A stretch of 64,000 nt of DNA. Origin: Opitutales bacterium (GTDB lineage Bacteria > Verrucomicrobiota > Verrucomicrobiia > Opitutales > Oceanipulchritudinaceae). A program made the position numbers and the translations under genes. The stretch spans positions 1-64,000 of the forward strand of contig JAFIGG010000004.1 of the NCBI GenBank assembly GCA_020831485.1, written 5' to 3'. Shown here piece by piece: positions 1 to 64,000 of this stretch. How positions within the stretch are numbered: position 1 is the first letter of the stretch; each line of letters opens with the position of its first letter. The notes beneath the pieces are model-generated. The model had not been told where the DNA came from, did not search any database, and worked only from the letters and a program-made list of their open reading frames with translations.

Positions 1-753
1 CTCGAACCAGGCATTCACGGCGAGGCACTGATTGCCAATGCCCAGGTCGGCCAGTTCGTTTGCGGTTCGGCGGGCCTCTTTGAGGGCCGCTTTTTGGGGA
101 CGGCTGACTAAGACCACGCGGGTGCGCTTTGCGTCCTTCAGAACCTCTACCGCTTCCGCGTACAGCTGGCGTTGTTTTTCCAGACCTGCCAGCGGTCCCA
201 GGCAGGAATTACCACTGGTGTTGTCATCGAAGAAGTTGGTCCATGCCTGCGACAGCGCCATCAAGCGGAGCGTGTGACCCGTTGGAGCCGTGTCGAAGAC
301 GATCTGATCAAAATCCTTTGCTCCGTCCGAACTCAGAAAGCTGGTAAACTCGTCAAAGGCTGCGATCTCCATTGTGCAGGCTCCGGACAGTTGCTCCTCC
401 ATCGCCTTGAGTGCCGACTCCGGCAGGATGCCCCGCATGGGGCCGATCACCTTTTCGCGGTAGGCGGCGGCCACGGCCTCCGGATCGATGTTCAGAGCGA
501 ACAGTTGATCCGTGCCTGGCACCTGGCGCGGTTCGCGACTCAATTCGAGTCCCAGCACTTCATCCAGATTGGATGCCGGATCGGTGCTAACCAGCAGGGT
601 GCGGCGGCCGCTTTCGCTGAGGGCAAGTGCGGTTGCCGAAGCCAGGGAGGTTTTCCCCACCCCACCCTTGCCGGTGAAAAAGAAGTAGCGGGTCGACTGT
701 TCCAGCAGAGCGGAAACCGGCTGAAACGCCTGCAATGTGGCTTGCGTGCTCAT
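1..753 (-). CDS. arsA: ArsA arsenite-pump ATPase (partial, 3' end beyond left edge)
   Basis: This is the ATPase that binds trivalent arsenic or antimony in the cytoplasm and drives the ArsB-type membrane pump. The frame is open for 251 codons from ATG at 753-751 to the window edge. The protein begins MSTQA and carries the deviant Walker A TGKGGVGKTS near residue 27, followed by STDPASNLDEVLG, where the signature Asp coordinates magnesium. FDTAPTGHTLRL further on matches the ArsA DTAPTGHTLR signature closely. Its ATG overlaps the arsD stop as ATGA, so translation is probably coupled. The rest of the protein, including any second half, and any arsB or acr3 pump gene lie outside the window. Family assignment is secure. 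Confidence 0.93.
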   Translation of the reverse strand, partial: MSTQATLQAFQPVSALLEQSTRYFFFTGKGGVGKTSLASATALALSESGRRTLLVSTDPASNLDEVLGLELSREPRQVPGTDQLFALNIDPEAVAAAYREKVIGPMRGILPESALKAMEEQLSGACTMEIAAFDEFTSFLSSDGAKDFDQIVFDTAPTGHTLRLMALSQAWTNFFDDNTSGNSCLGPLAGLEKQRQLYAEAVEVLKDAKRTRVVLVSRPQKAALKEARRTANELADLGIGNQCLAVNAWFE

Positions 754-1073
754 GCCTGAACCGCCTTGCGTGCCCGCTGGACCCAGTCGCCGCGTTCTGC
801 AGTTTCCGGATAGCGGCCTTTGAGCGCCAACTCGCCATCGATGTAGATCAGCGGAAGCGCCTCAGGACCTTCATTCTCGAGAACCGCACGAACGTCGGGA
901 TTTTGGGCAAAGGCAATCGGTTGTTGGGCAAGATTGTAGCGTTCGATGCTCACACCTTCTTCGGCCAGTTTGCTCACCAGGCCCGCGAAGCGCGGCAGAA
1001 TCGGGTCCACATCCAGACCGCAGACACCCGTGGAACAACACATTGCGGGATCGTAGATTTTCAGGGATTTCAT
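750..1073 (-). CDS. arsD: ArsD arsenical metallochaperone
   Basis: ArsD carries As(III)/Sb(III) to ArsA and can act as a weak repressor. The 107-residue product starting at MKSLKIYDPAMCCSTGVCG shows the N-terminal CC pair plus a third Cys (MCCSTGVCG) that form the metal site in characterised ArsD proteins. I chose ATG 1073-1071 over an in-frame ATG 33 bases upstream because the family starts directly at this beta strand and the upstream codons would run into arsR. It lies 19 bases after arsR and overlaps arsA by ATGA, which defines an arsRDA operon. The C-terminal vicinal Cys pairs of some ArsD proteins are absent here; these are not needed for chaperone function in known members. Confidence 0.92.
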   Translation of the reverse strand: MKSLKIYDPAMCCSTGVCGLDVDPILPRFAGLVSKLAEEGVSIERYNLAQQPIAFAQNPDVRAVLENEGPEALPLIYIDGELALKGRYPETAERGDWVQRARKAVQA

Positions 1074-1092
1074 ATTCGTAAAGTTAAAGTGT

Positions 1093-1473
1093 TCAGCAGC
1101 CCTCAATCAGGCAGCGCATCTGACCCGGCAGTTCTTCCGCCTGATTCAGCAAACGCCCCATCAAGGCTTCGCGTTTTTTCAAGTCCTTCTTAAATACCGG
1201 CTCTTCGGAGCGCAGGTCCTGCAGGCATTTCAGGTTCACCTCAAGCAAGGCACTCGGGGCCTCCGGCAGGCTGCAGATCGTCCAGTTGTAACAGCGCTTG
1301 GATTCCAGCGCCCCCGCCTCCCGCAAAGCCTTCAAATGCCGCGAAACCTTCGGCTGCGGCACCCCCAGCACCTCGCTGAAATGACACACACACATCGGCC
1401 CCACCAGCAGCAGATTCAAGATCCGCAACCGCGTCTCGTCGCAAAAGCACTGGTAGACCTGGATTGATTTCAT
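1093..1473 (-). CDS. arsR: ArsR-family metalloregulatory repressor
   Basis: This is a 126-residue winged-helix repressor expected to bind the palindrome just upstream of its own start and release it on As(III) binding. The recognition-helix region reads VPQPKVSRHLKALREAGAL. MCVCHF at about residues 31-36 matches the ELCVCDL metal-binding motif of classical ArsR, so two of the thiolate ligands are visible, and further Cys residues occur at 61, 67 and 83. It is the first gene of the arsRDA operon. The protein is a little longer than many ArsR proteins because of a basic C-terminal extension (FKKDLKKREALMG) that also contains a terminal Cys pair (RCLIEGC). The family is secure; the exact metal ligands are an inference from the motif. 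Confidence 0.9.
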   Translation of the reverse strand: MKSIQVYQCFCDETRLRILNLLLVGPMCVCHFSEVLGVPQPKVSRHLKALREAGALESKRCYNWTICSLPEAPSALLEVNLKCLQDLRSEEPVFKKDLKKREALMGRLLNQAEELPGQMRCLIEGC

Positions 1474-1478
1474 ACTGC

Positions 1479-1502
1479 GAATATTCGCTTAAACGAATAT
1501 TC
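1479..1502 (-). promoter_or_regulatory. ArsR operator palindrome
   Basis: GAATATTCG (1479-1487) and CGAATATTC (1494-1502) form a perfect 9-base inverted repeat around a 6-base AT spacer. It ends five bases before the arsR start codon. Operators of the ArsR/SmtB family typically contain such ATATTC...GAATAT arms. Its closeness to the start means the bound repressor would also cover the ribosome-binding region and probably the transcription start. Confidence 0.8.
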
Positions 1503-1619
1503 TGTCAAGGGGATATTTGGGGTGGAGCAGTAGCCCCGGCATTCATGCCGGGGACCGCGGACAAAGCGGAAGCCATCGCACCGCTTTCCCGAGGCTGAAG
1601 CCGTCGGGCTACGGAAAAA
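1503..1619. repeat. Intergenic GC-rich palindromic element
   Basis: No gene is visible. The tract holds a perfect inverted repeat built on CCCCGGCATTCATGCCGGGG (about 1535-1554), then a second segment in which GTAGCCC near 1531 pairs with GGGCTAC near 1607-1613. The long arms and GC content unlike the AT-rich promoter next to it suggest an extragenic palindromic repeat (REP-like). I cannot see a second full copy in the window. Confidence 0.45.
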
Positions 1620-1621
1620 GA

Positions 1622-1669
1622 AAGGGCCAGGACTTGCGTCCTGGCCCTTGAAGTTCGACGAAGTCGAAC
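1622..1669 (-). terminator. Rho-independent terminator of the beta-helix gene
   Basis: AAGGGCCAGGA (1622-1632) pairs perfectly with TCCTGGCCCTT (1639-1649) around a 6-base loop. Read on the minus strand it is followed by a T-rich run. A second small hairpin (GTTCGAC/GTCGAAC, 1653-1669) sits between it and the stop codon of the gene ending at 1684. Confidence 0.8.
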
Positions 1670-1683
1670 GAAACTAAGCGGTT

Positions 1684-4600
1684 TTATTGGCCGATATTTG
1701 GCATGAAGAACCAGAGGCCAGTCGGTGTATCCAGCTCTTCATTGACATACAGGTAACGGCCCCAGGAGTAACTGTAGACCCAAGGACGATTTCCTACGAA
1801 GAACCGGCCCATTGGGCCAGCGTCTACACGTTGGTGGTCGTCTACCGCATAGCCAAACCAAGTCGTTGGATCCGAAGGATCGAACGCCGGAGGAGGCGTA
1901 AGGGTATTGCCGTATTCAGCACTGCTTGAGCTGATCGAGAGGTCGGCAACGGAACCCGCATTGCGCAGATCGTTCTCAAGATAGAGGTTATCTCCCGTTG
2001 CCCTTCCGTATTCGCGGATACCGTAGGTTTGTTGGGGATCTTCACGATCATCAACAACCCTGAAACCGCGAACGGTTACATTAGTTGAAGCAGTAGTACC
2101 TTCCTCCCCGCTGGAGGACACGTCGATGCCGACACCATTTGTATTGCGAACCAAACCACCGTTGAGGCGGATATCCTGGGAATCTTCAACCAAGATGCCG
2201 AAGTATTCCGTATCAGCTATATCCACTTCAGCTACTGCAATGTCGTAACTTTCGTTGATATAGAGACCTGCTGCACCGCCGCGTGCATGCAGAAGTCCAA
2301 CGCGGCCAGAGACAGAGTGACTGATCACCAGACCACCTCCACCGGTTTCGGCAGTATGAACTTCGTTCAACTGGAAACGATCCGTCTCATAGATCGCAAC
2401 ACCATGGTTCGATGCCCCGGAAACGGAAACAGAATCCATGCTGATGTGAGCAGAACGCGTTCCTTCACCGCCATCGACACGAACACCATAGCCAGAAACC
2501 TCTGGAGCCGCAGCTCTTACCCACAGAGTGGGAGGATTGCCTTCTTCGGCCTCTTTAGGCTCAAAGTCCCAAGAAGCTGAAGTGTCGTCATTACCCGGTT
2601 CAGTGAAGAGCAGGGTAATCGTTCCGCCAACGTTGTCCGCCAGGAACTGATCCAGGTTCAATGTCTCTGGATCACTGGTCTGCAGGCCTTCACCTTCAAC
2701 AGAGAACTCTCCGAGTTCAACCCATTTGGACGAATCCGGAGCGTCATACGTGCCGCCAACTTCATTCGTTGCCAGTGTTCCCGTTATTCCATCGAAGTTC
2801 TCGAAGGTGGTTGTTGATTCGTCCCAATCAGCAAGAGATTCATCAATCAACCCGTAAACGGTCCAGGTGCGGTCGCGGCCTGCCCGCCATGTGATGTTCA
2901 ATGAGACGCGTGCATCAACAAGCGAATCTGAATCCAGATCGGAGATGTCAAACCGGATCATTGGCAAACGGATACGCGATCCAACTGCATCCAGCATACG
3001 AACCGTATCAAGTTCGCCAAATGCGATTGAAGGGCTGCCACGAGACCAATCGCTATCGTTTCCGAGATAGGTATCAGCCCCGTTGCCATCCGCTGTTGTA
3101 ATCGCTGCGTATGCTTCAACCTCCACCAGATCCATATCGATCTGGCCAAGATGCACGAGCTGGGACGACTGAATCCAGACACCAGTGCGGGCACTGCCTG
3201 CCAGATCCAATTTCCAGATCTGGACATGCTGGACACCATTCAACCAGAGGGGAACAACGGTGTTATCATCATCTTCCACTGTAATGGTACCGGCAAAGGT
3301 CAACGCCGTGTAACTGGGGACTTCAATTCCATAGAAATCGGAACCGGTAGTATTCGGGCCAATCGCTCCAGCGTCCTGGACAGTGATCGACTCGATCTGG
3401 CTGCGGTCAGGAGTCAGGTAACCAAAGGCAGTCGTAACAGCCGCCACGAGGGTATCCTCAGAATCAAGCACCGCACCGTCCCCGATGATCAGCCATTCTT
3501 CCCCGTCAAAGGAGACAAACAGATCAGCACCAAGGCCTTCTTCCGGCATGCCGGTCAACCAATTGTCATAGGCCAGGCTATTTTCCCCAACCAATTCAAC
3601 TTCAGCTGTGGTTCCGGAATTACGGAGGTCGTTACCCGTAACGAGGTTGTTGTCGCTGCCAGCGCCGCTTTCGCGAACACCCCACTCTTGCTCCGGGCTC
3701 TCCCGATCGTCCGAGATCTTAACTCCGGAAATGCGGTTACCCGTAGCCGGAGAGGTACCGTCATCGCCGGTCGAGACAATGTGGACACCTGCAATACCAG
3801 CGTTTAGAATTTCACCACTGAGAACTTCTATACCCTGCGAGTCCTCGATCAGAACGGCTTCGGCTGAGGTGCCTTCAATATTGAGGCCATAGGCTTCGAT
3901 ATCAGAGGAGCCTACAGCGTGGAGGCCATGCTGGCCACCATTTGCGGCCAGACCATCAATCAGACCATCGTGGCTATCATTCACATAGAGTGCGGACCTC
4001 TGACTGCCCATACTCTGGAGACTATCGATTTCAAAGCCATCGACTCCAAGCAGGGAAATGCCATCGAGCATCGCACGGTGAATGTGCACATTGTGCATTG
4101 TAATGTTGCTGGAACGCTCTCCCAGGCTGTCATCGACGAGGATACCCTGGCCAACATCACCTGGCGCCCAGTCTGCCGCAATTATATTAGGGAGAAGAAG
4201 CGTCGGAGGGATATTGCTAGGGCCAGCGCCCTCCTTGGAAAACACATCCCAGTTCGCATTATTATCCGAGGGAGTGATAAGCAGGAATGTCGCCAGTCCG
4301 GAGCCATTTGCAACGGACTCCAAATACGAAGCAATGTTCGCCTGCGTCGGGGTTGAGGTATAAACCTGCGCTGCACCAGCTACCTGAATCGAGCCCAGAT
4401 TCACCCACTTTTCGGCATCCAATTCATAGTTGCCAAGATTTGCCGGCAATACGCCATCGAAACTATTGTAACTGGTCGTCGATTCATCCCAATCCTGCAA
4501 ATCTGGATCCGTAAGTCCCCAGATAGCCCAGTCACGCGTACGATTTTCACCCCACGCTATTTCCAGTGCAATCATCGCTTCGTCAAAATCTTCTCCTTCA

Positions 4601-7572
4601 AGGTGAGAAATATCGAAGCGAATCATTGGAATCTTCATCCGAGAGTTATTCAAGACACGGTGCGTCAAACGGCTTTCGCCACCGCGGACAGCATTTGGTC
4701 CCCAGTTGCCGGATTGACTATCATTCGTCAACGTCGTATCTGCACCATTTCCGTCTGCAGTCGTCAGGATTTCAAAGGGCGGGATGTAGATAATGTCAGA
4801 CTCATCCAAGTCCTGCAATTCAACGTGGACGTTCTCAAGCTCGATATTACTTGATGACCGAACCCAAATGCCGTTTCGGGCCGTGCCCCTTACGTCGAGG
4901 TTCCAAACTTCGACGTCAGTTGCTTCCTCAATCAGGACAGGAACGATAATTCCGATATCGTCCTCAACCGTGATGGGCTCACGAACATCGAGAATCGTGT
5001 AACTCGGAAGTCGAATTCCCACGTAAGCATTGCCAGCCGGTTGAGCTTCGATCGTGCCAGCATCCCAAACAACAACCGAAACCTTTTCAGTCCGCTCAGG
5101 ATCGAAAGACTCGATCGCGTTGTTCACTGCAGTAATAAAACTGCCGCCCCAGTAAATGAAGTCGCCATTGCGCTCGGCAACCCAGTTATTCTGGTACCGA
5201 TACACCTCAGCGTCATACTGTCCGGGCTCTTCTCCCCCAGTTACGGCATTTTGGATAGAGGATGAGTCCTCTCCAATCAGCTCAATGTCGGCGACGGTTC
5301 CACCATTGCGCAGGTCATTGCGAAAGAAGATATTGTTGTTAACATCTTCGCCAACTTCGCGAATTCCGTAGGTCTGCTGCCGACTGTCACGGTCATCCGT
5401 GATCGTCATGAATTCAACATGATTTCGGGAGACCGAACCATAACTTGCCGAATCGTTTGAACTGAGCAGAATACCCTCAGCACCACTGTTGCGAATTTCA
5501 CCTCCGTTAATGCGCACCAATCCGCTGTCCTCGATGAGGACACCTTGATTATCCACGCCAGCAACGCTCAATGATTCAATCCGAATATCCCAGGATCCTT
5601 CCGCGGCTAATAGCCCTCTGACACCCCCATCAACAGTCATGCTGTTGCTGCGAATTCGGTAGGTGTTGAAAGCTGCCAGGGCACCATACGCACCCGCATT
5701 CTCGGATTCAAAATGAGTCACCCAGATGTGCTGGCTGCCGTCTGCAAGAATCCCAGCACCGCCAGTGTTCTCTGTGACAACCGCATCCATCACAACGTTT
5801 TGAACTCCGTAAAGCTCAATGCCGTGTGAACTTGTTCCAGAAATCATTCCAGCAACGAGTCTTACGTTCTCTGTCTGAACGTCTTCACTGCTCTCAATGC
5901 GAATACCACTTCCACCTTCGGAAACAGCTTCGAGTTCAAGCGTTATATTTCCGAGTACAACGCCTTTGGAACCATGAATCCAAACACCGTGGCGGGCATT
6001 CCCGACCACGTGCAGGTTTTCGATTTCAACCTGATACACCTCTTCAATAATGATAGGGATGATGGTCGGATCGCCTTCATCGGCAACCGTCAGGGTCCCT
6101 TCAAAATCCAGAGTGGTGTAACTGTCGACCACGATGCCGGCGATTTCGGAACTGAGGTTTGGGCCAATGGTTCCCGAGTCACGAATGACAACGCGCTCTT
6201 TCAGAGTACGCTCAGCGGTGAGGCTGTCGATTGCAGCTTGAACAGCCGCGACCATATCGCCACCAAAGTTACCGTCTACGCTGGTATCATTGTTCACAAA
6301 GACCCAGTCTCCGCTATCCAAATAGACTTCGGCGTTGGCAGTCGGGGCGGGATCAGCTGAAGTGACCGTTCCGGTAGTGTCGGTTCCGCTGAGAACAGCC
6401 ATTTCGACTCCACCTGAATTGCGCAGGTCCAGATTAAGGTATTGATTGTTTTCGGTTCCGGATCCCGTTTCCTGCAGACCATGGCTCATACGGCTTGGCG
6501 ACTGAGTCTCACGCACGACAACATTTTCAATAATATTGTTCTGCGAATTCCAGTGATTGGCCGTCGAAGTTACGCGAATGCCCTGCGCACCGGTATTCCG
6601 AATGATTCCGCCCTTAATGTGCCAGTCCTGAGCGTCTTCAAGAAGGATACCGTGACTTTCCATGCCCTCGATATCGATCCAATCAACAGTCACACCTCCA
6701 CTGTTGGAAACGCTGAAAATTCCACGACCGCCGCCGCGGACGATGACTTCGCCAACATGAATATTGGGGCCATTGGTATTGGCCGTCCGGAATCCTGCAT
6801 AACCGGTTCCCGAACCTGCATTAATCGCGTAAACCCGATCAATGGTAGCATTCCTGGTCAGGTTCAGCAAGACACCCGCATAGCCGGTGTCCACAGTCTC
6901 AATGGTGCCGACCGTCAGACCGTCGACGCCATAGGTTTCAAAGCCATGACCTCCTGAGCCACGGATGTATGCGTAGTCCACGGTAATGTCGTTGGAACGG
7001 CCATCCAAGTGGATGCCTCCGGGATCGGAACCTTCCTGTCCTCGGCCATCGTCAATACGAATTGCGAGACCACCGGTCAGGTCCATGTGGATGTTGTGGA
7101 AATGAATATCCTTCACTGCGCGGAACCAGATCCCGTAGCGGGGGTTCCCTTCGAGGTGGAAGTTGATGATTTCGATGGATTCGGCCCAGGTCGCACGAAG
7201 AGGAGCGGTCAGCGGCTCACCAGTGTCTTCAACGCGGACAACGCCTTGAAAATCCATTGTGGTGAAACTCGGGATCTGAATCGCCCGCAACGGGGTCGAA
7301 TTGTGCGGTGGAATAACCCCATCGTCGCGGACGATGACCGTTTCCTTTTCGGTGCGGTCAGGGGTGAGGTGGGTAAAGGACTGGTTGACGGCGTCAACAA
7401 AGTCCCAACTGGAATCAGCACCGAGAATGGTGCCGTCGGCGGCGGCGATGGTCCACACATCGTCGTCGAGATAGACCTCGACGTCAAAATGGTCGGCCGC
7501 CCACATCTTGGGTACCAACATTGATAATGCGAGCACCCAGAGGGTCATAAGGTTAGTGTAGCGTAGCTTCAT
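1684..7572 (-). CDS. Giant secreted right-handed beta-helix protein with four modules and two CBM96/DNRLRE-like inserts
   Basis: This 1962-residue exported protein probably binds or cleaves a polysaccharide at the cell surface. I place the start at ATG 7572, which gives a signal peptide (MKLRYTNLMTLWVLALSMLV, cleavage after WAA); the frame is open 67 codons further upstream but that stretch reads like promoter DNA. Four homologous modules follow, beginning near 7485, 6345, 5225 and 3530. Each opens with (D/A)xEVY...W, an ERTxxExVxVxDxGxI segment and then parallel beta-helix rungs rich in short V/I-x-N/D repeats. Modules 3 and 4 carry a roughly 200-residue insert at the same position (starting TTADGNGADT, with MIRFDIS and DWDESTT), typical of CBM96/DNRLRE beta-sandwich domains. 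The C-terminus (RPWVYSYSWGRYLYV...LWFF) is an aromatic cap of the kind seen on secreted Opitutia proteins. A lyase active site is not identifiable. Confidence 0.85.
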   Translation of the reverse strand: MKLRYTNLMTLWVLALSMLVPKMWAADHFDVEVYLDDDVWTIAAADGTILGADSSWDFVDAVNQSFTHLTPDRTEKETVIVRDDGVIPPHNSTPLRAIQIPSFTTMDFQGVVRVEDTGEPLTAPLRATWAESIEIINFHLEGNPRYGIWFRAVKDIHFHNIHMDLTGGLAIRIDDGRGQEGSDPGGIHLDGRSNDITVDYAYIRGSGGHGFETYGVDGLTVGTIETVDTGYAGVLLNLTRNATIDRVYAINAGSGTGYAGFRTANTNGPNIHVGEVIVRGGGRGIFSVSNSGGVTVDWIDIEGMESHGILLEDAQDWHIKGGIIRNTGAQGIRVTSTANHWNSQNNIIENVVVRETQSPSRMSHGLQETGSGTENNQYLNLDLRNSGGVEMAVLSGTDTTGTVTSADPAPTANAEVYLDSGDWVFVNNDTSVDGNFGGDMVAAVQAAIDSLTAERTLKERVVIRDSGTIGPNLSSEIAGIVVDSYTTLDFEGTLTVADEGDPTIIPIIIEEVYQVEIENLHVVGNARHGVWIHGSKGVVLGNITLELEAVSEGGSGIRIESSEDVQTENVRLVAGMISGTSSHGIELYGVQNVVMDAVVTENTGGAGILADGSQHIWVTHFESENAGAYGALAAFNTYRIRSNSMTVDGGVRGLLAAEGSWDIRIESLSVAGVDNQGVLIEDSGLVRINGGEIRNSGAEGILLSSNDSASYGSVSRNHVEFMTITDDRDSRQQTYGIREVGEDVNNNIFFRNDLRNGGTVADIELIGEDSSSIQNAVTGGEEPGQYDAEVYRYQNNWVAERNGDFIYWGGSFITAVNNAIESFDPERTEKVSVVVWDAGTIEAQPAGNAYVGIRLPSYTILDVREPITVEDDIGIIVPVLIEEATDVEVWNLDVRGTARNGIWVRSSSNIELENVHVELQDLDESDIIYIPPFEILTTADGNGADTTLTNDSQSGNWGPNAVRGGESRLTHRVLNNSRMKIPMIRFDISHLEGEDFDEAMIALEIAWGENRTRDWAIWGLTDPDLQDWDESTTSYNSFDGVLPANLGNYELDAEKWVNLGSIQVAGAAQVYTSTPTQANIASYLESVANGSGLATFLLITPSDNNANWDVFSKEGAGPSNIPPTLLLPNIIAADWAPGDVGQGILVDDSLGERSSNITMHNVHIHRAMLDGISLLGVDGFEIDSLQSMGSQRSALYVNDSHDGLIDGLAANGGQHGLHAVGSSDIEAYGLNIEGTSAEAVLIEDSQGIEVLSGEILNAGIAGVHIVSTGDDGTSPATGNRISGVKISDDRESPEQEWGVRESGAGSDNNLVTGNDLRNSGTTAEVELVGENSLAYDNWLTGMPEEGLGADLFVSFDGEEWLIIGDGAVLDSEDTLVAAVTTAFGYLTPDRSQIESITVQDAGAIGPNTTGSDFYGIEVPSYTALTFAGTITVEDDDNTVVPLWLNGVQHVQIWKLDLAGSARTGVWIQSSQLVHLGQIDMDLVEVEAYAAITTADGNGADTYLGNDSDWSRGSPSIAFGELDTVRMLDAVGSRIRLPMIRFDISDLDSDSLVDARVSLNITWRAGRDRTWTVYGLIDESLADWDESTTTFENFDGITGTLATNEVGGTYDAPDSSKWVELGEFSVEGEGLQTSDPETLNLDQFLADNVGGTITLLFTEPGNDDTSASWDFEPKEAEEGNPPTLWVRAAAPEVSGYGVRVDGGEGTRSAHISMDSVSVSGASNHGVAIYETDRFQLNEVHTAETGGGGLVISHSVSGRVGLLHARGGAAGLYINESYDIAVAEVDIADTEYFGILVEDSQDIRLNGGLVRNTNGVGIDVSSSGEEGTTASTNVTVRGFRVVDDREDPQQTYGIREYGRATGDNLYLENDLRNAGSVADLSISSSSAEYGNTLTPPPAFDPSDPTTWFGYAVDDHQRVDAGPMGRFFVGNRPWVYSYSWGRYLYVNEELDTPTGLWFFMPNIGQ

Positions 7573-8094
7573 AGACTGATTGAATCTTGAGTTGGTTAGT
7601 GAATTTAGGTTGAGATCAGAAACCCTCCATTCACTGGAGCCAGCTACCGCAGGACACAATATCCCGAAGGACAATGGATTGTAATTGGTGGATGGGCAGG
7701 GGATGGAGAGCTGCGAGCATAACAGATAATCTTTTTCACTCAGGCAATCCCTTGAATTTCGCAACAACCTCAAGCGATGGGAATTCCGCCTGAATTATGT
7801 GAAATTTCGGTTATTCAGTATAAATCCCGAAGGATTTCCAAATTCACGATACCATTAGACAACAACCAGTTTTTGTGGCCATTTTCAGCTACATATCTAA
7901 TTCTTAAATTCCGTAAACTGCCGGATTGTAAGAGGTTGGAAACCTTACACAATCCAACTCGATCAAAATGTGTTCAGCCCCAAAAAACAACAAAACCGCA
8001 GGAAAGCACTCCGAAAACAGCGTCTTACTGTCAGATTGTTCTTACTGTCAACCCGCCTTAGGTAACCTTTTAAAAAATAGGTATTATCTGGGTT
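7573..8094. other. AT-rich intergenic region upstream of the beta-helix gene
   Basis: These 522 bases lie between the start of the beta-helix gene and the end of the heparinase-like gene, both on the minus strand. No coding pattern is convincing on either strand. A 10-base direct repeat CTTACTGTCA occurs at 8024-8033 and 8041-8050, exactly 17 bases apart. It could be a pair of activator half-sites but lies far from the start codon. No clear terminator for the heparinase gene is seen. Confidence 0.4.
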
Positions 8095-10230
8095 TTAGCC
8101 AACTTCGATTGTGCCATCCCTGTGCGCATACACATCATGCGCCCGACCGTTGTGCTGAATTTCAACACGCCAGCCGGAATTTGTATCTTGAATTTTGACT
8201 ACAGCAGGCTCTGCTTCAGCTCGCTGGGCTGCGCTGACCGTCAAAAGACTGTGCTCCATCGCAGGCACGCTGTCCAAAGCTACATAAGGATATTCCTGGT
8301 ATTCCTTCTGAATGTTTTCCTCCATGCCGATAAAAGTATCGGCTGCGACACCGGGCTCAATATCCAGACGGCCTGCGGACACCTCCATGCCGCCAAGGGC
8401 GCGGCAGAAGCTGCTGACAAAGGCATTTGGACGCTCAATACGGAAACTGTCGCCGCCTGCAACGGCTTTGCCATTGCCGTCGTCATTGTAGACCTGGAAT
8501 CGTGCCTGGACCGGGGCAGCCGACTTGTCCAGTAGAACACGGTCCAAAATAATGAGCACATCGGGTTTAAGGAAAAGGATTGTGCGCACAATTGATCGCA
8601 CGTTGTCATCGACAAGCCGGTAGGCCGAGGTGGCATCACTGCTGGCCAGCATCCAGTGTTCATTGGCCTCGTATCGGGTGATATGCGACTCCGCCCATGA
8701 GGGATTGGTACCCTCGCTGCCATCGTGGTATTGATGGCCTTTGCCATCGATCAGTACAGCTGTGTGCGCCGCCGTCTGGCGGAGTTTCCACAGCGGCAGG
8801 GTCGGCATGTAGGCGGCATTGAAGGGATCGTGGAAGAGGCGTTCGCCGTAGGCTTTGAAGATCACACTGTTGCGGTCGGCGTGTTCGTGATTGGCGGGTC
8901 CGCCGCTGCGGAAGGCAACCTGGCAGGCATCGATATCCCAGCCGGTTCGCGAGAGAACCCAATCATTGACATAGCGCACATCCAGCAGGCTGGCGTCGGG
9001 CGCTGTTGGGCTAACATCCGGATCAAACCAGCCGATGCCATACTGACTGCGGATCTCTCCGAGGTTGAGCAATGTGTGCTGAGCAATGCCGTCGTTGCGT
9101 AAGGACGCGATCCATCCAGCCACGGACAGGTCACCGATGGTCTTTGCATCGCCGAAGTTCACCGCGTCATTGGGATTGCCAACCGTCGGCATGGACATCT
9201 GCAGGGCGTGGCGCACCGTTCCGCCGAAATCAATGATGTCGCGGTGGTCGATGCCAAAGGTTCGGTACAGGGTTTCCGCAAACAGGGCAAGGTGCAGGGT
9301 CGTATAGCCCCAATAGCTGATACCTTCGTCGTAACTGCCGTCCCGCCCATACATGGGCGCAAAGGCCCGCGCACTCTGAATAGCCATATCCAGCCAGCGG
9401 TTGACCTGCGGGTGCTCATCCTTGAGCACGCAACAGGCCATGGTGAGTCCGGCAATGGGAATGACTTTGAGGTTGGTCGAATTCAGGATAATCGGCCAGC
9501 GACTCATGTCATATTCGAAGTCGTGCTCGCTCTCAGGGTCAAAGGCCCAGCCGCGGACACGGTCCGGATAGCGCATTGAGTAGAGGCTTTGGAAACATGC
9601 CGGTGCGCCCTTTTCCGCAATCTGCTTTTTGACCTCAGCCTTGGTTGCGTCGTCCAGCACATCACCCAGCCAGCCAAGGGCAAGGCTCATTGCGATGCTG
9701 GCCTCGGGAGCCCGCTGCAAGCCGATGACCAATTCGCCGCCGTCGAGGAAGTAATCCCATTTCGGGTAATCCAGAATGCGCTGCAAAGCCAACACGGCGA
9801 CATCGCGGTGGCCGGCATCGCCATCCACCGCGTAGACGAATGCGGACCGTTCGAGAATCCGCCGCGCCCGGAGCATGTGGCGGACGTGGTCGTAGACGTT
9901 CAACTCATCGCGCAGGAAACGGGTATCCGCCTCGAGGTCAACGACGGTGCCGGTTTGCGCCAGCTCCGCCCCATCGCCCACCGCTGGGTCCGATGCGACA
10001 CCATCCAAGCGCTTCCGTCCGGAAATTTCAGCCCACAATGCCGCGAAACGGGGGTGCCGAATGCTTGTGCGGATCCTTTCCAGATCCTCCGGCCCAAAAA
10101 GGAGCCCTGAAGCAGGACCGCTCCCCCCAGTGACACCAGTCTCCGCGACCAGTCGCTGCCAGGGGGCCAGGACCATTCCGGCACCGGCAAAGAGTGAGGT
10201 ATTCAGAAATTTGCGGCGTGAGTCATTCAT
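8095..10230 (-). CDS. Tat-exported heparinase II/III-type polysaccharide lyase (copy A)
   Basis: This 711-residue periplasmic or secreted protein is predicted to cleave a uronate-containing polysaccharide by beta-elimination. The N-terminus MNDSRRKFLNTSLFAGAGMVLAP is a twin-arginine signal. Residues of about 100-400 form the alpha-toroid half, and the C-terminal half carries the heparinase II/III-like core with FRSGGPANHEHADRN near residue 440 (two conserved His), then LFHDPFNAAY, AAHTAVLIDGKGHQYHDG and a beta-sandwich. It differs from copies B and C (17879 and 19909) more than they differ from each other. It sits between the TonB receptor and the beta-helix gene, pointing to one glycan locus. 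The polysaccharide-lyase family number and substrate cannot be read from sequence alone. Confidence 0.85.
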   Translation of the reverse strand: MNDSRRKFLNTSLFAGAGMVLAPWQRLVAETGVTGGSGPASGLLFGPEDLERIRTSIRHPRFAALWAEISGRKRLDGVASDPAVGDGAELAQTGTVVDLEADTRFLRDELNVYDHVRHMLRARRILERSAFVYAVDGDAGHRDVAVLALQRILDYPKWDYFLDGGELVIGLQRAPEASIAMSLALGWLGDVLDDATKAEVKKQIAEKGAPACFQSLYSMRYPDRVRGWAFDPESEHDFEYDMSRWPIILNSTNLKVIPIAGLTMACCVLKDEHPQVNRWLDMAIQSARAFAPMYGRDGSYDEGISYWGYTTLHLALFAETLYRTFGIDHRDIIDFGGTVRHALQMSMPTVGNPNDAVNFGDAKTIGDLSVAGWIASLRNDGIAQHTLLNLGEIRSQYGIGWFDPDVSPTAPDASLLDVRYVNDWVLSRTGWDIDACQVAFRSGGPANHEHADRNSVIFKAYGERLFHDPFNAAYMPTLPLWKLRQTAAHTAVLIDGKGHQYHDGSEGTNPSWAESHITRYEANEHWMLASSDATSAYRLVDDNVRSIVRTILFLKPDVLIILDRVLLDKSAAPVQARFQVYNDDGNGKAVAGGDSFRIERPNAFVSSFCRALGGMEVSAGRLDIEPGVAADTFIGMEENIQKEYQEYPYVALDSVPAMEHSLLTVSAAQRAEAEPAVVKIQDTNSGWRVEIQHNGRAHDVYAHRDGTIEVG

Positions 10231-10292
10231 GAAACTTGCATAGTCTCTGGGAATTCCCGAGAGAATCCGTCCTTCTGTTTATGGTAAATAAC

Positions 10293-10328
10293 ACAAAAAA
10301 GCGCCTCCCCCGTTTCCGGAGGAGGCGC
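10293..10328 (-). terminator. Terminator of the TonB receptor gene
   Basis: GCGCCTCC (10301-10308) pairs with GGAGGCGC (10321-10328). On the minus strand the stem is followed by a T6 run (complement of 10295-10300). It lies 42 bases after the stop of the receptor gene and just upstream of the next gene, so the two genes are probably separate transcripts. Confidence 0.75.
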
Positions 10329-10370
10329 TGAAAGCTTACCTAACTTTTGTCTAAATCAACCCAGCTCGAA

Positions 10371-13300
10371 TTAGAATTCGAAGCGGGTGGTGATGAAGAA
10401 CTGACGGGGATCCTTGATGCGGTAGGCATAAGGGGAACCGTCATAGTTAACCGCGATCGGAGCGATACCGCCGCCTTCAAAGGCGTCACGAACATTCAAT
10501 TGAATGCGCATGCGGACACGGTCGTCCATGATCATGCGGGTGTAGGAGGCCCACAGGTCAACGTGGAATTGCTCCTTGTCGAAGACCGGGCTGTTGATGT
10601 CAGCGGCGTCCATGGTGCCCTCATCATTGACAATTCCGAGGTAACCAATGATCGCTTTATCCTGCCAGCGAAGACCGCCACCGATGGAAACACCTTCCAA
10701 CAGACCATCAGTGAAGGCGTAGTTAGTGATCAGGTTGGCGCGGTATTTGCGCTGACCAGCGGAAGCCTGACCTTCAGACAGACGAATGAAGTCCACTTCG
10801 CTCTGAACATTGATGTTGAACCAATCTTCAGGATTGGTGATACCCCACTGATTGTCAGGAGCAATCTCAGCACCACGGTAACCAAAGGAGCTCCAGAAGT
10901 TTGAGAGTTCGACTTCACGGCCACCGCGAAGGTCGAAGTTCGTCGGAATACCGGAAGGAGCTGTCGCGCTGGTCCAGACAGGCATACGCTCAGCAATCCA
11001 TGGATCCCACTCGGGAGCCACTTCGCTGATGAAGGTTTCCTGCTTACCAACGGTAAGCTTCATGTTCCAGTTGCGCATTGGGTTGTAAACAACCTGAACT
11101 TCCATACCTTCAGCACGTCGGGTTTGGGTTGCGTCAACCGACAGGCCTTCGGGGAAGTTATAGTCGAGACCGGTAATTTCCGCAACACGTGCTTCCTGCG
11201 CTTCCGTCAATGGAATGACGGAACCGTCGGAATCAAGGTTCCAGTCCGGATCTTCCGGATTACCACCGTCTTGCAGGCGAACAATAATATCAGCCCAGCT
11301 GCGCATCAGGTCTTCATCCACACGGTGCGTGCGGCTGACAAATACGGATGCGACACCACGGCTGTTACGTTCTTCCACTTCGAACCAGTTCACACGGGCA
11401 AACAGTTTGCCGCCGAAGAGGGTCACGCCTACGCCGTAGTCCTTACCATCACCAACCGGCTTGCCGAGTTCATTACCGAAGAAGTCGGTTGCGGCACCGG
11501 AAGGCGGATTGAAGTTGTCGGACTCGTTGTAGTGAAGACTCAATTCGCCACCTTCCCAGCGGAAGGGCTTGACGACAATACCGAGGGTTGATGTCGAACC
11601 GCTGATCTCTTCCCAGTCACCCCAGGAAGTGAAGTTGGCTCGGAGACCTGCTTCGCTCATGCGACCGGCAACCAGATCACTGTCAGCAGGCCCCAAGTCG
11701 GAACTGCGGGCTTTGAATTCGTCACGACGAATACCTGCGGTGGTCACAATGCGCTCATCCCAGAAATAAGACTGAGTCGCGAAGTTGTAGGAGTCGATAA
11801 CGCGTTGGTCGGCACGGGTAGTGGCCCAGAAGCGCTCGGTGTTGAGATTCACACCGGCGTCATACCAAGGCTCTTCACCGGCAGCCCATGCGCCTTCGTC
11901 TTCCCAATTGATGGTACGAATGGTGAAGTCGGTGGGGCCACCGCCACCCAGGGGACCTGGATTGGAGATACCCATATTAGCCTGATTGACCATCTCATCC
12001 GAGCCAATGTAATAGTGGCGACGGATGTTACCATTTTGCTGGGCATAGCTTTGAGTTCCAGTACGTGGAGTATACCACATACTGTCACCGCCGACCATGG
12101 CGATACGGCTACGGGTGCGCTTGCGGGTCACGTCGTGACGGGAAGCAAAGCCCAACAAACGGTGACGGCCGAGGTGACGCACCCAGTCATTGCGATCCGT
12201 TAGGTCGAACTGATAGGCGAGCATCGCATAGATGCTGTCATTGGTTTCCGGCTGAGTAAAGGTATCAGCTTGGTAGTCCTCAACAAAGGGCGCACCATAA
12301 TTCGGGTTTTCACGACCGTCGACGAAGTGCGTGTTCGGGTCGATATAGATAGTGGTGGCCTGTTGCTGAGAGAGCGGGCGCTGCTCCAGTGAGTCCATGT
12401 GCTGGCGGAACCAGCTAACGCTCAGAAAGAGATTGCGTGCCAAACGCTGCTCGAAGTCGAGGCTGTAGCTCTTGGCCCACTGCCGGCCGTAGTTGGGAGC
12501 GATCACATTGATGTTTTCCCAGTCGTAAATATCACGATCGGTCAATGAAGGCTCGAACCAGGGGCTCATAACCGGTGTACCATCCGGGTTGGTAGGAGCT
12601 TCCGGCGCACGAGTGGTCATCTGACGGCGGTCATAGACTTCGTGCTGTGCATCCGTGCGGACACGCACTTGATTGCCGTCTTCGTCTTCTTCAAACACTG
12701 GCGGAACATTTGGGCGCCAGGTTTCGGACATGACCCAGTTGGTGCTCAGATCCGGATGAACCTTGAGCCAGGGAGCCGTGTGGCCCACTTCCAGACTGCG
12801 CACATAGAGCGGGGAGTCAGGATCATTGATGGCAACATTGTCACCTACCACACCGGCAGAACTGACATGGTCATCACCGTAATCGAGAACGGATCCCGGA
12901 GATTCAACGTGACGGGTAAACGGACCAACCTGAGAACCATTGTCATAGGTGACCATCCGGGTCATCGGGTTGTAGGACGGACGACCGTCTGCGATCCAGT
13001 TCGTCACGCGCTCACGCGGAGTGATGTAATTCGGACGACGATTTTGATTCTGATAGCGCTCGATACTCCCACGGAAGGTGGTGTGCTCGAAGGGCTGGAA
13101 CGTGAAAGCACCGTATTGGCGCTGAGTGTCGTCGTAGGAAGGCTTGCGCTTGAAGCCACGGTTATCATCCACAGCAGCAACATAAAGTGCCAACACATCG
13201 TCGATGATGGGCTGATTGTGGTTGAAGCTGAAGCGGTAGGAATCCCAGCTGCCGTAGCGGGCAACCAATTCCGTCTGCTGCACATTCAACATCGCCTGTC

Positions 13301-13892
13301 CAGTCGTCTGATTAACGATACCGGCAGGGCTACCCAAACCGAACAAGAGCGAGTTCGGCCCACGATTGATTTCAACCGAACGGGTATTATACTCGTCGAA
13401 TGGAATCCGCGTAATGGTTGGGTGGTTATTCTGCGCCGAGTCCGCAGAACCCAGACCGCGAATACGGTTGGTGGTAGCTGCGGTTTCAGCGAGACCGCTG
13501 TCACGGCTGTGACCGGCGGCCAAGTCTTTCACCCCGCCACGATTGATTTCGTAGGCAGTGTAGTTACCAACACCTTCGGTATTGGCTTCGTAGAGGAAGA
13601 TGTCGTTGATGTCCAGCGAGCCGGTATCTTCCAGCTGCTGACGGGTAACGATCGTAATGGAGGAAGCAAGGTCGCTGACGTTTGTGTTCAAACGGCTACC
13701 TGCGAGTGTGCTTTCGGAGTGATATCCGATGTCAGCGTCCGACGTCGTAACGGCAAACGGAGACAATTCGAATACATCCTCGTCAGCAGGGACGGTCTGG
13801 GACCATGCAACGGAGGCAATCGACAATGATGCCACCACCGCTGCAAGTCGCCGGCCCTGGAGACTAATGCGTGAATATATTGTTGGAGTCAT
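10371..13892 (-). CDS. TonB-dependent outer-membrane receptor
   Basis: This is a 1173-residue outer-membrane transporter that uses TonB energy to import a ligand, here probably an oligosaccharide. A signal peptide (RRLAAVVASLSIASVAWSQ) is followed by VFELSPFAV, the lead-in common in verrucomicrobial receptors. The plug domain then runs from about residue 65 to 200 (SRLNTNVSDLASSITIVT, SVEINRGPNSLLFGLGSPAGIVNQ). The remaining roughly 950 residues alternate as beta-barrel strands and end in the classical C-terminal aromatic FITTRFEF. No SusD-like gene is beside it, unlike Bacteroidota loci. Its promoter region is shared with the divergent SDR gene, and no Shine-Dalgarno sequence precedes the ATG. 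Ligand is inferred only from neighbours. Confidence 0.92.
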   Translation of the reverse strand: MTPTIYSRISLQGRRLAAVVASLSIASVAWSQTVPADEDVFELSPFAVTTSDADIGYHSESTLAGSRLNTNVSDLASSITIVTRQQLEDTGSLDINDIFLYEANTEGVGNYTAYEINRGGVKDLAAGHSRDSGLAETAATTNRIRGLGSADSAQNNHPTITRIPFDEYNTRSVEINRGPNSLLFGLGSPAGIVNQTTGQAMLNVQQTELVARYGSWDSYRFSFNHNQPIIDDVLALYVAAVDDNRGFKRKPSYDDTQRQYGAFTFQPFEHTTFRGSIERYQNQNRRPNYITPRERVTNWIADGRPSYNPMTRMVTYDNGSQVGPFTRHVESPGSVLDYGDDHVSSAGVVGDNVAINDPDSPLYVRSLEVGHTAPWLKVHPDLSTNWVMSETWRPNVPPVFEEDEDGNQVRVRTDAQHEVYDRRQMTTRAPEAPTNPDGTPVMSPWFEPSLTDRDIYDWENINVIAPNYGRQWAKSYSLDFEQRLARNLFLSVSWFRQHMDSLEQRPLSQQQATTIYIDPNTHFVDGRENPNYGAPFVEDYQADTFTQPETNDSIYAMLAYQFDLTDRNDWVRHLGRHRLLGFASRHDVTRKRTRSRIAMVGGDSMWYTPRTGTQSYAQQNGNIRRHYYIGSDEMVNQANMGISNPGPLGGGGPTDFTIRTINWEDEGAWAAGEEPWYDAGVNLNTERFWATTRADQRVIDSYNFATQSYFWDERIVTTAGIRRDEFKARSSDLGPADSDLVAGRMSEAGLRANFTSWGDWEEISGSTSTLGIVVKPFRWEGGELSLHYNESDNFNPPSGAATDFFGNELGKPVGDGKDYGVGVTLFGGKLFARVNWFEVEERNSRGVASVFVSRTHRVDEDLMRSWADIIVRLQDGGNPEDPDWNLDSDGSVIPLTEAQEARVAEITGLDYNFPEGLSVDATQTRRAEGMEVQVVYNPMRNWNMKLTVGKQETFISEVAPEWDPWIAERMPVWTSATAPSGIPTNFDLRGGREVELSNFWSSFGYRGAEIAPDNQWGITNPEDWFNINVQSEVDFIRLSEGQASAGQRKYRANLITNYAFTDGLLEGVSIGGGLRWQDKAIIGYLGIVNDEGTMDAADINSPVFDKEQFHVDLWASYTRMIMDDRVRMRIQLNVRDAFEGGGIAPIAVNYDGSPYAYRIKDPRQFFITTRFEF

Positions 13893-14226
13893 GGCGTTGG
13901 AGGTTTTGTTTGGTTAACACCGGATTCGAAACACCTAAACGAATCGAGTGTGTATTGAAGTCAGAGTAAAAATATATTAAAGAACGGTCTGTCTTGGGAA
14001 ACGGCAAAGCACGGCCCGATGCGTTTTGTCGTCGTTTAAAACCAGCACTCGAACAATGGCCCGAACAAGGAGGAGGGGGTAATTTGAAGGAGGCTAGCCC
14101 CAAAATATGTATTGTAGGCTGACCAAAGGTGGGAAACCCGTTCAAAAACAGCAATAGAAAGTTGAGTCTGACAGTCAGACAGGAGATTTAATTCGCATTC
14201 TATAAGGAAGATCCTTCAACTAATTT
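13893..14226. promoter_or_regulatory. Divergent promoter region with palindrome GTCTGACAGTCAGAC
   Basis: This 334-base region separates the divergent TonB receptor and SDR genes. A perfect inverted repeat GTCTGAC-A-GTCAGAC occupies 14166-14180, ending 46 bases before the SDR start. Nearly the same palindrome lies upstream of the GH112 phosphorylase gene at 56131-56143, so a common regulator is possible. No -35/-10 pair stands out clearly. Confidence 0.45.
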
Positions 14227-14937
14227 ATGACTACTTATCAGGTGGCTATCACTGGATCGGATCGGGGCCTGGGCCTTGAATTGTGCAAGGCTTTCGCGCG
14301 CGGAGGACACACCGTGTTCGCTGGGCAATACATGCCTGATGCAGACTCACTGGCTGAACTGCAACAGCAATATCCCAATACAGTCTTTCCCATAGCCCTT
14401 GATTGCGCCAGTGATGTATCTATAAAGCACTTCGTAGGAGAAACTTACAAACACACTCCAAGGCTGGAGATCCTGCTAAACAACGCTGCGGTCCTTGGGG
14501 ATATTGAAACAGGCATCGCTAGCACTCTGGATTTTGATGAAATGCAGAAGGTCTTTAACATCAACGCCCTGGGACCCTTGCGCCTGGTCAATGCGTTGTT
14601 GCCGCTGCTAAAAGCGGGATCCCGGAAGCGTATCGCGTATATCAGCTCAGAAGCCGCCAGCATCAGCGAAAATTTCCGTGATCGCTGGTTTGCCTACTGC
14701 ATGTCGAAAGCAGCGCTCAATCGGCAGGCTGCATTGATTCATGAGGCCTTGAAATCCGAGGATTTCTCCGTGCTCTGCCTGCACCCGGGCCATTTGCGCA
14801 CTCACATGCGCGGGGAGCTGGACGAATCGGCCTCCCTAACGGCGGAGGCGGTGGCGAAGCCGCTGATGGAGTTGATCCTGAATCCTCCTAAGTCCTTCGG
14901 GTTCTGGGATTTCGAAGGTAAAGAGATGGGCTGGTAG
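14227..14937 (+). CDS. Short-chain dehydrogenase/reductase
   Basis: This is a 236-residue cytoplasmic NAD(P)-dependent oxidoreductase of the classical SDR fold. TGSDRGLG at residues 9-16 is the nucleotide-binding TGxxxGxG motif. LLNNAAVLG is the NNAG-type motif, and the catalytic Ser (YISSEAAS) and YCMSK tetrad follow around residues 139-160. HPGHLRTHM matches the PG-T region after strand 6. It is transcribed away from the TonB receptor and converges on the amidohydrolase gene, with which it shares hairpins between the stops. It may reduce a sugar or uronate catabolite made by the locus, but SDR sequences do not reveal substrate. C-terminus ends at a conserved short FWDFEGKEMGW. Confidence 0.88.
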   Translation: MTTYQVAITGSDRGLGLELCKAFARGGHTVFAGQYMPDADSLAELQQQYPNTVFPIALDCASDVSIKHFVGETYKHTPRLEILLNNAAVLGDIETGIASTLDFDEMQKVFNINALGPLRLVNALLPLLKAGSRKRIAYISSEAASISENFRDRWFAYCMSKAALNRQAALIHEALKSEDFSVLCLHPGHLRTHMRGELDESASLTAEAVAKPLMELILNPPKSFGFWDFEGKEMGW

Positions 14938-14963
14938 GAAAGGACGATCGCAACCGTCGGCAT

Positions 14964-15015
14964 GGGCGGACTAGGGCGTCCACCCTCCCGGGGACGGGCA
15001 CGCCCTCGTGCCCGT
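14964..15015. terminator. Two intergenic hairpins between convergent genes
   Basis: GGGCGGAC (14964-14971) pairs with GTCCACCC (14978-14985) with one mismatch. ACGGGCAC (14994-15001) pairs perfectly with GTGCCCGT (15008-15015). They lie between the stops of the SDR and amidohydrolase genes and could end both transcripts. The first is one copy of the GGCGGAC-core palindromes also found at 53581 and 59919. Confidence 0.5.
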
Positions 15016-15021
15016 TTTCGC

Positions 15022-16629
15022 TTAAAACCGCACCTTATTCAGGATCTTCTGCATGTTCAAACCGAGGATATTGCGTTTATCCTGCTCACTGATGTCGGCA
15101 TAGACAACCCAGCCAAACTGCGGAATGGGATCCCGCATGGGTGCGTCGGAGCCGTAAACAACGCGTTCGGAACCCAACTGCTCGACCATGTATTCGATGG
15201 TGCCGTGAGTGACACTAGTAAATGTGATCTCCAAAAAACAATTGGGATGGGCGCGGGCTATTTCGATGTGTTCGCGGCAGACGGGCCAGGTCCAGCCAGA
15301 ATGGGCGAGCAGGAAGTTGATATTCGGAAAGCGGCTAGCAAGGTCATGCATTTCCTCGGTAAAATTGTCCGACATGTGCATTTTGGCGAAGAGGTGGTGT
15401 TCATTGCCGTATTTCCACCAGGGATCAAAGCGGGGATCGTTGTAAGGGATGCCCATCCGTGGAAAATACGGTTTAATGCCCCGGCAGCCCTTCTCTTCAT
15501 ACCAGTAACGCAATTCGCGGTCCCAGTCCTCAACATAATTGGGGTCGAGCACCGCATAGGCAACGAACTCCTCGGGAAAATCCGCCAAGCCTTCCACGGC
15601 ATCGCGGTTGCCCAATTCGTAATCCGTGACAATGGCGGTCCAGGAGCTGCCGCAACTTATCTTGACGCCAAGACGTCTGTTTCGCTCGACCAGCCCTTTC
15701 ACGTCCGCATTGCCCATGTAAACGGCTCCGGCGCCCTTCGAGCCTTTTTTCAGAAAGTGGGTGTGCGAATCAATGACAATTGAATCCTCAATCGGTAATC
15801 CCTCCAGCGCACGCGCCAAAACCGCGTCATCCTGCCGCGGTTTGGCGTAGGGCTTGGGCAACTCAACATTCAGCAGCCGGGCCAGATTGCCACCGGCAAT
15901 GGCGTTGCGCTGAGCCTCGCTGAGTTCCGAATAATCGATAAAGGCCCGCGCCGCGCCGAGGGACTTCTCAAGGCCCTCCGTGCCAAAAAGCAGCTGCTCG
16001 GGCCCGATATCCGCACAGAGTTGCTCCAGCAGGCCGTTGGCCTGGTAATTCGAACACTCAATGTGCAGGTTTGGAAAGGCCCTCAGCAAAGGCAGAACAC
16101 GCCGGGTAGCATCAAAGCGAACGGCCTGCAAGAGAAGGTTCAGGCCAGGATAGCTCTTGCATATCCATTGCACTTCAGGCCAGGAAATCTGCTCCCGCAG
16201 CGAACCCTGCTGGCCGCACTCGACCAGCAAAGGAATACCTTCCGCCTGCATGGCGTCCAGCAAGGGGCCAAGGGTCAGGGCATCCACTGAGAAGTTGAAT
16301 GCACGTGGATAAATCTTTAAAGCGCGCACGTTCTGCGCCCTCGCTTGCTCCAGCAAAGCTCCGGGCTCCGGAAATTCACCGCTGTGGTGGGGCAGCGCAA
16401 CCCAACACGCGTAGAGGCGCTCGTGCTGCCGACAGGCCTCGCTGACCAGCGGGTTGCCAACATCCGGATGGACCTCTGAGCCCACGTGGGCGGTGATCAA
16501 GGCCCCCTGAATGGCACAGCGCTCCAACTCGGAAAGCAAGGTATCGGTACCCCAAGGGGCCAGGATATCCTTCCCCGCCCGACGCCCGATGTGGGCATAG
16601 CTGTCAAAATAGATCGTGTCCTTAGCCAT
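15022..16629 (-). CDS. Tandem amidohydrolase-2 (COG2159-type) fusion protein, N-terminal half degenerate
   Basis: This is a 535-residue protein made of two TIM-barrel metal-dependent hydrolase units in one chain; the usual family member is one unit. The C-terminal unit (about 285-535) keeps the expected ligands: IDSHTHF (HxH), AKMHMSD, LLAHSGW and VVYGSDAPM. The N-terminal unit (about 1-265) keeps the fold pattern and the ending LLFGTEGLEKSL...NLARLL, but has DSYAH for HxH, LLLQAV for the LAHSG His and FGTE for FGSD. It is therefore probably inactive and may be structural. The start overlaps the aminotransferase end by 8 bases, making this the last gene of the symporter/heparinase operon. Members of the family hydrolyse lactones or amides or decarboxylate acids; the substrate is unknown. 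Confidence 0.82.
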   Translation of the reverse strand: MAKDTIYFDSYAHIGRRAGKDILAPWGTDTLLSELERCAIQGALITAHVGSEVHPDVGNPLVSEACRQHERLYACWVALPHHSGEFPEPGALLEQARAQNVRALKIYPRAFNFSVDALTLGPLLDAMQAEGIPLLVECGQQGSLREQISWPEVQWICKSYPGLNLLLQAVRFDATRRVLPLLRAFPNLHIECSNYQANGLLEQLCADIGPEQLLFGTEGLEKSLGAARAFIDYSELSEAQRNAIAGGNLARLLNVELPKPYAKPRQDDAVLARALEGLPIEDSIVIDSHTHFLKKGSKGAGAVYMGNADVKGLVERNRRLGVKISCGSSWTAIVTDYELGNRDAVEGLADFPEEFVAYAVLDPNYVEDWDRELRYWYEEKGCRGIKPYFPRMGIPYNDPRFDPWWKYGNEHHLFAKMHMSDNFTEEMHDLASRFPNINFLLAHSGWTWPVCREHIEIARAHPNCFLEITFTSVTHGTIEYMVEQLGSERVVYGSDAPMRDPIPQFGWVVYADISEQDKRNILGLNMQKILNKVRF

Positions 16630-17872
16630 GATTACTCAGTTCCTGCAAAGATTCGCGCAGTTTGGCAACGGTATCGTCGATATCGCTCTCGCGGTGTGCG
16701 TAGGTGATGAACCATTCATTGTTGGCAAAAATGCCTTTTGCGTAGAGCTTCTCAAAAAGGTCGTGACGATTCTTAAGCTTCTCCGCATCCGTACCGGAAA
16801 AGGCTATATCCACCGCCACATCAACGCCAATGGTTCGGGCCGGAAAATCGAATTCCGCAAACGCGGCATCAAAGCCCTCACGCAGCCGTTTACCCAAACG
16901 AAACAGGTGGGCATGCACCGGTTCCCGCTCAAAGACCTGCATAACCGCGATCGCCGCCGCCAGCGACAGCGTTTCCCCTGCGTAGGTGGTCGTGATGATG
17001 CTGCGGTTCAAGGTGTCCATGACTTCAGCCTTACCGGCGTAGGCCGACAAAGGGTAGCCATTGGCAATGCCCTTGGCATAGGCCGATAAATCCGGTTTTA
17101 CCCCAAAATACTCCGGCGCCCCACCCTTCGCCAGGCGGAAGCCGGTCAGGACTTCGTCAAATATCAGAACAACCCCGTATTGATCACAACGTTCACGCAG
17201 CAATTTCAGATAGTCCGGACGAGGATCCTGTGACCACTCTACAGGGGACACAATCACAGCCGCCAATTGCTCGCCGTGGGCCTTGAAAACTTGCTCCACA
17301 GATTCCAGATTTCCGTAGGTCAACTTATGGATGTAGTCGTTCAAAGCCACCGGCACTCCCGGATTGGGCCAACCAAAGGAAAGGGCAAACCAGTCCTGAT
17401 AGCCGTGGTAACCACTCGTCGCCAAATGATCGCGGCCGGTATAAGTCCGGGCAAGGCGCAGGCAGCAGGCACACACGTCCGCTCCGGTTTTCATGAAGCG
17501 AATTTTGTCGGCCCAGCCCAACGTCTGCAAAATTGCCTCCGCCGCTACGGCCTCCACCGGGCTGGCCATGCTGAACAAAGTGCCCTTGTCCAACTGCCTG
17601 CGCACGGCCTCCTCGACTTCAGGATAACGATAGCCGAGCACAATGGGGCCCAGGGCCGCGCGGTAATCGATGTATTCGCGGCCGTCCATGTCCCACATCC
17701 GGCATCCTTCAGCGCGCTCTATAAACGGCGGCCGAGTGGCAATGAAATCATTGTCGTAGCGTTTGGCATTGGTCTGCGTTGCCCAGGGCATCATAGCCTC
17801 GGCCTTCTGATAGTGCGCCCAGTGGCGCGGACTCATGCAGCCTTCGGGAAGAGCTGTGCTTTGGGTGTTCAT
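16622..17872 (-). CDS. Class III PLP aminotransferase (glutamate-1-semialdehyde aminomutase-like)
   Basis: This is a 416-residue cytoplasmic PLP enzyme. The family pattern is complete: GREYIDYRAALGPIVLGY near the N-terminus, FMKTGADVCACCLRLARTYTGR, FDEVLTGFR carrying the cofactor-binding Asp, and AYAKGIANGYPLSAYAG with the Schiff-base Lys. The enzyme is closer in pattern to the HemL-like branch than to ornithine or GABA aminotransferases. It lacks an obvious role in haem synthesis here, because it is embedded 6 bases after a heparinase gene and overlaps an amidohydrolase gene by 8 bases. An attractive inference is amination or deamination of a keto-sugar or amino-sugar acid released from the glycan. 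Some members act as aminomutases or on amino sugars, so the reaction remains open. Confidence 0.85.
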   Translation of the reverse strand: MNTQSTALPEGCMSPRHWAHYQKAEAMMPWATQTNAKRYDNDFIATRPPFIERAEGCRMWDMDGREYIDYRAALGPIVLGYRYPEVEEAVRRQLDKGTLFSMASPVEAVAAEAILQTLGWADKIRFMKTGADVCACCLRLARTYTGRDHLATSGYHGYQDWFALSFGWPNPGVPVALNDYIHKLTYGNLESVEQVFKAHGEQLAAVIVSPVEWSQDPRPDYLKLLRERCDQYGVVLIFDEVLTGFRLAKGGAPEYFGVKPDLSAYAKGIANGYPLSAYAGKAEVMDTLNRSIITTTYAGETLSLAAAIAVMQVFEREPVHAHLFRLGKRLREGFDAAFAEFDFPARTIGVDVAVDIAFSGTDAEKLKNRHDLFEKLYAKGIFANNEWFITYAHRESDIDDTVAKLRESLQELSNHG

Positions 17873-17878
17873 TATTTC

Positions 17879-19885
17879 TCAGACTAGCTTAACTACCGGT
17901 ATTTGTCCACGGGTAATCAACAACGCCTGCAAACGCCCAGCTTTGATACGCCAACCATCGGCGCTCTGCTCAACCGAATGCTGCGGCTGGCCGGAACGAT
18001 CCGGCTGATCGCTCGCAGTCAAAACAGTCAGCACCTCATGCCGCAGAGCTTTATCCGAACGAAGTTCAACGTATGGAAAAGTTTCCGCGTCGTCAGGAAT
18101 GTCCAGCTTTGCCGTGCGAATATCCACTCCCGAGCGGGAGAAGACCTGCCCGTCCAGGCGTGCTTTCGGACGCTTGATCGAAAAACGTCCTTCACCGTCC
18201 GAAGCGACCTCTGCAGCACCATCACGGTTGTCCGGATGAAAGCGCACATCCAGAGTCTGCGGCCAATAGCGCAGCTGAACCTGATCCAACACGACGACAA
18301 TGTCCGGCTTGGCAAAGATCACCGTCCGCAGGACTTTGAATATATGGTAATTGTCGATCCGGTAGGCGGCAGTGGCATCACTGGTCCACCAGGCAACGTG
18401 CCCCAGGTCCTCAAAGCGCATCACGTTGGAATAGGAAAGACCGTCATTGGTTCCCTCTTCACCACGGTGGTACTGCTGCCCCCGGTCACCAACCAATACG
18501 GTGTTGTGCGCTTCCGTCAGCCGCAGCAGCCACCGCGGCTGGCGCCAATCGTAATCGGCACGAAACGGATCGTTCAACAGGCGCTCGCCGTATATCTTAT
18601 AAATAAAGCTGTTGCGGTCTGCATGCTCGTGATTGGCCGGACCTCCGCTGCGGAAGCCGAGTGCGGCGTCATTCTCGCCCCAGCCGGTCCGACAGAAGAT
18701 CCAGTCCAGATCCGTGCGCACATTCAGCAAAGCATCAGACGGTTGCTTGACCGAACGCTCCGGATAGTACCAGAGGAAGTCAAAAATGAAACGCGGCTCC
18801 GAAACCTTCTCCGCAACGAACTGAGCCAGCGGATTCCCAGTCTTCGTCCCAATCCATGAGGGCACACAGGGATTCACGCTGCCAAATGTATCTCCAAAAT
18901 TCATTACATCTGGAGCTCCCTCAGGTTGACGTCCAGCTTGGGAGACAAGCATAAAATCGAGAAACTTGTCCAGTTCGATCTCATCGCCCCAGTCGATCGT
19001 TCCCCTCACGCGCTCATGGGCTTCAAAAAAGCTGAAGCCTGTGCGCCAGGTATAGGCTGCGTAACTGATCGCCTCAAAGAAACTGCCATCGTCCTCAAAG
19101 AATGTCATAACCCGCCGCATGCTGTCTTCAGCAGTTTTAAGCCATTTTTCAGCACGGTCATCGTAACCCAGCAATGCCAAGGCTCCAATCCCCAGCGCTG
19201 CAGATGGATCCGAGCGCAGGTTATTGGCCCCGACAATCATCGGCCAACGGCTCATATCGATGTCGTAAAAGCCTTCGTGCACCTCATCAAAACCCCAGCC
19301 TTTAACTTTGTCTACATTGTCCATGCCAAAGACCGTCCGGTAACAGGGCAGACAACCCTTCTCCGCGACCGCGTCCATCAGCTTGCGGTCGAAGTCGGCA
19401 TCAATCCGGTCCTGGATGACTTGGCGGGCAAACAAGGCCACCTTCACGCCCCAGGGCGCCCGCTGAAAGCCGATCACCTTGGTTCTGTCCTCGCGAAAGT
19501 AGTCCCAGTTCGGCAAGGCGACCAAAGCCTCCAAAGCCTCGAGAATATGCTTGGCCCGGCTTTCAGAGGGCTCAACCAACTGCACCAGCGCACTGTGGCT
19601 CAGTGCATACAGACCCTGATAATACTCTCGAATCAAATCGAGGGTTTCCAGAGCTGTTTTGAACATCTGCGTCGGTCGGGCTGGATCCTCCTGCTTCCAC
19701 TCCTCAAACTTAGCTGCCAACAAAGGCGTCTTTGCATTGGCCCGGATGCGAGGGAGGTCATCGGGGTGGTAATAAAGATTGAGTTTGCGGGGAGATTGAC
19801 TGCTGCCGGCTGCCTGAACAGCCTGAGGCAAACCTGCCATTGCCAGAGAAGAACCACCCAGCTTGAAGAAATTACGTCGATTCAT
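17879..19885 (-). CDS. Tat-exported heparinase II/III-type polysaccharide lyase (copy B)
   Basis: This is a 668-residue predicted exported lyase. MNRRNFFKLGGSSLAMAGLP is a twin-arginine signal. It is followed by an alpha-rich half (with FMLV and RWPMIVGANNLRSDPSAALG) and the heparinase II/III core GFRSGGPANHEHADRNSFIYK, LLNDPFRADYDWRQPRWLLRL, EAHNTVLVGDRGQQYHRG. It is clearly paralogous to copy C immediately upstream: both share YHIFKVLRT, KPDIVV and DQVQLRYWPQ. This implies a tandem duplication. It sits third in the operon, 23 bases after copy C and 6 bases before the aminotransferase gene. A lyase role is inferred from the fold and conserved His residues. The signal RR-x-F-F-K is a close match to the Tat consensus. 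Confidence 0.85.
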   Translation of the reverse strand: MNRRNFFKLGGSSLAMAGLPQAVQAAGSSQSPRKLNLYYHPDDLPRIRANAKTPLLAAKFEEWKQEDPARPTQMFKTALETLDLIREYYQGLYALSHSALVQLVEPSESRAKHILEALEALVALPNWDYFREDRTKVIGFQRAPWGVKVALFARQVIQDRIDADFDRKLMDAVAEKGCLPCYRTVFGMDNVDKVKGWGFDEVHEGFYDIDMSRWPMIVGANNLRSDPSAALGIGALALLGYDDRAEKWLKTAEDSMRRVMTFFEDDGSFFEAISYAAYTWRTGFSFFEAHERVRGTIDWGDEIELDKFLDFMLVSQAGRQPEGAPDVMNFGDTFGSVNPCVPSWIGTKTGNPLAQFVAEKVSEPRFIFDFLWYYPERSVKQPSDALLNVRTDLDWIFCRTGWGENDAALGFRSGGPANHEHADRNSFIYKIYGERLLNDPFRADYDWRQPRWLLRLTEAHNTVLVGDRGQQYHRGEEGTNDGLSYSNVMRFEDLGHVAWWTSDATAAYRIDNYHIFKVLRTVIFAKPDIVVVLDQVQLRYWPQTLDVRFHPDNRDGAAEVASDGEGRFSIKRPKARLDGQVFSRSGVDIRTAKLDIPDDAETFPYVELRSDKALRHEVLTVLTASDQPDRSGQPQHSVEQSADGWRIKAGRLQALLITRGQIPVVKLV

Positions 19886-19908
19886 ATGAAGTGTAATAGG
19901 GATTGATG

Positions 19909-21930
19909 TCAGATAAATTTAACCAGTGGATCCTGGCCGGAAGTAATGATTTTGGCATTCAGGCGCCCAGCATGTACCCGCCAACCGTCGGCGGTTGATT
20001 CGACGCGGTGTCGCGGAATCTGCGCACCGGCCGGATCGCCGGAAGCTGTCAAAACCGTAAGCACTTCATGCCGCAGGCCTTCACCTGTCTTGATGCGCAG
20101 GTAAGGATAGGCACCGTGCTCCTCGGGAATATCCAGTTTCTGTCCGGAAACTTCAACCGGGTCGTGACTGAATACCTGGCCATGGAGCGATGCCATGGGA
20201 CGACCAATTCGGAAACGATCCGAAGCTCCTGCCGTATCCAGAACTGCGGCTCCATCGCTATTGTCCGGGAAGAAGCGGATTTCCAAATCCTGAGGCCAGT
20301 AGCGCAACTGGACCTGATCCAGGAGAACGACAATGTCCGGCTTCATGAAAATCGCGGTGCGCAGCACTTTGAAGATATGGTAGTTATCAATCCGGTAAGC
20401 GGCAGTTGCGTCACTGGTCCACCAGACTACGTGACCCGCGTCTTCATAGCGGGTAATATTGGCGTAGGACAGGCTATCGTTGGTACCCTCCGAGCCATCG
20501 TGGTAGTGCTGCCCGCGGCCACCGATGTGCACCGTGTTGTGGGCCTCGCTCTCACGCAGCAGCCAGAGAGGGTGATGGCGGTCGTAGCTGGCATTGAAGT
20601 AATCGTGCAACAGACGCTCGCCATGGGCTTTCAGAATCAGGTGGTTGCGGTCGGCGTGCTCGTGGTTGGCCGGGCCGCCACTGCGGAAGGCGACAACTGT
20701 GTCGTCGGCGCCCCAACCGGTGCGGCAAAGCACCCAGTCGAGGTCGTTGCGTACGTTTCGCAAGGCAAGCGGCGGCGCCTTGCTGGGCCGGCCGCCGTCA
20801 TACCAGATGAAATCCTGGAAAAATCGGGGGACAGAGGTGTTTTCAGCGACGTACTGAGCCAGAGGGTTACCCGTCTGACGACCGATCCAGGATGCGGTCC
20901 CCGGAGTGACATTTCCGCCCCGGGCGTCACTGAAGTTCACCCAGTCCGGACTTCCATCGGCATCCTTACCCAATTGCATCGTCAGGAAATGATCAATGAA
21001 GGGATCAAAGTCGTAGCGCTCATTCCATTTAATCGTTCCCAGACGACGCTCATGCACATCGAAGAATGCAAATGCCGACCTGAGGGTGTAGTCCGCATAA
21101 CTGATGCCCTCGAAAAAGCTGCCATCCCGTTCAAACAACAACATGACGCGATCCATGCTATTCACGGATCGCTCCAGCCATTCCTCAGACCGGGAATCGC
21201 GGTCGCCAACTGCGATCGCGGCGGTCCCCAGCGCCGAGGCAATGACACCGCGGAAATTGTTCGCCCCAAGGATCATCGGCCAGCGGCTTAGGTCCAGATC
21301 CAGAACCGTCATATCCCTGTGCATTTCATCGAAGCCCCAACCTTGAACACTTTCGGGGTTGTCCATGCCATACAGAGCCCTGTGACAGGGCACGCAGCCT
21401 TTTTCTATAATGGCCTGCATGATCTCTTTATCGAAATCCTCATCCAAGTCGTCGGCAACGACCTGCCGCGCCAGCAACAGGTTCACGATTGCCGCAGAAT
21501 TACGCAGCGTTCCGAGCGGCGTGGTCTCCGCTTCACGATAAAAGTCCCATTGAGGCACCTGAATCAGAAGCCGCATGGATTCGCGAATAGCGCGGCTACG
21601 TTCACGGGTAGGACTGACCATCTGAGCGACACATCCGTGCATCAAGGCATTCAGTGCCGGACGGTTGCCGCCGCTCAGAAACTGAAGCGTGTCGGCAAAC
21701 TCCCGCATAGTGCCGACAATCTCCGACGCATCCAAAGAGGCCCACTCCCTGTACATCGGAGCCAGAAGCTCTGAGCGCGCGTTGGCCCGTATCTGCGCCA
21801 GGTCATCACTCCGGTAAAATAGCATATGTCCGTCACCACTGCGACCTGCCATTGCCCGCAGAGGCCCCGGCATTCCGGCGAAAAGAAGTGAAGAGCCCCC
21901 CAAACGAATAAAGTCACGTCGATTCATCAT
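19909..21930 (-). CDS. Tat-exported heparinase II/III-type polysaccharide lyase (copy C)
   Basis: This 673-residue predicted exported lyase is paralogous to copy B. The start shows two adjacent ATGs (21930 and 21927); either yields the twin-arginine signal NRRDFIRLGGSSLLFAGMP. The conserved core reads VAFRSGGPANHEHADRNHLILK, LLHDYFNASYDRHHPLWLLRE and EAHNTVHIGGRGQHYHDG, with the paired His and the following His/Tyr expected in heparinase II/III folds. The gene follows the symporter gene after 33 bases and precedes copy B by 23 bases. Two diverged neighbours plus copy A suggest that the three enzymes attack different linkages or sulphation and acetylation states of one polymer. That division of labour is an inference. 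Confidence 0.85.
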   Translation of the reverse strand: MMNRRDFIRLGGSSLLFAGMPGPLRAMAGRSGDGHMLFYRSDDLAQIRANARSELLAPMYREWASLDASEIVGTMREFADTLQFLSGGNRPALNALMHGCVAQMVSPTRERSRAIRESMRLLIQVPQWDFYREAETTPLGTLRNSAAIVNLLLARQVVADDLDEDFDKEIMQAIIEKGCVPCHRALYGMDNPESVQGWGFDEMHRDMTVLDLDLSRWPMILGANNFRGVIASALGTAAIAVGDRDSRSEEWLERSVNSMDRVMLLFERDGSFFEGISYADYTLRSAFAFFDVHERRLGTIKWNERYDFDPFIDHFLTMQLGKDADGSPDWVNFSDARGGNVTPGTASWIGRQTGNPLAQYVAENTSVPRFFQDFIWYDGGRPSKAPPLALRNVRNDLDWVLCRTGWGADDTVVAFRSGGPANHEHADRNHLILKAHGERLLHDYFNASYDRHHPLWLLRESEAHNTVHIGGRGQHYHDGSEGTNDSLSYANITRYEDAGHVVWWTSDATAAYRIDNYHIFKVLRTAIFMKPDIVVLLDQVQLRYWPQDLEIRFFPDNSDGAAVLDTAGASDRFRIGRPMASLHGQVFSHDPVEVSGQKLDIPEEHGAYPYLRIKTGEGLRHEVLTVLTASGDPAGAQIPRHRVESTADGWRVHAGRLNAKIITSGQDPLVKFI

Positions 21931-21963
21931 AATTCTGTCCTTTCAATTAGTTTCCTCAAAACC

Positions 21964-23814
21964 TCATATTTCGGTGTACCCATGTTTGCGGCAGTAGCTC
22001 CGTAGACCTTTCAAGATTGTTACCCCGATGGCGATGGCGATCACGCCCACAATCGCATTCAACCAGCCTACCCGATCCAAAGTGAATAGACTTATGGCAA
22101 TCATTGCGACGCCGATACCGATGGAAATCTTTGCTACCAGGCGGTAGACCTTGAGTCCGTCCGGGCTCACCTTGACTTCCTCATCGGCATAGGCCGGCGT
22201 GCGGATGTCTTTCTCGTAGGCCTCAATTCGATCCTTAAATTCACCTTCGCGTTTATTGAGGAAACTCGACCCCCAGAAAACGATGCTGGCGACAATCAAA
22301 CCGGTCAAGGCATTGACTTCATATCGAGTCAAGGCATAGCCGAACCAACTCACATTGTAGTCGGCAAAAAGGATGTTCATGAAACGCATCGGCAACTCGC
22401 TTTGAATAGTTGCCAGAATACCAACGATAAGGATTGCAAACATGCCCGTGCCGACCGAGGCAATGGCCGACCACCAGGGCGTTTTAGTAAACCACAGCCC
22501 AAACAATACAGGGACAAAAAGCGCGATCTTGTACAAGGACTCCGCCCGCAGGTAGACTTCAAACGCACCTCCAAAACGCTGCACATTGAAGGCTACCCAG
22601 ATGGCAATGACCCCCAGGATGGCTACGATCGTTTTCCCCACAATCAGCTGCACCCGCTCGGTGGGCTCACGACCTTTGACAGCCTTGCTGATCGGTACGT
22701 AAACATCCTTGGTCAGCACTGCACTGAGCCAGTTGAACATTGTGTCCGACGAGCTCATCGTTGCAGAAAAAATCGCTGCAGCCAGCAAGCCCAGCATCCC
22801 GTGGGGCAGCACTGCGAGGGCGAGAGTTACAAAGGACGCCTCGGAGGGCTGGGCGAGGTCGGGCCACAGGGCTTCAATATTCGGGAACAGGATCGGTGTC
22901 GTCAGCACCGGCAGAATCCACAGAGCTGGCAAAACGAAAGAGAAAACCCCGCACCACAGCGCCATTTTTTTGGTATCGCGCTCGTCGGCTACGCTGTAAT
23001 AACGCTGGGCAATGTGCCAGTTTACATTGTAGCCAAAAATTAGATAAATGAAATACACCGGCCAGAACATTGTCGGTCGGTCACTGAGGCCAACCTTGAA
23101 ATACCCTTCGGGCGCCTCCGTGAATAATCGGCTGATGCCATCAATTACATTTCCATCCCCCAACAGGGCAAAGGCCATGGGTGTCATCACCAGAGTCACC
23201 AGCAACACAATAAGGAACTGCACCGCATCGGTTACCATCACCGCCCAGAGGCCACCGAGCGTGGTATAGATCATGATGACCGACCCTGTTACCAACAGGG
23301 TCATTTCAAATCCGTTCAGGGTAAACGGTCCAATTTCATAGCTGAGGTTTCCAATACCCAGAGCTGTGGAAATGAAAATACACAGGGTATAGATCATGAT
23401 GCCGAGAATCAGGGTGTTCGGCACCACCGCCATGAGCGTGTAGAAATAGGTAGTCCCCTGCGAGAATCGGCGGGTTAGAAATTGCAGCGGTGTATCAATG
23501 CGCGTTCGCCGCCACAGGGGACCATATAGCAAGTAGCCTAGCAGATAGGCTGGCAGGGCCAGTGTGAACAGAACCATGGCACCACCTCCGCTACCGTAGG
23601 CAATGCCGGAAGCACCGACAAACATGAAGGCCGAGAAGCCCGATATGAACAGCGAGACACCGGCCAGCCTCCAGGGCACCCGTCCACCGCCTTTGAAATA
23701 GTCGTCCGTTACACGGTTGAAACGTGAAACATAGAAGCCTATGGCGACAACGATCACCATGAATGCGCCGAGGACCGCGTAATCCAAACCGTTGAGAAAG
23801 TGTAATTGTGGCAT
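21964..23814 (-). CDS. Sodium:solute symporter (SSS family)
   Basis: This is a 616-residue inner-membrane transporter of the SSS family (SGLT/PutP fold), likely importing a mono- or disaccharide with sodium. I start at ATG 23814 (MPQLHFLNGLDYAVLGAFMV) because the first transmembrane helix begins directly after; 31 extra in-frame residues upstream look non-coding. At least 13 hydrophobic helices are visible. Family features include FKGGGRVPWRLAGVSLFISGFSAFMFVG, IYTTLGGLWAVMVTDAVQF and the sodium-site region AAAIFSATMSSSDTMFNWLSAVLT. A long soluble loop (about 525-565) precedes two final helices. It is the first gene of the five-gene operon running to 15022, so it probably carries the product of the downstream lyases. 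Confidence 0.9.
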   Translation of the reverse strand: MPQLHFLNGLDYAVLGAFMVIVVAIGFYVSRFNRVTDDYFKGGGRVPWRLAGVSLFISGFSAFMFVGASGIAYGSGGGAMVLFTLALPAYLLGYLLYGPLWRRTRIDTPLQFLTRRFSQGTTYFYTLMAVVPNTLILGIMIYTLCIFISTALGIGNLSYEIGPFTLNGFEMTLLVTGSVIMIYTTLGGLWAVMVTDAVQFLIVLLVTLVMTPMAFALLGDGNVIDGISRLFTEAPEGYFKVGLSDRPTMFWPVYFIYLIFGYNVNWHIAQRYYSVADERDTKKMALWCGVFSFVLPALWILPVLTTPILFPNIEALWPDLAQPSEASFVTLALAVLPHGMLGLLAAAIFSATMSSSDTMFNWLSAVLTKDVYVPISKAVKGREPTERVQLIVGKTIVAILGVIAIWVAFNVQRFGGAFEVYLRAESLYKIALFVPVLFGLWFTKTPWWSAIASVGTGMFAILIVGILATIQSELPMRFMNILFADYNVSWFGYALTRYEVNALTGLIVASIVFWGSSFLNKREGEFKDRIEAYEKDIRTPAYADEEVKVSPDGLKVYRLVAKISIGIGVAMIAISLFTLDRVGWLNAIVGVIAIAIGVTILKGLRSYCRKHGYTEI

Positions 23815-24050
23815 ATGGAAGGTGTGAGCAGGAGACCTGAAATCGAACGGCCAAGTGTGGCCGAGGAATCCGCATTCAAGGCCAAAAACTGAACACAAGG
23901 GATTCATCCCGGGGTTTATAGTAAAGCCGCCGATAACGCATCCCTAGCCGACCCAAATGATTGACCGTAAACCAGTTTTTGCAATGACCCCGATTCGCAT
24001 AAGACATTTACTCCTCTGCCTGAACTGAAATTGCTCCTCTAAAAACACCC

Positions 24051-24635
24051 ATGAGAAAAACTATTCGAATCTTACTGTCCGCAGCTGCGGGAATCTCTCT
24101 CCTGATCTTCTTCGCCGGTTGCGATGGCAACGACAGTGATACAGGCAACACTGGCAACACCAGCAACCGCATCACCCAAGCCAATCCGAATTTCGCCGGC
24201 AAATGGGAACTGCGCACCGACCTGAGCACTGCAGTGGATCCCTGGCGGACCATACGCCTCGACATCGATGTCGACGGCAGCGTTATCGACATCGAAAAAA
24301 CGGTGACCACCGGCCGACGCAATACGACCGAAAACTACCGCATGGACACCGCAAACGAAGAGAACTTCGTACCCATTGCGGTCTGGCTCGATAACCGCCA
24401 CATCGGCGCTTTTCTACCGCACAACAGCGGCAAGACCATCCGCGCCGACTGGTTGGATGATGGCCAGACCCTGAAAATGGAATCCAGCTATACACTGGAG
24501 ACGCACCAGGGTGAAACACCGGTCAGGGCCTACATCGAATACCGGCTTTCACGGGGAGGTGACCGGCTCACGATGCTCGAAATCCGCTCCTCGCGCAACC
24601 GTCCGATCCTGCACGTTTACGAACGTCAGCAATAA
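24051..24635 (+). CDS. Small lipoprotein of unknown function
   Basis: This is a 194-residue exported lipoprotein. The signal MRKTIRILLSAAAGISLLIFFAGC ends in lipobox FAGC with Cys24 as the acylation site, then a Gly/Asn/Asp-rich linker (residues 25-40). The remainder is beta-rich (FAGKWELRTDL, TIRLDIDVDGSVIDIEKTVTT, KTIRADWLDDGQTLKMESSYTLE), which looks like a lipocalin-like or ligand-binding beta barrel with repeated strand-turn units. It is divergent from the symporter operon and 23 bases upstream of the GxGYxYP gene, so the two are likely co-transcribed. I do not recognise a named family. A role in holding the glycan at the membrane is only suggested by position. Confidence 0.8.
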   Translation: MRKTIRILLSAAAGISLLIFFAGCDGNDSDTGNTGNTSNRITQANPNFAGKWELRTDLSTAVDPWRTIRLDIDVDGSVIDIEKTVTTGRRNTTENYRMDTANEENFVPIAVWLDNRHIGAFLPHNSGKTIRADWLDDGQTLKMESSYTLETHQGETPVRAYIEYRLSRGGDRLTMLEIRSSRNRPILHVYERQQ

Positions 24636-24658
24636 ACCTTTAAATTTTTCAGCAAAAC

Positions 24659-26335
24659 ATGAAATCCCTATTTAGCCTATCCCTCAGCCTGATGCTGATC
24701 TCAGCGGTCAGCGCCATGGCCGGCAACAACCGCTCCTACGCCTACGCATACGATCCGGAGGAGTTCGATTTCCCAATGTATTCCATGGAGATCGGCGAAG
24801 GCTGGTACATCGATGAAGATATCGGAGAAATCGCCATGCTTCTCAGCTTGCAGGGGCTCGCAAACAAGGAACGCCCGCAGCTCTACTACGTGTATCCCGA
24901 AGACTGGATCTGGAAGATCACCCGTTCGCTGAAGGCTTTCTACGAGAACCGCTGGGGCTTTGACTTTATCGAGTTGAGTTCACCGGAAGAAGCGCTCGAG
25001 ACTTTGGGCCACCACGCCACAGGTTATGTGGTCTGGGATAAGGATGAACGCCTGACCCTGATGCTGGCCTTCACCCGCGCAGGCCTCGACAATGTGCTGG
25101 TGGTCGACGAGGATAACATTTCCCGGGCCGAAGCCATTGGACTTGAAATGGTCGAGGACTACCGCGGCCAGTTCAACGGCATGACCGACGCGGAGATCTT
25201 TGAAATCGCCATGGACCGCTACTGGGAGCGCTCGAACAAGGATATCGCCGTCTGGCAAGGAGGCTTCTTCCACAGCCGCCGGATGGAACCGGCCATTGCC
25301 GACTACGGCATCTTCCGGGGCGCATTCCAGACCGACTTGTCTGCGAATCCTGAAGACGTTGAGGAAATGATCCTGCACCGCAGAATCCTCGAAGAATTGA
25401 ATCCACGCAGCCTGATCATGGGCTGGCACTCCTACTCCAAGGACACCGAGGGCCAGCACGTTTCCCTGACCTCAAGCTACGGCCACATAATGGAGGGCCT
25501 GAATAGCCTGCCCAACATCAGCTTCAACACACAGATCCCCTTCACTCCAGGATTCGAGTTTCGCAACAATCACAACGTGGAACCCGATGAAATTCTGATT
25601 CCCGAAGAAAAGGTCTACATCTCCCTGATTCAGACCGACAGCATGGGCATCGGTGCATGGGAGCTCGAAGGGCGGGGTGAGATTCCCTACGCCTGGCAGC
25701 CAACCGGGGGTTGGAGCTGGCTCTCCCCGGCAGCGGTCCAGTATTTCAACGAAAGCGCCACACCGAATGACTACTTCATCGCGGGCGGACTTTCCGGACC
25801 GGGCTACATGTATCCGAAACCGATCCCGGAAGAGCATTTCTGGCCGTTGATGGAAAAGACCAAAGCGCGTCATGAACTGCTCGATCTGCGGGTAATGGAA
25901 ATCATGGACTATTCCGAAGGCAACCGCCATGTCGGCAATCAGGACCTCCCTGAAGAGCTGGTGGACCGCTACTACCAAGCCTTCCCAGACGTTATTGGCT
26001 TCATCAATGGCTACGGCGCCGCCCGCACCTTCGACAACCGCGACGGCGTTCCCTTCATCTCCTACGACTACTACCTCGGACTGGGTCGCCCGCCCGAGGA
26101 GGTAGTTGCAGACCTGGAAGAATTGATGCGGCTCAACCAGAAACGGCCTTACTTCCTGCTCATTCACGTACGCGAATCCCAAAGCGTTGGACACGTGGCA
26201 AGCATTCTGAACACCCTGCCCGATGCCGCCGAGGTGGTACCGCTGGATATCTTTCTGAAGAAAGCCGGACAGGCCGATACGATTCAAAGGCGCTTTTTGT
26301 CCGAGGACGACCCAGTGGACTACAATCCCTACTGA
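24659..26335 (+). CDS. GxGYxYP domain protein, secreted, glycan-locus associated
   Basis: This is a 558-residue exported protein with signal MKSLFSLSLSLMLISAVSAMA. The GxGYxYP signature is present as SGPGYMYPKPIP near residue 380. The N-terminal region (AYDPEEFDFPMYSMEIGEGWY, then LSLQGLANKERPQLYY) fits the paired GxGYxY N-terminal domain. GWWxW-type text (QPTGGWSWLSPAAVQYFNES) and LIHVRESQSVGHV follow, as expected. The family occurs in polysaccharide-use loci of gut and marine bacteria and is thought to be a carbohydrate-active enzyme or binder, with biochemical function not established. The gene is followed by a strong terminator at 26361-26397, closing the transcript with the lipoprotein gene. 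Confidence 0.87.
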   Translation: MKSLFSLSLSLMLISAVSAMAGNNRSYAYAYDPEEFDFPMYSMEIGEGWYIDEDIGEIAMLLSLQGLANKERPQLYYVYPEDWIWKITRSLKAFYENRWGFDFIELSSPEEALETLGHHATGYVVWDKDERLTLMLAFTRAGLDNVLVVDEDNISRAEAIGLEMVEDYRGQFNGMTDAEIFEIAMDRYWERSNKDIAVWQGGFFHSRRMEPAIADYGIFRGAFQTDLSANPEDVEEMILHRRILEELNPRSLIMGWHSYSKDTEGQHVSLTSSYGHIMEGLNSLPNISFNTQIPFTPGFEFRNNHNVEPDEILIPEEKVYISLIQTDSMGIGAWELEGRGEIPYAWQPTGGWSWLSPAAVQYFNESATPNDYFIAGGLSGPGYMYPKPIPEEHFWPLMEKTKARHELLDLRVMEIMDYSEGNRHVGNQDLPEELVDRYYQAFPDVIGFINGYGAARTFDNRDGVPFISYDYYLGLGRPPEEVVADLEELMRLNQKRPYFLLIHVRESQSVGHVASILNTLPDAAEVVPLDIFLKKAGQADTIQRRFLSEDDPVDYNPY

Positions 26336-26360
26336 GCGACTTTCCTCCCAAAACAAACAC

Positions 26361-26397
26361 CTAAAAAACCGGAAGGGTCAGCCTTCCGGTTTTTTAG
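26361..26397. terminator. Strong Rho-independent terminator
   Basis: CTAAAAAACCGGAAGG (26361-26376) and CCTTCCGGTTTTTTAG (26382-26397) form a perfect 16-base stem with a 5-base loop. The GC-rich inner stem flanked by A6 and T6 makes it effective in both directions. It separates the glycan locus from the C1-transfer operon. Confidence 0.92.
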
Positions 26398-26568
26398 GCG
26401 GACAACGTCTCCACCACTGACAGTTTTGCTGTGGTTCGGTTAGCAGAAAGGACGAACATAAAGCAGACACAGGCTGCCCAAAACGCAAAAAGCTTCAACC
26501 TGTCTGCCCAAGACCGTAGAGTGCACATGTGTTAAACTGGAGAGACTGAAGCCCACTTGCTACTAATC
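26398..26568 (+). promoter_or_regulatory. Leader of the C1-transfer operon
   Basis: This 171-base leader precedes the six-gene operon. It holds an imperfect inverted repeat, GCAGACACAGG (26463-26473) against CCTGTCTGC (26499-26507), that could fold as a stem with a 25-base loop, and a short palindrome ACTGACAGT (26415-26423). I looked for B12-box, SAM, glycine and tetrahydrofolate riboswitch cores and saw none. No convincing promoter boxes are visible. Confidence 0.35.
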
Positions 26569-27666
26569 ATGCACCTCCTCAACCATACCCCTGCAACCCG
26601 CTCCGAGGTAGAGTCTGTTCTACGCTGTGAATCACCGCAGCGCCCTCCCCTTTTTCTGCCGGCAATTTATGAACACAAGGCCTCGTTCATAGGTTCCAGC
26701 CCCTCTGCGATCTCACGGGACGCGAAGCTGCTGACCAAAGCCCTGCTCGCCGAATTTGAAGCTGTCCAGGCGGATGCTCTCACCGTCGGCGTCGATGTCT
26801 ACAACATTGAGGCCGAAGCCATCGGCTGCAAATTGACCTGCCATGACAGCGACGATTTCAGTATCCCGGGTATAAAACCGGGCGGTCAGGTGCTCCATGT
26901 GGGTGATGACATCAAAAACGCCAAGCTGCCCAATCCACTCATGGATGGCCGCATGCCTGTGAACATTGCCGCAGCCCGCGACATCCGGAAAGCGCTGGGT
27001 GATGCCTTTTGGATCCGTGGGGCCGTCTGTGGGCCTTTCTCGCTGGCCGTTTCACTGGTGGGCGCTGAAGAACTTTTTATGGCTTGTCTCGATGACCCTG
27101 AATGGGTGCAGGATCTTCTCGCCTACACATCCCGCATCGTCCGTGAATTCTCCAAAGCCTATTTGGATGTGGGTGTCGAACTCATCATTTTCGATTCCCA
27201 GGCATCTCCGGATCTGCTTTCGCCCTCAATGTTCAGGCAATTTGTCCTGCCAGCCACTCAGGGATTAATTCAGTGGGCAGCGGATCAGGGTCTGCGCGAC
27301 ATACCTCTGGTAATAGGAGGAAACACGACGCCAATTGCCCAATTGCTGATCAAGACGGGCGCGAACAATCTGCTCTGCGATTTTACCGGTGATCTCGATG
27401 AATGGATTAACCTTTGCCGTTCCCACAACCGGGCACTGCGCAGAAACATCGCTCCAGGGCTCATCGAAAACAATTCAGCTGAGGAAATTTACGCAGCCAC
27501 CAAAGCCGAAGTAGCAAGCTGCATCGATCTGCCGGGTTTTATTCTTGGAACCGCTGTCATCCCTTTCGCAACGCCAACCGAAAAGATTCTCGCCGTAAGG
27601 AAAGCCTGTATCGATTCCTGGAAAAATGCTCCTGAACAGGCTTCAATCCCAAAAGTTGAGTCGTAA
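26569..27666 (+). CDS. Uroporphyrinogen-decarboxylase-fold methyltransferase-like protein lacking zinc ligands
   Basis: This is a 365-residue cytoplasmic TIM-barrel protein of the UroD/MtaA superfamily. I prefer ATG 26569 (MHLLNHTPATRSEVES) to one 12 bases upstream. Its neighbours make a role in corrinoid methyl transfer likelier than haem synthesis, and it lacks the HemE N-terminal RQAGR substrate motif. Text such as GVDVYNIEAEAIGC, RGAVCGPFSLAVSLVGAEELFMAC and IAPGLIENNSAEEIYAATKAEV matches the family. However, the position where MtaA/MtbA enzymes have the zinc ligands HxCG reads PLVIGGNTTP, and the late PGC Cys position reads LGTAVIP, so by my alignment all three ligands are absent. It may bind a methylated donor or corrinoid by another route. 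It is the first gene of the operon. Confidence 0.75.
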   Translation: MHLLNHTPATRSEVESVLRCESPQRPPLFLPAIYEHKASFIGSSPSAISRDAKLLTKALLAEFEAVQADALTVGVDVYNIEAEAIGCKLTCHDSDDFSIPGIKPGGQVLHVGDDIKNAKLPNPLMDGRMPVNIAAARDIRKALGDAFWIRGAVCGPFSLAVSLVGAEELFMACLDDPEWVQDLLAYTSRIVREFSKAYLDVGVELIIFDSQASPDLLSPSMFRQFVLPATQGLIQWAADQGLRDIPLVIGGNTTPIAQLLIKTGANNLLCDFTGDLDEWINLCRSHNRALRRNIAPGLIENNSAEEIYAATKAEVASCIDLPGFILGTAVIPFATPTEKILAVRKACIDSWKNAPEQASIPKVES

Positions 27667-27697
27667 CCCCTTAACCGACAAACCTATCGCCTGATCA

Positions 27698-29278
27698 ATG
27701 ACTTTCGAAGACAAACTGGTCCATCAAAACCAATTCCTTCTCGGAGTCGAATTGGTTTCCACCCGGGGTACATTGGCTGAGTCCAAAGCCGGTCGCACCA
27801 TTCAGTTCTCCCGTGATCTGGCTGCCTCTCCAAAGGTTGACTGGGTATCCATTACGGACAACGCAGGCGGCAATCCCATGCTGGCTCCCGCCGCACTCGG
27901 CAGACCCCATCTGGAAGCAGGCGGAGATGTGGTTATCCACCTTTCCTGCAAAGATTTCAACCGCAATGGCCTTGAATCCGAAGCATGGCACCTTGCAAGT
28001 GAAGGCTTTCACAACCTACTCGTGCTGACAGGTGATGCCGCAGGCAAAGGCATTGCCGGAGGCGCCAAACAGGTCTTTGATATCGACTCGATTGGCCTCC
28101 TGACTCTGCTCCAGCACATGAACGAGGGACTCGATAACACCCGGCCAGGCAGTAAAAAACTTATCCGTCTGGCTCCCACACGCTTCAACTGCGGAGCCGT
28201 GGTAACAAACTTCAAGTTACATGAAAACGAGTTGATTCCCCAGTTGTTGAAGCTCGAGAAAAAAATCGAGGCAGGCGCCCGCTGGGTGATCAATCAGGTC
28301 GGTTACGATGCGCGCAAAATGTCCGAACTGATCGTCTGGATGCAGCAACGGGGGCTGGGAAACATTCCGCTGATCGGTAACGTGTACGTTCTCAATCCGG
28401 CCGTCGCCCGGTTGTTTCGGTCGCAGCGGATACCAGGCGTTGTGATCTCCGACGAACTGGCCGAAATCTGCGAAAACCAGGCCTCCAGCGAAGACAAGGG
28501 TCGCGCCTACTTTCGTGATATGGCGGCACGCCAGGTCGCAATCTACCGAGGGTTAGGCTACCGGGGTGCCTACTTGGGCGGGGTTCACAGCATGGCCGAA
28601 CTCGAACTCCTTCTCGATGCGATTGAAAGCTATGAAGGCTGCGACTGGCGGGAGCTGGTGCCTTCGCTGAGTTACTCCCGTCCAGGCGAATTCTTCTTCT
28701 ACGAGCGCGATGCCGCAACCGGCTTGGCTGACGCCCAACGCGTCAACGCAGACTACCTTGCATCTCTCCAGAAGCGCCCTGCCAGCGCCAATGTGACACT
28801 GAATTACCGCCTGTCCAAATTCACCCACGACCTCATGTTCACGCCTGGGAAAGGACTCTGGAAGCTCGGCGAAAAACTGTGCGCAAATTCCAAAGATCCG
28901 ATGCAGGGTCCGGGCTGGATGCGGTCCATAGAACACGCGGGCAAGAGCCTGATGTTCAAGTGCAAGGACTGCGGCGATTGCTCACTGCCGGATATCGCCT
29001 TCCTCTGCCCGGAATCTTCCTGCGCCAAAAACCAGCGCAACGGTCCCTGCGGAGGCACCCGTGACGGCAAGTGTGAGGTTGAGGATTTCGAATGCATATG
29101 GTCCCGCGCCTACGACCGGCTCAAATACGAAGGCCGCGAACAGGAACTGCTGAACCACGCACCCGTTATTCAAAACCAGTCCCTGCGTGGGAGTTCCAGC
29201 TGGGCGAATACCTGGCTCGACCGCGATCACCTTGCTAACCCAATCAACAACGGCCATCCTCCGGAGGCCAAAACCTGA
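27698..29278 (+). CDS. metF: Methylenetetrahydrofolate reductase fused to a MetV-type cysteine-rich C-terminal domain
   Basis: This is a 526-residue protein in two parts. Residues 1-300 form a MetF-like flavin TIM barrel (LLGVELVSTRG, DWVSITDNAGGNPML, LSCKDFNR, LLVLTGD, FNCGAVVTNF). Residues of about 385-500 carry the MTHFR C-terminal zinc- or iron-sulfur-type domain: CKDCGDC near 422, then CPESSCAKNQRNGPCGG, GKCEV and ECIWSRAY. In acetogens MetF and MetV are separate subunits of one complex, and MetV provides the cysteine-rich part; here they are one chain. The reaction is interconversion of methylene- and methyl-tetrahydrofolate, linking the methyltransferases of this operon to the folate pool. 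Gaps are 31 bases before and 16 after. Confidence 0.88.
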   Translation: MTFEDKLVHQNQFLLGVELVSTRGTLAESKAGRTIQFSRDLAASPKVDWVSITDNAGGNPMLAPAALGRPHLEAGGDVVIHLSCKDFNRNGLESEAWHLASEGFHNLLVLTGDAAGKGIAGGAKQVFDIDSIGLLTLLQHMNEGLDNTRPGSKKLIRLAPTRFNCGAVVTNFKLHENELIPQLLKLEKKIEAGARWVINQVGYDARKMSELIVWMQQRGLGNIPLIGNVYVLNPAVARLFRSQRIPGVVISDELAEICENQASSEDKGRAYFRDMAARQVAIYRGLGYRGAYLGGVHSMAELELLLDAIESYEGCDWRELVPSLSYSRPGEFFFYERDAATGLADAQRVNADYLASLQKRPASANVTLNYRLSKFTHDLMFTPGKGLWKLGEKLCANSKDPMQGPGWMRSIEHAGKSLMFKCKDCGDCSLPDIAFLCPESSCAKNQRNGPCGGTRDGKCEVEDFECIWSRAYDRLKYEGREQELLNHAPVIQNQSLRGSSSWANTWLDRDHLANPINNGHPPEAKT

Positions 29279-29294
29279 ACAAAAAATCCTCCTT

Positions 29295-30236
29295 ATGCCT
29301 TCCACACCCCAAATCAAAATCATCGGTGAACTTATCAACAACGCCTACGCCCGCGCCCGCAAAGCCTGGGAGGCCCGCGACCTGAGCAGCTTCCAGCAAC
29401 TTGCAAGGCTACAGGACGAAGGTGGCGCTGCGGTCATCAACCTTAATATCGATGGGACCCAATCCGTCTCTGTCAGCACCGACGAAATGCTTGAGTTTCT
29501 GCCCAAGCTGATTCCAGCCATTCAGGAGGTCAGTGATATCTGCCTCAGCTTCGACAATCCAAACATCGAATACCACAAGGTCGCACTCAAGGCCTACGAT
29601 CCTTCCAGAGCCCGCGGTAAGGCAGTCCTGAACTCGCTCGCCGCCTCACGCCGCGACCTCAATGCGATGGTCGACCTGATACGTGAATACGACATGCGCT
29701 GCATTGTCATGGCCTCGGAAAAGTTCCTCTCCGGCGGGGGCAGCGCCCAATGCCTGGATCCCAAGGATAGCCACGCCACCGTATTGCAGTTTGTCGATCT
29801 GCTGGCGTCCAAAGCCGATCGTAAACTCGACGACATCATTGTCGATCCGGGCCTTGCCCCTGTCGGTGCCGACACCTATGGACTGGTCAACATTGGTCTC
29901 GACACCATGCGCCTCTGTCAGGAAGACCCCAATCTCAAAGGCATCCACTTCTCGGTCGGGCTGTCCAACTTTGCCTGGGGCACGCCCAACAGCCTGAAAG
30001 CGAAACTGGAACGCGCCTACCTGACCATCGCCGCGCGCTACGGCCTCGACATGGCTCTGGCCAATGTGGAGAAGAACGCCACACCGCTGCCCGAAGGCGA
30101 TCCTCTGGTTTCCGCACTCGAGAGGGCCTTGGAAGAAGGACGCAGACAAGGAGATGAAAGTATCGAAGAAGCCGGCTTCCGTCAGGCGGAAGCAATCATG
30201 GACCTGTGCAATGAGTACCGGAACAATGAAGGCTGA
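29295..30236 (+). CDS. Pterin-binding (DHPS-like) methyltransferase
   Basis: This is a 313-residue cytoplasmic TIM barrel of the pterin-binding family, which includes dihydropteroate synthase and the methyltetrahydrofolate:corrinoid methyltransferases (AcsE, MtgA, MetH pterin domain). I start at ATG 29295, giving MPSTPQIKIIGELINNAYARARKAWE; the match IIGELIN to the IxGExxN start of AcsE-type enzymes supports this. Further family marks are DEGGAAVINLNID, the Asp-Pro-Gly motif IIVDPGLAPVG and HFSVGLSNFAWGTPN, which matches GLSNVSFGLPxR of MeTr enzymes. It should move a methyl group between a corrinoid and tetrahydrofolate. Lack of the DHPS phosphate motif SxRPG speaks against folate biosynthesis. 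The stop overlaps the next start by 11 bases. Confidence 0.85.
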   Translation: MPSTPQIKIIGELINNAYARARKAWEARDLSSFQQLARLQDEGGAAVINLNIDGTQSVSVSTDEMLEFLPKLIPAIQEVSDICLSFDNPNIEYHKVALKAYDPSRARGKAVLNSLAASRRDLNAMVDLIREYDMRCIVMASEKFLSGGGSAQCLDPKDSHATVLQFVDLLASKADRKLDDIIVDPGLAPVGADTYGLVNIGLDTMRLCQEDPNLKGIHFSVGLSNFAWGTPNSLKAKLERAYLTIAARYGLDMALANVEKNATPLPEGDPLVSALERALEEGRRQGDESIEEAGFRQAEAIMDLCNEYRNNEG

Positions 30237-31518
30237 GTCCTCAGGCACGCCGCTTGAGACCCAGCTGCGCAATTGCTCCGCTCCGGTCTGGATCCAGCTC
30301 GGTCAAGCTTTTGACGGTGAAAATGTGAACAAAGACTTTCACCTCGTCTACTCCGAACGCGAAATCCTGTATGCAGGCGAGCAGACTCCGCCAGCAGAGC
30401 TTGTCAAGTCAGGCCAACAAGATGCGGACCTGCTACTGCCAAACCACACGGTCATGCCCGGCCTTATCGAAGCCCATGCCCATCTCTTTCTCGCCGGCGC
30501 TGAACGCGACCCAAGCGTCCGTGCAGAAACCTTAAAACTCGACGCTGAAATTCTGCTGGCTCAAGCCGAAGCCCGTCTGCCCCGCCTGCTGCGCGCCGGC
30601 ATCATCGCCGTGCGCGACGCCGGGGACAAGGACGGTGTCGGACTGGCCCTGCAGGCTCGCTACCGCAGTAACCGGGGAGTACCTATGCCTTATGTCGACA
30701 GCCCAGGACCGGCCATCCACCACAAGGGTCGCTACGGTAAATTCATGGGCGAAGACATGGAAGCACTGGGCGGGATGGAAGCAGCGGTTGCCGACCGCGT
30801 CCAACGCGGTGCCTACCGCATCAAATTGCTGGCCACGGGCATCATCAACTTCGAAAAAGGGGCGGTCACAACACAGCCGCAGATGTCCGCCGAAGAATTG
30901 GTCGCAGCAGCTACAGCGGCCAAAGGCTATGGCAAACAGACCATGGTACACTGTTCCGGCCACTCGGGTGCAGACAATTGTATAGCCGCAAAAGTGGATA
31001 CCATTGAGCATGGCTTTTTCATGGACCGCGATCAACTAGCGCAGATGCGCGACCGCAATATGGCCTGGGTACCCACTTTCGCTCCAGTTCAATTCCAGCT
31101 CGACGCCCCGGAGTGTATCGGCTGGAGTAGCCAGGTCTGTGCCAACCTGCGCCGGATCATCGACGCCCACTCACGCCTGCTGCAGGCAGCCGCGGAACTG
31201 GGTGTCTGCGTAATCGCCGGCAGCGACGCCGGCTCCCATGGAGTACCGCATGCACACGGTTTTTTCGACGAGCTGGAGCAGATGGAACGCGCAGGCTATC
31301 CGACCCTGTCTATCCTCCAATCAGCGACATCCCGAAGCGTGGAGCGGCTCGGTTTCGACCAAGCCATGGGCCGCCTGAAAAAGGGGTATTTACCCCGCTT
31401 CATCCTCAGCGATCGTCCTCTCCTGGACAGCGTCCGCCACCTCCGCTCTGGGGCCACGGTTGTGTTCGACGGCCATATTTTCAGTGGAGGCGATGACGCA
31501 GGACAACCGGGCATGTAA
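30226..31518 (+). CDS. Amidohydrolase (imidazolonepropionase/prolidase-like)
   Basis: This is a 430-residue cytoplasmic metal-dependent hydrolase. I start at ATG 30226, which overlaps the previous stop by 11 bases; a longer frame exists but would run deep into the preceding gene. Two metal-binding signs are clear: PGLIEAHAHLF (HxH near residues 84-86), KLLATG (bridging-Lys region), MVHCSGH, DTIEHGFF and the catalytic Asp in GSDAGSHG. The C-terminal part folds back into the small beta-sandwich (RSGATVVFDGHIF). Embedding between methyltransferase and activator genes suggests that it opens a cyclic or amide bond either in the methylated substrate or in a one-carbon pterin. From memory, the chloromethane (cmu) cluster also includes a hutI-like gene, which would be a precedent. 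The exact substrate is unknown. Confidence 0.8.
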   Translation: MKAESSGTPLETQLRNCSAPVWIQLGQAFDGENVNKDFHLVYSEREILYAGEQTPPAELVKSGQQDADLLLPNHTVMPGLIEAHAHLFLAGAERDPSVRAETLKLDAEILLAQAEARLPRLLRAGIIAVRDAGDKDGVGLALQARYRSNRGVPMPYVDSPGPAIHHKGRYGKFMGEDMEALGGMEAAVADRVQRGAYRIKLLATGIINFEKGAVTTQPQMSAEELVAAATAAKGYGKQTMVHCSGHSGADNCIAAKVDTIEHGFFMDRDQLAQMRDRNMAWVPTFAPVQFQLDAPECIGWSSQVCANLRRIIDAHSRLLQAAAELGVCVIAGSDAGSHGVPHAHGFFDELEQMERAGYPTLSILQSATSRSVERLGFDQAMGRLKKGYLPRFILSDRPLLDSVRHLRSGATVVFDGHIFSGGDDAGQPGM

Positions 31519-31522
31519 AGCG

Positions 31523-33169
31523 ATGGACAAGAATCTCTCCATCAATTCCAGGAGCTGTCAGGCCGTTGTAGGCAAAAGCCTATTCCAGCTGGCCGAAGGC
31601 ATGGGCCTGGCGGTGCCGACTTCCTGCAACCAGCAGGGCAAATGCCATGAATGCCTGATGGAAGTCAGCTCGGGCATGGACTGCCTGACACATCCCGCTG
31701 AACAGGAAACCCGGCTGAAGGAGGGTTTTCGCCTGTCTTGCCTCTGCAAAGTGATTCGCTCCGACGGCCACATCCAAGCCCATACCCTGAACCGCGGGAA
31801 GATGCAGATTGAGGACAAGGCTGTGTTCCTGCCAGGCACAAGCAAAAGGCCACCACTGGACCCCGCCCTTCGGCGTGAGGGTAATGAAATCCGGCTCGAT
31901 GGTGACATCGTCGACAGGGGCAAGGGTCCTATTCTTGGGGTCGCAATCGATCTGGGAACCACCACCGTGGCCCTGCGTGTGCTTGACCTCGAATCGGGGA
32001 AACTGCTGGCCTCTGCAGCCTTTGAAAATCCACAACGATTCGGCGGTTCGGATGTCATGGCCCGAATCCAATACGACACGGATCACCCGGGTCGGCAGCT
32101 TCAGCGCACCCTGCTAGCCTACCTCCGCCACAGCCTGGAGCAAATGCCAATCGATACTGCACGCATTTTCGAATTTGTGATTGCCGCGAATCCGACCATG
32201 CGCGACCTGTTTTTCGGACTGAACGTTCACTCCATCGGACAAAAACCCTACCGCTCAATCACAGAATCCGAGTGGCGGTCAGGGAAACGCAAAACCACCG
32301 CCTTGACCCGTAAAGCAGCTTCGCTGCAGCTTCCCTCCCACCCTCAAGCCAGAGTTTACGGGCTGCCCCTGATCGGCGGCCATGTCGGCGGCGATGCCTC
32401 AGCCTGTCTGCTGGCGATCGAACCACACCGGCGAAAGGAACTGACGGCGATCATGGACCTAGGCACCAACACCGAATTGATCCTTGGCAACCAGGACCGC
32501 TTGATGGTCGCCTCCTGCCCTGCAGGGCCAGCTTTCGAAGGTCGTGGGATAGCCTGCGGCATGGCCGGAGTCGAGGGGGCCATTGCCCGAGTGCGTTACG
32601 AAGATGCGAACGCAAGCTGGCAAAGGGAGGTTATCGGCAACGGTCCCGCTCAAGGCATCTGTGGCTCCGGCCTAATCGACCTGGTCAGCGAGCTACTCCG
32701 CACTGACCAAATGGATTCATTTGGTCGTTTTGGGGACGGGGCTGAACGCGTTGTGATTGACTCCAGATACAATGTTTTTCTCCACAAAAGTGATATCAAC
32801 CAGCTGGCCCAGGCGAAGGGCGCCAACGTAGCCGGGCTAAGGATTGTTGCCCAGCAATACGGAAAGCCATTCGCTGAATGGGATCATTTCTACCTAGCCG
32901 GCGGCTTCGGTCGCCACCTCAATGCAACCGCAGCCAGCAACATGGGTTTAATACCCAACCTTCCTGTATCCAAAATACAATCTCCAGGCAATCTTTCAAT
33001 TGAAGGCGCCACCATTGCCCTTCTGTCTATGACCAAAAGACATGAAATAGAGGCATTGGTGCCCACCATACAGCATATCGAACTTGAAACGGATCCGCAG
33101 TTCTTCGATCACTTTGTTGAGGGCTGTCAATTTGGAATCCTGTCCAATGAACTGGAAGACCTGCCATGA
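31523..33169 (+). CDS. RACo-type reductive activator of corrinoid proteins (2Fe-2S ferredoxin plus ASKHA ATPase)
   Basis: This is a 548-residue protein of the DUF4445/ASKHA family. I start at ATG 31523, four bases after the previous stop; upstream in-frame ATGs lie inside that gene. The N-terminal ferredoxin has Cys35-x5-Cys41-x2-Cys44 and Cys73 (TSCNQQGKCHECL, LSCLC), fitting a plant-type 2Fe-2S cluster. The ASKHA part has ILGVAIDLGTTTVAL near residue 140 and IMDLGTNTELILG, both phosphate loops, and PAGPAFEGRGIACGM. RACo uses ATP to reduce inactive cob(II)alamin to cob(I)alamin in corrinoid iron-sulfur or methyltransferase systems. Its presence is the strongest sign that a corrinoid protein belongs to this pathway, even though none is encoded here. 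Confidence 0.9.
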   Translation: MDKNLSINSRSCQAVVGKSLFQLAEGMGLAVPTSCNQQGKCHECLMEVSSGMDCLTHPAEQETRLKEGFRLSCLCKVIRSDGHIQAHTLNRGKMQIEDKAVFLPGTSKRPPLDPALRREGNEIRLDGDIVDRGKGPILGVAIDLGTTTVALRVLDLESGKLLASAAFENPQRFGGSDVMARIQYDTDHPGRQLQRTLLAYLRHSLEQMPIDTARIFEFVIAANPTMRDLFFGLNVHSIGQKPYRSITESEWRSGKRKTTALTRKAASLQLPSHPQARVYGLPLIGGHVGGDASACLLAIEPHRRKELTAIMDLGTNTELILGNQDRLMVASCPAGPAFEGRGIACGMAGVEGAIARVRYEDANASWQREVIGNGPAQGICGSGLIDLVSELLRTDQMDSFGRFGDGAERVVIDSRYNVFLHKSDINQLAQAKGANVAGLRIVAQQYGKPFAEWDHFYLAGGFGRHLNATAASNMGLIPNLPVSKIQSPGNLSIEGATIALLSMTKRHEIEALVPTIQHIELETDPQFFDHFVEGCQFGILSNELEDLP

Positions 33170-33792
33170 AAGCTTTTGAAACCTGCACAGCTCCGGAAGT
33201 GCCCGAAGCCACATACAAACGATTTCTTCGATTTCCCCCAACGAGAGCCCTTGAAGGAGCGATGGCCGAAGCCGCCGATTGGGCCCGAAACTGGTATGCT
33301 GAATACGGCCGGCCATGGATAGCTCATACAGCTGTTGAGATGGAGATTAAGAACGGTCAGCAACTAGTGGTCGAGGGCTTGCCAATGGGAGATGCTCGCA
33401 TCGCGCAATTCTTTGGCCGGGTATCCGGAGAGGGACGGCTGGTATTTGCCTGTGCGGGGATAGAGGCCGAGCATGAAGCTCAGCGGCTTTGGGATGCAGA
33501 TGAGCCGGATACCTATTACTTTTTAGAAGCATACTCGGCTGCTGTCACTGAATCTCTGCTGACTCGACTGAGGGCTCAACTACAAGCCAGGGAGAGCGCA
33601 CACACCTGGACCTCACACCGATGTCCCGGCCACGGCAAATGGAACATTCTCGACAATCTGCAACTGCTGCGCATCGCGCGCCAATCGCTGGAACTGCCTC
33701 TGGAAGTCGAAGTATTGCAAAGCGGCATGCTGCGTCCTAAGAAGTCGCTACTGGGACTTATGGGGCGCAGGCTTCAGGCGCCCGATGCATGA
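33166..33792 (+). CDS. Stand-alone protein resembling the MetH cobalamin-reactivation domain
   Basis: This is a 208-residue cytoplasmic protein whose start overlaps the RACo stop by ATGA. The C-terminal part reads SHRCPGHGKWNILDNLQLL, then VEVLQSGMLRPKKSLLGLMG. It parallels the MetH activation domain, where a SPGY(G)xWP segment binds SAM and a later LTESxxMxPxxSVSG segment closes the site. The N-terminal half is alpha-helical with RFLRFPPTRALEGAMAEAADWARNWY and VFACAGIEAEHEAQRLWD, matching the helmet-shaped domain core. In MetH this domain uses SAM to remethylate cob(II)alamin; stand-alone forms occur next to corrinoid methyltransferases. Together with RACo it gives the operon two ways to rescue a corrinoid. 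It ends 12 bases from the convergent PP2C gene. Confidence 0.68.
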   Translation: MKAFETCTAPEVPEATYKRFLRFPPTRALEGAMAEAADWARNWYAEYGRPWIAHTAVEMEIKNGQQLVVEGLPMGDARIAQFFGRVSGEGRLVFACAGIEAEHEAQRLWDADEPDTYYFLEAYSAAVTESLLTRLRAQLQARESAHTWTSHRCPGHGKWNILDNLQLLRIARQSLELPLEVEVLQSGMLRPKKSLLGLMGRRLQAPDA

Positions 33793-33804
33793 AAGCAAAA
33801 AGGC

Positions 33805-35286
33805 TTACTCGTCGGCGGGAACACCTTCATCCGTCTGGGCGGCCTCTGTTTCCAATTGCTCGACCAAACCGGCCAGTGCGTTCACGCGCTCGACCAACTG
33901 CATCAATCGACCGGTCAGTTGGCGTTGGAGCGATTCTTCGGTCTCGTTTAGGGAAAACTCCAACTCGTTGATCAAACCTTCAATCTCCGACACTTGACCC
34001 TCAAGTTCTTCCTGACGGGCAGCCACTCCCCGCAAGGTTGCAATTTCGACCCTTTGAATCTCAAACGAACTGCGCAACTCGCTGACATCACTGACCAGGC
34101 CCGCATTTCGCTGATCTATCGTATTGAAGCGGGTTTGAATTTCCGCCTCCAGATCGCCCCTACTGTCGTGCATTGCCTCCAGTCCGGAAACTACCCGGTC
34201 AAAATCGGTAGTCAACGTTTCCAAATCGGATTGAAGCACCGCAATCCGGCCTGAATTGAGGTTGGCAAAAATCAAGGTGATGACAAAGGTCAGTAAAAAA
34301 ACCAAAACACAAGCCAGGCCAAAAAAGAGGCGGGAAACAGGTTTTTCAATTAAGTTTGAAAGTATGCGATACATGGGAGGCCTCTCCTGAGAGGGTAAAG
34401 TGGTTTTCAATGAATGATTGGGTTGGGTTTTTGAAGAATCGTCCGGCTTGGAACCTTCCGACAGCAAGACGACAGTCAAATTGTCGCGCCCGGAACAGCG
34501 GTTGCCCTCTGCTATAAGTTTTTCTGCGGCATTTGCCAGGCTGCCACCCTTATCCAGAATTTCCGCGAGAATCTCCTGTAAATCCGAGGCAAGCAGTCGG
34601 TCCGTCAGACCGTCACTACAAAGTAGATACAAATCGCCACTGCGGTATTCGAAAAAATCAATCGCCACATCGAGCTTGCGGTCTTCCATGCCCATGGCCT
34701 GCTCAATTTCGTTCTTGCCGGCCCATTCGAGAGACTCCTCCTCAGTAATCCGGCCACTGGCACGCATGCGGCCCACCCGACTCTGATCTACCGATAGCTG
34801 CTCAAACTGACCTTCCCGCAGGCGATAGATCCGACTGTCACCCACCTGGGCAATACAAATCCGCGAACCCCTCAACCAAAGCGCTGAAAGCGTCGTTCCC
34901 ATGCCTTCCCGATCGGCATCTTTCCGGCCTTCCTCTATCAGCTTAAAATGGGTTTCCTCAGCCGATTCCCGCAACAGATCCCCGCCATCCTGTAAACTCG
35001 GCGCAGGGTCGATCTGCAAACGCTTGCGCATCTCGCACGGCAACTGATTGACCACGAAGCGACTGGCATAATCACCGGCGTTGCCCCCGCCCATACCGTC
35101 GCAAACCAGAGCCAGCAGGTTGTCGCGACCACAGCTTCCAGAACGGCGATCAAGCCCCTGCAAGCAGTCCTGCCCATCCGACAGGCTGATTAGTCCGCAG
35201 GCATCTTCGTTGCGCTTGCGCACCCGGCCGACATGGGTAACAGCAGCATACTGTATTGAAGATTGATTCGATTTCGCTGTTGTCAT
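33805..35286 (-). CDS. PP2C-type Ser/Thr phosphatase with membrane anchor and coiled-coil tail
   Basis: This is a 493-residue protein. Residues 12-275 form the PP2C domain with all metal-binding motifs: RNEDACG (25-31), CDGMGGG (62-68), GMGTTLSA (128-135), GDSRIYRL (149-156), CSDGLTD (223-229) and GRDN (266-269). A linker follows, then one transmembrane helix at about 321-341. The rest (about 345-480) is a long heptad-rich coiled coil outside the cytoplasm, ending in an acidic tail. The catalytic domain would face the cytoplasm. It is the last gene of a three-gene minus-strand set and overlaps the FHA gene by ATGA. It is the probable counterpart of the membrane kinase at 46700, reversing phosphorylation read by the FHA protein. 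Confidence 0.9.
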   Translation of the reverse strand: MTTAKSNQSSIQYAAVTHVGRVRKRNEDACGLISLSDGQDCLQGLDRRSGSCGRDNLLALVCDGMGGGNAGDYASRFVVNQLPCEMRKRLQIDPAPSLQDGGDLLRESAEETHFKLIEEGRKDADREGMGTTLSALWLRGSRICIAQVGDSRIYRLREGQFEQLSVDQSRVGRMRASGRITEEESLEWAGKNEIEQAMGMEDRKLDVAIDFFEYRSGDLYLLCSDGLTDRLLASDLQEILAEILDKGGSLANAAEKLIAEGNRCSGRDNLTVVLLSEGSKPDDSSKTQPNHSLKTTLPSQERPPMYRILSNLIEKPVSRLFFGLACVLVFLLTFVITLIFANLNSGRIAVLQSDLETLTTDFDRVVSGLEAMHDSRGDLEAEIQTRFNTIDQRNAGLVSDVSELRSSFEIQRVEIATLRGVAARQEELEGQVSEIEGLINELEFSLNETEESLQRQLTGRLMQLVERVNALAGLVEQLETEAAQTDEGVPADE

Positions 35287-36512
35287 GATTCGCCTTTATC
35301 CTGTGCGTATTCGAACGCGTTTAAACCAGCCGTCGACAGCCGCCATTTCCCTTCCGGCAAGCGTTCAATCATTTCCAGCCAGTCGATTGCCTGGCCATTG
35401 GGCCCCGTGTATTCAAATCCTCCGTCGCGCCGCTTCAGAAAAATCTCAGGCTCACTCTCGGACAAGCTGCCTTTCCAGGCCTCCAGGATCAAAAGCACAT
35501 CCTCTTTAATCAGGTCCAGTCGATGAAGCCGCAAAGCCACCAACCGCTGGGCGTTGCTGCCGGCAGCCTCTGCCAGAACCTGACTGGCCGTGAAGTATTC
35601 GATTCGCCAGTGCGGGACACTTTCCGCGGCAGCCTGAGTCGTCAATTGCAGGGCATCGCCACGACCCGGCTGCAAAATTTCCGACTGGATTCGCTGACCC
35701 TCCAGACAGGTTCCGCCAGTCGACGGCGAGCGGCCTTTTTCAGACAAACTTCCATCCTGCAGCAAGACCATGCCATTGACCGCCTCAATGCGAAAGTGCT
35801 TTCGACTGATGCGGCGATTGGCCAGATCTTCCTCCTTACCACCATCCGGATGCCGAACCCGAACCATAACATCGCAATCCCGACTCCGGCCAAAGACAAC
35901 TGCAGGCAGTGTCAGCACATGAATCCGATCGCCCGTTTCCCGATGCACCAACGTCAAGCGATCCGCCACCTTCAGCTCCACCGCCTCTGATTCAGGTTCA
36001 AGCGGCTCTGGTTCCTTCGCCTCAGGCGAAGTCTCCGGAGCAGTCCCCGGCGTCTCAGGCTCAACCTCCACACTGTCCACCCCGTCCACCGAGTCCACAG
36101 TCTCCACCTTGTCCACTGGAGCCTCCTCCACAGGCTCCAATTCCCCCAGATCCGCCCGTGCCTCTTCCAGCCGTAGGCGGAAGCCCTCGACCAGACCGGC
36201 CGATTCAACCAGACGCTCTGCCTCCTTCAGCGCAACCTTGGCCGCGCCCACACGGTTCTCGGCCAGCCGCTCCTGAAAACGCTGGAGCTGCAGCTCCGCC
36301 CGTTCGCTGGCAACCGTTCGCTCGACTTCAGCACGAAGCGCCTCCACTTCTTTAAGCGAACGCTTGGCCGCGACCCGCTCGAATTTGTTGTCCGCATCTT
36401 CAACCTCCCGCTGATAACGCTTCAGCAGGTCATTAAAGGCGCCTTCGATGGCATCGGCCCCCGAATCACCTCCGAGGCCCAATTTACGCAGCAGTTCTTC
36501 GTGCGACATCAT
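35283..36512 (-). CDS. FHA-domain phosphothreonine-binding protein with coiled-coil N-terminus
   Basis: This is a 409-residue cytoplasmic protein; two adjacent ATGs (36512, 36509) are possible and a GAGGG sequence precedes the first. Residues 1-130 are charged helices likely to form a coiled coil. Residues 132-180 are a low-complexity acidic linker with VDKVETVDSVDGVDSVEV, encoded by a 9-base repeat. The FHA domain (about 205-285) shows VVFGRSRDCDV, the phosphopeptide-binding RISRKHF and a long insert before the conserved NG region, which reads SPSTGGTCLEGQRI. A C-terminal 110-residue domain (EIFLKRRDGGFEYTGPNG) follows. Translation is coupled to the phosphatase through ATGA. It should read Thr phosphorylation placed by the kinase, as Fha proteins do in type VI secretion control. 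Confidence 0.88.
   Translation of the reverse strand: MMSHEELLRKLGLGGDSGADAIEGAFNDLLKRYQREVEDADNKFERVAAKRSLKEVEALRAEVERTVASERAELQLQRFQERLAENRVGAAKVALKEAERLVESAGLVEGFRLRLEEARADLGELEPVEEAPVDKVETVDSVDGVDSVEVEPETPGTAPETSPEAKEPEPLEPESEAVELKVADRLTLVHRETGDRIHVLTLPAVVFGRSRDCDVMVRVRHPDGGKEEDLANRRISRKHFRIEAVNGMVLLQDGSLSEKGRSPSTGGTCLEGQRIQSEILQPGRGDALQLTTQAAAESVPHWRIEYFTASQVLAEAAGSNAQRLVALRLHRLDLIKEDVLLILEAWKGSLSESEPEIFLKRRDGGFEYTGPNGQAIDWLEMIERLPEGKWRLSTAGLNAFEYAQDKGES
36066..36116. repeat. 9-base-period tract NTCCACNNN inside the FHA gene
   Basis: Six units of (G/C)TCCAC lie exactly 9 bases apart at 36066, 36075, 36084, 36093, 36102 and 36111. Read on the coding strand this is GTGGA(C/G)NNN and encodes the Val-Asp-x/Val-Glu-x repeat of the linker. 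Similar GTGGACNNN tracts are found in non-coding DNA at 46641-46674 and 58466-58498. Confidence 0.75.
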
Positions 36513-36593
36513 GAATCAAACCCTCAGCCAAGAAGAAAACCGGCAATTGAGCAAGTCATTCGAAGGTGGGGAAGGCAATAGTCTGAGAGCAGC

Positions 36594-36614
36594 GGCGGTC
36601 TCAGCGAGACCGCC
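36594..36614. other. GC-rich hairpin between the exported helical protein and FHA genes
   Basis: GGCGGTCTC (36594-36602) pairs perfectly with GAGACCGCC (36606-36614) around AGC. On the minus strand it lies between the stop at 36644 and the FHA start at 36512, with no T run. It may tune expression between the two genes by mRNA processing rather than end the transcript. Confidence 0.4.
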
Positions 36615-36643
36615 CAACCCTGGTATAAACGGCCAGAGACTGT

Positions 36644-38029
36644 TTAAAGGGCAATTTCCACCAGGGTTTTCACCCCGAAGGGCGAACCCCATTCCGTTTC
36701 ACCCCGAAATTCAATCGTGTAGCGGCCAGTTTCTTTCAATTCAACGGAACCAGAATCCCCAGAGCCCTCGGCGACACGCCGGTTTTCCGGTCCGGTAACG
36801 CGCCAGCCATCAAGAGTGAACTCTCCCTCACGATTACCCTCGGAAAGGCGAAAGTCGATGGCGCGCCCGTCTTCGATTGAACGCTGATTGGTGATGCTCA
36901 CATTAAAGCGCCAGGAACGGCTGTCTCCAGCCTCCACTTCCCAGCGCTCGTTCTCACGGCCCTGATTGGCCAGACGCAGGCGTTCTTCAGTTTCTTGCAC
37001 CAGACGCGCACCCTCGCCGCCAATGTAACGGCGGCCAACACCGGCACGACCAAAATTGGGCGGGAAGTAGCGGATCTCACCGTTGATGTTCACCGGCATG
37101 TCCCGGATTTCAAAGTCGCCAGCATTCGGCGCAACTTCACGGCGCACCTTCTGAATGATTTCGCTGACCTTTGCGTAATCTTCGTTTGCCAGCGCTTCAC
37201 GCGCCTGATCCAGCAGGTCACAGGCGATTTGACGGACTTCAGGATCCTCGTGATTCTCACAAATATCTTCCAGGGTTTGCAGCATCCAGTCCACTGTTTC
37301 CTGGTCAAGGCTTCCGGGTATACTCCTTTCCGGGCGGGGCTCATCCCCAGGCCGGGTATCCCGTTCATCATCGCGTGGATCACCATCTCGGTCAGTCCCA
37401 GGACGATCGTCCTGGGGTCGGGTGCGGTCACCCGTACGCCGTTCCAATTCGTCGTCGGCTTCATCCAGAAGATTCTGAATAGCATCTGGATCGCCCTGAT
37501 CGAGCAGGCGCTCAAATCGTTCGATGAGGCGGCGCGCCCATTCACGTACGCTTTGGTCCGGATGGTTCTCCGCTAGGTTGTGCAGCGTGCTCAGCAAACC
37601 GCGCACGTGGTCCATATCCACCCCAACATAGGGCAGGATGTCCCGACTCAGCGATTGTGCCCGACGGTTCAGTTCAAAATACTGCTGGCGCAATTCCGTT
37701 CGCCGATCGTTCAACTCTTCGCGATCTGCCGGGCGACTGCGGAAAATAGTCGCACGCATATTGGCAATGTTGTCGATCTGGTTCTCCAGCGTTGCATCTG
37801 CCCGCGCCAGGCGGGAAGAAGCCTGCGACAACAGCTCAAAGGAGTAGTTATAAAGCGTGCGATCAAAGGAGGTGCTGGCTTCGGACAGGAAACGCTGCGC
37901 TTCGCGCAAGCGCTCAGCAGTGGCACTCTGCTCGCGCTGGAGTTCGTGATAGGATGGATACTGGTGCTCCTGAGCTGAAAGTATCAGCGGAAAGCAGGCA
38001 AAGATGAGACAGAGTAAGGCTCGCTTCAT
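36644..38029 (-). CDS. Exported helical protein with duplicated repeat and beta-sandwich C-terminus, unknown function
   Basis: This 461-residue protein carries a signal peptide (MKRALLCLIFACFPLILSAQ). Residues 25-135 are long charged helices. Residues 141-195 and 241-300 are two copies of a helical unit (LLSTLHNLAENHPDQSVREWARRLIERF versus MLQTLEDICENHEDPEVRQIACDLLDQA), separated by an Arg/Asp/Pro-rich linker (199-235, DRTRPQDDRPGTDRDGD). The end (about 325-461) is beta-rich (WEVEAGDSRSWRFNVSI, VELKETGRYTIEFRG) and resembles GOLD-type sandwich domains. I do not recognise a family. It is the first gene of the minus-strand set with FHA and PP2C and divergent from the SrfC-like gene. As a periplasmic protein it could contact the outside parts of the kinase, the phosphatase or the Ig-repeat protein. 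Confidence 0.8.
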   Translation of the reverse strand: MKRALLCLIFACFPLILSAQEHQYPSYHELQREQSATAERLREAQRFLSEASTSFDRTLYNYSFELLSQASSRLARADATLENQIDNIANMRATIFRSRPADREELNDRRTELRQQYFELNRRAQSLSRDILPYVGVDMDHVRGLLSTLHNLAENHPDQSVREWARRLIERFERLLDQGDPDAIQNLLDEADDELERRTGDRTRPQDDRPGTDRDGDPRDDERDTRPGDEPRPERSIPGSLDQETVDWMLQTLEDICENHEDPEVRQIACDLLDQAREALANEDYAKVSEIIQKVRREVAPNAGDFEIRDMPVNINGEIRYFPPNFGRAGVGRRYIGGEGARLVQETEERLRLANQGRENERWEVEAGDSRSWRFNVSITNQRSIEDGRAIDFRLSEGNREGEFTLDGWRVTGPENRRVAEGSGDSGSVELKETGRYTIEFRGETEWGSPFGVKTLVEIAL

Positions 38030-38062
38030 GACAAAATGGGACTAAGGTTTTCTTGGACGCGA

Positions 38063-38092
38063 TTGAACTGTGATCACTAAATGCCTTATAGG
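38063..38092 (+). promoter_or_regulatory. Possible promoter of the SrfC-like operon
   Basis: TTGAAC (38063-38068) and TATAGG (38087-38092) are spaced by 18 bases and lie 69 bases upstream of the chosen SrfC start, in the divergent 131-base gap. The match is weak and no transcript evidence exists. Confidence 0.3.
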
Positions 38093-38160
38093 CAACAGGA
38101 CGGCAAGATTATTTTATTGCTCTAAAGGGCTGAAAGCGATTCCCTGTGGCCATACAAGTG

Positions 38161-41007
38161 ATGGATTTCTCTGCTGAAGAATACGCTGATCTCGCACGCA
38201 AACTGGAAAGTTGGTATTGGCAATTTGGTTTACACCGCGAAGAGCCTTACGCCCTGCCTCCAGGCAAATGGCTGACGGATATTTCCCGCAGTGCGCGCAC
38301 GCTCGAACGCGGGCATTCGGCCCTGCGCAACAGCCGCCCGGCAATGGCGATATGGGGCCCCTCCCAGACCGGGAAGTCAACGGTGATTTCCTCCTACATC
38401 GACGCAGGCATCAACATGGCCGATGGATCCGCACAACAGGAAGGCGAAGGCCTCGGCCTGCACTGGCCGGGTGGGCTGCCGTTCTTTTTCATGGCTCCGC
38501 GGGTTGCTGATCCGGAATCACTGCCATCGCACCTGACGCGTATGGTGCTCAATCCTTTCAATAAAGGTATGGATGGCTCGGCCTGCCTGACACGTTTTGT
38601 CCCAGGCTCCACCGAAGCCCGTGAAGATCACCACCAGGTAACGGACCCGAAGTATCCGGTGGAACTGCATCTGGTCCAGCTGGATGACCTCTGGCACGCG
38701 CTGGCGCGGGGCTACAGCACGGAATGCCTCGGCCGCAACGACCGTCAACCGAAAGCCTGGGACCTGGAACGCTTACAGCGGGCGACACGCGACGTGCTGG
38801 CCGAATCCAAGGGCAAACCGGGCCCCGCCAATGCCGGAGCCTTTAACGAGCTGATGCGCTTGCGCGAGGTGTTGAACGATCTGGCGGCATCCGACGATCC
38901 GGTTTTCTCCGAACTTTCGACCGACCGCGACACTTGGCACAGCTATCTGCGTGGTCTCTTTCAGGAACCGGCACTGCTGGCCTCCCGAGACATGGTGCGC
39001 CGCCTGGCCGAACGCATTCTTTGGGACGACGCACCGACGCTGAGCCGCTGGTTCCGTCTGCTGGCCCAACGCTACGATGCCTGGCTCGGCCCCGACGGAA
39101 GCTGGGCCAACCGCCGCCTGCTGTGCTCTCTGGAAGCGGCTGCTCTCTTCCTCAACATGGGAGCCAGCGCGATTGCCTACGCGCCGCGCCAGAATAATCC
39201 GGATGCGCCCTATGCCATTATTCAGGACCTCGTCAGCCGGCTGGCCTGCGAGGTCGACGATGAGACCGTGCGCATTGGCTGTGAATCCGGCCTGTCGCAA
39301 CCGCTGGGGCAAAGCGCCGAGGAGTTTTCCATCCTCCAGGGACTGGTCTGGGAACTGGTGGTGCCGATCAACATGGACCACTTGCCGGAGCATCCTTTTG
39401 CGGACGATCCGGAAATCGACCCCGAAGCCTCCAAGCGCCCCAACGCCCTGAAAAACTTTCTCGAAGTTGCAGACATCCTCGATTTCCCCGGAGTGGGCAA
39501 CGAAACCAAATCGCTGGAGAACCGCATTATTATCGACGAAAAGCAGATTGCGGAAATTCAGCAGCGGGCCAAGGCACCGGACGCAACCCCACAGGACCAG
39601 TCCCGTGCGGAAAAGTGCTTCACGCCTGTCCTCTTCTTCCGCGAGATCCTGAAACGCGGCAAAACCGCTTCCATCGTCGCCACCTACGGCAAACGGCTGA
39701 ATATCGACGCCTTCGCCATCTTTCAGGGGGCCCGCGGCTACGCCTGCCCAAATGCCGACCAGATCATCAATGGCGTAAAAACCTGGTGGCGCCACCTCGC
39801 CCCGGACTACCTCAAGAACCCACAAGGCGAAAGTCCCTTCCCGCTCAACCTCGTCATCACCTGGTGGGCAAAACAGCTAAACCTCGCGCAGAATCCGGAC
39901 GACACCAACATCTACGGGGTCATCGAGGGCATTGTCAGCAATCTCGGCATCATCCGCGATGCAAAGGTCTCAACTACTTTCGCCATCCACGACCACCAAT
40001 CGCCTGACCGCGATCAGGCCGAACTTAAGGTCGACGTTGCGCCAGGATCGACGCGTTACAAAAATCTGACCAATGAGACCGCATTCAAACATCAGTTCGC
40101 CCGCGAGATCAGTCGCCAGTCCTTTGATGCAATGGTCAGCGACAAACTCACCGGCGGCGCGGAATTTTTCTTTCTCCAGGCCCGCGAGCAGATGCTTGCC
40201 CTGCGCGAACGCAGCGACGGCCGCACCCAACGAATCCAGACGCAGATGGTCCGCGCTGCTGAAAACTTGCTGGAAGCCCTGAACTGGCCCGACCTCGTAC
40301 CGCAGCCAAAAGTCCAGGACAAGCGCCGCGAACACCTCGAGGCCTTCCTGGAAAAAGTCCGTACAGCCATTGAGCAAACGGACGTTGAAGCACTTCGCGG
40401 CCTGAATCGCTTCCTGCGCGAATTGGTGAATATCCACGCCAGCAACCTTCCCGGCGTCCCCGAACGGAACCAGGTAAGCACCGCTGCAATCGAAAATGCC
40501 TTCGACAGCTGGGTCGCCGAACACTCCCAAAGCCTTTCCGGAGATGCCCGCTTCCAAACGGAGGCCCGCCTGCTTGGACTGAACGAAAGTGCGGAAATCC
40601 GCACCCTCCTGCGGTCACTAGTAGAATCCATCCGCCCGGACCTGCCCGCCATCTCCGAATGGCTTAAAAAGTCCCTCGCCGTGGGCTCCGTTGCCAGTTC
40701 CGCCCAATACCAGCGCCTGCTCGCCCTGCGCATGGGGAACGCCCTGGTCTACGGCGAAGACGGTCCCCGCACCAGCAACCAGGCCGCCTACAGCCAGGGC
40801 ACCAGCGACCTCACCATCGCCGACACCCGCGATGCCGCGACCCGCTTTTTCATCGCTCCGCTGATTGGCGACGGCGGACGCATCCAATCTCTGGCCGAAC
40901 GCGAAGTCACGCCGCGCAAGCGACCCGACCTGGCCGGGGACGACGCGATCCGCAGCCTGTTCGAGGCTGCCCGCGAACTCAACCTGCCCGAAACCGCACA
41001 ATCCTGA
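38161..41007 (+). CDS. srfC: SrfC-like P-loop GTPase/ATPase (putative virulence factor family)
   Basis: This is a 948-residue protein of the SrfC/Virul_Fac type. I choose ATG 38161 (MDFSAEEYADLARKLESWYWQF); a GTG at 38146 is an alternative. Walker A is WGPSQTGKSTVISSY (residues 65-79), in the characteristic GPSQxGKS form. LNPFNKGMDGSACLTRFV (130-147) corresponds to the NPxGG-x-ATGxVTRF switch region. A second DxPG-type motif ILDFPGVGNET occurs near 441, followed by the RGKxxxxxxxYG element (LKRGKTASIVATYG). These make it a dynamin/GTPase-like NTPase with large helical regions. It is the first of three plus-strand genes with SrfB-like and Ig-repeat proteins, in a locus bracketed by kinase and phosphatase genes. 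It has no signal peptide, so it acts in the cytoplasm or at the membrane. Confidence 0.87.
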   Translation: MDFSAEEYADLARKLESWYWQFGLHREEPYALPPGKWLTDISRSARTLERGHSALRNSRPAMAIWGPSQTGKSTVISSYIDAGINMADGSAQQEGEGLGLHWPGGLPFFFMAPRVADPESLPSHLTRMVLNPFNKGMDGSACLTRFVPGSTEAREDHHQVTDPKYPVELHLVQLDDLWHALARGYSTECLGRNDRQPKAWDLERLQRATRDVLAESKGKPGPANAGAFNELMRLREVLNDLAASDDPVFSELSTDRDTWHSYLRGLFQEPALLASRDMVRRLAERILWDDAPTLSRWFRLLAQRYDAWLGPDGSWANRRLLCSLEAAALFLNMGASAIAYAPRQNNPDAPYAIIQDLVSRLACEVDDETVRIGCESGLSQPLGQSAEEFSILQGLVWELVVPINMDHLPEHPFADDPEIDPEASKRPNALKNFLEVADILDFPGVGNETKSLENRIIIDEKQIAEIQQRAKAPDATPQDQSRAEKCFTPVLFFREILKRGKTASIVATYGKRLNIDAFAIFQGARGYACPNADQIINGVKTWWRHLAPDYLKNPQGESPFPLNLVITWWAKQLNLAQNPDDTNIYGVIEGIVSNLGIIRDAKVSTTFAIHDHQSPDRDQAELKVDVAPGSTRYKNLTNETAFKHQFAREISRQSFDAMVSDKLTGGAEFFFLQAREQMLALRERSDGRTQRIQTQMVRAAENLLEALNWPDLVPQPKVQDKRREHLEAFLEKVRTAIEQTDVEALRGLNRFLRELVNIHASNLPGVPERNQVSTAAIENAFDSWVAEHSQSLSGDARFQTEARLLGLNESAEIRTLLRSLVESIRPDLPAISEWLKKSLAVGSVASSAQYQRLLALRMGNALVYGEDGPRTSNQAAYSQGTSDLTIADTRDAATRFFIAPLIGDGGRIQSLAEREVTPRKRPDLAGDDAIRSLFEAARELNLPETAQS

Positions 41008-41026
41008 CACCGCCGGATACACGATC

Positions 41027-43930
41027 ATGCAGCTACGCGTCTTTCCCAATACCGGACACCAATTCTTCCACCTTCCCCTGGCCGAGCTTCTGCCGGACAA
41101 GGATGAAACCTTTCTCCAGGACTTGGTCACGAAGAACCGCGCCCCCTGGAAAACCTGGAAGGGTATCCCCTGGGTGCTCTATCAGTATGCCGAGATCGAA
41201 CACAAGCCGATGCTCAAGGTCGCGATTGAAACCAACCTCGGCCTGACCTCGCGCGGCCTGCTGTTCGACTACGAGGACGAGCTGGTCGACGAGCGCCCGG
41301 ATGAGGATGAACAGATCGAAGTCTACGCGGCACCGGAAGAAGCGCGCATTGAATCCGACTACAAACACCGGACCATGCGCCTGAAGAATCTGCCAAATGT
41401 GGATTCCCTGCCCCTGGATGTGAACCTGGAGGTCTATTGGCCGCGCCGCGGTGGCTGGGATCCGGTGGATGTCGACCTGGTCATCGACCTGGGCAACACC
41501 CGCACCCTCGCCCTGCTGCTGGAAAGCCCTGGCCAGGACCACTCCGACAAGGCCATCGGTCGCCGCATTTCCATCCTGCGCTTTCTGCCACGCGGAACAC
41601 CCTACGAGCAATCGGCAGGCCCCGCCGACGGCGGCATCCTGGCCGACGACTGCGCCATCATCGATTCCTGGCTGCTGCTGAACCGTCCGCTGTTCTACCA
41701 CCTCGAACCCCCGGCCAATCGCCAAAAGCTTTCCCAGCACTACAAGGCCGTCGGCAGCCCAGCGGAGGGCAATGTGCGCTACCGCATTCAATACTACCTG
41801 CCTCATGCCTTCGTCGAATTGTCTCCGGCCCTGATCGGCGGCGGCCGTTCACACCCGCTGGGTGCGAGCAAGACACTTGCCGGAGTGCCGCTCGACAAGG
41901 ATGCCCGCTTTGCCCTGAGTTCTCCCAAGCGCTACGCGTGGGACGACGAACCCCAGGGCCGCCACGGGGGCACGTTCTGGAAGCAGATCCCGAATGACAC
42001 CGACGAAAAGCTGCCGGACTACTTTGACGAATTCAAAAGCCTGATCCGCTACTTCATGGAGCCGAGCGGCGTCGACTGGGACATCGACAGCCCGCCTCAG
42101 GACGAGGCGGAGTTCCCGAGCCTGCCGAGCATCGACGCGCCCGCCGAATACCCGCGGCGCGACGCAATCAGCTGGTTCGCCCTGTCGATCATTGAAGCGG
42201 CCTACCGGCAAATGAATGCGGAAGCCTATCTGCGCAAAGTGGGCCGCGAAAGCCTACCCCGGCGCCTGCGCAGCATCCGCGTAACCTACCCGGCAGGTTG
42301 GATATTTGAAGAACGCAAACGCTACCTCGAACAGTGGCAGCGCGCAATCAACCTGTTTACCCTGACCCGGTTCGAAAACCATGCACCGGCGAACATGCAC
42401 GACGCCAAGGCAGGTGGTTCACGGCCCCTGCTGATCGACGACGAGACAGACGAAGCGGTCTGTTCGCAATTGCCCATCCTTTACGCCGATGTCCAGGCCG
42501 TCGGCGGACCACGTGCCTGGACCGAGTTGTATGGCAAAGAAGGTTCGGTAAATGTGATGAATGTCGACATCGGCGGCGGCACCACAGACCTGGCCATCAT
42601 CCGCTACTCAGCCCGCGGCGAGGAACGCCGCAACGGCGCCAGCAAGACTCTGCACACCCGCCTGCTGTTCCGCGATGGCTACACCGTCGCCGGGGACACG
42701 CTGGTTAAAAAGCTGATCGAGCGAGTTCTACTGCCACGCTGGCTTGAAGCGGTCGGCACGGAGCAATTTGACGATGTGCCCGAATCCCTGCGCTGGCTCT
42801 GCCGCTTCCTTCAGGATCCGGCCCACGCGGAATTCAGTCCGGTCGACCCCAAGGCTTCGATTCGCATGATGCGCATCACCCGCCTGGTGTTTGTGCCACT
42901 GGTGAATGCTTGGCTGCAACGCCTGGGCGACCTCGACACCAATCCGGACCGCAGCTGGGATGCACTGGATCTGGAAGACCTGATCGAACGGGGAACCATC
43001 GACCGCAACGCCCTCAACGATCTCAACTCCCTGCTCGACCGCGTAATCCGGCTGAAATGCCCACGGGGCGCCGACTGGCATGGCAAAGCCTTTGATTCCA
43101 GCGGCGTGCTGCTGCACGCGACGATTGAGGAAATCAGCGCCTGCATCGACGAAGTTTTCAACAAACACTTCCGCTTCCTCGGCACCCTTGCCGGCGAGTT
43201 TGACTGCGATCTGGTGATGGTTTCCGGCAAACCGTCGGAACTGCCGCGCATCCGTGAATTGTTGTCGGCATCCTTCCCGCTGCTGCCGCAGCGGATCATC
43301 CATGTGAAGAATTTCCCGGCCGGCTCCTGGTATCCATTCAGCTCCTTTGACGAAGGTCGCATCGCCGACGCCAAGACCTGTACCGCCGTGGGCGCCGCCC
43401 TGTTTCAGGACATGCGCAACGGCGAATGCGATTCGCTCAACATCGTGCCGGATACCCAGACCGAGATTTCCCGACGCTATTACTGGAACCTGGTCAGCGA
43501 CCGCGGTCCGACCGAGGACTTTCACCGCGACTACCTGTTTGCTCCGGCCGATTATCCGGATGCCGCAGACGGAGGACGCAAAGTTCAAACTGATATTCGC
43601 AGCTTTGACCTGCCGGCCAACTGCAGGATCGGTCGCCAATTAGTGCGCATGCCGACAGTCCGCGCGGAACCCATTTATGAATTCCGCTGGCGCCCCAGCA
43701 ATGTCCAGGTCAATCCGGACGCCCAGATTCGCGTCAAGATGCGCTGGATTTCCGTGCTCGGTGAGGGCGAAATGCTCGAATGCGTCGAAGTCCTGCCCCA
43801 CCCCAGCTTCCCAGACGTGCGCCCGGAAGATGTCAGTTTCCGTCTGAACACGCTTTTCGAAGAAAGCTTCTGGCTGGACGCTCCAGCCTTCGACACCACC
43901 CCGATTCTCAACCATTGCCAGTCCGGCTAA
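41027..43930 (+). CDS. srfB: SrfB-like ASKHA (actin/Hsp70-fold) ATPase
   Basis: This is a 967-residue protein of the SrfB type, starting at ATG 41027, 19 bases after the SrfC stop; an in-frame upstream extension overlaps SrfC and is unlikely to be coding. The ASKHA nucleotide site is visible: phosphate-1 DLVIDLGNTRTLALLLE near 150, phosphate-2 VNVMNVDIGGGTTDLAII near 510-525 and adenosine loop DLVMVSGKPSELPRI near 728. LSSPKRYAWDD (about 303) matches the SSPKRYLWD signature of SrfB. SrfB and SrfC always tend to occur together, suggesting a paired ATPase complex. Actin-fold ATPases polymerise or act as chaperones; either could apply. A 12-base gap leads to the next gene. Confidence 0.88.
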   Translation: MQLRVFPNTGHQFFHLPLAELLPDKDETFLQDLVTKNRAPWKTWKGIPWVLYQYAEIEHKPMLKVAIETNLGLTSRGLLFDYEDELVDERPDEDEQIEVYAAPEEARIESDYKHRTMRLKNLPNVDSLPLDVNLEVYWPRRGGWDPVDVDLVIDLGNTRTLALLLESPGQDHSDKAIGRRISILRFLPRGTPYEQSAGPADGGILADDCAIIDSWLLLNRPLFYHLEPPANRQKLSQHYKAVGSPAEGNVRYRIQYYLPHAFVELSPALIGGGRSHPLGASKTLAGVPLDKDARFALSSPKRYAWDDEPQGRHGGTFWKQIPNDTDEKLPDYFDEFKSLIRYFMEPSGVDWDIDSPPQDEAEFPSLPSIDAPAEYPRRDAISWFALSIIEAAYRQMNAEAYLRKVGRESLPRRLRSIRVTYPAGWIFEERKRYLEQWQRAINLFTLTRFENHAPANMHDAKAGGSRPLLIDDETDEAVCSQLPILYADVQAVGGPRAWTELYGKEGSVNVMNVDIGGGTTDLAIIRYSARGEERRNGASKTLHTRLLFRDGYTVAGDTLVKKLIERVLLPRWLEAVGTEQFDDVPESLRWLCRFLQDPAHAEFSPVDPKASIRMMRITRLVFVPLVNAWLQRLGDLDTNPDRSWDALDLEDLIERGTIDRNALNDLNSLLDRVIRLKCPRGADWHGKAFDSSGVLLHATIEEISACIDEVFNKHFRFLGTLAGEFDCDLVMVSGKPSELPRIRELLSASFPLLPQRIIHVKNFPAGSWYPFSSFDEGRIADAKTCTAVGAALFQDMRNGECDSLNIVPDTQTEISRRYYWNLVSDRGPTEDFHRDYLFAPADYPDAADGGRKVQTDIRSFDLPANCRIGRQLVRMPTVRAEPIYEFRWRPSNVQVNPDAQIRVKMRWISVLGEGEMLECVEVLPHPSFPDVRPEDVSFRLNTLFEESFWLDAPAFDTTPILNHCQSG

Positions 43931-43942
43931 GCCACACCCGCC

Positions 43943-46597
43943 ATGAAAGCTCCCTCCAGCAGAGAACTTCGCAATCCCTACTTTCTCCTGCGCACTCCGG
44001 ATGGCCTGGGCAGCTACATCAAGCGCGACTGCATGCGCCTGATCCAGTCCGAACGCGAACCGCTGTCCGCCTTTCTCGCCCCCGTTGCCACCAGCGATGA
44101 AGGCAAAGGCGGTAAGATCGAATACCGCTTCGATGCCCTGCCAATTGACACCCTCGAGCAGGCCAGCTTTGTCCCCGAGCCCCAGCTGGAAGCCTTCGAA
44201 AAGGCCGTCGATGCCTTTCTCGACAAAGCCAAAACCGAGCGCATCAGCGACCACGAACAACGCCTGCGCAATCACTTCCGCCTACCCGATCCGGACCTCG
44301 AACCGGATGCCTACTGGCTCTATGGCCCGGTCGACGACCGCCGCCTGCTGATCCTCTGGGGCTGCGAATTTCGCCAGAACAGCTCCCTGCCACTGCGCGG
44401 CAACGGCGGTGCGCCGGGAGTTCTCGAAAAGCTGCGTGCGCGCAAAGCGAGCTGGCGTCAACAACAGGACTCCGCACTGCAACTGATCCGGGATAAACAA
44501 CTGCCGCTTGCCCCCTTTCTCGCATCGGCCACAACCGGTGCTTCCGGATCCGTCGATGGCTACCTCGTCGAAGGCCGCAAACTGCCGGCAGAGGAATGCA
44601 ATCCCGCAAAACGCTTGCCGGCCAACAGCATGCAGGCCTTCCAGAAAGCGGTCGAAGCCTTCTACGCCCGCGCCCTGCCCGACAGTCCCGCCAGCGACTA
44701 CGAAAAGTCGCTGATCACCTCCTTCCAGCTTCCGGACCCCAGCCGCCATCCCGACCGTTACCGCCTGCACAAGGACCGCTTTTTCATCGTTCTGGACGGT
44801 AAGGAAACGGAATCCGACTGCCTTTATCCCGGAAGCGACCAGCGTCTCGGCATTCCACCCAAATTCGAAGCTGAGGATGGGACGACGATGATGCCGGACA
44901 CCGTGCTCGATAAACTCGGTGCCAAGGCGAAGAAACCCGCCAACAAGCCGCTTTACGCGGGCCTTGCAGCAGCAGTGCTGGTTGCAGCGGTTGTTGCCTT
45001 TATCCTTTTGGGTGACCGCAGTCCTCCGGAACTGGTGGAAATTCGCGCGGTCGATGACCCGGAATGGGTCGACGTTGTCTTTTCCGAAGGCATTCACGAG
45101 GATTCCCTGCAGCCCGCCGAGGACGGCAGCCAACCCTTCCGCATCCGCCACGAACGTGGCCATTTCCTGGATGTTCTGGAGTCGAGAATTGCTGCCAACG
45201 ATTCCAGTATTGTGCAATTGAGGGTCGAACCGCTCGAAGAGCGGAACTACACACTCAACGTGCGCAACGTCACCGATCGTTCCCGTGCCCGGAATGTCTT
45301 CGAGGGCCCGGTGGACCGCAATTTTTTATTCAGGGATACCATACCGCCTGAAATCGAGCACATTTCGGCCCATCCGGAGAATCCCCGTGGGTTGGTCATA
45401 CGGTTCAGCAAGGAACTGGACCCCGGCTCCGCCAGCAACCCGAATGCATTTCGTATTCCGGGCTTCACGACACGCTCTGCGAATTTGATGGAAGACGGCC
45501 TAACTGTTCAGGTGGAAACCGAAGAACGCTTTGAACACCGTCGGGAATACACGCTCGAAGTCCGCAGTATCCGTGATGCCTCGCGCGAGCGGAATGAAAT
45601 CGCCGAAGGCACTTCAATACCTTTTGAATACGTCGACACCATTCCTCCGACGATCGAACGCGTTGCAGCCGAAAGCAATCAGGTCACCGTTCGGGTTTTC
45701 TTCAATAAAACCATCCAGCGCGCCCGCGCAGAATCTCCCGGCAACTACCAGATTCTGCAGCACCCCGCCGAAGACCCGGAAGCCGTCAGCGCTTTGGAGA
45801 TCGAAGCCGTTCGCCTGCTGCCCGACGACCGCACCGTGGACCTCATCACCGCGCCGATGGCCAACGGCATTCAGTATCAACTGATCGTATCCAACATCCG
45901 CGACCGAGCCGACCCACCCAACACGCTTGAAGAAAGCGAGCCGGTCGAATTTCAATTCAGAGGCCAAATGGATACCCGCGCCCCACAGGTGCGCACGGTA
46001 CGCATGAGCGAAAATGCCGGACTGGATGTCCTTCAGGTCACCTTCGACAAACCGGTCAGAGAATCCACCGCCCTTAACCCCCTTCACTACACGCTGCTCG
46101 ATTCTCATGTGACGATTGAAGAAGTTGAGCCAACCGGTGACCCCTCCCAATACGTACTGACTCTTTCAGAGCCACTCGCCCCGACCGATATCCACCGCTT
46201 GATCGTCGAAGCCGTCGAAGACCACATCGGCAACCGAATCGACGGCGAGCACCAATCCCCCCGCTTTTCAGTCCCGGGAGTATCCATACCGCCAAACGAG
46301 GACGTTGAAATCGAAAGTGTGCGCGTTTCCAGTGATGGCCAGCGGGTCAGTTTGGCTTTTGCCATCCCCTTGGTCCAGAACCCGGCAGGAAACCTGAGCA
46401 ACTACCAATTCTCCGGCAACAACCGCGTCCAATCGATCGAACTCGATCCAGAGGACGCTCCCACCGAGATCACCCTGACACTCGACCCCGAAACCCCCAT
46501 CCAATCCGGCAGCCATCAACTAAGGGTCCGCAATCAACGGCTCGAATGGGAACCCGAGGTCCCTCAGGCCGACGCGGTTAAGGAGTTCCAGTTCTGA
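43943..46597 (+). CDS. Single-pass membrane protein with duplicated cytoplasmic domain and extracytoplasmic Ig-like (SbsA/Big_5-type) repeats
   Basis: This 884-residue protein has three parts. The cytoplasmic N-terminus is a tandem duplication: residues 20-150 and 170-300 share MRLIQSEREPLSAFLAPV/LQLIRDKQLPLAPFLASA, AFEKAVDAF/AFQKAVEAF, FRLPDPDLEPDAYWLYG/FQLPDPSRHPDRYRLHK and LLILWG/FIVLDG. A single transmembrane helix lies at about 337-357. The remainder (about 360-884) is four to five repeats of about 105 residues, each beginning PPxIExIxxxxxxxVxVxFSK and containing NPxxFxIxG/NYxIL, typical of bacterial Ig-like SbsA/Big_5 domains. It has no signal peptide, so it would be inserted with the Ig repeats outside the cytoplasm. 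As third gene after SrfC and SrfB it is the best candidate for the membrane partner. Confidence 0.85.
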   Translation: MKAPSSRELRNPYFLLRTPDGLGSYIKRDCMRLIQSEREPLSAFLAPVATSDEGKGGKIEYRFDALPIDTLEQASFVPEPQLEAFEKAVDAFLDKAKTERISDHEQRLRNHFRLPDPDLEPDAYWLYGPVDDRRLLILWGCEFRQNSSLPLRGNGGAPGVLEKLRARKASWRQQQDSALQLIRDKQLPLAPFLASATTGASGSVDGYLVEGRKLPAEECNPAKRLPANSMQAFQKAVEAFYARALPDSPASDYEKSLITSFQLPDPSRHPDRYRLHKDRFFIVLDGKETESDCLYPGSDQRLGIPPKFEAEDGTTMMPDTVLDKLGAKAKKPANKPLYAGLAAAVLVAAVVAFILLGDRSPPELVEIRAVDDPEWVDVVFSEGIHEDSLQPAEDGSQPFRIRHERGHFLDVLESRIAANDSSIVQLRVEPLEERNYTLNVRNVTDRSRARNVFEGPVDRNFLFRDTIPPEIEHISAHPENPRGLVIRFSKELDPGSASNPNAFRIPGFTTRSANLMEDGLTVQVETEERFEHRREYTLEVRSIRDASRERNEIAEGTSIPFEYVDTIPPTIERVAAESNQVTVRVFFNKTIQRARAESPGNYQILQHPAEDPEAVSALEIEAVRLLPDDRTVDLITAPMANGIQYQLIVSNIRDRADPPNTLEESEPVEFQFRGQMDTRAPQVRTVRMSENAGLDVLQVTFDKPVRESTALNPLHYTLLDSHVTIEEVEPTGDPSQYVLTLSEPLAPTDIHRLIVEAVEDHIGNRIDGEHQSPRFSVPGVSIPPNEDVEIESVRVSSDGQRVSLAFAIPLVQNPAGNLSNYQFSGNNRVQSIELDPEDAPTEITLTLDPETPIQSGSHQLRVRNQRLEWEPEVPQADAVKEFQF

Positions 46598-46614
46598 GGG
46601 TCTAAAAGGTAGGG

Positions 46615-46674
46615 TTCCTTTCGCCGAAAGGAAGCGACCAGTAGACTTCGTGGACGAAGTAGACTTAAGTGGAC
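46615..46674. terminator. Hairpin and GTGGAC-type tract between convergent genes
   Basis: TTCCTTTCG (46615-46623) pairs with CGAAAGGAA (46625-46633), nine bases each side of one central C. Next to it GTAGAC, GTGGAC and GTAGAC occur at 46641, 46650 and 46659 (period 9), then GTGGAC at 46669. It lies between the convergent Ig-repeat and kinase genes and could terminate both, but no long T run is present. Confidence 0.45.
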
Positions 46675-46699
46675 GGGAAGCGATTCGGGGCCTCCGACT

Positions 46700-48670
46700 C
46701 TACCTGGAGTATTCCAACACCAGCCGAAAGCCGATGTCGTCTAAACCACTGCGACGGCCGGTGGCTTCGCGGCGAGTGCTTGTGACCAGCATGGCCACCG
46801 GATCGCGGGTGCGCCAGGAGGCGCCGGTGGCGATGGGTTCGCCGTTACGCAATTCGTGGGTCCATTCCCAGACGTTGCCGCCGATGCCGTAGAGGCCAAA
46901 ATCGTTGCGGCCCGATTCGTCGACCGGAGCGGTCACCAGAAAGCCATCTTCATACCGATTGCGATGGTTGAAATCCGAATCAATGCGCCGCCAATTGAAG
47001 GTGGAGACTGTCTCGCGATCGGCGTAGTTTCCATAGTCTGGCGGCAAGGAGTCGCCCCACATATAAGTCCGCTCCTCGCCCGTGCGGGCGAGCGCCTGCG
47101 CTTCTTCCAGGCGAGGCAGGCGAACTCGGGTGCCGGTTTCGGCAAGGGCTTCGTTCAGGCGGTTAATGAATGCCTGGGCATCTTCGTAGCTGACTTGGAC
47201 GACAGGCTGACGGTCGTCATTGAGGGAGTGGCCTTGATAGAACCCGCTGTCGTGGTCGGGCCGATACCTGCGAAACTCCGCGTTGGTCACGGCGTAGCGG
47301 CCAACCCACTTCTCGAGTGAGGCCAGCCAGACAAACTCGATGGCCTCGCCCTCGCCGAGCTCAAGTGCAAAAGGCTGGCCTCGGTTGGGAGCCGTGGCGT
47401 CAGGAATTGGGTCGGGCGTAGGCTCGGGTTCGGCGGCGGGAGGGTCCGGGGTAGAATCGGAGGAATGGGAAGTATGGGAGTCAGGGGAATCATGGGATTC
47501 GGGGTCCGGGGTGGGTTCGGGGCTAGGCTCGGGCTCAGGCGCAGCAACCGTAACCCCATTACTCTCATAAATCCCATTACTCCCATCATTCCCAGGCTCC
47601 ACGGGCTCTCCAGGCTCCACGGGCTCTCCAGGCTCCACGGGCTCTCCAGACTCCACCACCTCATCCCGTTCTGTCACCCCAATTGGATCCGGGCTCTCAC
47701 GTGAGCCCAGAAAATAGGCAAATGCGCCTGTACCCAGAATCAAAGCAAATAGCAGTACTCCGCCCAACCATTTACTTCCGCCGGAGGCGGTCTGGCGTTG
47801 ACCCGGCAAAGCAGCCAACGCGGCTTCAGCAGTTTGAAAGCGTTCCTCCGGCTCCACGGCCAGCAGGTGATTCAGCCAGGCATCCCAAGCCTTATTCAGG
47901 CCGGGGACCAATTCCGAGGCATTGCGATAGCGCCCAACGGGCTTGCGTCCGGTCAGCCACTCATAGGCCATGACTCCAACAGCATACAAATCACTGCGCG
48001 GATCGGCAGGGCGGCCTTCAATCACCTCTGGAGCCATGTAGTGGAGCGTACCCACATAATCCGATGAATTCTGGCCACTGCCCCCTGATAACAGAGTCGC
48101 AGCATCTCCCATCCGCGTGCGAGCGACGGTTTCCTGAACGACCGTCTGCATAAAATCGTCCCCAATCACCCGGGCAACCCCGAAGTCAGCAACCTTCACC
48201 TGTCCATCTGTCCCTTGCAGCAGATTTGCAGGCTTGAGGTCCCGGTGCACGATGCCCAGATCGTGCGCGTAGCCCAAGGCTTGCAGCATAGCTGTCAGAA
48301 CCTGAACCACCATAACCTCCCCTTCCACAGACCCGAGAGGCTTCAACAAATCCATCACCAGAAAGAACCGCCCTTCCACCTCTCCAGCGTGTTGCACAGA
48401 GACGATGCTGCTGTGCTCCATTGCCGCAAGGGTCCGGGCCTCCTGCCTGAATCGATCGCGGAAATGCGCATCCCCACTCAATTGGGCCGGCAAGACCTTG
48501 AGCGCACAACGCCTCCCCAAATGGCTGTGCTCAGCTTCGTAGACCTCTCCCATGGCACCAGCGCCCAAGCGCTCAACGATCCGGTAATCGCCGACAATGT
48601 CACCGCAATTCAGCGAAGAAGGATTTTCGCCGGACGATCCGGGGCCCAATAAGGTGGGATCATCCGGCAT
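46700..48670 (-). CDS. Membrane Ser/Thr protein kinase with extracytoplasmic SUMF1 (FGE-sulfatase-like) sensor domain
   Basis: This is a 656-residue Hanks-type kinase. Residues 28-290 form the kinase domain with complete motifs: GAGAMG (36-41), CALKVL (Lys58), VHRDLKPAN (141-149), DFGVAR (162-167) and MAPEV. One transmembrane helix lies at about 301-321. The extracytoplasmic part starts with a GEPVEP repeat linker (340-359), runs through a Pro/Glu/Ser/Asp-rich stretch and ends in a SUMF1/FGE-type C-lectin fold (about 440-656: KWVGRYAVTNAEFRRY, FGLYGIGGNVWEWTHE, DDIGFRLVLE). In type VI secretion control TagR, a SUMF1-like protein, activates kinase PpkA; here both functions would be in one chain. 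It converges on the Ig-repeat gene and should phosphorylate targets in the SrfBC/FHA set. Confidence 0.9.
   Translation of the reverse strand: MPDDPTLLGPGSSGENPSSLNCGDIVGDYRIVERLGAGAMGEVYEAEHSHLGRRCALKVLPAQLSGDAHFRDRFRQEARTLAAMEHSSIVSVQHAGEVEGRFFLVMDLLKPLGSVEGEVMVVQVLTAMLQALGYAHDLGIVHRDLKPANLLQGTDGQVKVADFGVARVIGDDFMQTVVQETVARTRMGDAATLLSGGSGQNSSDYVGTLHYMAPEVIEGRPADPRSDLYAVGVMAYEWLTGRKPVGRYRNASELVPGLNKAWDAWLNHLLAVEPEERFQTAEAALAALPGQRQTASGGSKWLGGVLLFALILGTGAFAYFLGSRESPDPIGVTERDEVVESGEPVEPGEPVEPGEPVEPGNDGSNGIYESNGVTVAAPEPEPSPEPTPDPESHDSPDSHTSHSSDSTPDPPAAEPEPTPDPIPDATAPNRGQPFALELGEGEAIEFVWLASLEKWVGRYAVTNAEFRRYRPDHDSGFYQGHSLNDDRQPVVQVSYEDAQAFINRLNEALAETGTRVRLPRLEEAQALARTGEERTYMWGDSLPPDYGNYADRETVSTFNWRRIDSDFNHRNRYEDGFLVTAPVDESGRNDFGLYGIGGNVWEWTHELRNGEPIATGASWRTRDPVAMLVTSTRREATGRRSGLDDIGFRLVLEYSR
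47594..47659. repeat. 18-base tandem repeat in the kinase linker
   Basis: The unit AGGCTCCACGGGCTCTCC repeats about three and a half times at exactly 18-base spacing. In the coding strand each unit encodes GEPVEP. The copy number is a multiple of six residues, so length can vary without breaking the frame. Confidence 0.85.
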
Positions 48671-49022
48671 AGGTCTTCAACTGGGAGTATTTTTCCATAA
48701 CGGCCTTCAATAGGGTATTTTCGCAGGCCCAACCTGCATGTCAAGCTACCCACTCATGTCTACAGAAGGATAAAACAGAGCAGCTTTGCCAGAGGATACT
48801 CCAGCTGAAAACAAATTTTTTAAACATGGAACCTGTTTAAAAACCGATTGTCGCACGGATTTGTACAGCTCCTGTAAATCACTAAATTAACTAATAAATT
48901 TCGCTTGTTTTACTTTACATATAGCTATTTAGAACCAAATTACCTGCCGTCTTTTTAAATAAAAATTGTGGGAAGAGAAGTCCTCCAAATCAATTTTTCC
49001 ATAACAAAACCCTAAGACAAAC
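48671..49022. other. AT-rich divergent intergenic region
   Basis: These 352 bases separate the divergent kinase and outer-membrane protein genes and are much richer in A and T than the coding DNA. No ORF or RNA gene is visible. Several T-rich and TATA-like stretches around 48880-48960 (TTTACTTTACATATAG) could hold the promoters. No clear operator is seen. Confidence 0.4.
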
Positions 49023-49646
49023 ATGAAACGAACGATTAAAACCCTTATTGCCCTGGCAGCCATGCTGGGGTCCTCGGCAGCCGCTTTTGGTGGGCTGCTC
49101 GGCGTCAATTACTACGGTGCTGGCATTGGCTACGGTCAAACCTGGTTCTCGAACCTGCCTGACCTCGAAGGCTACGGCGCCGGCGTTGGCGTGAACCACA
49201 ACTTACTACAAGAAGCTGACTACGCAATCGACCTTACGGCAGGCTACACCTACACCCGCGGGTCGGGCCTCAATATTCGGTCACGTGGACATGCAGTCTC
49301 AACTTCGGCTGTCATCTTCACCGAGATTGAAGGCGGACGCCCATTTTTCAGCGTGGATACCGGCTGGAGCTGGAACCGCAGCTATTATCACCACTGGCGG
49401 TCCAGTGACGACAGCTGGTTCTACGGATGGACCGGTGGTATGGAGTTCGAAATAGCCGAAAACTGGTCGCTGGCACCTTACGTTAGCTGGACTCGCTGGG
49501 ATAGCTACAGGCACTCCGAATGGTCCGGTGGCGTTCACCTCCACCACTGGTTGGATGAAAACTTGGGAATTGGCGGTAGCTACAGTCTGACCGAAGGGCC
49601 AGACAAGTCGGCGTTAGTGACGCTGGAAGTCAACTTCCGCTACTAA
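49023..49646 (+). CDS. Outer-membrane beta-barrel protein
   Basis: This is a 207-residue protein with signal MKRTIKTLIALAAMLGSSAAAFG. The mature part alternates Gly/aromatic strands (GVNYYGAGIGYGQTWF, LEGYGAGVGVNHNLL, FSVDTGWSWNRSYYHHW, WSLAPYVSWTRWDSY) and ends ALVTLEVNFRY, with a terminal aromatic residue typical of outer-membrane barrels. About eight strands fit its length, as in small porin-like or OmpA/OmpX-type proteins. It carries no plug or periplasmic domain. It is followed by a strong terminator and divergent from the kinase gene, so a functional link with that locus is possible but not shown. Specific role unknown. Confidence 0.82.
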   Translation: MKRTIKTLIALAAMLGSSAAAFGGLLGVNYYGAGIGYGQTWFSNLPDLEGYGAGVGVNHNLLQEADYAIDLTAGYTYTRGSGLNIRSRGHAVSTSAVIFTEIEGGRPFFSVDTGWSWNRSYYHHWRSSDDSWFYGWTGGMEFEIAENWSLAPYVSWTRWDSYRHSEWSGGVHLHHWLDENLGIGGSYSLTEGPDKSALVTLEVNFRY

Positions 49647-49681
49647 GCAAATACTGCCGATTCAGTAAAAATTCTCCAAAG

Positions 49682-49709
49682 GGCATCACTTCGTGTGATG
49701 CCTTTTTTT
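49682..49709 (+). terminator. Rho-independent terminator of the beta-barrel gene
   Basis: GGCATCAC (49682-49689) pairs with GTGATGCC (49695-49702) around TTCGT, followed by a T7 run. It is 35 bases after the stop. Confidence 0.9.
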
Positions 49710-49736
49710 GTCCATTATTCCCGCAGTAAGGATCCA

Positions 49737-50339
49737 TCAATCCTCATAGCCCCAGGGAGCGGGCGGAGGATCGATGGGGCGGCTCAGGTCGAATTCCCAG
49801 CGCACGACGACTTCGACGCCGTCGCGTGTCAGCTCGTAGGCAAACATGGGAACGGAGGGGTCTATCTCAATGGTCCAGACGTTGTCGATGGCGTGTGGAA
49901 CCAGCTGGCCGGTAAACTCGTCGGCGTGAAAACGCTGGCGGGTTGCCGTTCCGGTGGATTCTGTATCGCCGCCGTACTGGGTCCGCTCGGATTCGCTGCC
50001 GTCGCGTTCGCGGTGATCGTGCTTGAGGCGCAGGCCATCCGGCTGGCGGGTTATGATCCAGGTGCGTGAACGGTTGTCGCCGATGTGCAGTGGGATCTGA
50101 ATTTCATTGGCTTCACAGTGACGAAAATGAATCACCAGGTCCTGGTCTCCGGTGTCCTCATAGGCGGTTCCGCAGTAAGCCAGCAATGCGTTCCAGAAGG
50201 CATCCTGCTCTTCTGGCAGAGGAACAATCGCCTCGGAAGGCTGCGCAAGGGTGTCCTGATCTTCCCCGGAACCGCAACCGATCCAGAAAAACGCACTGAA
50301 TGCCAGGAGTAAAAATACGAAAGAGCTTGAACGTACCAT
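49737..50339 (-). CDS. Lipoprotein of unknown function
   Basis: This is a 200-residue exported lipoprotein. I start at ATG 50339 (MVRSSSFVFLLLAFSAFFWIGC), which gives lipobox WIGC with Cys22; an ATG 36 bases upstream gives only an unlikely Cys-containing N-terminal extension. The mature protein begins with an acidic linker (GSGEDQDTLAQPSE). It then contains AFWNALLAYCGTAYEG-like text (AFWNALLAYCGTAYED), HFRHC, IPLHIG, SRTWIITRQPDGLRLKHDHRERDG and GQLVPHAIDNVWTIEIDP, which suggests a beta-barrel or heme-pocket-like fold with several His and Cys residues. I know similar secreted proteins only as hypotheticals. It is divergent from the molybdopterin oxidoreductase gene with a 156-base gap. Confidence 0.78.
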   Translation of the reverse strand: MVRSSSFVFLLLAFSAFFWIGCGSGEDQDTLAQPSEAIVPLPEEQDAFWNALLAYCGTAYEDTGDQDLVIHFRHCEANEIQIPLHIGDNRSRTWIITRQPDGLRLKHDHRERDGSESERTQYGGDTESTGTATRQRFHADEFTGQLVPHAIDNVWTIEIDPSVPMFAYELTRDGVEVVVRWEFDLSRPIDPPPAPWGYED

Positions 50340-50495
50340 GCCTTGAAGCTGCCGATCAGCACAACCGGAGCCCATCCCCTGGCGGTTTTATGGAAAAACC
50401 GGACGAAACTGGCAAGCGCGGCAAGAGGGAGTAGTTTAATGTGTTGATCCATTGATTCAGTTTCTCTCTCCGACTCTCAACCAGCTCTATTTACC

Positions 50496-52736
50496 ATGGC
50501 GCCACCGGTCTCAAAACCTTCGAAAAATCCACACGCTGTCCCCCGCGACGGGCTCAAACGCTGGGTGCCCTTCGGCATCGGCCAGACCAAGCCGAAGCAT
50601 TTCCGCGACATGGCTTCGGTCATCTGGAACAACCGGGACAATCTGGGCTACGCCTGGAAAGTTCTGAGCAAGGGCGTCTGCGACGGCTGTGCACTGGGCG
50701 TCGCAGGCTTCAAGGATTGGACGGTCAAAGGTCCCCACCTCTGCATGACCCGGCTCAATCTGTTGCGCCTGAACACCATGCCCGAGCTGGATGTGCAGCT
50801 GCTGGATGACCTCGGCCAGCTCGAGGGGTTGGACAACGCGCAGCTTCGCAAGCTGGGCCGCATCCCCTACCCGATGCTGCGCGAAGGTTCCGAGCGGCGT
50901 TTTCGCCGAATCAGCTGGGACGAGGCCCTCGACCGCATCGCTGCAAAAATTAGTGCATCCGACCCCAAACGGCTGGCCTTTTTCGTGACCGCGCGGGGCT
51001 TGACCAATGAGGTCTATTACATGGCCCAAAAGGCCGCCCGCTTCCTCGGTACCAACAATGTCGACAACGCCGCGCGCATCTGCCATGCGCCGTCCACCGC
51101 AGCGATGAAACGTACCCTTGGGGTCGCCGCATCCACCTGCAGTTACAAAGATTGGTACGGCACCGATCTCATTGTCTTTTTTGGCTCCAATCCAGCCAAC
51201 GACCAACCGGTCGCCACTAAATTCATCCACGAGGCGAAAAAACTGGGGACCAAGGTCATCATGGTAAACCCCTACATGGAGCCGGGAATGAAACGCTACT
51301 GGGTACCGTCCAATCTCGACAGCGCGGTATTTGGCACAGACATCGCCGACGAATGGTATCCAGTATCTCAGGGCGGGGACATTCCCTTTCTCTTCGGCAC
51401 CATCAAGGTACTGCTGGCGAATGACTGGATCGACCACGCCTTTATCCAGGCGAATGTGGAGGGCCTCCGTGAACTGCGGCAGAAGGTGGAACAGCTCGAC
51501 TTTGAAACCCTGGAACGCCAGTCCGGCCTCAGCCGCCAATCCATGGAACAGTTTGCCGAGGCACTGCACGCGGCCCGCAATGGAATTCTTATCTGGAGCA
51601 TGGGCATCACCCAGAGCACCTTTGGCGCCGATGCCGTGCAAATGATTCTTAACCTGGGCCTGCTAAAAGGCTGGCTGGGACGGGACAAATGTGGACTGGT
51701 ACCCATTCGTGGACACTCCTCCGTGCAGGGCGGTGCGGAAATGGGTTGTTATGCAACCGCGCTGCCCGGAGGCAAACCGCTGACAAAGGAAAACCTCGAT
51801 TCGCTGGAGCAGGCCTACGGCTTTCCCCTGCCACGTGACCCCGGCCTGACCACGACCGAAATGGTGGAAGCCGGCGCGCGCGGACAGCTGGACTTGATGT
51901 ACTGCGTTGGCGGCAACTTCTTGCGCAACCTGCCCGATCCGGATTACGTCCGCGGGGCAATGGCCAAGGTGCCGCTGCGGGTGCACCAGGACATCATTCT
52001 CACCGACCAGATGTTCATTCCAGCGGAAGAAGCCGTCATCCTCCTGCCGGCCAAAACCCGCTATGAGCAGGACGACGGCGGCACCGAGACCTCAACCGAA
52101 CGCCGCATCATGTTCAGTCCGGAAATCCCCCGCCAGGTGGGCGAGGCCCGTGCTGAATGGAAAATTCTCCGCGAAATTGCCCTCAGGGCTCATCCGGACA
52201 AGGCTGACCTCTTTGGCTGCGCCAGCGGTCAGGCCATGCGGGAGGAGATCGCCCGGGTCGTCCCCTTCTACGACGGCATTCAGGACTTCAAAACCACCGG
52301 CGACGCCGTCCAATACGGCGGCCCCCACCTCTGTGAAAACGGTATCTGCTCCACCCCCGACGGCAAGGCGTACATACATTCGGTAGCCCTGCCGGAGCTG
52401 CGGCCGCTGGCCGATCAGTTCCGCATCAGCACCCGCCGAGGCAAACAATTCAATTCCCTCATCTATGCGGAAATCGACCCTCTTACCGGCGCTGCACGTG
52501 ACGCCGTCTTCATAAATCCTGAGGACGCCGGCCGCCTTCACCTGATTCAGGGCGACCGCATACGCCTGCGGAACGAGACCGGAAGCATGGAGGGCCGGGT
52601 GTTCCTCGCCCCCATTGCCCGGGGCAACCTGCAAGTCCACTGGCCCGAAGGGAATGTACTGATTCCGAAAGGCTTGGTTGACTCCCACAGCGGAGTACCT
52701 GATTACAATGCCTATGTTCAGGTTGAACGATCCTAG
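50496..52736 (+). CDS. Molybdopterin oxidoreductase alpha subunit, YdeP/FdhF type
   Basis: This is a 746-residue cytoplasmic DMSO-reductase-family enzyme of the YdeP branch. It has the N-terminal cysteine set VCDGCALGVAGF and HLCMTRLN for a [4Fe-4S] cluster. NAARICHAPSTAAM carries the CHxPS motif in which Cys (or Sec in formate dehydrogenases) is the molybdenum ligand, here Cys near residue 195. SNPANDQPVATKFIHEAKKLGTKVIMVNP binds the first pterin guanine dinucleotide, and RGHSSVQGGAEMG fits the family. The C-terminal domain (TRRGKQFNSL, GDRIRLRNETG) binds the second. The gene overlaps fdhD by 29 bases. No formate dehydrogenase beta or gamma subunit is nearby, so the electron acceptor is unclear. 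Confidence 0.86.
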   Translation: MAPPVSKPSKNPHAVPRDGLKRWVPFGIGQTKPKHFRDMASVIWNNRDNLGYAWKVLSKGVCDGCALGVAGFKDWTVKGPHLCMTRLNLLRLNTMPELDVQLLDDLGQLEGLDNAQLRKLGRIPYPMLREGSERRFRRISWDEALDRIAAKISASDPKRLAFFVTARGLTNEVYYMAQKAARFLGTNNVDNAARICHAPSTAAMKRTLGVAASTCSYKDWYGTDLIVFFGSNPANDQPVATKFIHEAKKLGTKVIMVNPYMEPGMKRYWVPSNLDSAVFGTDIADEWYPVSQGGDIPFLFGTIKVLLANDWIDHAFIQANVEGLRELRQKVEQLDFETLERQSGLSRQSMEQFAEALHAARNGILIWSMGITQSTFGADAVQMILNLGLLKGWLGRDKCGLVPIRGHSSVQGGAEMGCYATALPGGKPLTKENLDSLEQAYGFPLPRDPGLTTTEMVEAGARGQLDLMYCVGGNFLRNLPDPDYVRGAMAKVPLRVHQDIILTDQMFIPAEEAVILLPAKTRYEQDDGGTETSTERRIMFSPEIPRQVGEARAEWKILREIALRAHPDKADLFGCASGQAMREEIARVVPFYDGIQDFKTTGDAVQYGGPHLCENGICSTPDGKAYIHSVALPELRPLADQFRISTRRGKQFNSLIYAEIDPLTGAARDAVFINPEDAGRLHLIQGDRIRLRNETGSMEGRVFLAPIARGNLQVHWPEGNVLIPKGLVDSHSGVPDYNAYVQVERS

Positions 52737-53577
52737 ACTGATTACCCCGGGGATCCAAAAAGGGCATCTTTTGCGACGCCTCGCCGATGGCAGCATTGCC
52801 ACCGCCGAGGACGATGTTGCTGTGGAGGAGCCACTGGACCTGCGCATCGGTCGCGAAACTCTTGCCATCACCATGCGGACGACCGGCAACGACGAGGAAC
52901 TCGCCGCCGGATTCCTCGCTGCCGAGGGCATTATCGACCACCCGGACGACATTAAAGCCATGAGCCATTGCTTCCGTGCGCCGCGACCGGAGAATGAGCT
53001 GCGCGTTTTGCTCAACAAGAAGGTGGACCTGGAAAAGCCCCTGTACTACGGAACCATCAGCTCCAGCTGCGGAGTCTGTGGCAAAACCTCCGTCGACCAA
53101 GTCGTGCAGCGCCGAGGCAATCTCCTCAAAAACACCGCAGCGGCAGACGAATCCGTCATTCTCAACCTGCCCGATAAGCTCAACTCCGCACAGAACAACT
53201 TTCATAAGACCGGGGGCCTGCACGCCGCCGGCCTGTTCAACCTCAAAGGTGAACTCGAAATCCTCCGCGAGGACGTCGGCCGCCACAACGCCGTCGACAA
53301 AACCCTCGGCAAAGCCTTCCTCGACAAGCAATGGCCTCTGAGCAACCGGATCCTCCTCGTCAGCGGCCGAGTTTCCTTTGAAATCCTGCAAAAAGCCCTC
53401 GCCGCCGGCATTCCCATCATCGCCGCCATTTCCGCCCCCTCAACCCTCGCCATTCGCTTCGCCCGCGAAAGCGGTCAAACCCTCGTCGGCTTTCTCCGCC
53501 CCCCGACCTTCAACACCTACGCACACCCCCAGCGAATACACTTCGTAGGGACAGTGAAAACAACTACAGAGGAATAA
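52708..53577 (+). CDS. fdhD: FdhD-type sulfurtransferase for molybdenum-enzyme maturation
   Basis: This is a 289-residue cytoplasmic protein that transfers sulfur from a cysteine desulfurase to the bis-MGD cofactor of formate dehydrogenase-type enzymes. ISSSCGVCGKTS contains the CxxC loop (near residue 115) that carries the persulfide. FHKTGGLHAAGLF and REDVGRHNAVDK are the strongly conserved FdhD motifs, and SGRVSFEILQKALAAGIPIIAAISAPS follows. I start at ATG 52708 (MPMFRLNDPRL), though 52714 is equally possible; the start lies inside the oxidoreductase gene, giving coupled translation. Pairing with a YdeP-type enzyme indicates that this enzyme needs a sulfido ligand on molybdenum. Confidence 0.93.
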   Translation: MPMFRLNDPRLITPGIQKGHLLRRLADGSIATAEDDVAVEEPLDLRIGRETLAITMRTTGNDEELAAGFLAAEGIIDHPDDIKAMSHCFRAPRPENELRVLLNKKVDLEKPLYYGTISSSCGVCGKTSVDQVVQRRGNLLKNTAAADESVILNLPDKLNSAQNNFHKTGGLHAAGLFNLKGELEILREDVGRHNAVDKTLGKAFLDKQWPLSNRILLVSGRVSFEILQKALAAGIPIIAAISAPSTLAIRFARESGQTLVGFLRPPTFNTYAHPQRIHFVGTVKTTTEE

Positions 53578-53580
53578 GGG

Positions 53581-53604
53581 GAGGCGGACGCCCCCGTCCG
53601 CCTC
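53581..53604. repeat. GC-rich palindrome between convergent genes
   Basis: GAGGCGGACG (53581-53590) and CGTCCGCCTC (53595-53604) form a perfect 10-base stem with a CCCC loop, four bases after the fdhD stop and 16 before the end of the ankyrin gene. It may end both transcripts. Its GGCGGAC core matches palindromes at 14964 and 59919. Confidence 0.6.
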
Positions 53605-53620
53605 TACAAAGCAAAGCACC

Positions 53621-55984
53621 TTACCTGCGTATGGAAAACGGAATCGCCTGCCGAACCCAGCAACTGACCGCCTTGCCATCGACCTCACCCGGTTCAAAGG
53701 TCCAGGTCTTGACTGCATCGATGGCAGCCTTCGAGAAGTCGGGATGTGCCGTCCTTTCGATCTGAATACGATCCTCGAGGACCCGACCATTCTGATCAAT
53801 CACGAATCGAACAATTACCGTACCTTCAACTCGGCGCTCAAGGAGTTGACGGGGATATGTGGGTGCGCGTTGCCTTACTCCTCTCGGCATCTTAGTCAAT
53901 TCTACCAACTCGAAAATCTGCTCCTCAGCCCTAAACCGCAGGGGCAAGGTGACAGAAATGCCATGAGCAGATTCCGGGATTCCCTCAACATTGAATCTCC
54001 AGTGCAGTATGTAGTCGACAATCTCGTCCTTAAGCTCCGGTACCGGATTTTCTAGAAAGACAGGGAACCTCGCCTTCCCATCACGACCGATGACAACATT
54101 AACCATGACGTCCTGTGGACCATACTTCAATGCCAGTTCATGCGGATACGGTGGGACCACAATTTGCCTCGGTTCAAATCGCCCTACCTCACGATGCGAC
54201 ACGAGGTTCAACTCCTTCTGAGACCCCTCCTTCAATCCTCTATCCATCATCAGCGACTGAATTCGGTGTGCATCATAGCGTTCGGCTACTCCCCAACTCG
54301 GGAATCCACCCGGAAACTCAAAATCAACATCAATGCATTGCGCCAGAGTAATATCAAATACTGCAGGAATGTCGTAGCGAAATGCATCTTCCAGTAGCTC
54401 AAGTGCACTGTCCGGAGTGAACTCACAAATGGCACCGGCCTCGACCAGATGGGAAACCGCTTGGCGCTGGGCCAAACGAGTCGCCAACCACAGCAAGTGA
54501 TGGCCGTCTCCAACCTCAATATTCGGGTCAGCGCCCCCTTCTAAAAGAGCGAGCACCGCATTGATATTCTCGGCGACAAGGGCAATCCCCAGAGCTGTCC
54601 ATCCGTTCTCAGTCAGTGCATTCGGGTCGAGACCTTGCTGTATCAGCCAGGGGATGACCGTTGCATTGGCCCCGGCAGCCATGTGTAATGCCGTTCGACC
54701 CTGAGAATCAACGACATCCAGCTCCGCTTGCTTCTCATGAAGCAGTTTCATCATATCCGGAGAAGCGGATCGGGCCGCGATCAAAACGGGCCAATCATCG
54801 CCCAATCGCCTCTGAACGGACATCCGCTGGTGCTCAATCTGCATACGCACCAACTCCAATCGGTCTGCCCGAATGAACTGAGCCAAAACAATATGTGCGG
54901 TATCGCGATTCAGGGGCGGCACCTCCCGCTTTTCGACCAGAAGAGGGACCACATCGTCCCGGTGATGATTCATCGCTTCAATACCCGGACTGCGTCCATC
55001 GGACCAAAGCATGGACGATCCGTTTTCCACCAGAAATTCGATGTAAGAAAGGTCGGCCGAACGCATTGCGGGAACCAAGGCACTCTCCGAATCCTCAGTT
55101 AGCAAACCGGAACGAACTCGTCGCTTGAAAAGTTGTTGCGCCGCAGGGAGGTTTCCGCGCGTTGAAGCGTAGTACAATGGCGTCCGGCCCATACGATCAC
55201 GCAGGTTCACGTTGCCCTGCTCTGCCTGAAGCAGCTTAAGGGCGGCTTCGTTAAACAAGGTTGCCGCCAAGTGCATGGGCGCCCAGCCTTCGTTGTTCAT
55301 ACGATTGGGATTCATCCCGGATTCAAGCAGGCGGCCAAGCTCATCCTTCTGATCCAACAGCAGTGCTTTGGCCAAAGCCTGACTTTCACCGAACTGTCCC
55401 GAACAATCGAGAATGCCCTCCTCGGGATTGAATGCGAAAACGATGGGAACTCCGCCCCTTTGATTGTCCGCGATAGGATGCAACTCCGTATCCAAACGAT
55501 ACTGATCAACCCCAGTCGCGGAGAGCATCGTAGGCCGGAAGGCCAATTTATTATCTCCCGTGTACCAGGCATTCACCAAGAGATAGTTTCCCGGATGCTC
55601 CACAGACTTCTGGACTGAAAGCATCCACTCCAAGTCTCCTGTAATTTGTTCGTGGACACCCAGATTACTTCTGTCCTGAGGTCGCCCCCGGGGTCCCATC
55701 AACAACTCCACCCGAGGCGGCACATAGACCTTTGCGAGCAAGTTTTCCGGAAGATCTTCGAGAGCAAACGTGCCCGAATCGCCAATACGGGTAAGCGCAT
55801 GCAATTCACCGTCGCGCTCTATGTAGAATACACGGTTCTCAATCCTGACAATGCGTTCCTTGCGATCGCCTTCCAGGAAATAAAGGACGGGCTCTGACGC
55901 TACCGCCATACAAGCCATGGCAAAGCAAACGCAGGTAAATGATGTCACACGAAAACAAAAATCACGCAACGAAGAGGTTAACAT
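53621..55984 (-). CDS. Exported ankyrin-repeat protein with two C-terminal TonB domains
   Basis: This is a 787-residue protein; I start at ATG 55984 (MLTSSLRDFCFRVTSFTCVCFAMACMAVASE), which gives an N-terminal hydrophobic signal, while the frame is open 31 codons upstream. Residues of about 200-560 are ankyrin-like repeats (MNNEGWAPMHLAATLFNEAALKLL, DRMGRTPLYYASTRGN, DSQGRTALHMAAGA, TENGWTALGIALVAENINAVLALLEGGADPN). They are followed by two TonB C-terminal domains: about 600-680 (VVPPYPHELALKYGPQDVMVNVVIGRDG) and about 695-775 (APTYPRQLLERRVEGTVIVRFVIDQNGRVLE). Each keeps the YPxxxxxxxxxGxVxVxFxIxxxGxV pattern of energy transducers. The usual proline-rich spacer is missing. It may link protein-protein contacts to outer-membrane receptors. 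Confidence 0.83.
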   Translation of the reverse strand: MLTSSLRDFCFRVTSFTCVCFAMACMAVASEPVLYFLEGDRKERIVRIENRVFYIERDGELHALTRIGDSGTFALEDLPENLLAKVYVPPRVELLMGPRGRPQDRSNLGVHEQITGDLEWMLSVQKSVEHPGNYLLVNAWYTGDNKLAFRPTMLSATGVDQYRLDTELHPIADNQRGGVPIVFAFNPEEGILDCSGQFGESQALAKALLLDQKDELGRLLESGMNPNRMNNEGWAPMHLAATLFNEAALKLLQAEQGNVNLRDRMGRTPLYYASTRGNLPAAQQLFKRRVRSGLLTEDSESALVPAMRSADLSYIEFLVENGSSMLWSDGRSPGIEAMNHHRDDVVPLLVEKREVPPLNRDTAHIVLAQFIRADRLELVRMQIEHQRMSVQRRLGDDWPVLIAARSASPDMMKLLHEKQAELDVVDSQGRTALHMAAGANATVIPWLIQQGLDPNALTENGWTALGIALVAENINAVLALLEGGADPNIEVGDGHHLLWLATRLAQRQAVSHLVEAGAICEFTPDSALELLEDAFRYDIPAVFDITLAQCIDVDFEFPGGFPSWGVAERYDAHRIQSLMMDRGLKEGSQKELNLVSHREVGRFEPRQIVVPPYPHELALKYGPQDVMVNVVIGRDGKARFPVFLENPVPELKDEIVDYILHWRFNVEGIPESAHGISVTLPLRFRAEEQIFELVELTKMPRGVRQRAPTYPRQLLERRVEGTVIVRFVIDQNGRVLEDRIQIERTAHPDFSKAAIDAVKTWTFEPGEVDGKAVSCWVRQAIPFSIRR

Positions 55985-56254
55985 ACGTAAAGAATAACCT
56001 AAATATTCGCAATTTTTCAACTGGAATTTAAGGTGAAATAGCATGCCGGACACCCATGGCGCAGATGGCCGCAGCAATCACCGAACCGACCCCACCCCTT
56101 CTTTCAGGCCACCAACAGCAGCTCGAAATCTGACGGTCAGACACCAAGTGGGGCGGCGATCCGGCGACTCTCCTTGACGGGTGCGGACAAGCCGATTTGA
56201 TCAAGGGCTTTCCATCATTCGAAAATCCCATCATTCCCCGCGGAGAAACGCACC
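55985..56254. promoter_or_regulatory. Divergent intergenic region with palindrome TCTGACGGTCAGA
   Basis: These 270 bases separate the ankyrin/TonB and GH112 genes. TCTGAC (56131-56136) and GTCAGA (56138-56143) flank one central G, a perfect 6-base palindrome with a further C match. The same motif with A at the centre lies at 14166-14180. It ends 111 bases before the GH112 start, so it may act as an operator or activator site for a carbohydrate regulator. Confidence 0.45.
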
Positions 56255-58447
56255 ATGAGCAATCCAACCGAAAAAGGACATTTCACCCTTCCCGGCGAAG
56301 CCGGTTACGAAGACCTTACCCTCGAACTCGCTGAGAAGTGGGGTGCCGACTGCATTCGCGACAGCGATGGCACGACCCTGTCGGACAAGATCCTGGATTC
56401 GGGTTATGACATTTATTCGACGCTCTGCCTGGTGCGGGCCGACAATTCCTGGGCGAAGGCCAATCGCGACAAGCTGCAGCAGAACTTTCTGATGTCCGAT
56501 CCGGTGATTGCCGAAGGCGATACAGTAACCGTCGACCTGATGAAGGGCTACTTCCGCGAGCAGTTCCAGGTGAACGCCAATGACGATGCCAAGGAATGGT
56601 GGCAGGTGTTCGACCGCACAACCGGCGAAGAGGTGTCCAGCGATCAGTGGGATTTCGACAAGGCCAACGGCAAAGTCACCATCTGCAACACCCAGCCCTG
56701 GCACAAATACACGGTGAATTTCCTCGCCTACCGTATCTGGGAGGCGATTTCGATGTACAACCACATCACCAACAACTGGGGCGATCGCGAGCACCTGATG
56801 CCGGTTGACCCGGTCTATCCGGAAACCCAGGAGTTCATGCTGAAATTCCTGCGTCAATGGCTCGAAGAGCACCCGGCCACGAATGTGGTCCGCTTCACCT
56901 CGATGTTCTACAATTTCTGCTGGTTCTGGGGCGAAGACGCCAAGAACCACCGTTTCCGCTACTCCGACTGGGGATCCTACGACTTCACAGTCAGCCCCCT
57001 GCAGCTGAAGAACTTTGAAAAGGCCCGCGGCTACCGCTTGACCTCAGAGGATTTTGTCAACAAGGGCTACTTCCGCAGCACCCACAATGTGCCTTCGGAG
57101 CGCTACCGCGACTGGATGGACTTCGTCAACGAGTTCGTCACCACCTTCGGCCGCCAATGCGTCGACCTGGTGCACGAATACGGTAAAAAAGCCTACGTGT
57201 TCTACGATGACCATTGGGTAGGCGTGGAGCCTTACAGCAAGCGTTTCAAGGACTTCAATTTCGACGGCCTTATCAAGTGTGTCTTCAACGGCTTTGAAGC
57301 GCGTAAAAACGCCGCCGTGGAAGGCGCCAAGACCCACGAACTGCGTCTGCACCCCTACCTTTTCCCTACCGGCCTGACGGGCGAGCCGACCTTCAAGGAA
57401 GGGGGCGACCCGACGCTGGACGCAAAGAACTTTTGGGTCCAGATCCGCCGCGCCCTGCTGCGGGCGCCCGTTCAGCGTATCGGCCTGGGTGGCTACCTGA
57501 GCTTGGTGAAGCCTTTCCCGGACTTCATCGACTACATTGCCAAGGTCGCCGACGAGTTCCGCCTGCTGCGCAGTTTCCACCAGGACGATGCCCCATACGT
57601 CGCCCCGGCGAAGGTGGGCGTGCTCACTTCCTGGGGCAAACTACGCTCCTGGATCTGCAGTGGCCACATGCACGAACAGCCGGAACTGGACCTGAACCAC
57701 GTCAACGAAGCCCTCGCCGGCCTTCCGGTCGATGTCGAGTTTCTTAGTTTCGACGATATCCGCAAGAACGGTGTGCCATCCGATATCAAGGTGCTGATCA
57801 ATTGCGGCCGGGTGAACAGCGCCTGGAGCGGTGGACAGCATTGGCAGGATCCGAAGGTTGTCACCGCAATCACCGAATGGGTGGCCCAGGGTGGCGGTCT
57901 GGTCGGCATTGCCGAGCCGTCGGCGACCGAATTCAGCAGCCAGTATTTCCAGTTGTCCCACGTGCTGGGAGTCGAGCGAGAAATTGGCCGCACTCTGTCC
58001 AAGGTCAAATACAGCTATGCTCCGCCCAAGGAGAAGCATTTCATCCTCAAGGACAGTGCGAAATCCCCAGAATTTGGCCGCGAAGTCGATAAGGTATTCG
58101 CCGTCGACGGTGCCACCAAAGTGCTGGACGACGCCAAGGGATCGATCCGCATTGCCGCACGCAGCTTCGGCAAGGGTAAGAGCGTCTACTTCTCTGGATT
58201 CCGCTGCAATGCCGAGAACACCCGCCTGCTGTTCCGTGCCCTGCTGTGGGCATCCAACACCGAGGAAGCCGCGGAAACCTGGATGACCTCCAACGTGAAC
58301 ACCGAAAGCGCCTACTATCCAAAACGGGGCAAGCTGGTGGTTATCAACAACAACACCGAGCCGGAAAAGACGACCGTCACTACTGCCGACGGCAAAAAGC
58401 TCGAACTGTCGCTGAACGCGCACGATATCCAGATTGTGGACGTCTGA
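56255..58447 (+). CDS. GH112 phosphorylase (beta-1,3-galactosyl-N-acetylhexosamine phosphorylase family)
   Basis: This is a 730-residue cytoplasmic phosphorylase. Family features begin at the N-terminus: GYEDLTLELAEKWGADCIRDSDGT (Asp36 and Asp38 in RDSDGT are typical of GH112), then YDIYSTLCLVRADNSWA. VVRFTSMFYNFCWFWGEDAKNHRFRYSDWGSYDFTVSP includes the substrate-binding region, and FVNKGYFRSTHNVPS follows. The C-terminal half has a Rossmann-like glutamine-amidotransferase-type domain (VLINCGRVNSAWSGG) and a beta domain. GH112 enzymes cleave galacto-N-biose, lacto-N-biose or galactosyl-rhamnose with phosphate to galactose-1-phosphate. Which disaccharide applies here is not readable from sequence. 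Palindrome TCTGACNGTCAGA lies upstream. No signal peptide, so it acts on imported disaccharide. Confidence 0.9.
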   Translation: MSNPTEKGHFTLPGEAGYEDLTLELAEKWGADCIRDSDGTTLSDKILDSGYDIYSTLCLVRADNSWAKANRDKLQQNFLMSDPVIAEGDTVTVDLMKGYFREQFQVNANDDAKEWWQVFDRTTGEEVSSDQWDFDKANGKVTICNTQPWHKYTVNFLAYRIWEAISMYNHITNNWGDREHLMPVDPVYPETQEFMLKFLRQWLEEHPATNVVRFTSMFYNFCWFWGEDAKNHRFRYSDWGSYDFTVSPLQLKNFEKARGYRLTSEDFVNKGYFRSTHNVPSERYRDWMDFVNEFVTTFGRQCVDLVHEYGKKAYVFYDDHWVGVEPYSKRFKDFNFDGLIKCVFNGFEARKNAAVEGAKTHELRLHPYLFPTGLTGEPTFKEGGDPTLDAKNFWVQIRRALLRAPVQRIGLGGYLSLVKPFPDFIDYIAKVADEFRLLRSFHQDDAPYVAPAKVGVLTSWGKLRSWICSGHMHEQPELDLNHVNEALAGLPVDVEFLSFDDIRKNGVPSDIKVLINCGRVNSAWSGGQHWQDPKVVTAITEWVAQGGGLVGIAEPSATEFSSQYFQLSHVLGVEREIGRTLSKVKYSYAPPKEKHFILKDSAKSPEFGREVDKVFAVDGATKVLDDAKGSIRIAARSFGKGKSVYFSGFRCNAENTRLLFRALLWASNTEEAAETWMTSNVNTESAYYPKRGKLVVINNNTEPEKTTVTTADGKKLELSLNAHDIQIVDV

Positions 58448-58465
58448 GTTTTTTCAGTCGGCTGA

Positions 58466-58498
58466 GTGGACAGGGTGGACGGAGTGGACATAGTGGAT
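58466..58498. repeat. Intergenic 9-base-period GTGGACNNN tract
   Basis: GTGGAC occurs at 58466, 58475 and 58484, then GTGGAT at 58493, all at 9-base spacing, in the gap after the GH112 gene. It matches the coding tract at 36066-36116 (opposite strand) and the intergenic one at 46641-46674. Confidence 0.75.
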
Positions 58499-58592
58499 TA
58501 GGGGCCTGCTAGGGGCGCCTGCAGATTCTTACCAGAAAGCAGAGTCAGGGTTCTCAGAGCCCTGGGGCCTGCTATGCCTACCCTCAGCATCC

Positions 58593-64000: not shown

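Follow-up and report, generated by a model that had tools for sequence, protein, structure and literature searches.

The operon at 26,569–33,792 of the window (the whole 64,000-nucleotide stretch from an Opitutales bacterium that was analysed) is most likely a variant of the known corrinoid demethylation type rather than a pathway lacking a carrier. We give a probability of roughly 0.6 to the reading that it is a catabolic methyl-transfer module, which would pass the methyl group of a methyl ether to folate through a corrinoid protein supplied in trans. Observed are the genes with their domains, the conserved synteny, the corrinoid proteins in trans and the swapping of partners among related loci; from these we infer the reactions, their direction, the substrate class and the corrinoid partner.

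The six open reading frames all lie on the forward strand and are separated by gaps of 31, 16, −11, 4 and −4 bases, confirming the compact arrangement described in the initial annotation. A very strong rho-independent terminator hairpin on the same strand (26,355–26,400; 17-bp stem, −28.7 kcal/mol, z −7.7) sets the operon apart from the upstream GxGYxYP gene. Synteny of the six genes is kept in tens of further genomes, far exceeding chance. Pfam and NCBIfam profiles bore out the identities first read from the sequence (UroD-type protein, MetF-MetV, pterin methyltransferase, amidohydrolase and RACo). The description of a corrinoid/folate C1-transfer operon with two kinds of reactivation protein was also right.

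The first gene (26,569–27,666; PF01208, 1e-35) encodes a UroD-family protein, here termed UroDw, whose best NCBIfam match is the MtaA/CmuA subfamily and which matches MtaA in the PDB at 8e-12. Its score against TIGR01463 (MtaA/CmuA) is 100.1 bits, below the curated cut-off of 235.4; in the profile comparison, it stood nearer to MtaA/CmuA than to hemE while falling under every family cut-off. Two alignments showed that UroDw lacks the H-x-C...C residues of the thiol methyltransferases, which we take to be the zinc site from that of MtaA. Its family is thus established by profile, and we propose that it acts as the substrate:corrinoid methyltransferase (MT-I), transferring methyl groups to a corrinoid protein. 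Across the phylum, UroDw was found in eight of 388 genomes, namely the window's own and seven from one other family of the order. One homologue stands alone in its genome, without the remaining operon genes. UroDw also occurs in operons that have no corrinoid gene and could thus have another role.

The second gene (27,698–29,278) encodes a fused MetF-MetV, combining methylene-THF reductase and a Cys-rich domain (PF02219 and PF12225), and the third (29,295–30,236; PF00809, 4e-13) a pterin-binding methyltransferase whose best NCBIfam match, NF005719 (methyl-THF:corrinoid/FeS protein methyltransferase), places it as the methyl-corrinoid:THF enzyme (MT-II). The fifth gene encodes RACo, the ATP-dependent reductive activator of corrinoid proteins (31,523–33,169; PF14574, 2e-67; PF17651, 3e-33; PF00111, 3e-6), with the Fer2, RACo_middle and RACo_C_ter domains that make up an ASKHA activator with an N-terminal 2Fe-2S centre. 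The product of the last gene (33,166–33,792) had no Pfam match, and the PF02965 profile did not match it at an E-value of 0.1. Its AlphaFold model (pLDDT 92.6), however, matched TM0269 (1j6r), a stand-alone MetH activation domain, with Z 21.2 over 193 residues, and MetH reactivation domains with Z 14–16, far exceeding all other matches; the fold therefore supports its earlier description as MetH-activation-like, making it a second, stand-alone reactivation protein.

That no corrinoid protein is encoded here, as the initial annotation had stated, holds for the operon itself, with no B12-binding gene between 26.3 and 33.8 kb of the window, and fails beyond it. Searching the host genome family by family with profiles revealed two free-standing corrinoid proteins of 209 and 211 residues, on contigs C126 and C3, both carrying B12-binding_2 and B12-binding domains and an intact DLHDIG motif (DxHxxG), so that a carrier-less genome is ruled out and the seemingly missing shuttle can come in trans. 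Contig C3 holds a second operon besides its corrinoid protein, and its MetF-MetV copy shares 55% identity with that of the window. Contig C126, with its corrinoid protein and UroD genes, lacks pterin methyltransferase, MetFV and RACo, which makes it complementary to the window. Either corrinoid protein may serve the window operon. Of 25 related loci, 15 carry a corrinoid gene between UroDw and metFV, and a free-standing corrinoid protein was present in all 15 UroDw genomes searched, versus none of three LigM-type genomes without UroDw. Within the LigM type, it was found in 7/7 genomes with UroDw and 0/3 without (Fisher P 0.008, ancestry ignored).

Partner swapping bears on the substrate. In Opitutaceae, UroDw is accompanied by the corrinoid module, by a LigM/DesA-family protein or by a VanA-type Rieske oxygenase, the last following UroDw in two loci, and a MetFV tree places the corrinoid and LigM forms cleanly apart inside one clade. 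LigM and DesA are folate-dependent aryl O-demethylases, for which the formation of methyl-THF from aryl methyl ethers is established. That the corrinoid module is exchanged with a member of this family implies that the pathway runs in the catabolic direction, and points to a methyl ether rather than an amide-containing N-methyl compound as the probable substrate.

We consider it unlikely that UroDw instead acts as the methyltransferase that demethylates a quaternary amine or another N-methyl compound. On C126, a gene for a BCCT-type betaine/choline/carnitine transporter some 2.5 kb upstream of the corrinoid gene would suit such a donor, as would the amidohydrolase and the fact that some Rieske relatives are N-demethylases; against this, the swap with LigM/DesA and VanA-type oxygenases indicates ethers, and the characterised UroD-superfamily MT-I enzymes of this kind use ethers and haloalkanes (PMC13222342). 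A search for trimethylamine-type methyltransferases, suggested initially, returned no PF06253 match in the genome, and an MTTB methylamine/betaine system was rejected, as the genome has no member of that family.

We regard it as improbable that the operon is a dead, decaying remnant that has lost its corrinoid gene and regulator. Relative to its counterparts, the window is missing the corrinoid gene, an AraC-type regulator and two small genes (the second of those that follow the activation gene, and one of 121 residues), so partial decay is possible, and a search of 16 further genomes from the host's own family did not find the UroD gene. All six frames are nevertheless intact, family-invariant residues are kept in the alignments, and GC and GC3 match those of the surroundings; moreover, in L037, whose operon likewise has no corrinoid gene, such a gene and RACo lie a few kilobases away.

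Decidedly unlikely is a split methionine synthase, in which the pterin methyltransferase, a corrinoid protein, RACo and the activation protein would remethylate homocysteine. The precedent is the three-part MetH of Phaeobacter inhibens, with its RACo-like and DUF1638 proteins (Price 2018; PMC5764234), which likewise has stand-alone pterin, corrinoid and RACo-like parts, and a homocysteine S-methyltransferase-type gene adjoins RACo and the activation protein in many relatives from Acidobacteria, Planctomycetes and Ignavibacteria (PF02574 was confirmed in one of them). Unlike that system, the six window genes include none for a homocysteine methyltransferase. Elsewhere the genome encodes a full-length MetH of 1258 residues with its own activation domain, which makes a methionine-only role unlikely. 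LigM-type operons, furthermore, yield methyl-THF rather than consume it, and the MetV-type reductase and a nearby formate dehydrogenase fit oxidation. This proposed formate dehydrogenase, encoded outside the operon, is a molybdopterin oxidoreductase (50,496–52,736, forward strand; PF00384, 1e-40; PF01568), and its gene is followed by that of the formate dehydrogenase accessory protein FdhD (52,708–53,577, forward strand; PF02634, 3e-66); homologues of the oxidoreductase lie directly downstream of the operon in three related loci.

The fourth gene encodes an amidohydrolase-superfamily enzyme (30,226–31,518; PF01979, 4e-22) that keeps its probable metal ligands (HxH 84/86, K200, H242, H262 and D334) in a 39-member alignment. 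Its model matches the Xaa-Pro dipeptidase/Cc2672/ochratoxin-hydrolase group with Z 38–44, and its score against NF051886 (Xaa-Pro dipeptidase-like) is 118.7 bits, below the curated cut-off of 500. The initial annotation took this enzyme as a possible sign of a cyclic or amide-containing N- or O-methyl donor. We found instead that several phyla keep it together with the pterin methyltransferase amid differing neighbours and that none occurs in LigM-type genomes, placing it within the corrinoid branch; an amide N-methyl donor is further disfavoured by the exchange of the corrinoid module beside UroDw for LigM/DesA or the Rieske enzyme. It is highly doubtful that the amidohydrolase is a C1-folate enzyme, a formyl- or methenyl-THF hydrolase in place of PurU or Fhs. 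Its slot after the pterin methyltransferase is that of Fhs in four related loci, and Fhs occurs in 8/34 amidohydrolase-positive versus 12/16 negative genomes (Fisher P 0.0014, ancestry ignored); yet the host has both Fhs and two copies of PurU, and LigM-type genomes likewise produce methyl-THF without the amidohydrolase. Simple replacement of PurU was rejected, PurU being common to most genomes with or without the enzyme.

In the pathway that we favour, demethylation through a corrinoid protein in trans, UroDw would demethylate a substrate that is most likely a methyl ether, loading the methyl group onto the Co(I) of the C126 or C3 corrinoid protein, and the pterin methyltransferase would hand it from the corrinoid to tetrahydrofolate. 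MetF-MetV would oxidise methyl-THF to methylene-THF, the housekeeping enzymes PurU and Fhs would free formate, a possible substrate for oxidation by the formate dehydrogenase whose gene lies 17 kb away. The amidohydrolase would act in the corrinoid branch, upstream of methyl-THF. Several haem-copper oxidases in the host genome agree with the aerobic-type setting first suggested; since the host respires oxygen, Co(II) is expected to form often, and would be rescued by RACo, using ATP and its 2Fe-2S centre, together with the MetH-activation-fold protein.

Several related loci lie among carbohydrate genes. A possible, tentative extension is that UroDw serves as a socket for aerobic O-demethylation whose second component is swapped (corrinoid, LigM/DesA or Rieske), the corrinoid form, with the amidohydrolase as a new partner, demethylating methylated carbohydrates or uronates. 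4-O-methylglucuronate as the sole donor was rejected: GH67 occurs in one locus only and UxuA with a dehydratase in another, while the carbohydrate genes of other loci, where there are any, encode GH51-like, apiosidase-like or melibiase-like proteins. Literature searches that covered few subscription journals turned up no account of this operon in Opitutaceae or of corrinoid sugar demethylation.

Corrinoid O-demethylation is known chiefly from anaerobes; if our reading is true, its conservation in an oxygen-respiring bacterium would mean that the chemistry works in air. The known MtvABC, Odm/Vdm, MtoABCD and CdmBCA systems share a UroD-superfamily MT-I, a small corrinoid protein, a pterin-type MT-II and a RACo-type activator (PMC8630106, PMC13222342), whereas the window has its corrinoid protein in trans, a MetF-MetV fusion and amidohydrolase within the operon, a second, MetH-type activator and an oxygen-respiring host. 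The Cmu chloromethane pathway of aerobic methylotrophs likewise transfers methyl groups aerobically through a corrinoid to THF, and UroDw scores best with the MtaA/CmuA subfamily; CmuA, however, unites MT-I and corrinoid protein (PMC13222342), while UroDw has no corrinoid domain. The LigM/DesA O-demethylases also make methyl-THF, and in Opitutaceae a family member takes the same place in the operon next to UroDw and MetFV, but each is a single, corrinoid-independent GcvT-fold enzyme, absent from the window operon. Through the swap with this family and with the Rieske oxygenase, the substrate can be approached directly by comparison, and the corrinoid branch offers a defined enzyme for study in its conserved amidohydrolase. 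Apparent relatives of the operon extend to Acidobacteriota, Planctomycetota and further phyla.

The six forward-strand genes at 26569–33792 were borne out as the tightly spaced C1-transfer operon of the initial annotation by their open reading frames, gaps (31, 16, −11, 4 and −4 bases), profiles and a strong terminator close upstream. Profile matches identify a UroD-family protein (UroDw, 26569–27666), a fused MetF-MetV (MetFV, 27698–29278), a pterin methyltransferase (29295–30236), an amidohydrolase (30226–31518) and RACo with a 2Fe-2S domain (31523–33169). The last protein (33166–33792), described earlier as MetH-activation-like, had no match in a Pfam profile search and in its predicted structure is indeed a MetH activation domain, with Z 21.2 over 193 residues to Thermotoga TM0269 and Z 14–16 to MetH reactivation domains, against only 6 for the next unrelated folds.

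The operon itself encodes no corrinoid protein, as initially noted, but this does not hold for the genome (3.86 Mb in 142 contigs, with 96.8% completeness), where the proposed search for B12-binding proteins returned five matches, two of them free-standing proteins of 209 aa (contig C126) and 211 aa (contig C3) that share 55% identity and the motif DLHDIG. The other three lie in longer reading frames (473, 749 and roughly 1260 aa), the longest being a full-length 1258-aa MetH on contig C52 that includes its own activation domain. On C126, the corrinoid protein is accompanied by a UroD-thioredoxin fusion of the same kind as on C3 and by another UroD, and because this contig lacks a pterin methyltransferase, MetFV and RACo, it and the window form complementary halves; a BCCT transporter lies nearby. 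Alternatively, C3 could supply the carrier, from a second operon of MetF-MetV, pterin methyltransferase, amidohydrolase, corrinoid protein and UroD with a thioredoxin-like tail, together with a CobW GTPase, a DUF1638 protein, RACo, more UroD genes, ferredoxin and P450. Since corrinoid genes of window-like operons are 44–56% identical to the C3 protein and those of C3-like operons up to 65%, the 142 contigs yielded no corrinoid gene truly of the window type, possibly owing to an assembly gap. The UroD-thioredoxin genes (L008:11025–12434 on C3, L009:7284–8651 on C126) each directly follow the corrinoid gene and encode a CxxC motif (SAGCAPC); one copy weakly matches PF13192. The C3 2Fe-2S ferredoxin and cytochrome P450 (heme motif FGFGPHNCLG), at L008:18831–20000 and L011:14–313, adjoin a UroD gene and possibly represent another O-demethylation chemistry alongside the second operon.

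A scan with the genome's two MetFV proteins (window and C3) gave 80 loci spanning Verrucomicrobiota, Planctomycetota, Acidobacteriota, Gemmatimonadota, Ignavibacteriota and others, which on re-annotation showed three main arrangements. Type I (Opitutaceae) comprises UroDw, corrinoid protein, MetFV, pterin methyltransferase, amidohydrolase and RACo, then a small gene or a pair of them, of which the first encodes the activation protein, and finally a 121-aa gene; a divergent AraC-type gene is usually present as well. Type II (C3-like) comprises MetFV, pterin methyltransferase, amidohydrolase and corrinoid protein, and in some loci DUF1638, RACo and a regulator lie immediately upstream; type III (other phyla) combines UroD and corrinoid genes, MetFV, pterin methyltransferase and amidohydrolase with RACo and activation protein, often beside a homocysteine S-methyltransferase-type gene. 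A pair of small conserved genes that follow the activation gene (L031:16108–16901 and relatives; about 146 and 118 aa) had no Pfam matches; the 118–121-aa gene is present in 27 loci and missing from the window.

The corrinoid gene comes next after UroDw in 15 of 25 UroDw loci, and MetFV and LigM follow in eight, the exceptions being L020 and L037. The latter, from Lacunisphaera, resembles the window in that its type I operon lacks a corrinoid gene; RACo and a corrinoid gene of type II lie no more than a few kilobases away. A free-standing corrinoid protein was found in all 15 distinct UroDw genomes searched (G001 and G159, apparently one genome, counted once), mostly distant from UroDw, and in none of three LigM-type genomes whose operon lacks UroDw (G002, G003, G006). 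This distribution, in a small and related sample, supports UroDw as a putative corrinoid-dependent substrate:corrinoid methyltransferase with its carrier in trans. Seven free-standing corrinoid loci were read; in the large clusters L110 (G001:C4:80001–98000), L114 and L116, one corrinoid gene and RACo lie amid several UroD genes, an arrangement that suggests one corrinoid hub for several methyltransferases.

The 448-aa protein of LigM-type loci, often followed by PurU, matches LigM structures across its length (E 1e-132), and as it scores below both NCBIfam cut-offs (573 bits against 800 for DesA, 522 against 580 for LigM), its sequence places it in the LigM/DesA family and in neither member. 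A Rieske oxygenase with a VanA C-terminal domain follows UroDw in two genomes, in one with a GH51-like gene (by eye) in between, and in L037 the same Rieske protein comes after the amidohydrolase. Both LigM/DesA and VanA O-demethylate aryl methyl ethers, and this exchange of partners beside UroDw favours a methyl ether substrate, which may be either aromatic or carbohydrate. The nearest solved structures to the Rieske protein are SxtT and NdmA, and its group also includes N-demethylases; the BCCT transporter near the C126 genes likewise hints away from an ether. In the MetFV tree, corrinoid and LigM forms separate inside a single clade with good support, and the window falls next to them without a resolved position.

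Carbohydrate-related neighbours include a GH67 alpha-glucuronidase (L084), UxuA, a dehydratase and an aldehyde dehydrogenase (L066), apiosidase-like (L059) and melibiase-like (L068) proteins, and GH51-like genes, by eye, inside or adjoining operons (L061, L074, L092). The window operon adjoins three heparinase II/III-like proteins, a sodium:solute symporter and a GxGYxYP protein.

In 43 of 48 cases, the annotated gene after a pterin methyltransferase that shares at least 45% identity with the window's encodes the amidohydrolase. Of 50 genomes, 34 matched a 39-member profile, almost always with a single hit (E < 1e-160), with no match at 1e-60 in the remainder. It was not found in the LigM-type genomes searched, nor in two Ignavibacteria genomes, and its absence from the former makes it seem part of the corrinoid branch, ahead of methyl-THF; the genome of L020 has the amidohydrolase and not LigM. 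Its nearest folds (Z 38–44) are Xaa-Pro dipeptidases, Cc2672 and ochratoxin hydrolases, enzymes that cleave amides of amino acids, and it scores far under the Xaa-Pro dipeptidase-like family cut-off.

UroD-type O-demethylase and chloromethane systems work like the window's gene set (PMC8630106, PMC13222342), and the Phaeobacter split methionine synthase has some parts in common with it (PMC5764234). Acidobacteriota of one peatland are reported to express demethylation genes for methoxylated compounds (PMC10805028). In the literature searched, we found neither the operon nor the amidohydrolase described, nor the exchange of partners.

Across the phylum, UroDw was detected in eight of 388 sampled genomes, the window's own and seven from another family of the same order, and it is absent from 16 further genomes of its own family. 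This distribution suggests acquisition of UroDw by transfer, but operon GC and codon-third GC match the surrounding DNA. The region at 8095–26335 also encodes a class-III aminotransferase and an Amidohydro_2 protein, and is partly kept beside UroDw in L109, where the proteins in common show 34–50% identity, apart from one small protein with 28%. Downstream, 33805–46597 holds PP2C-type phosphatase and FHA-like proteins (by eye), then an SrfB-family protein (PF07520) flanked by two large proteins.
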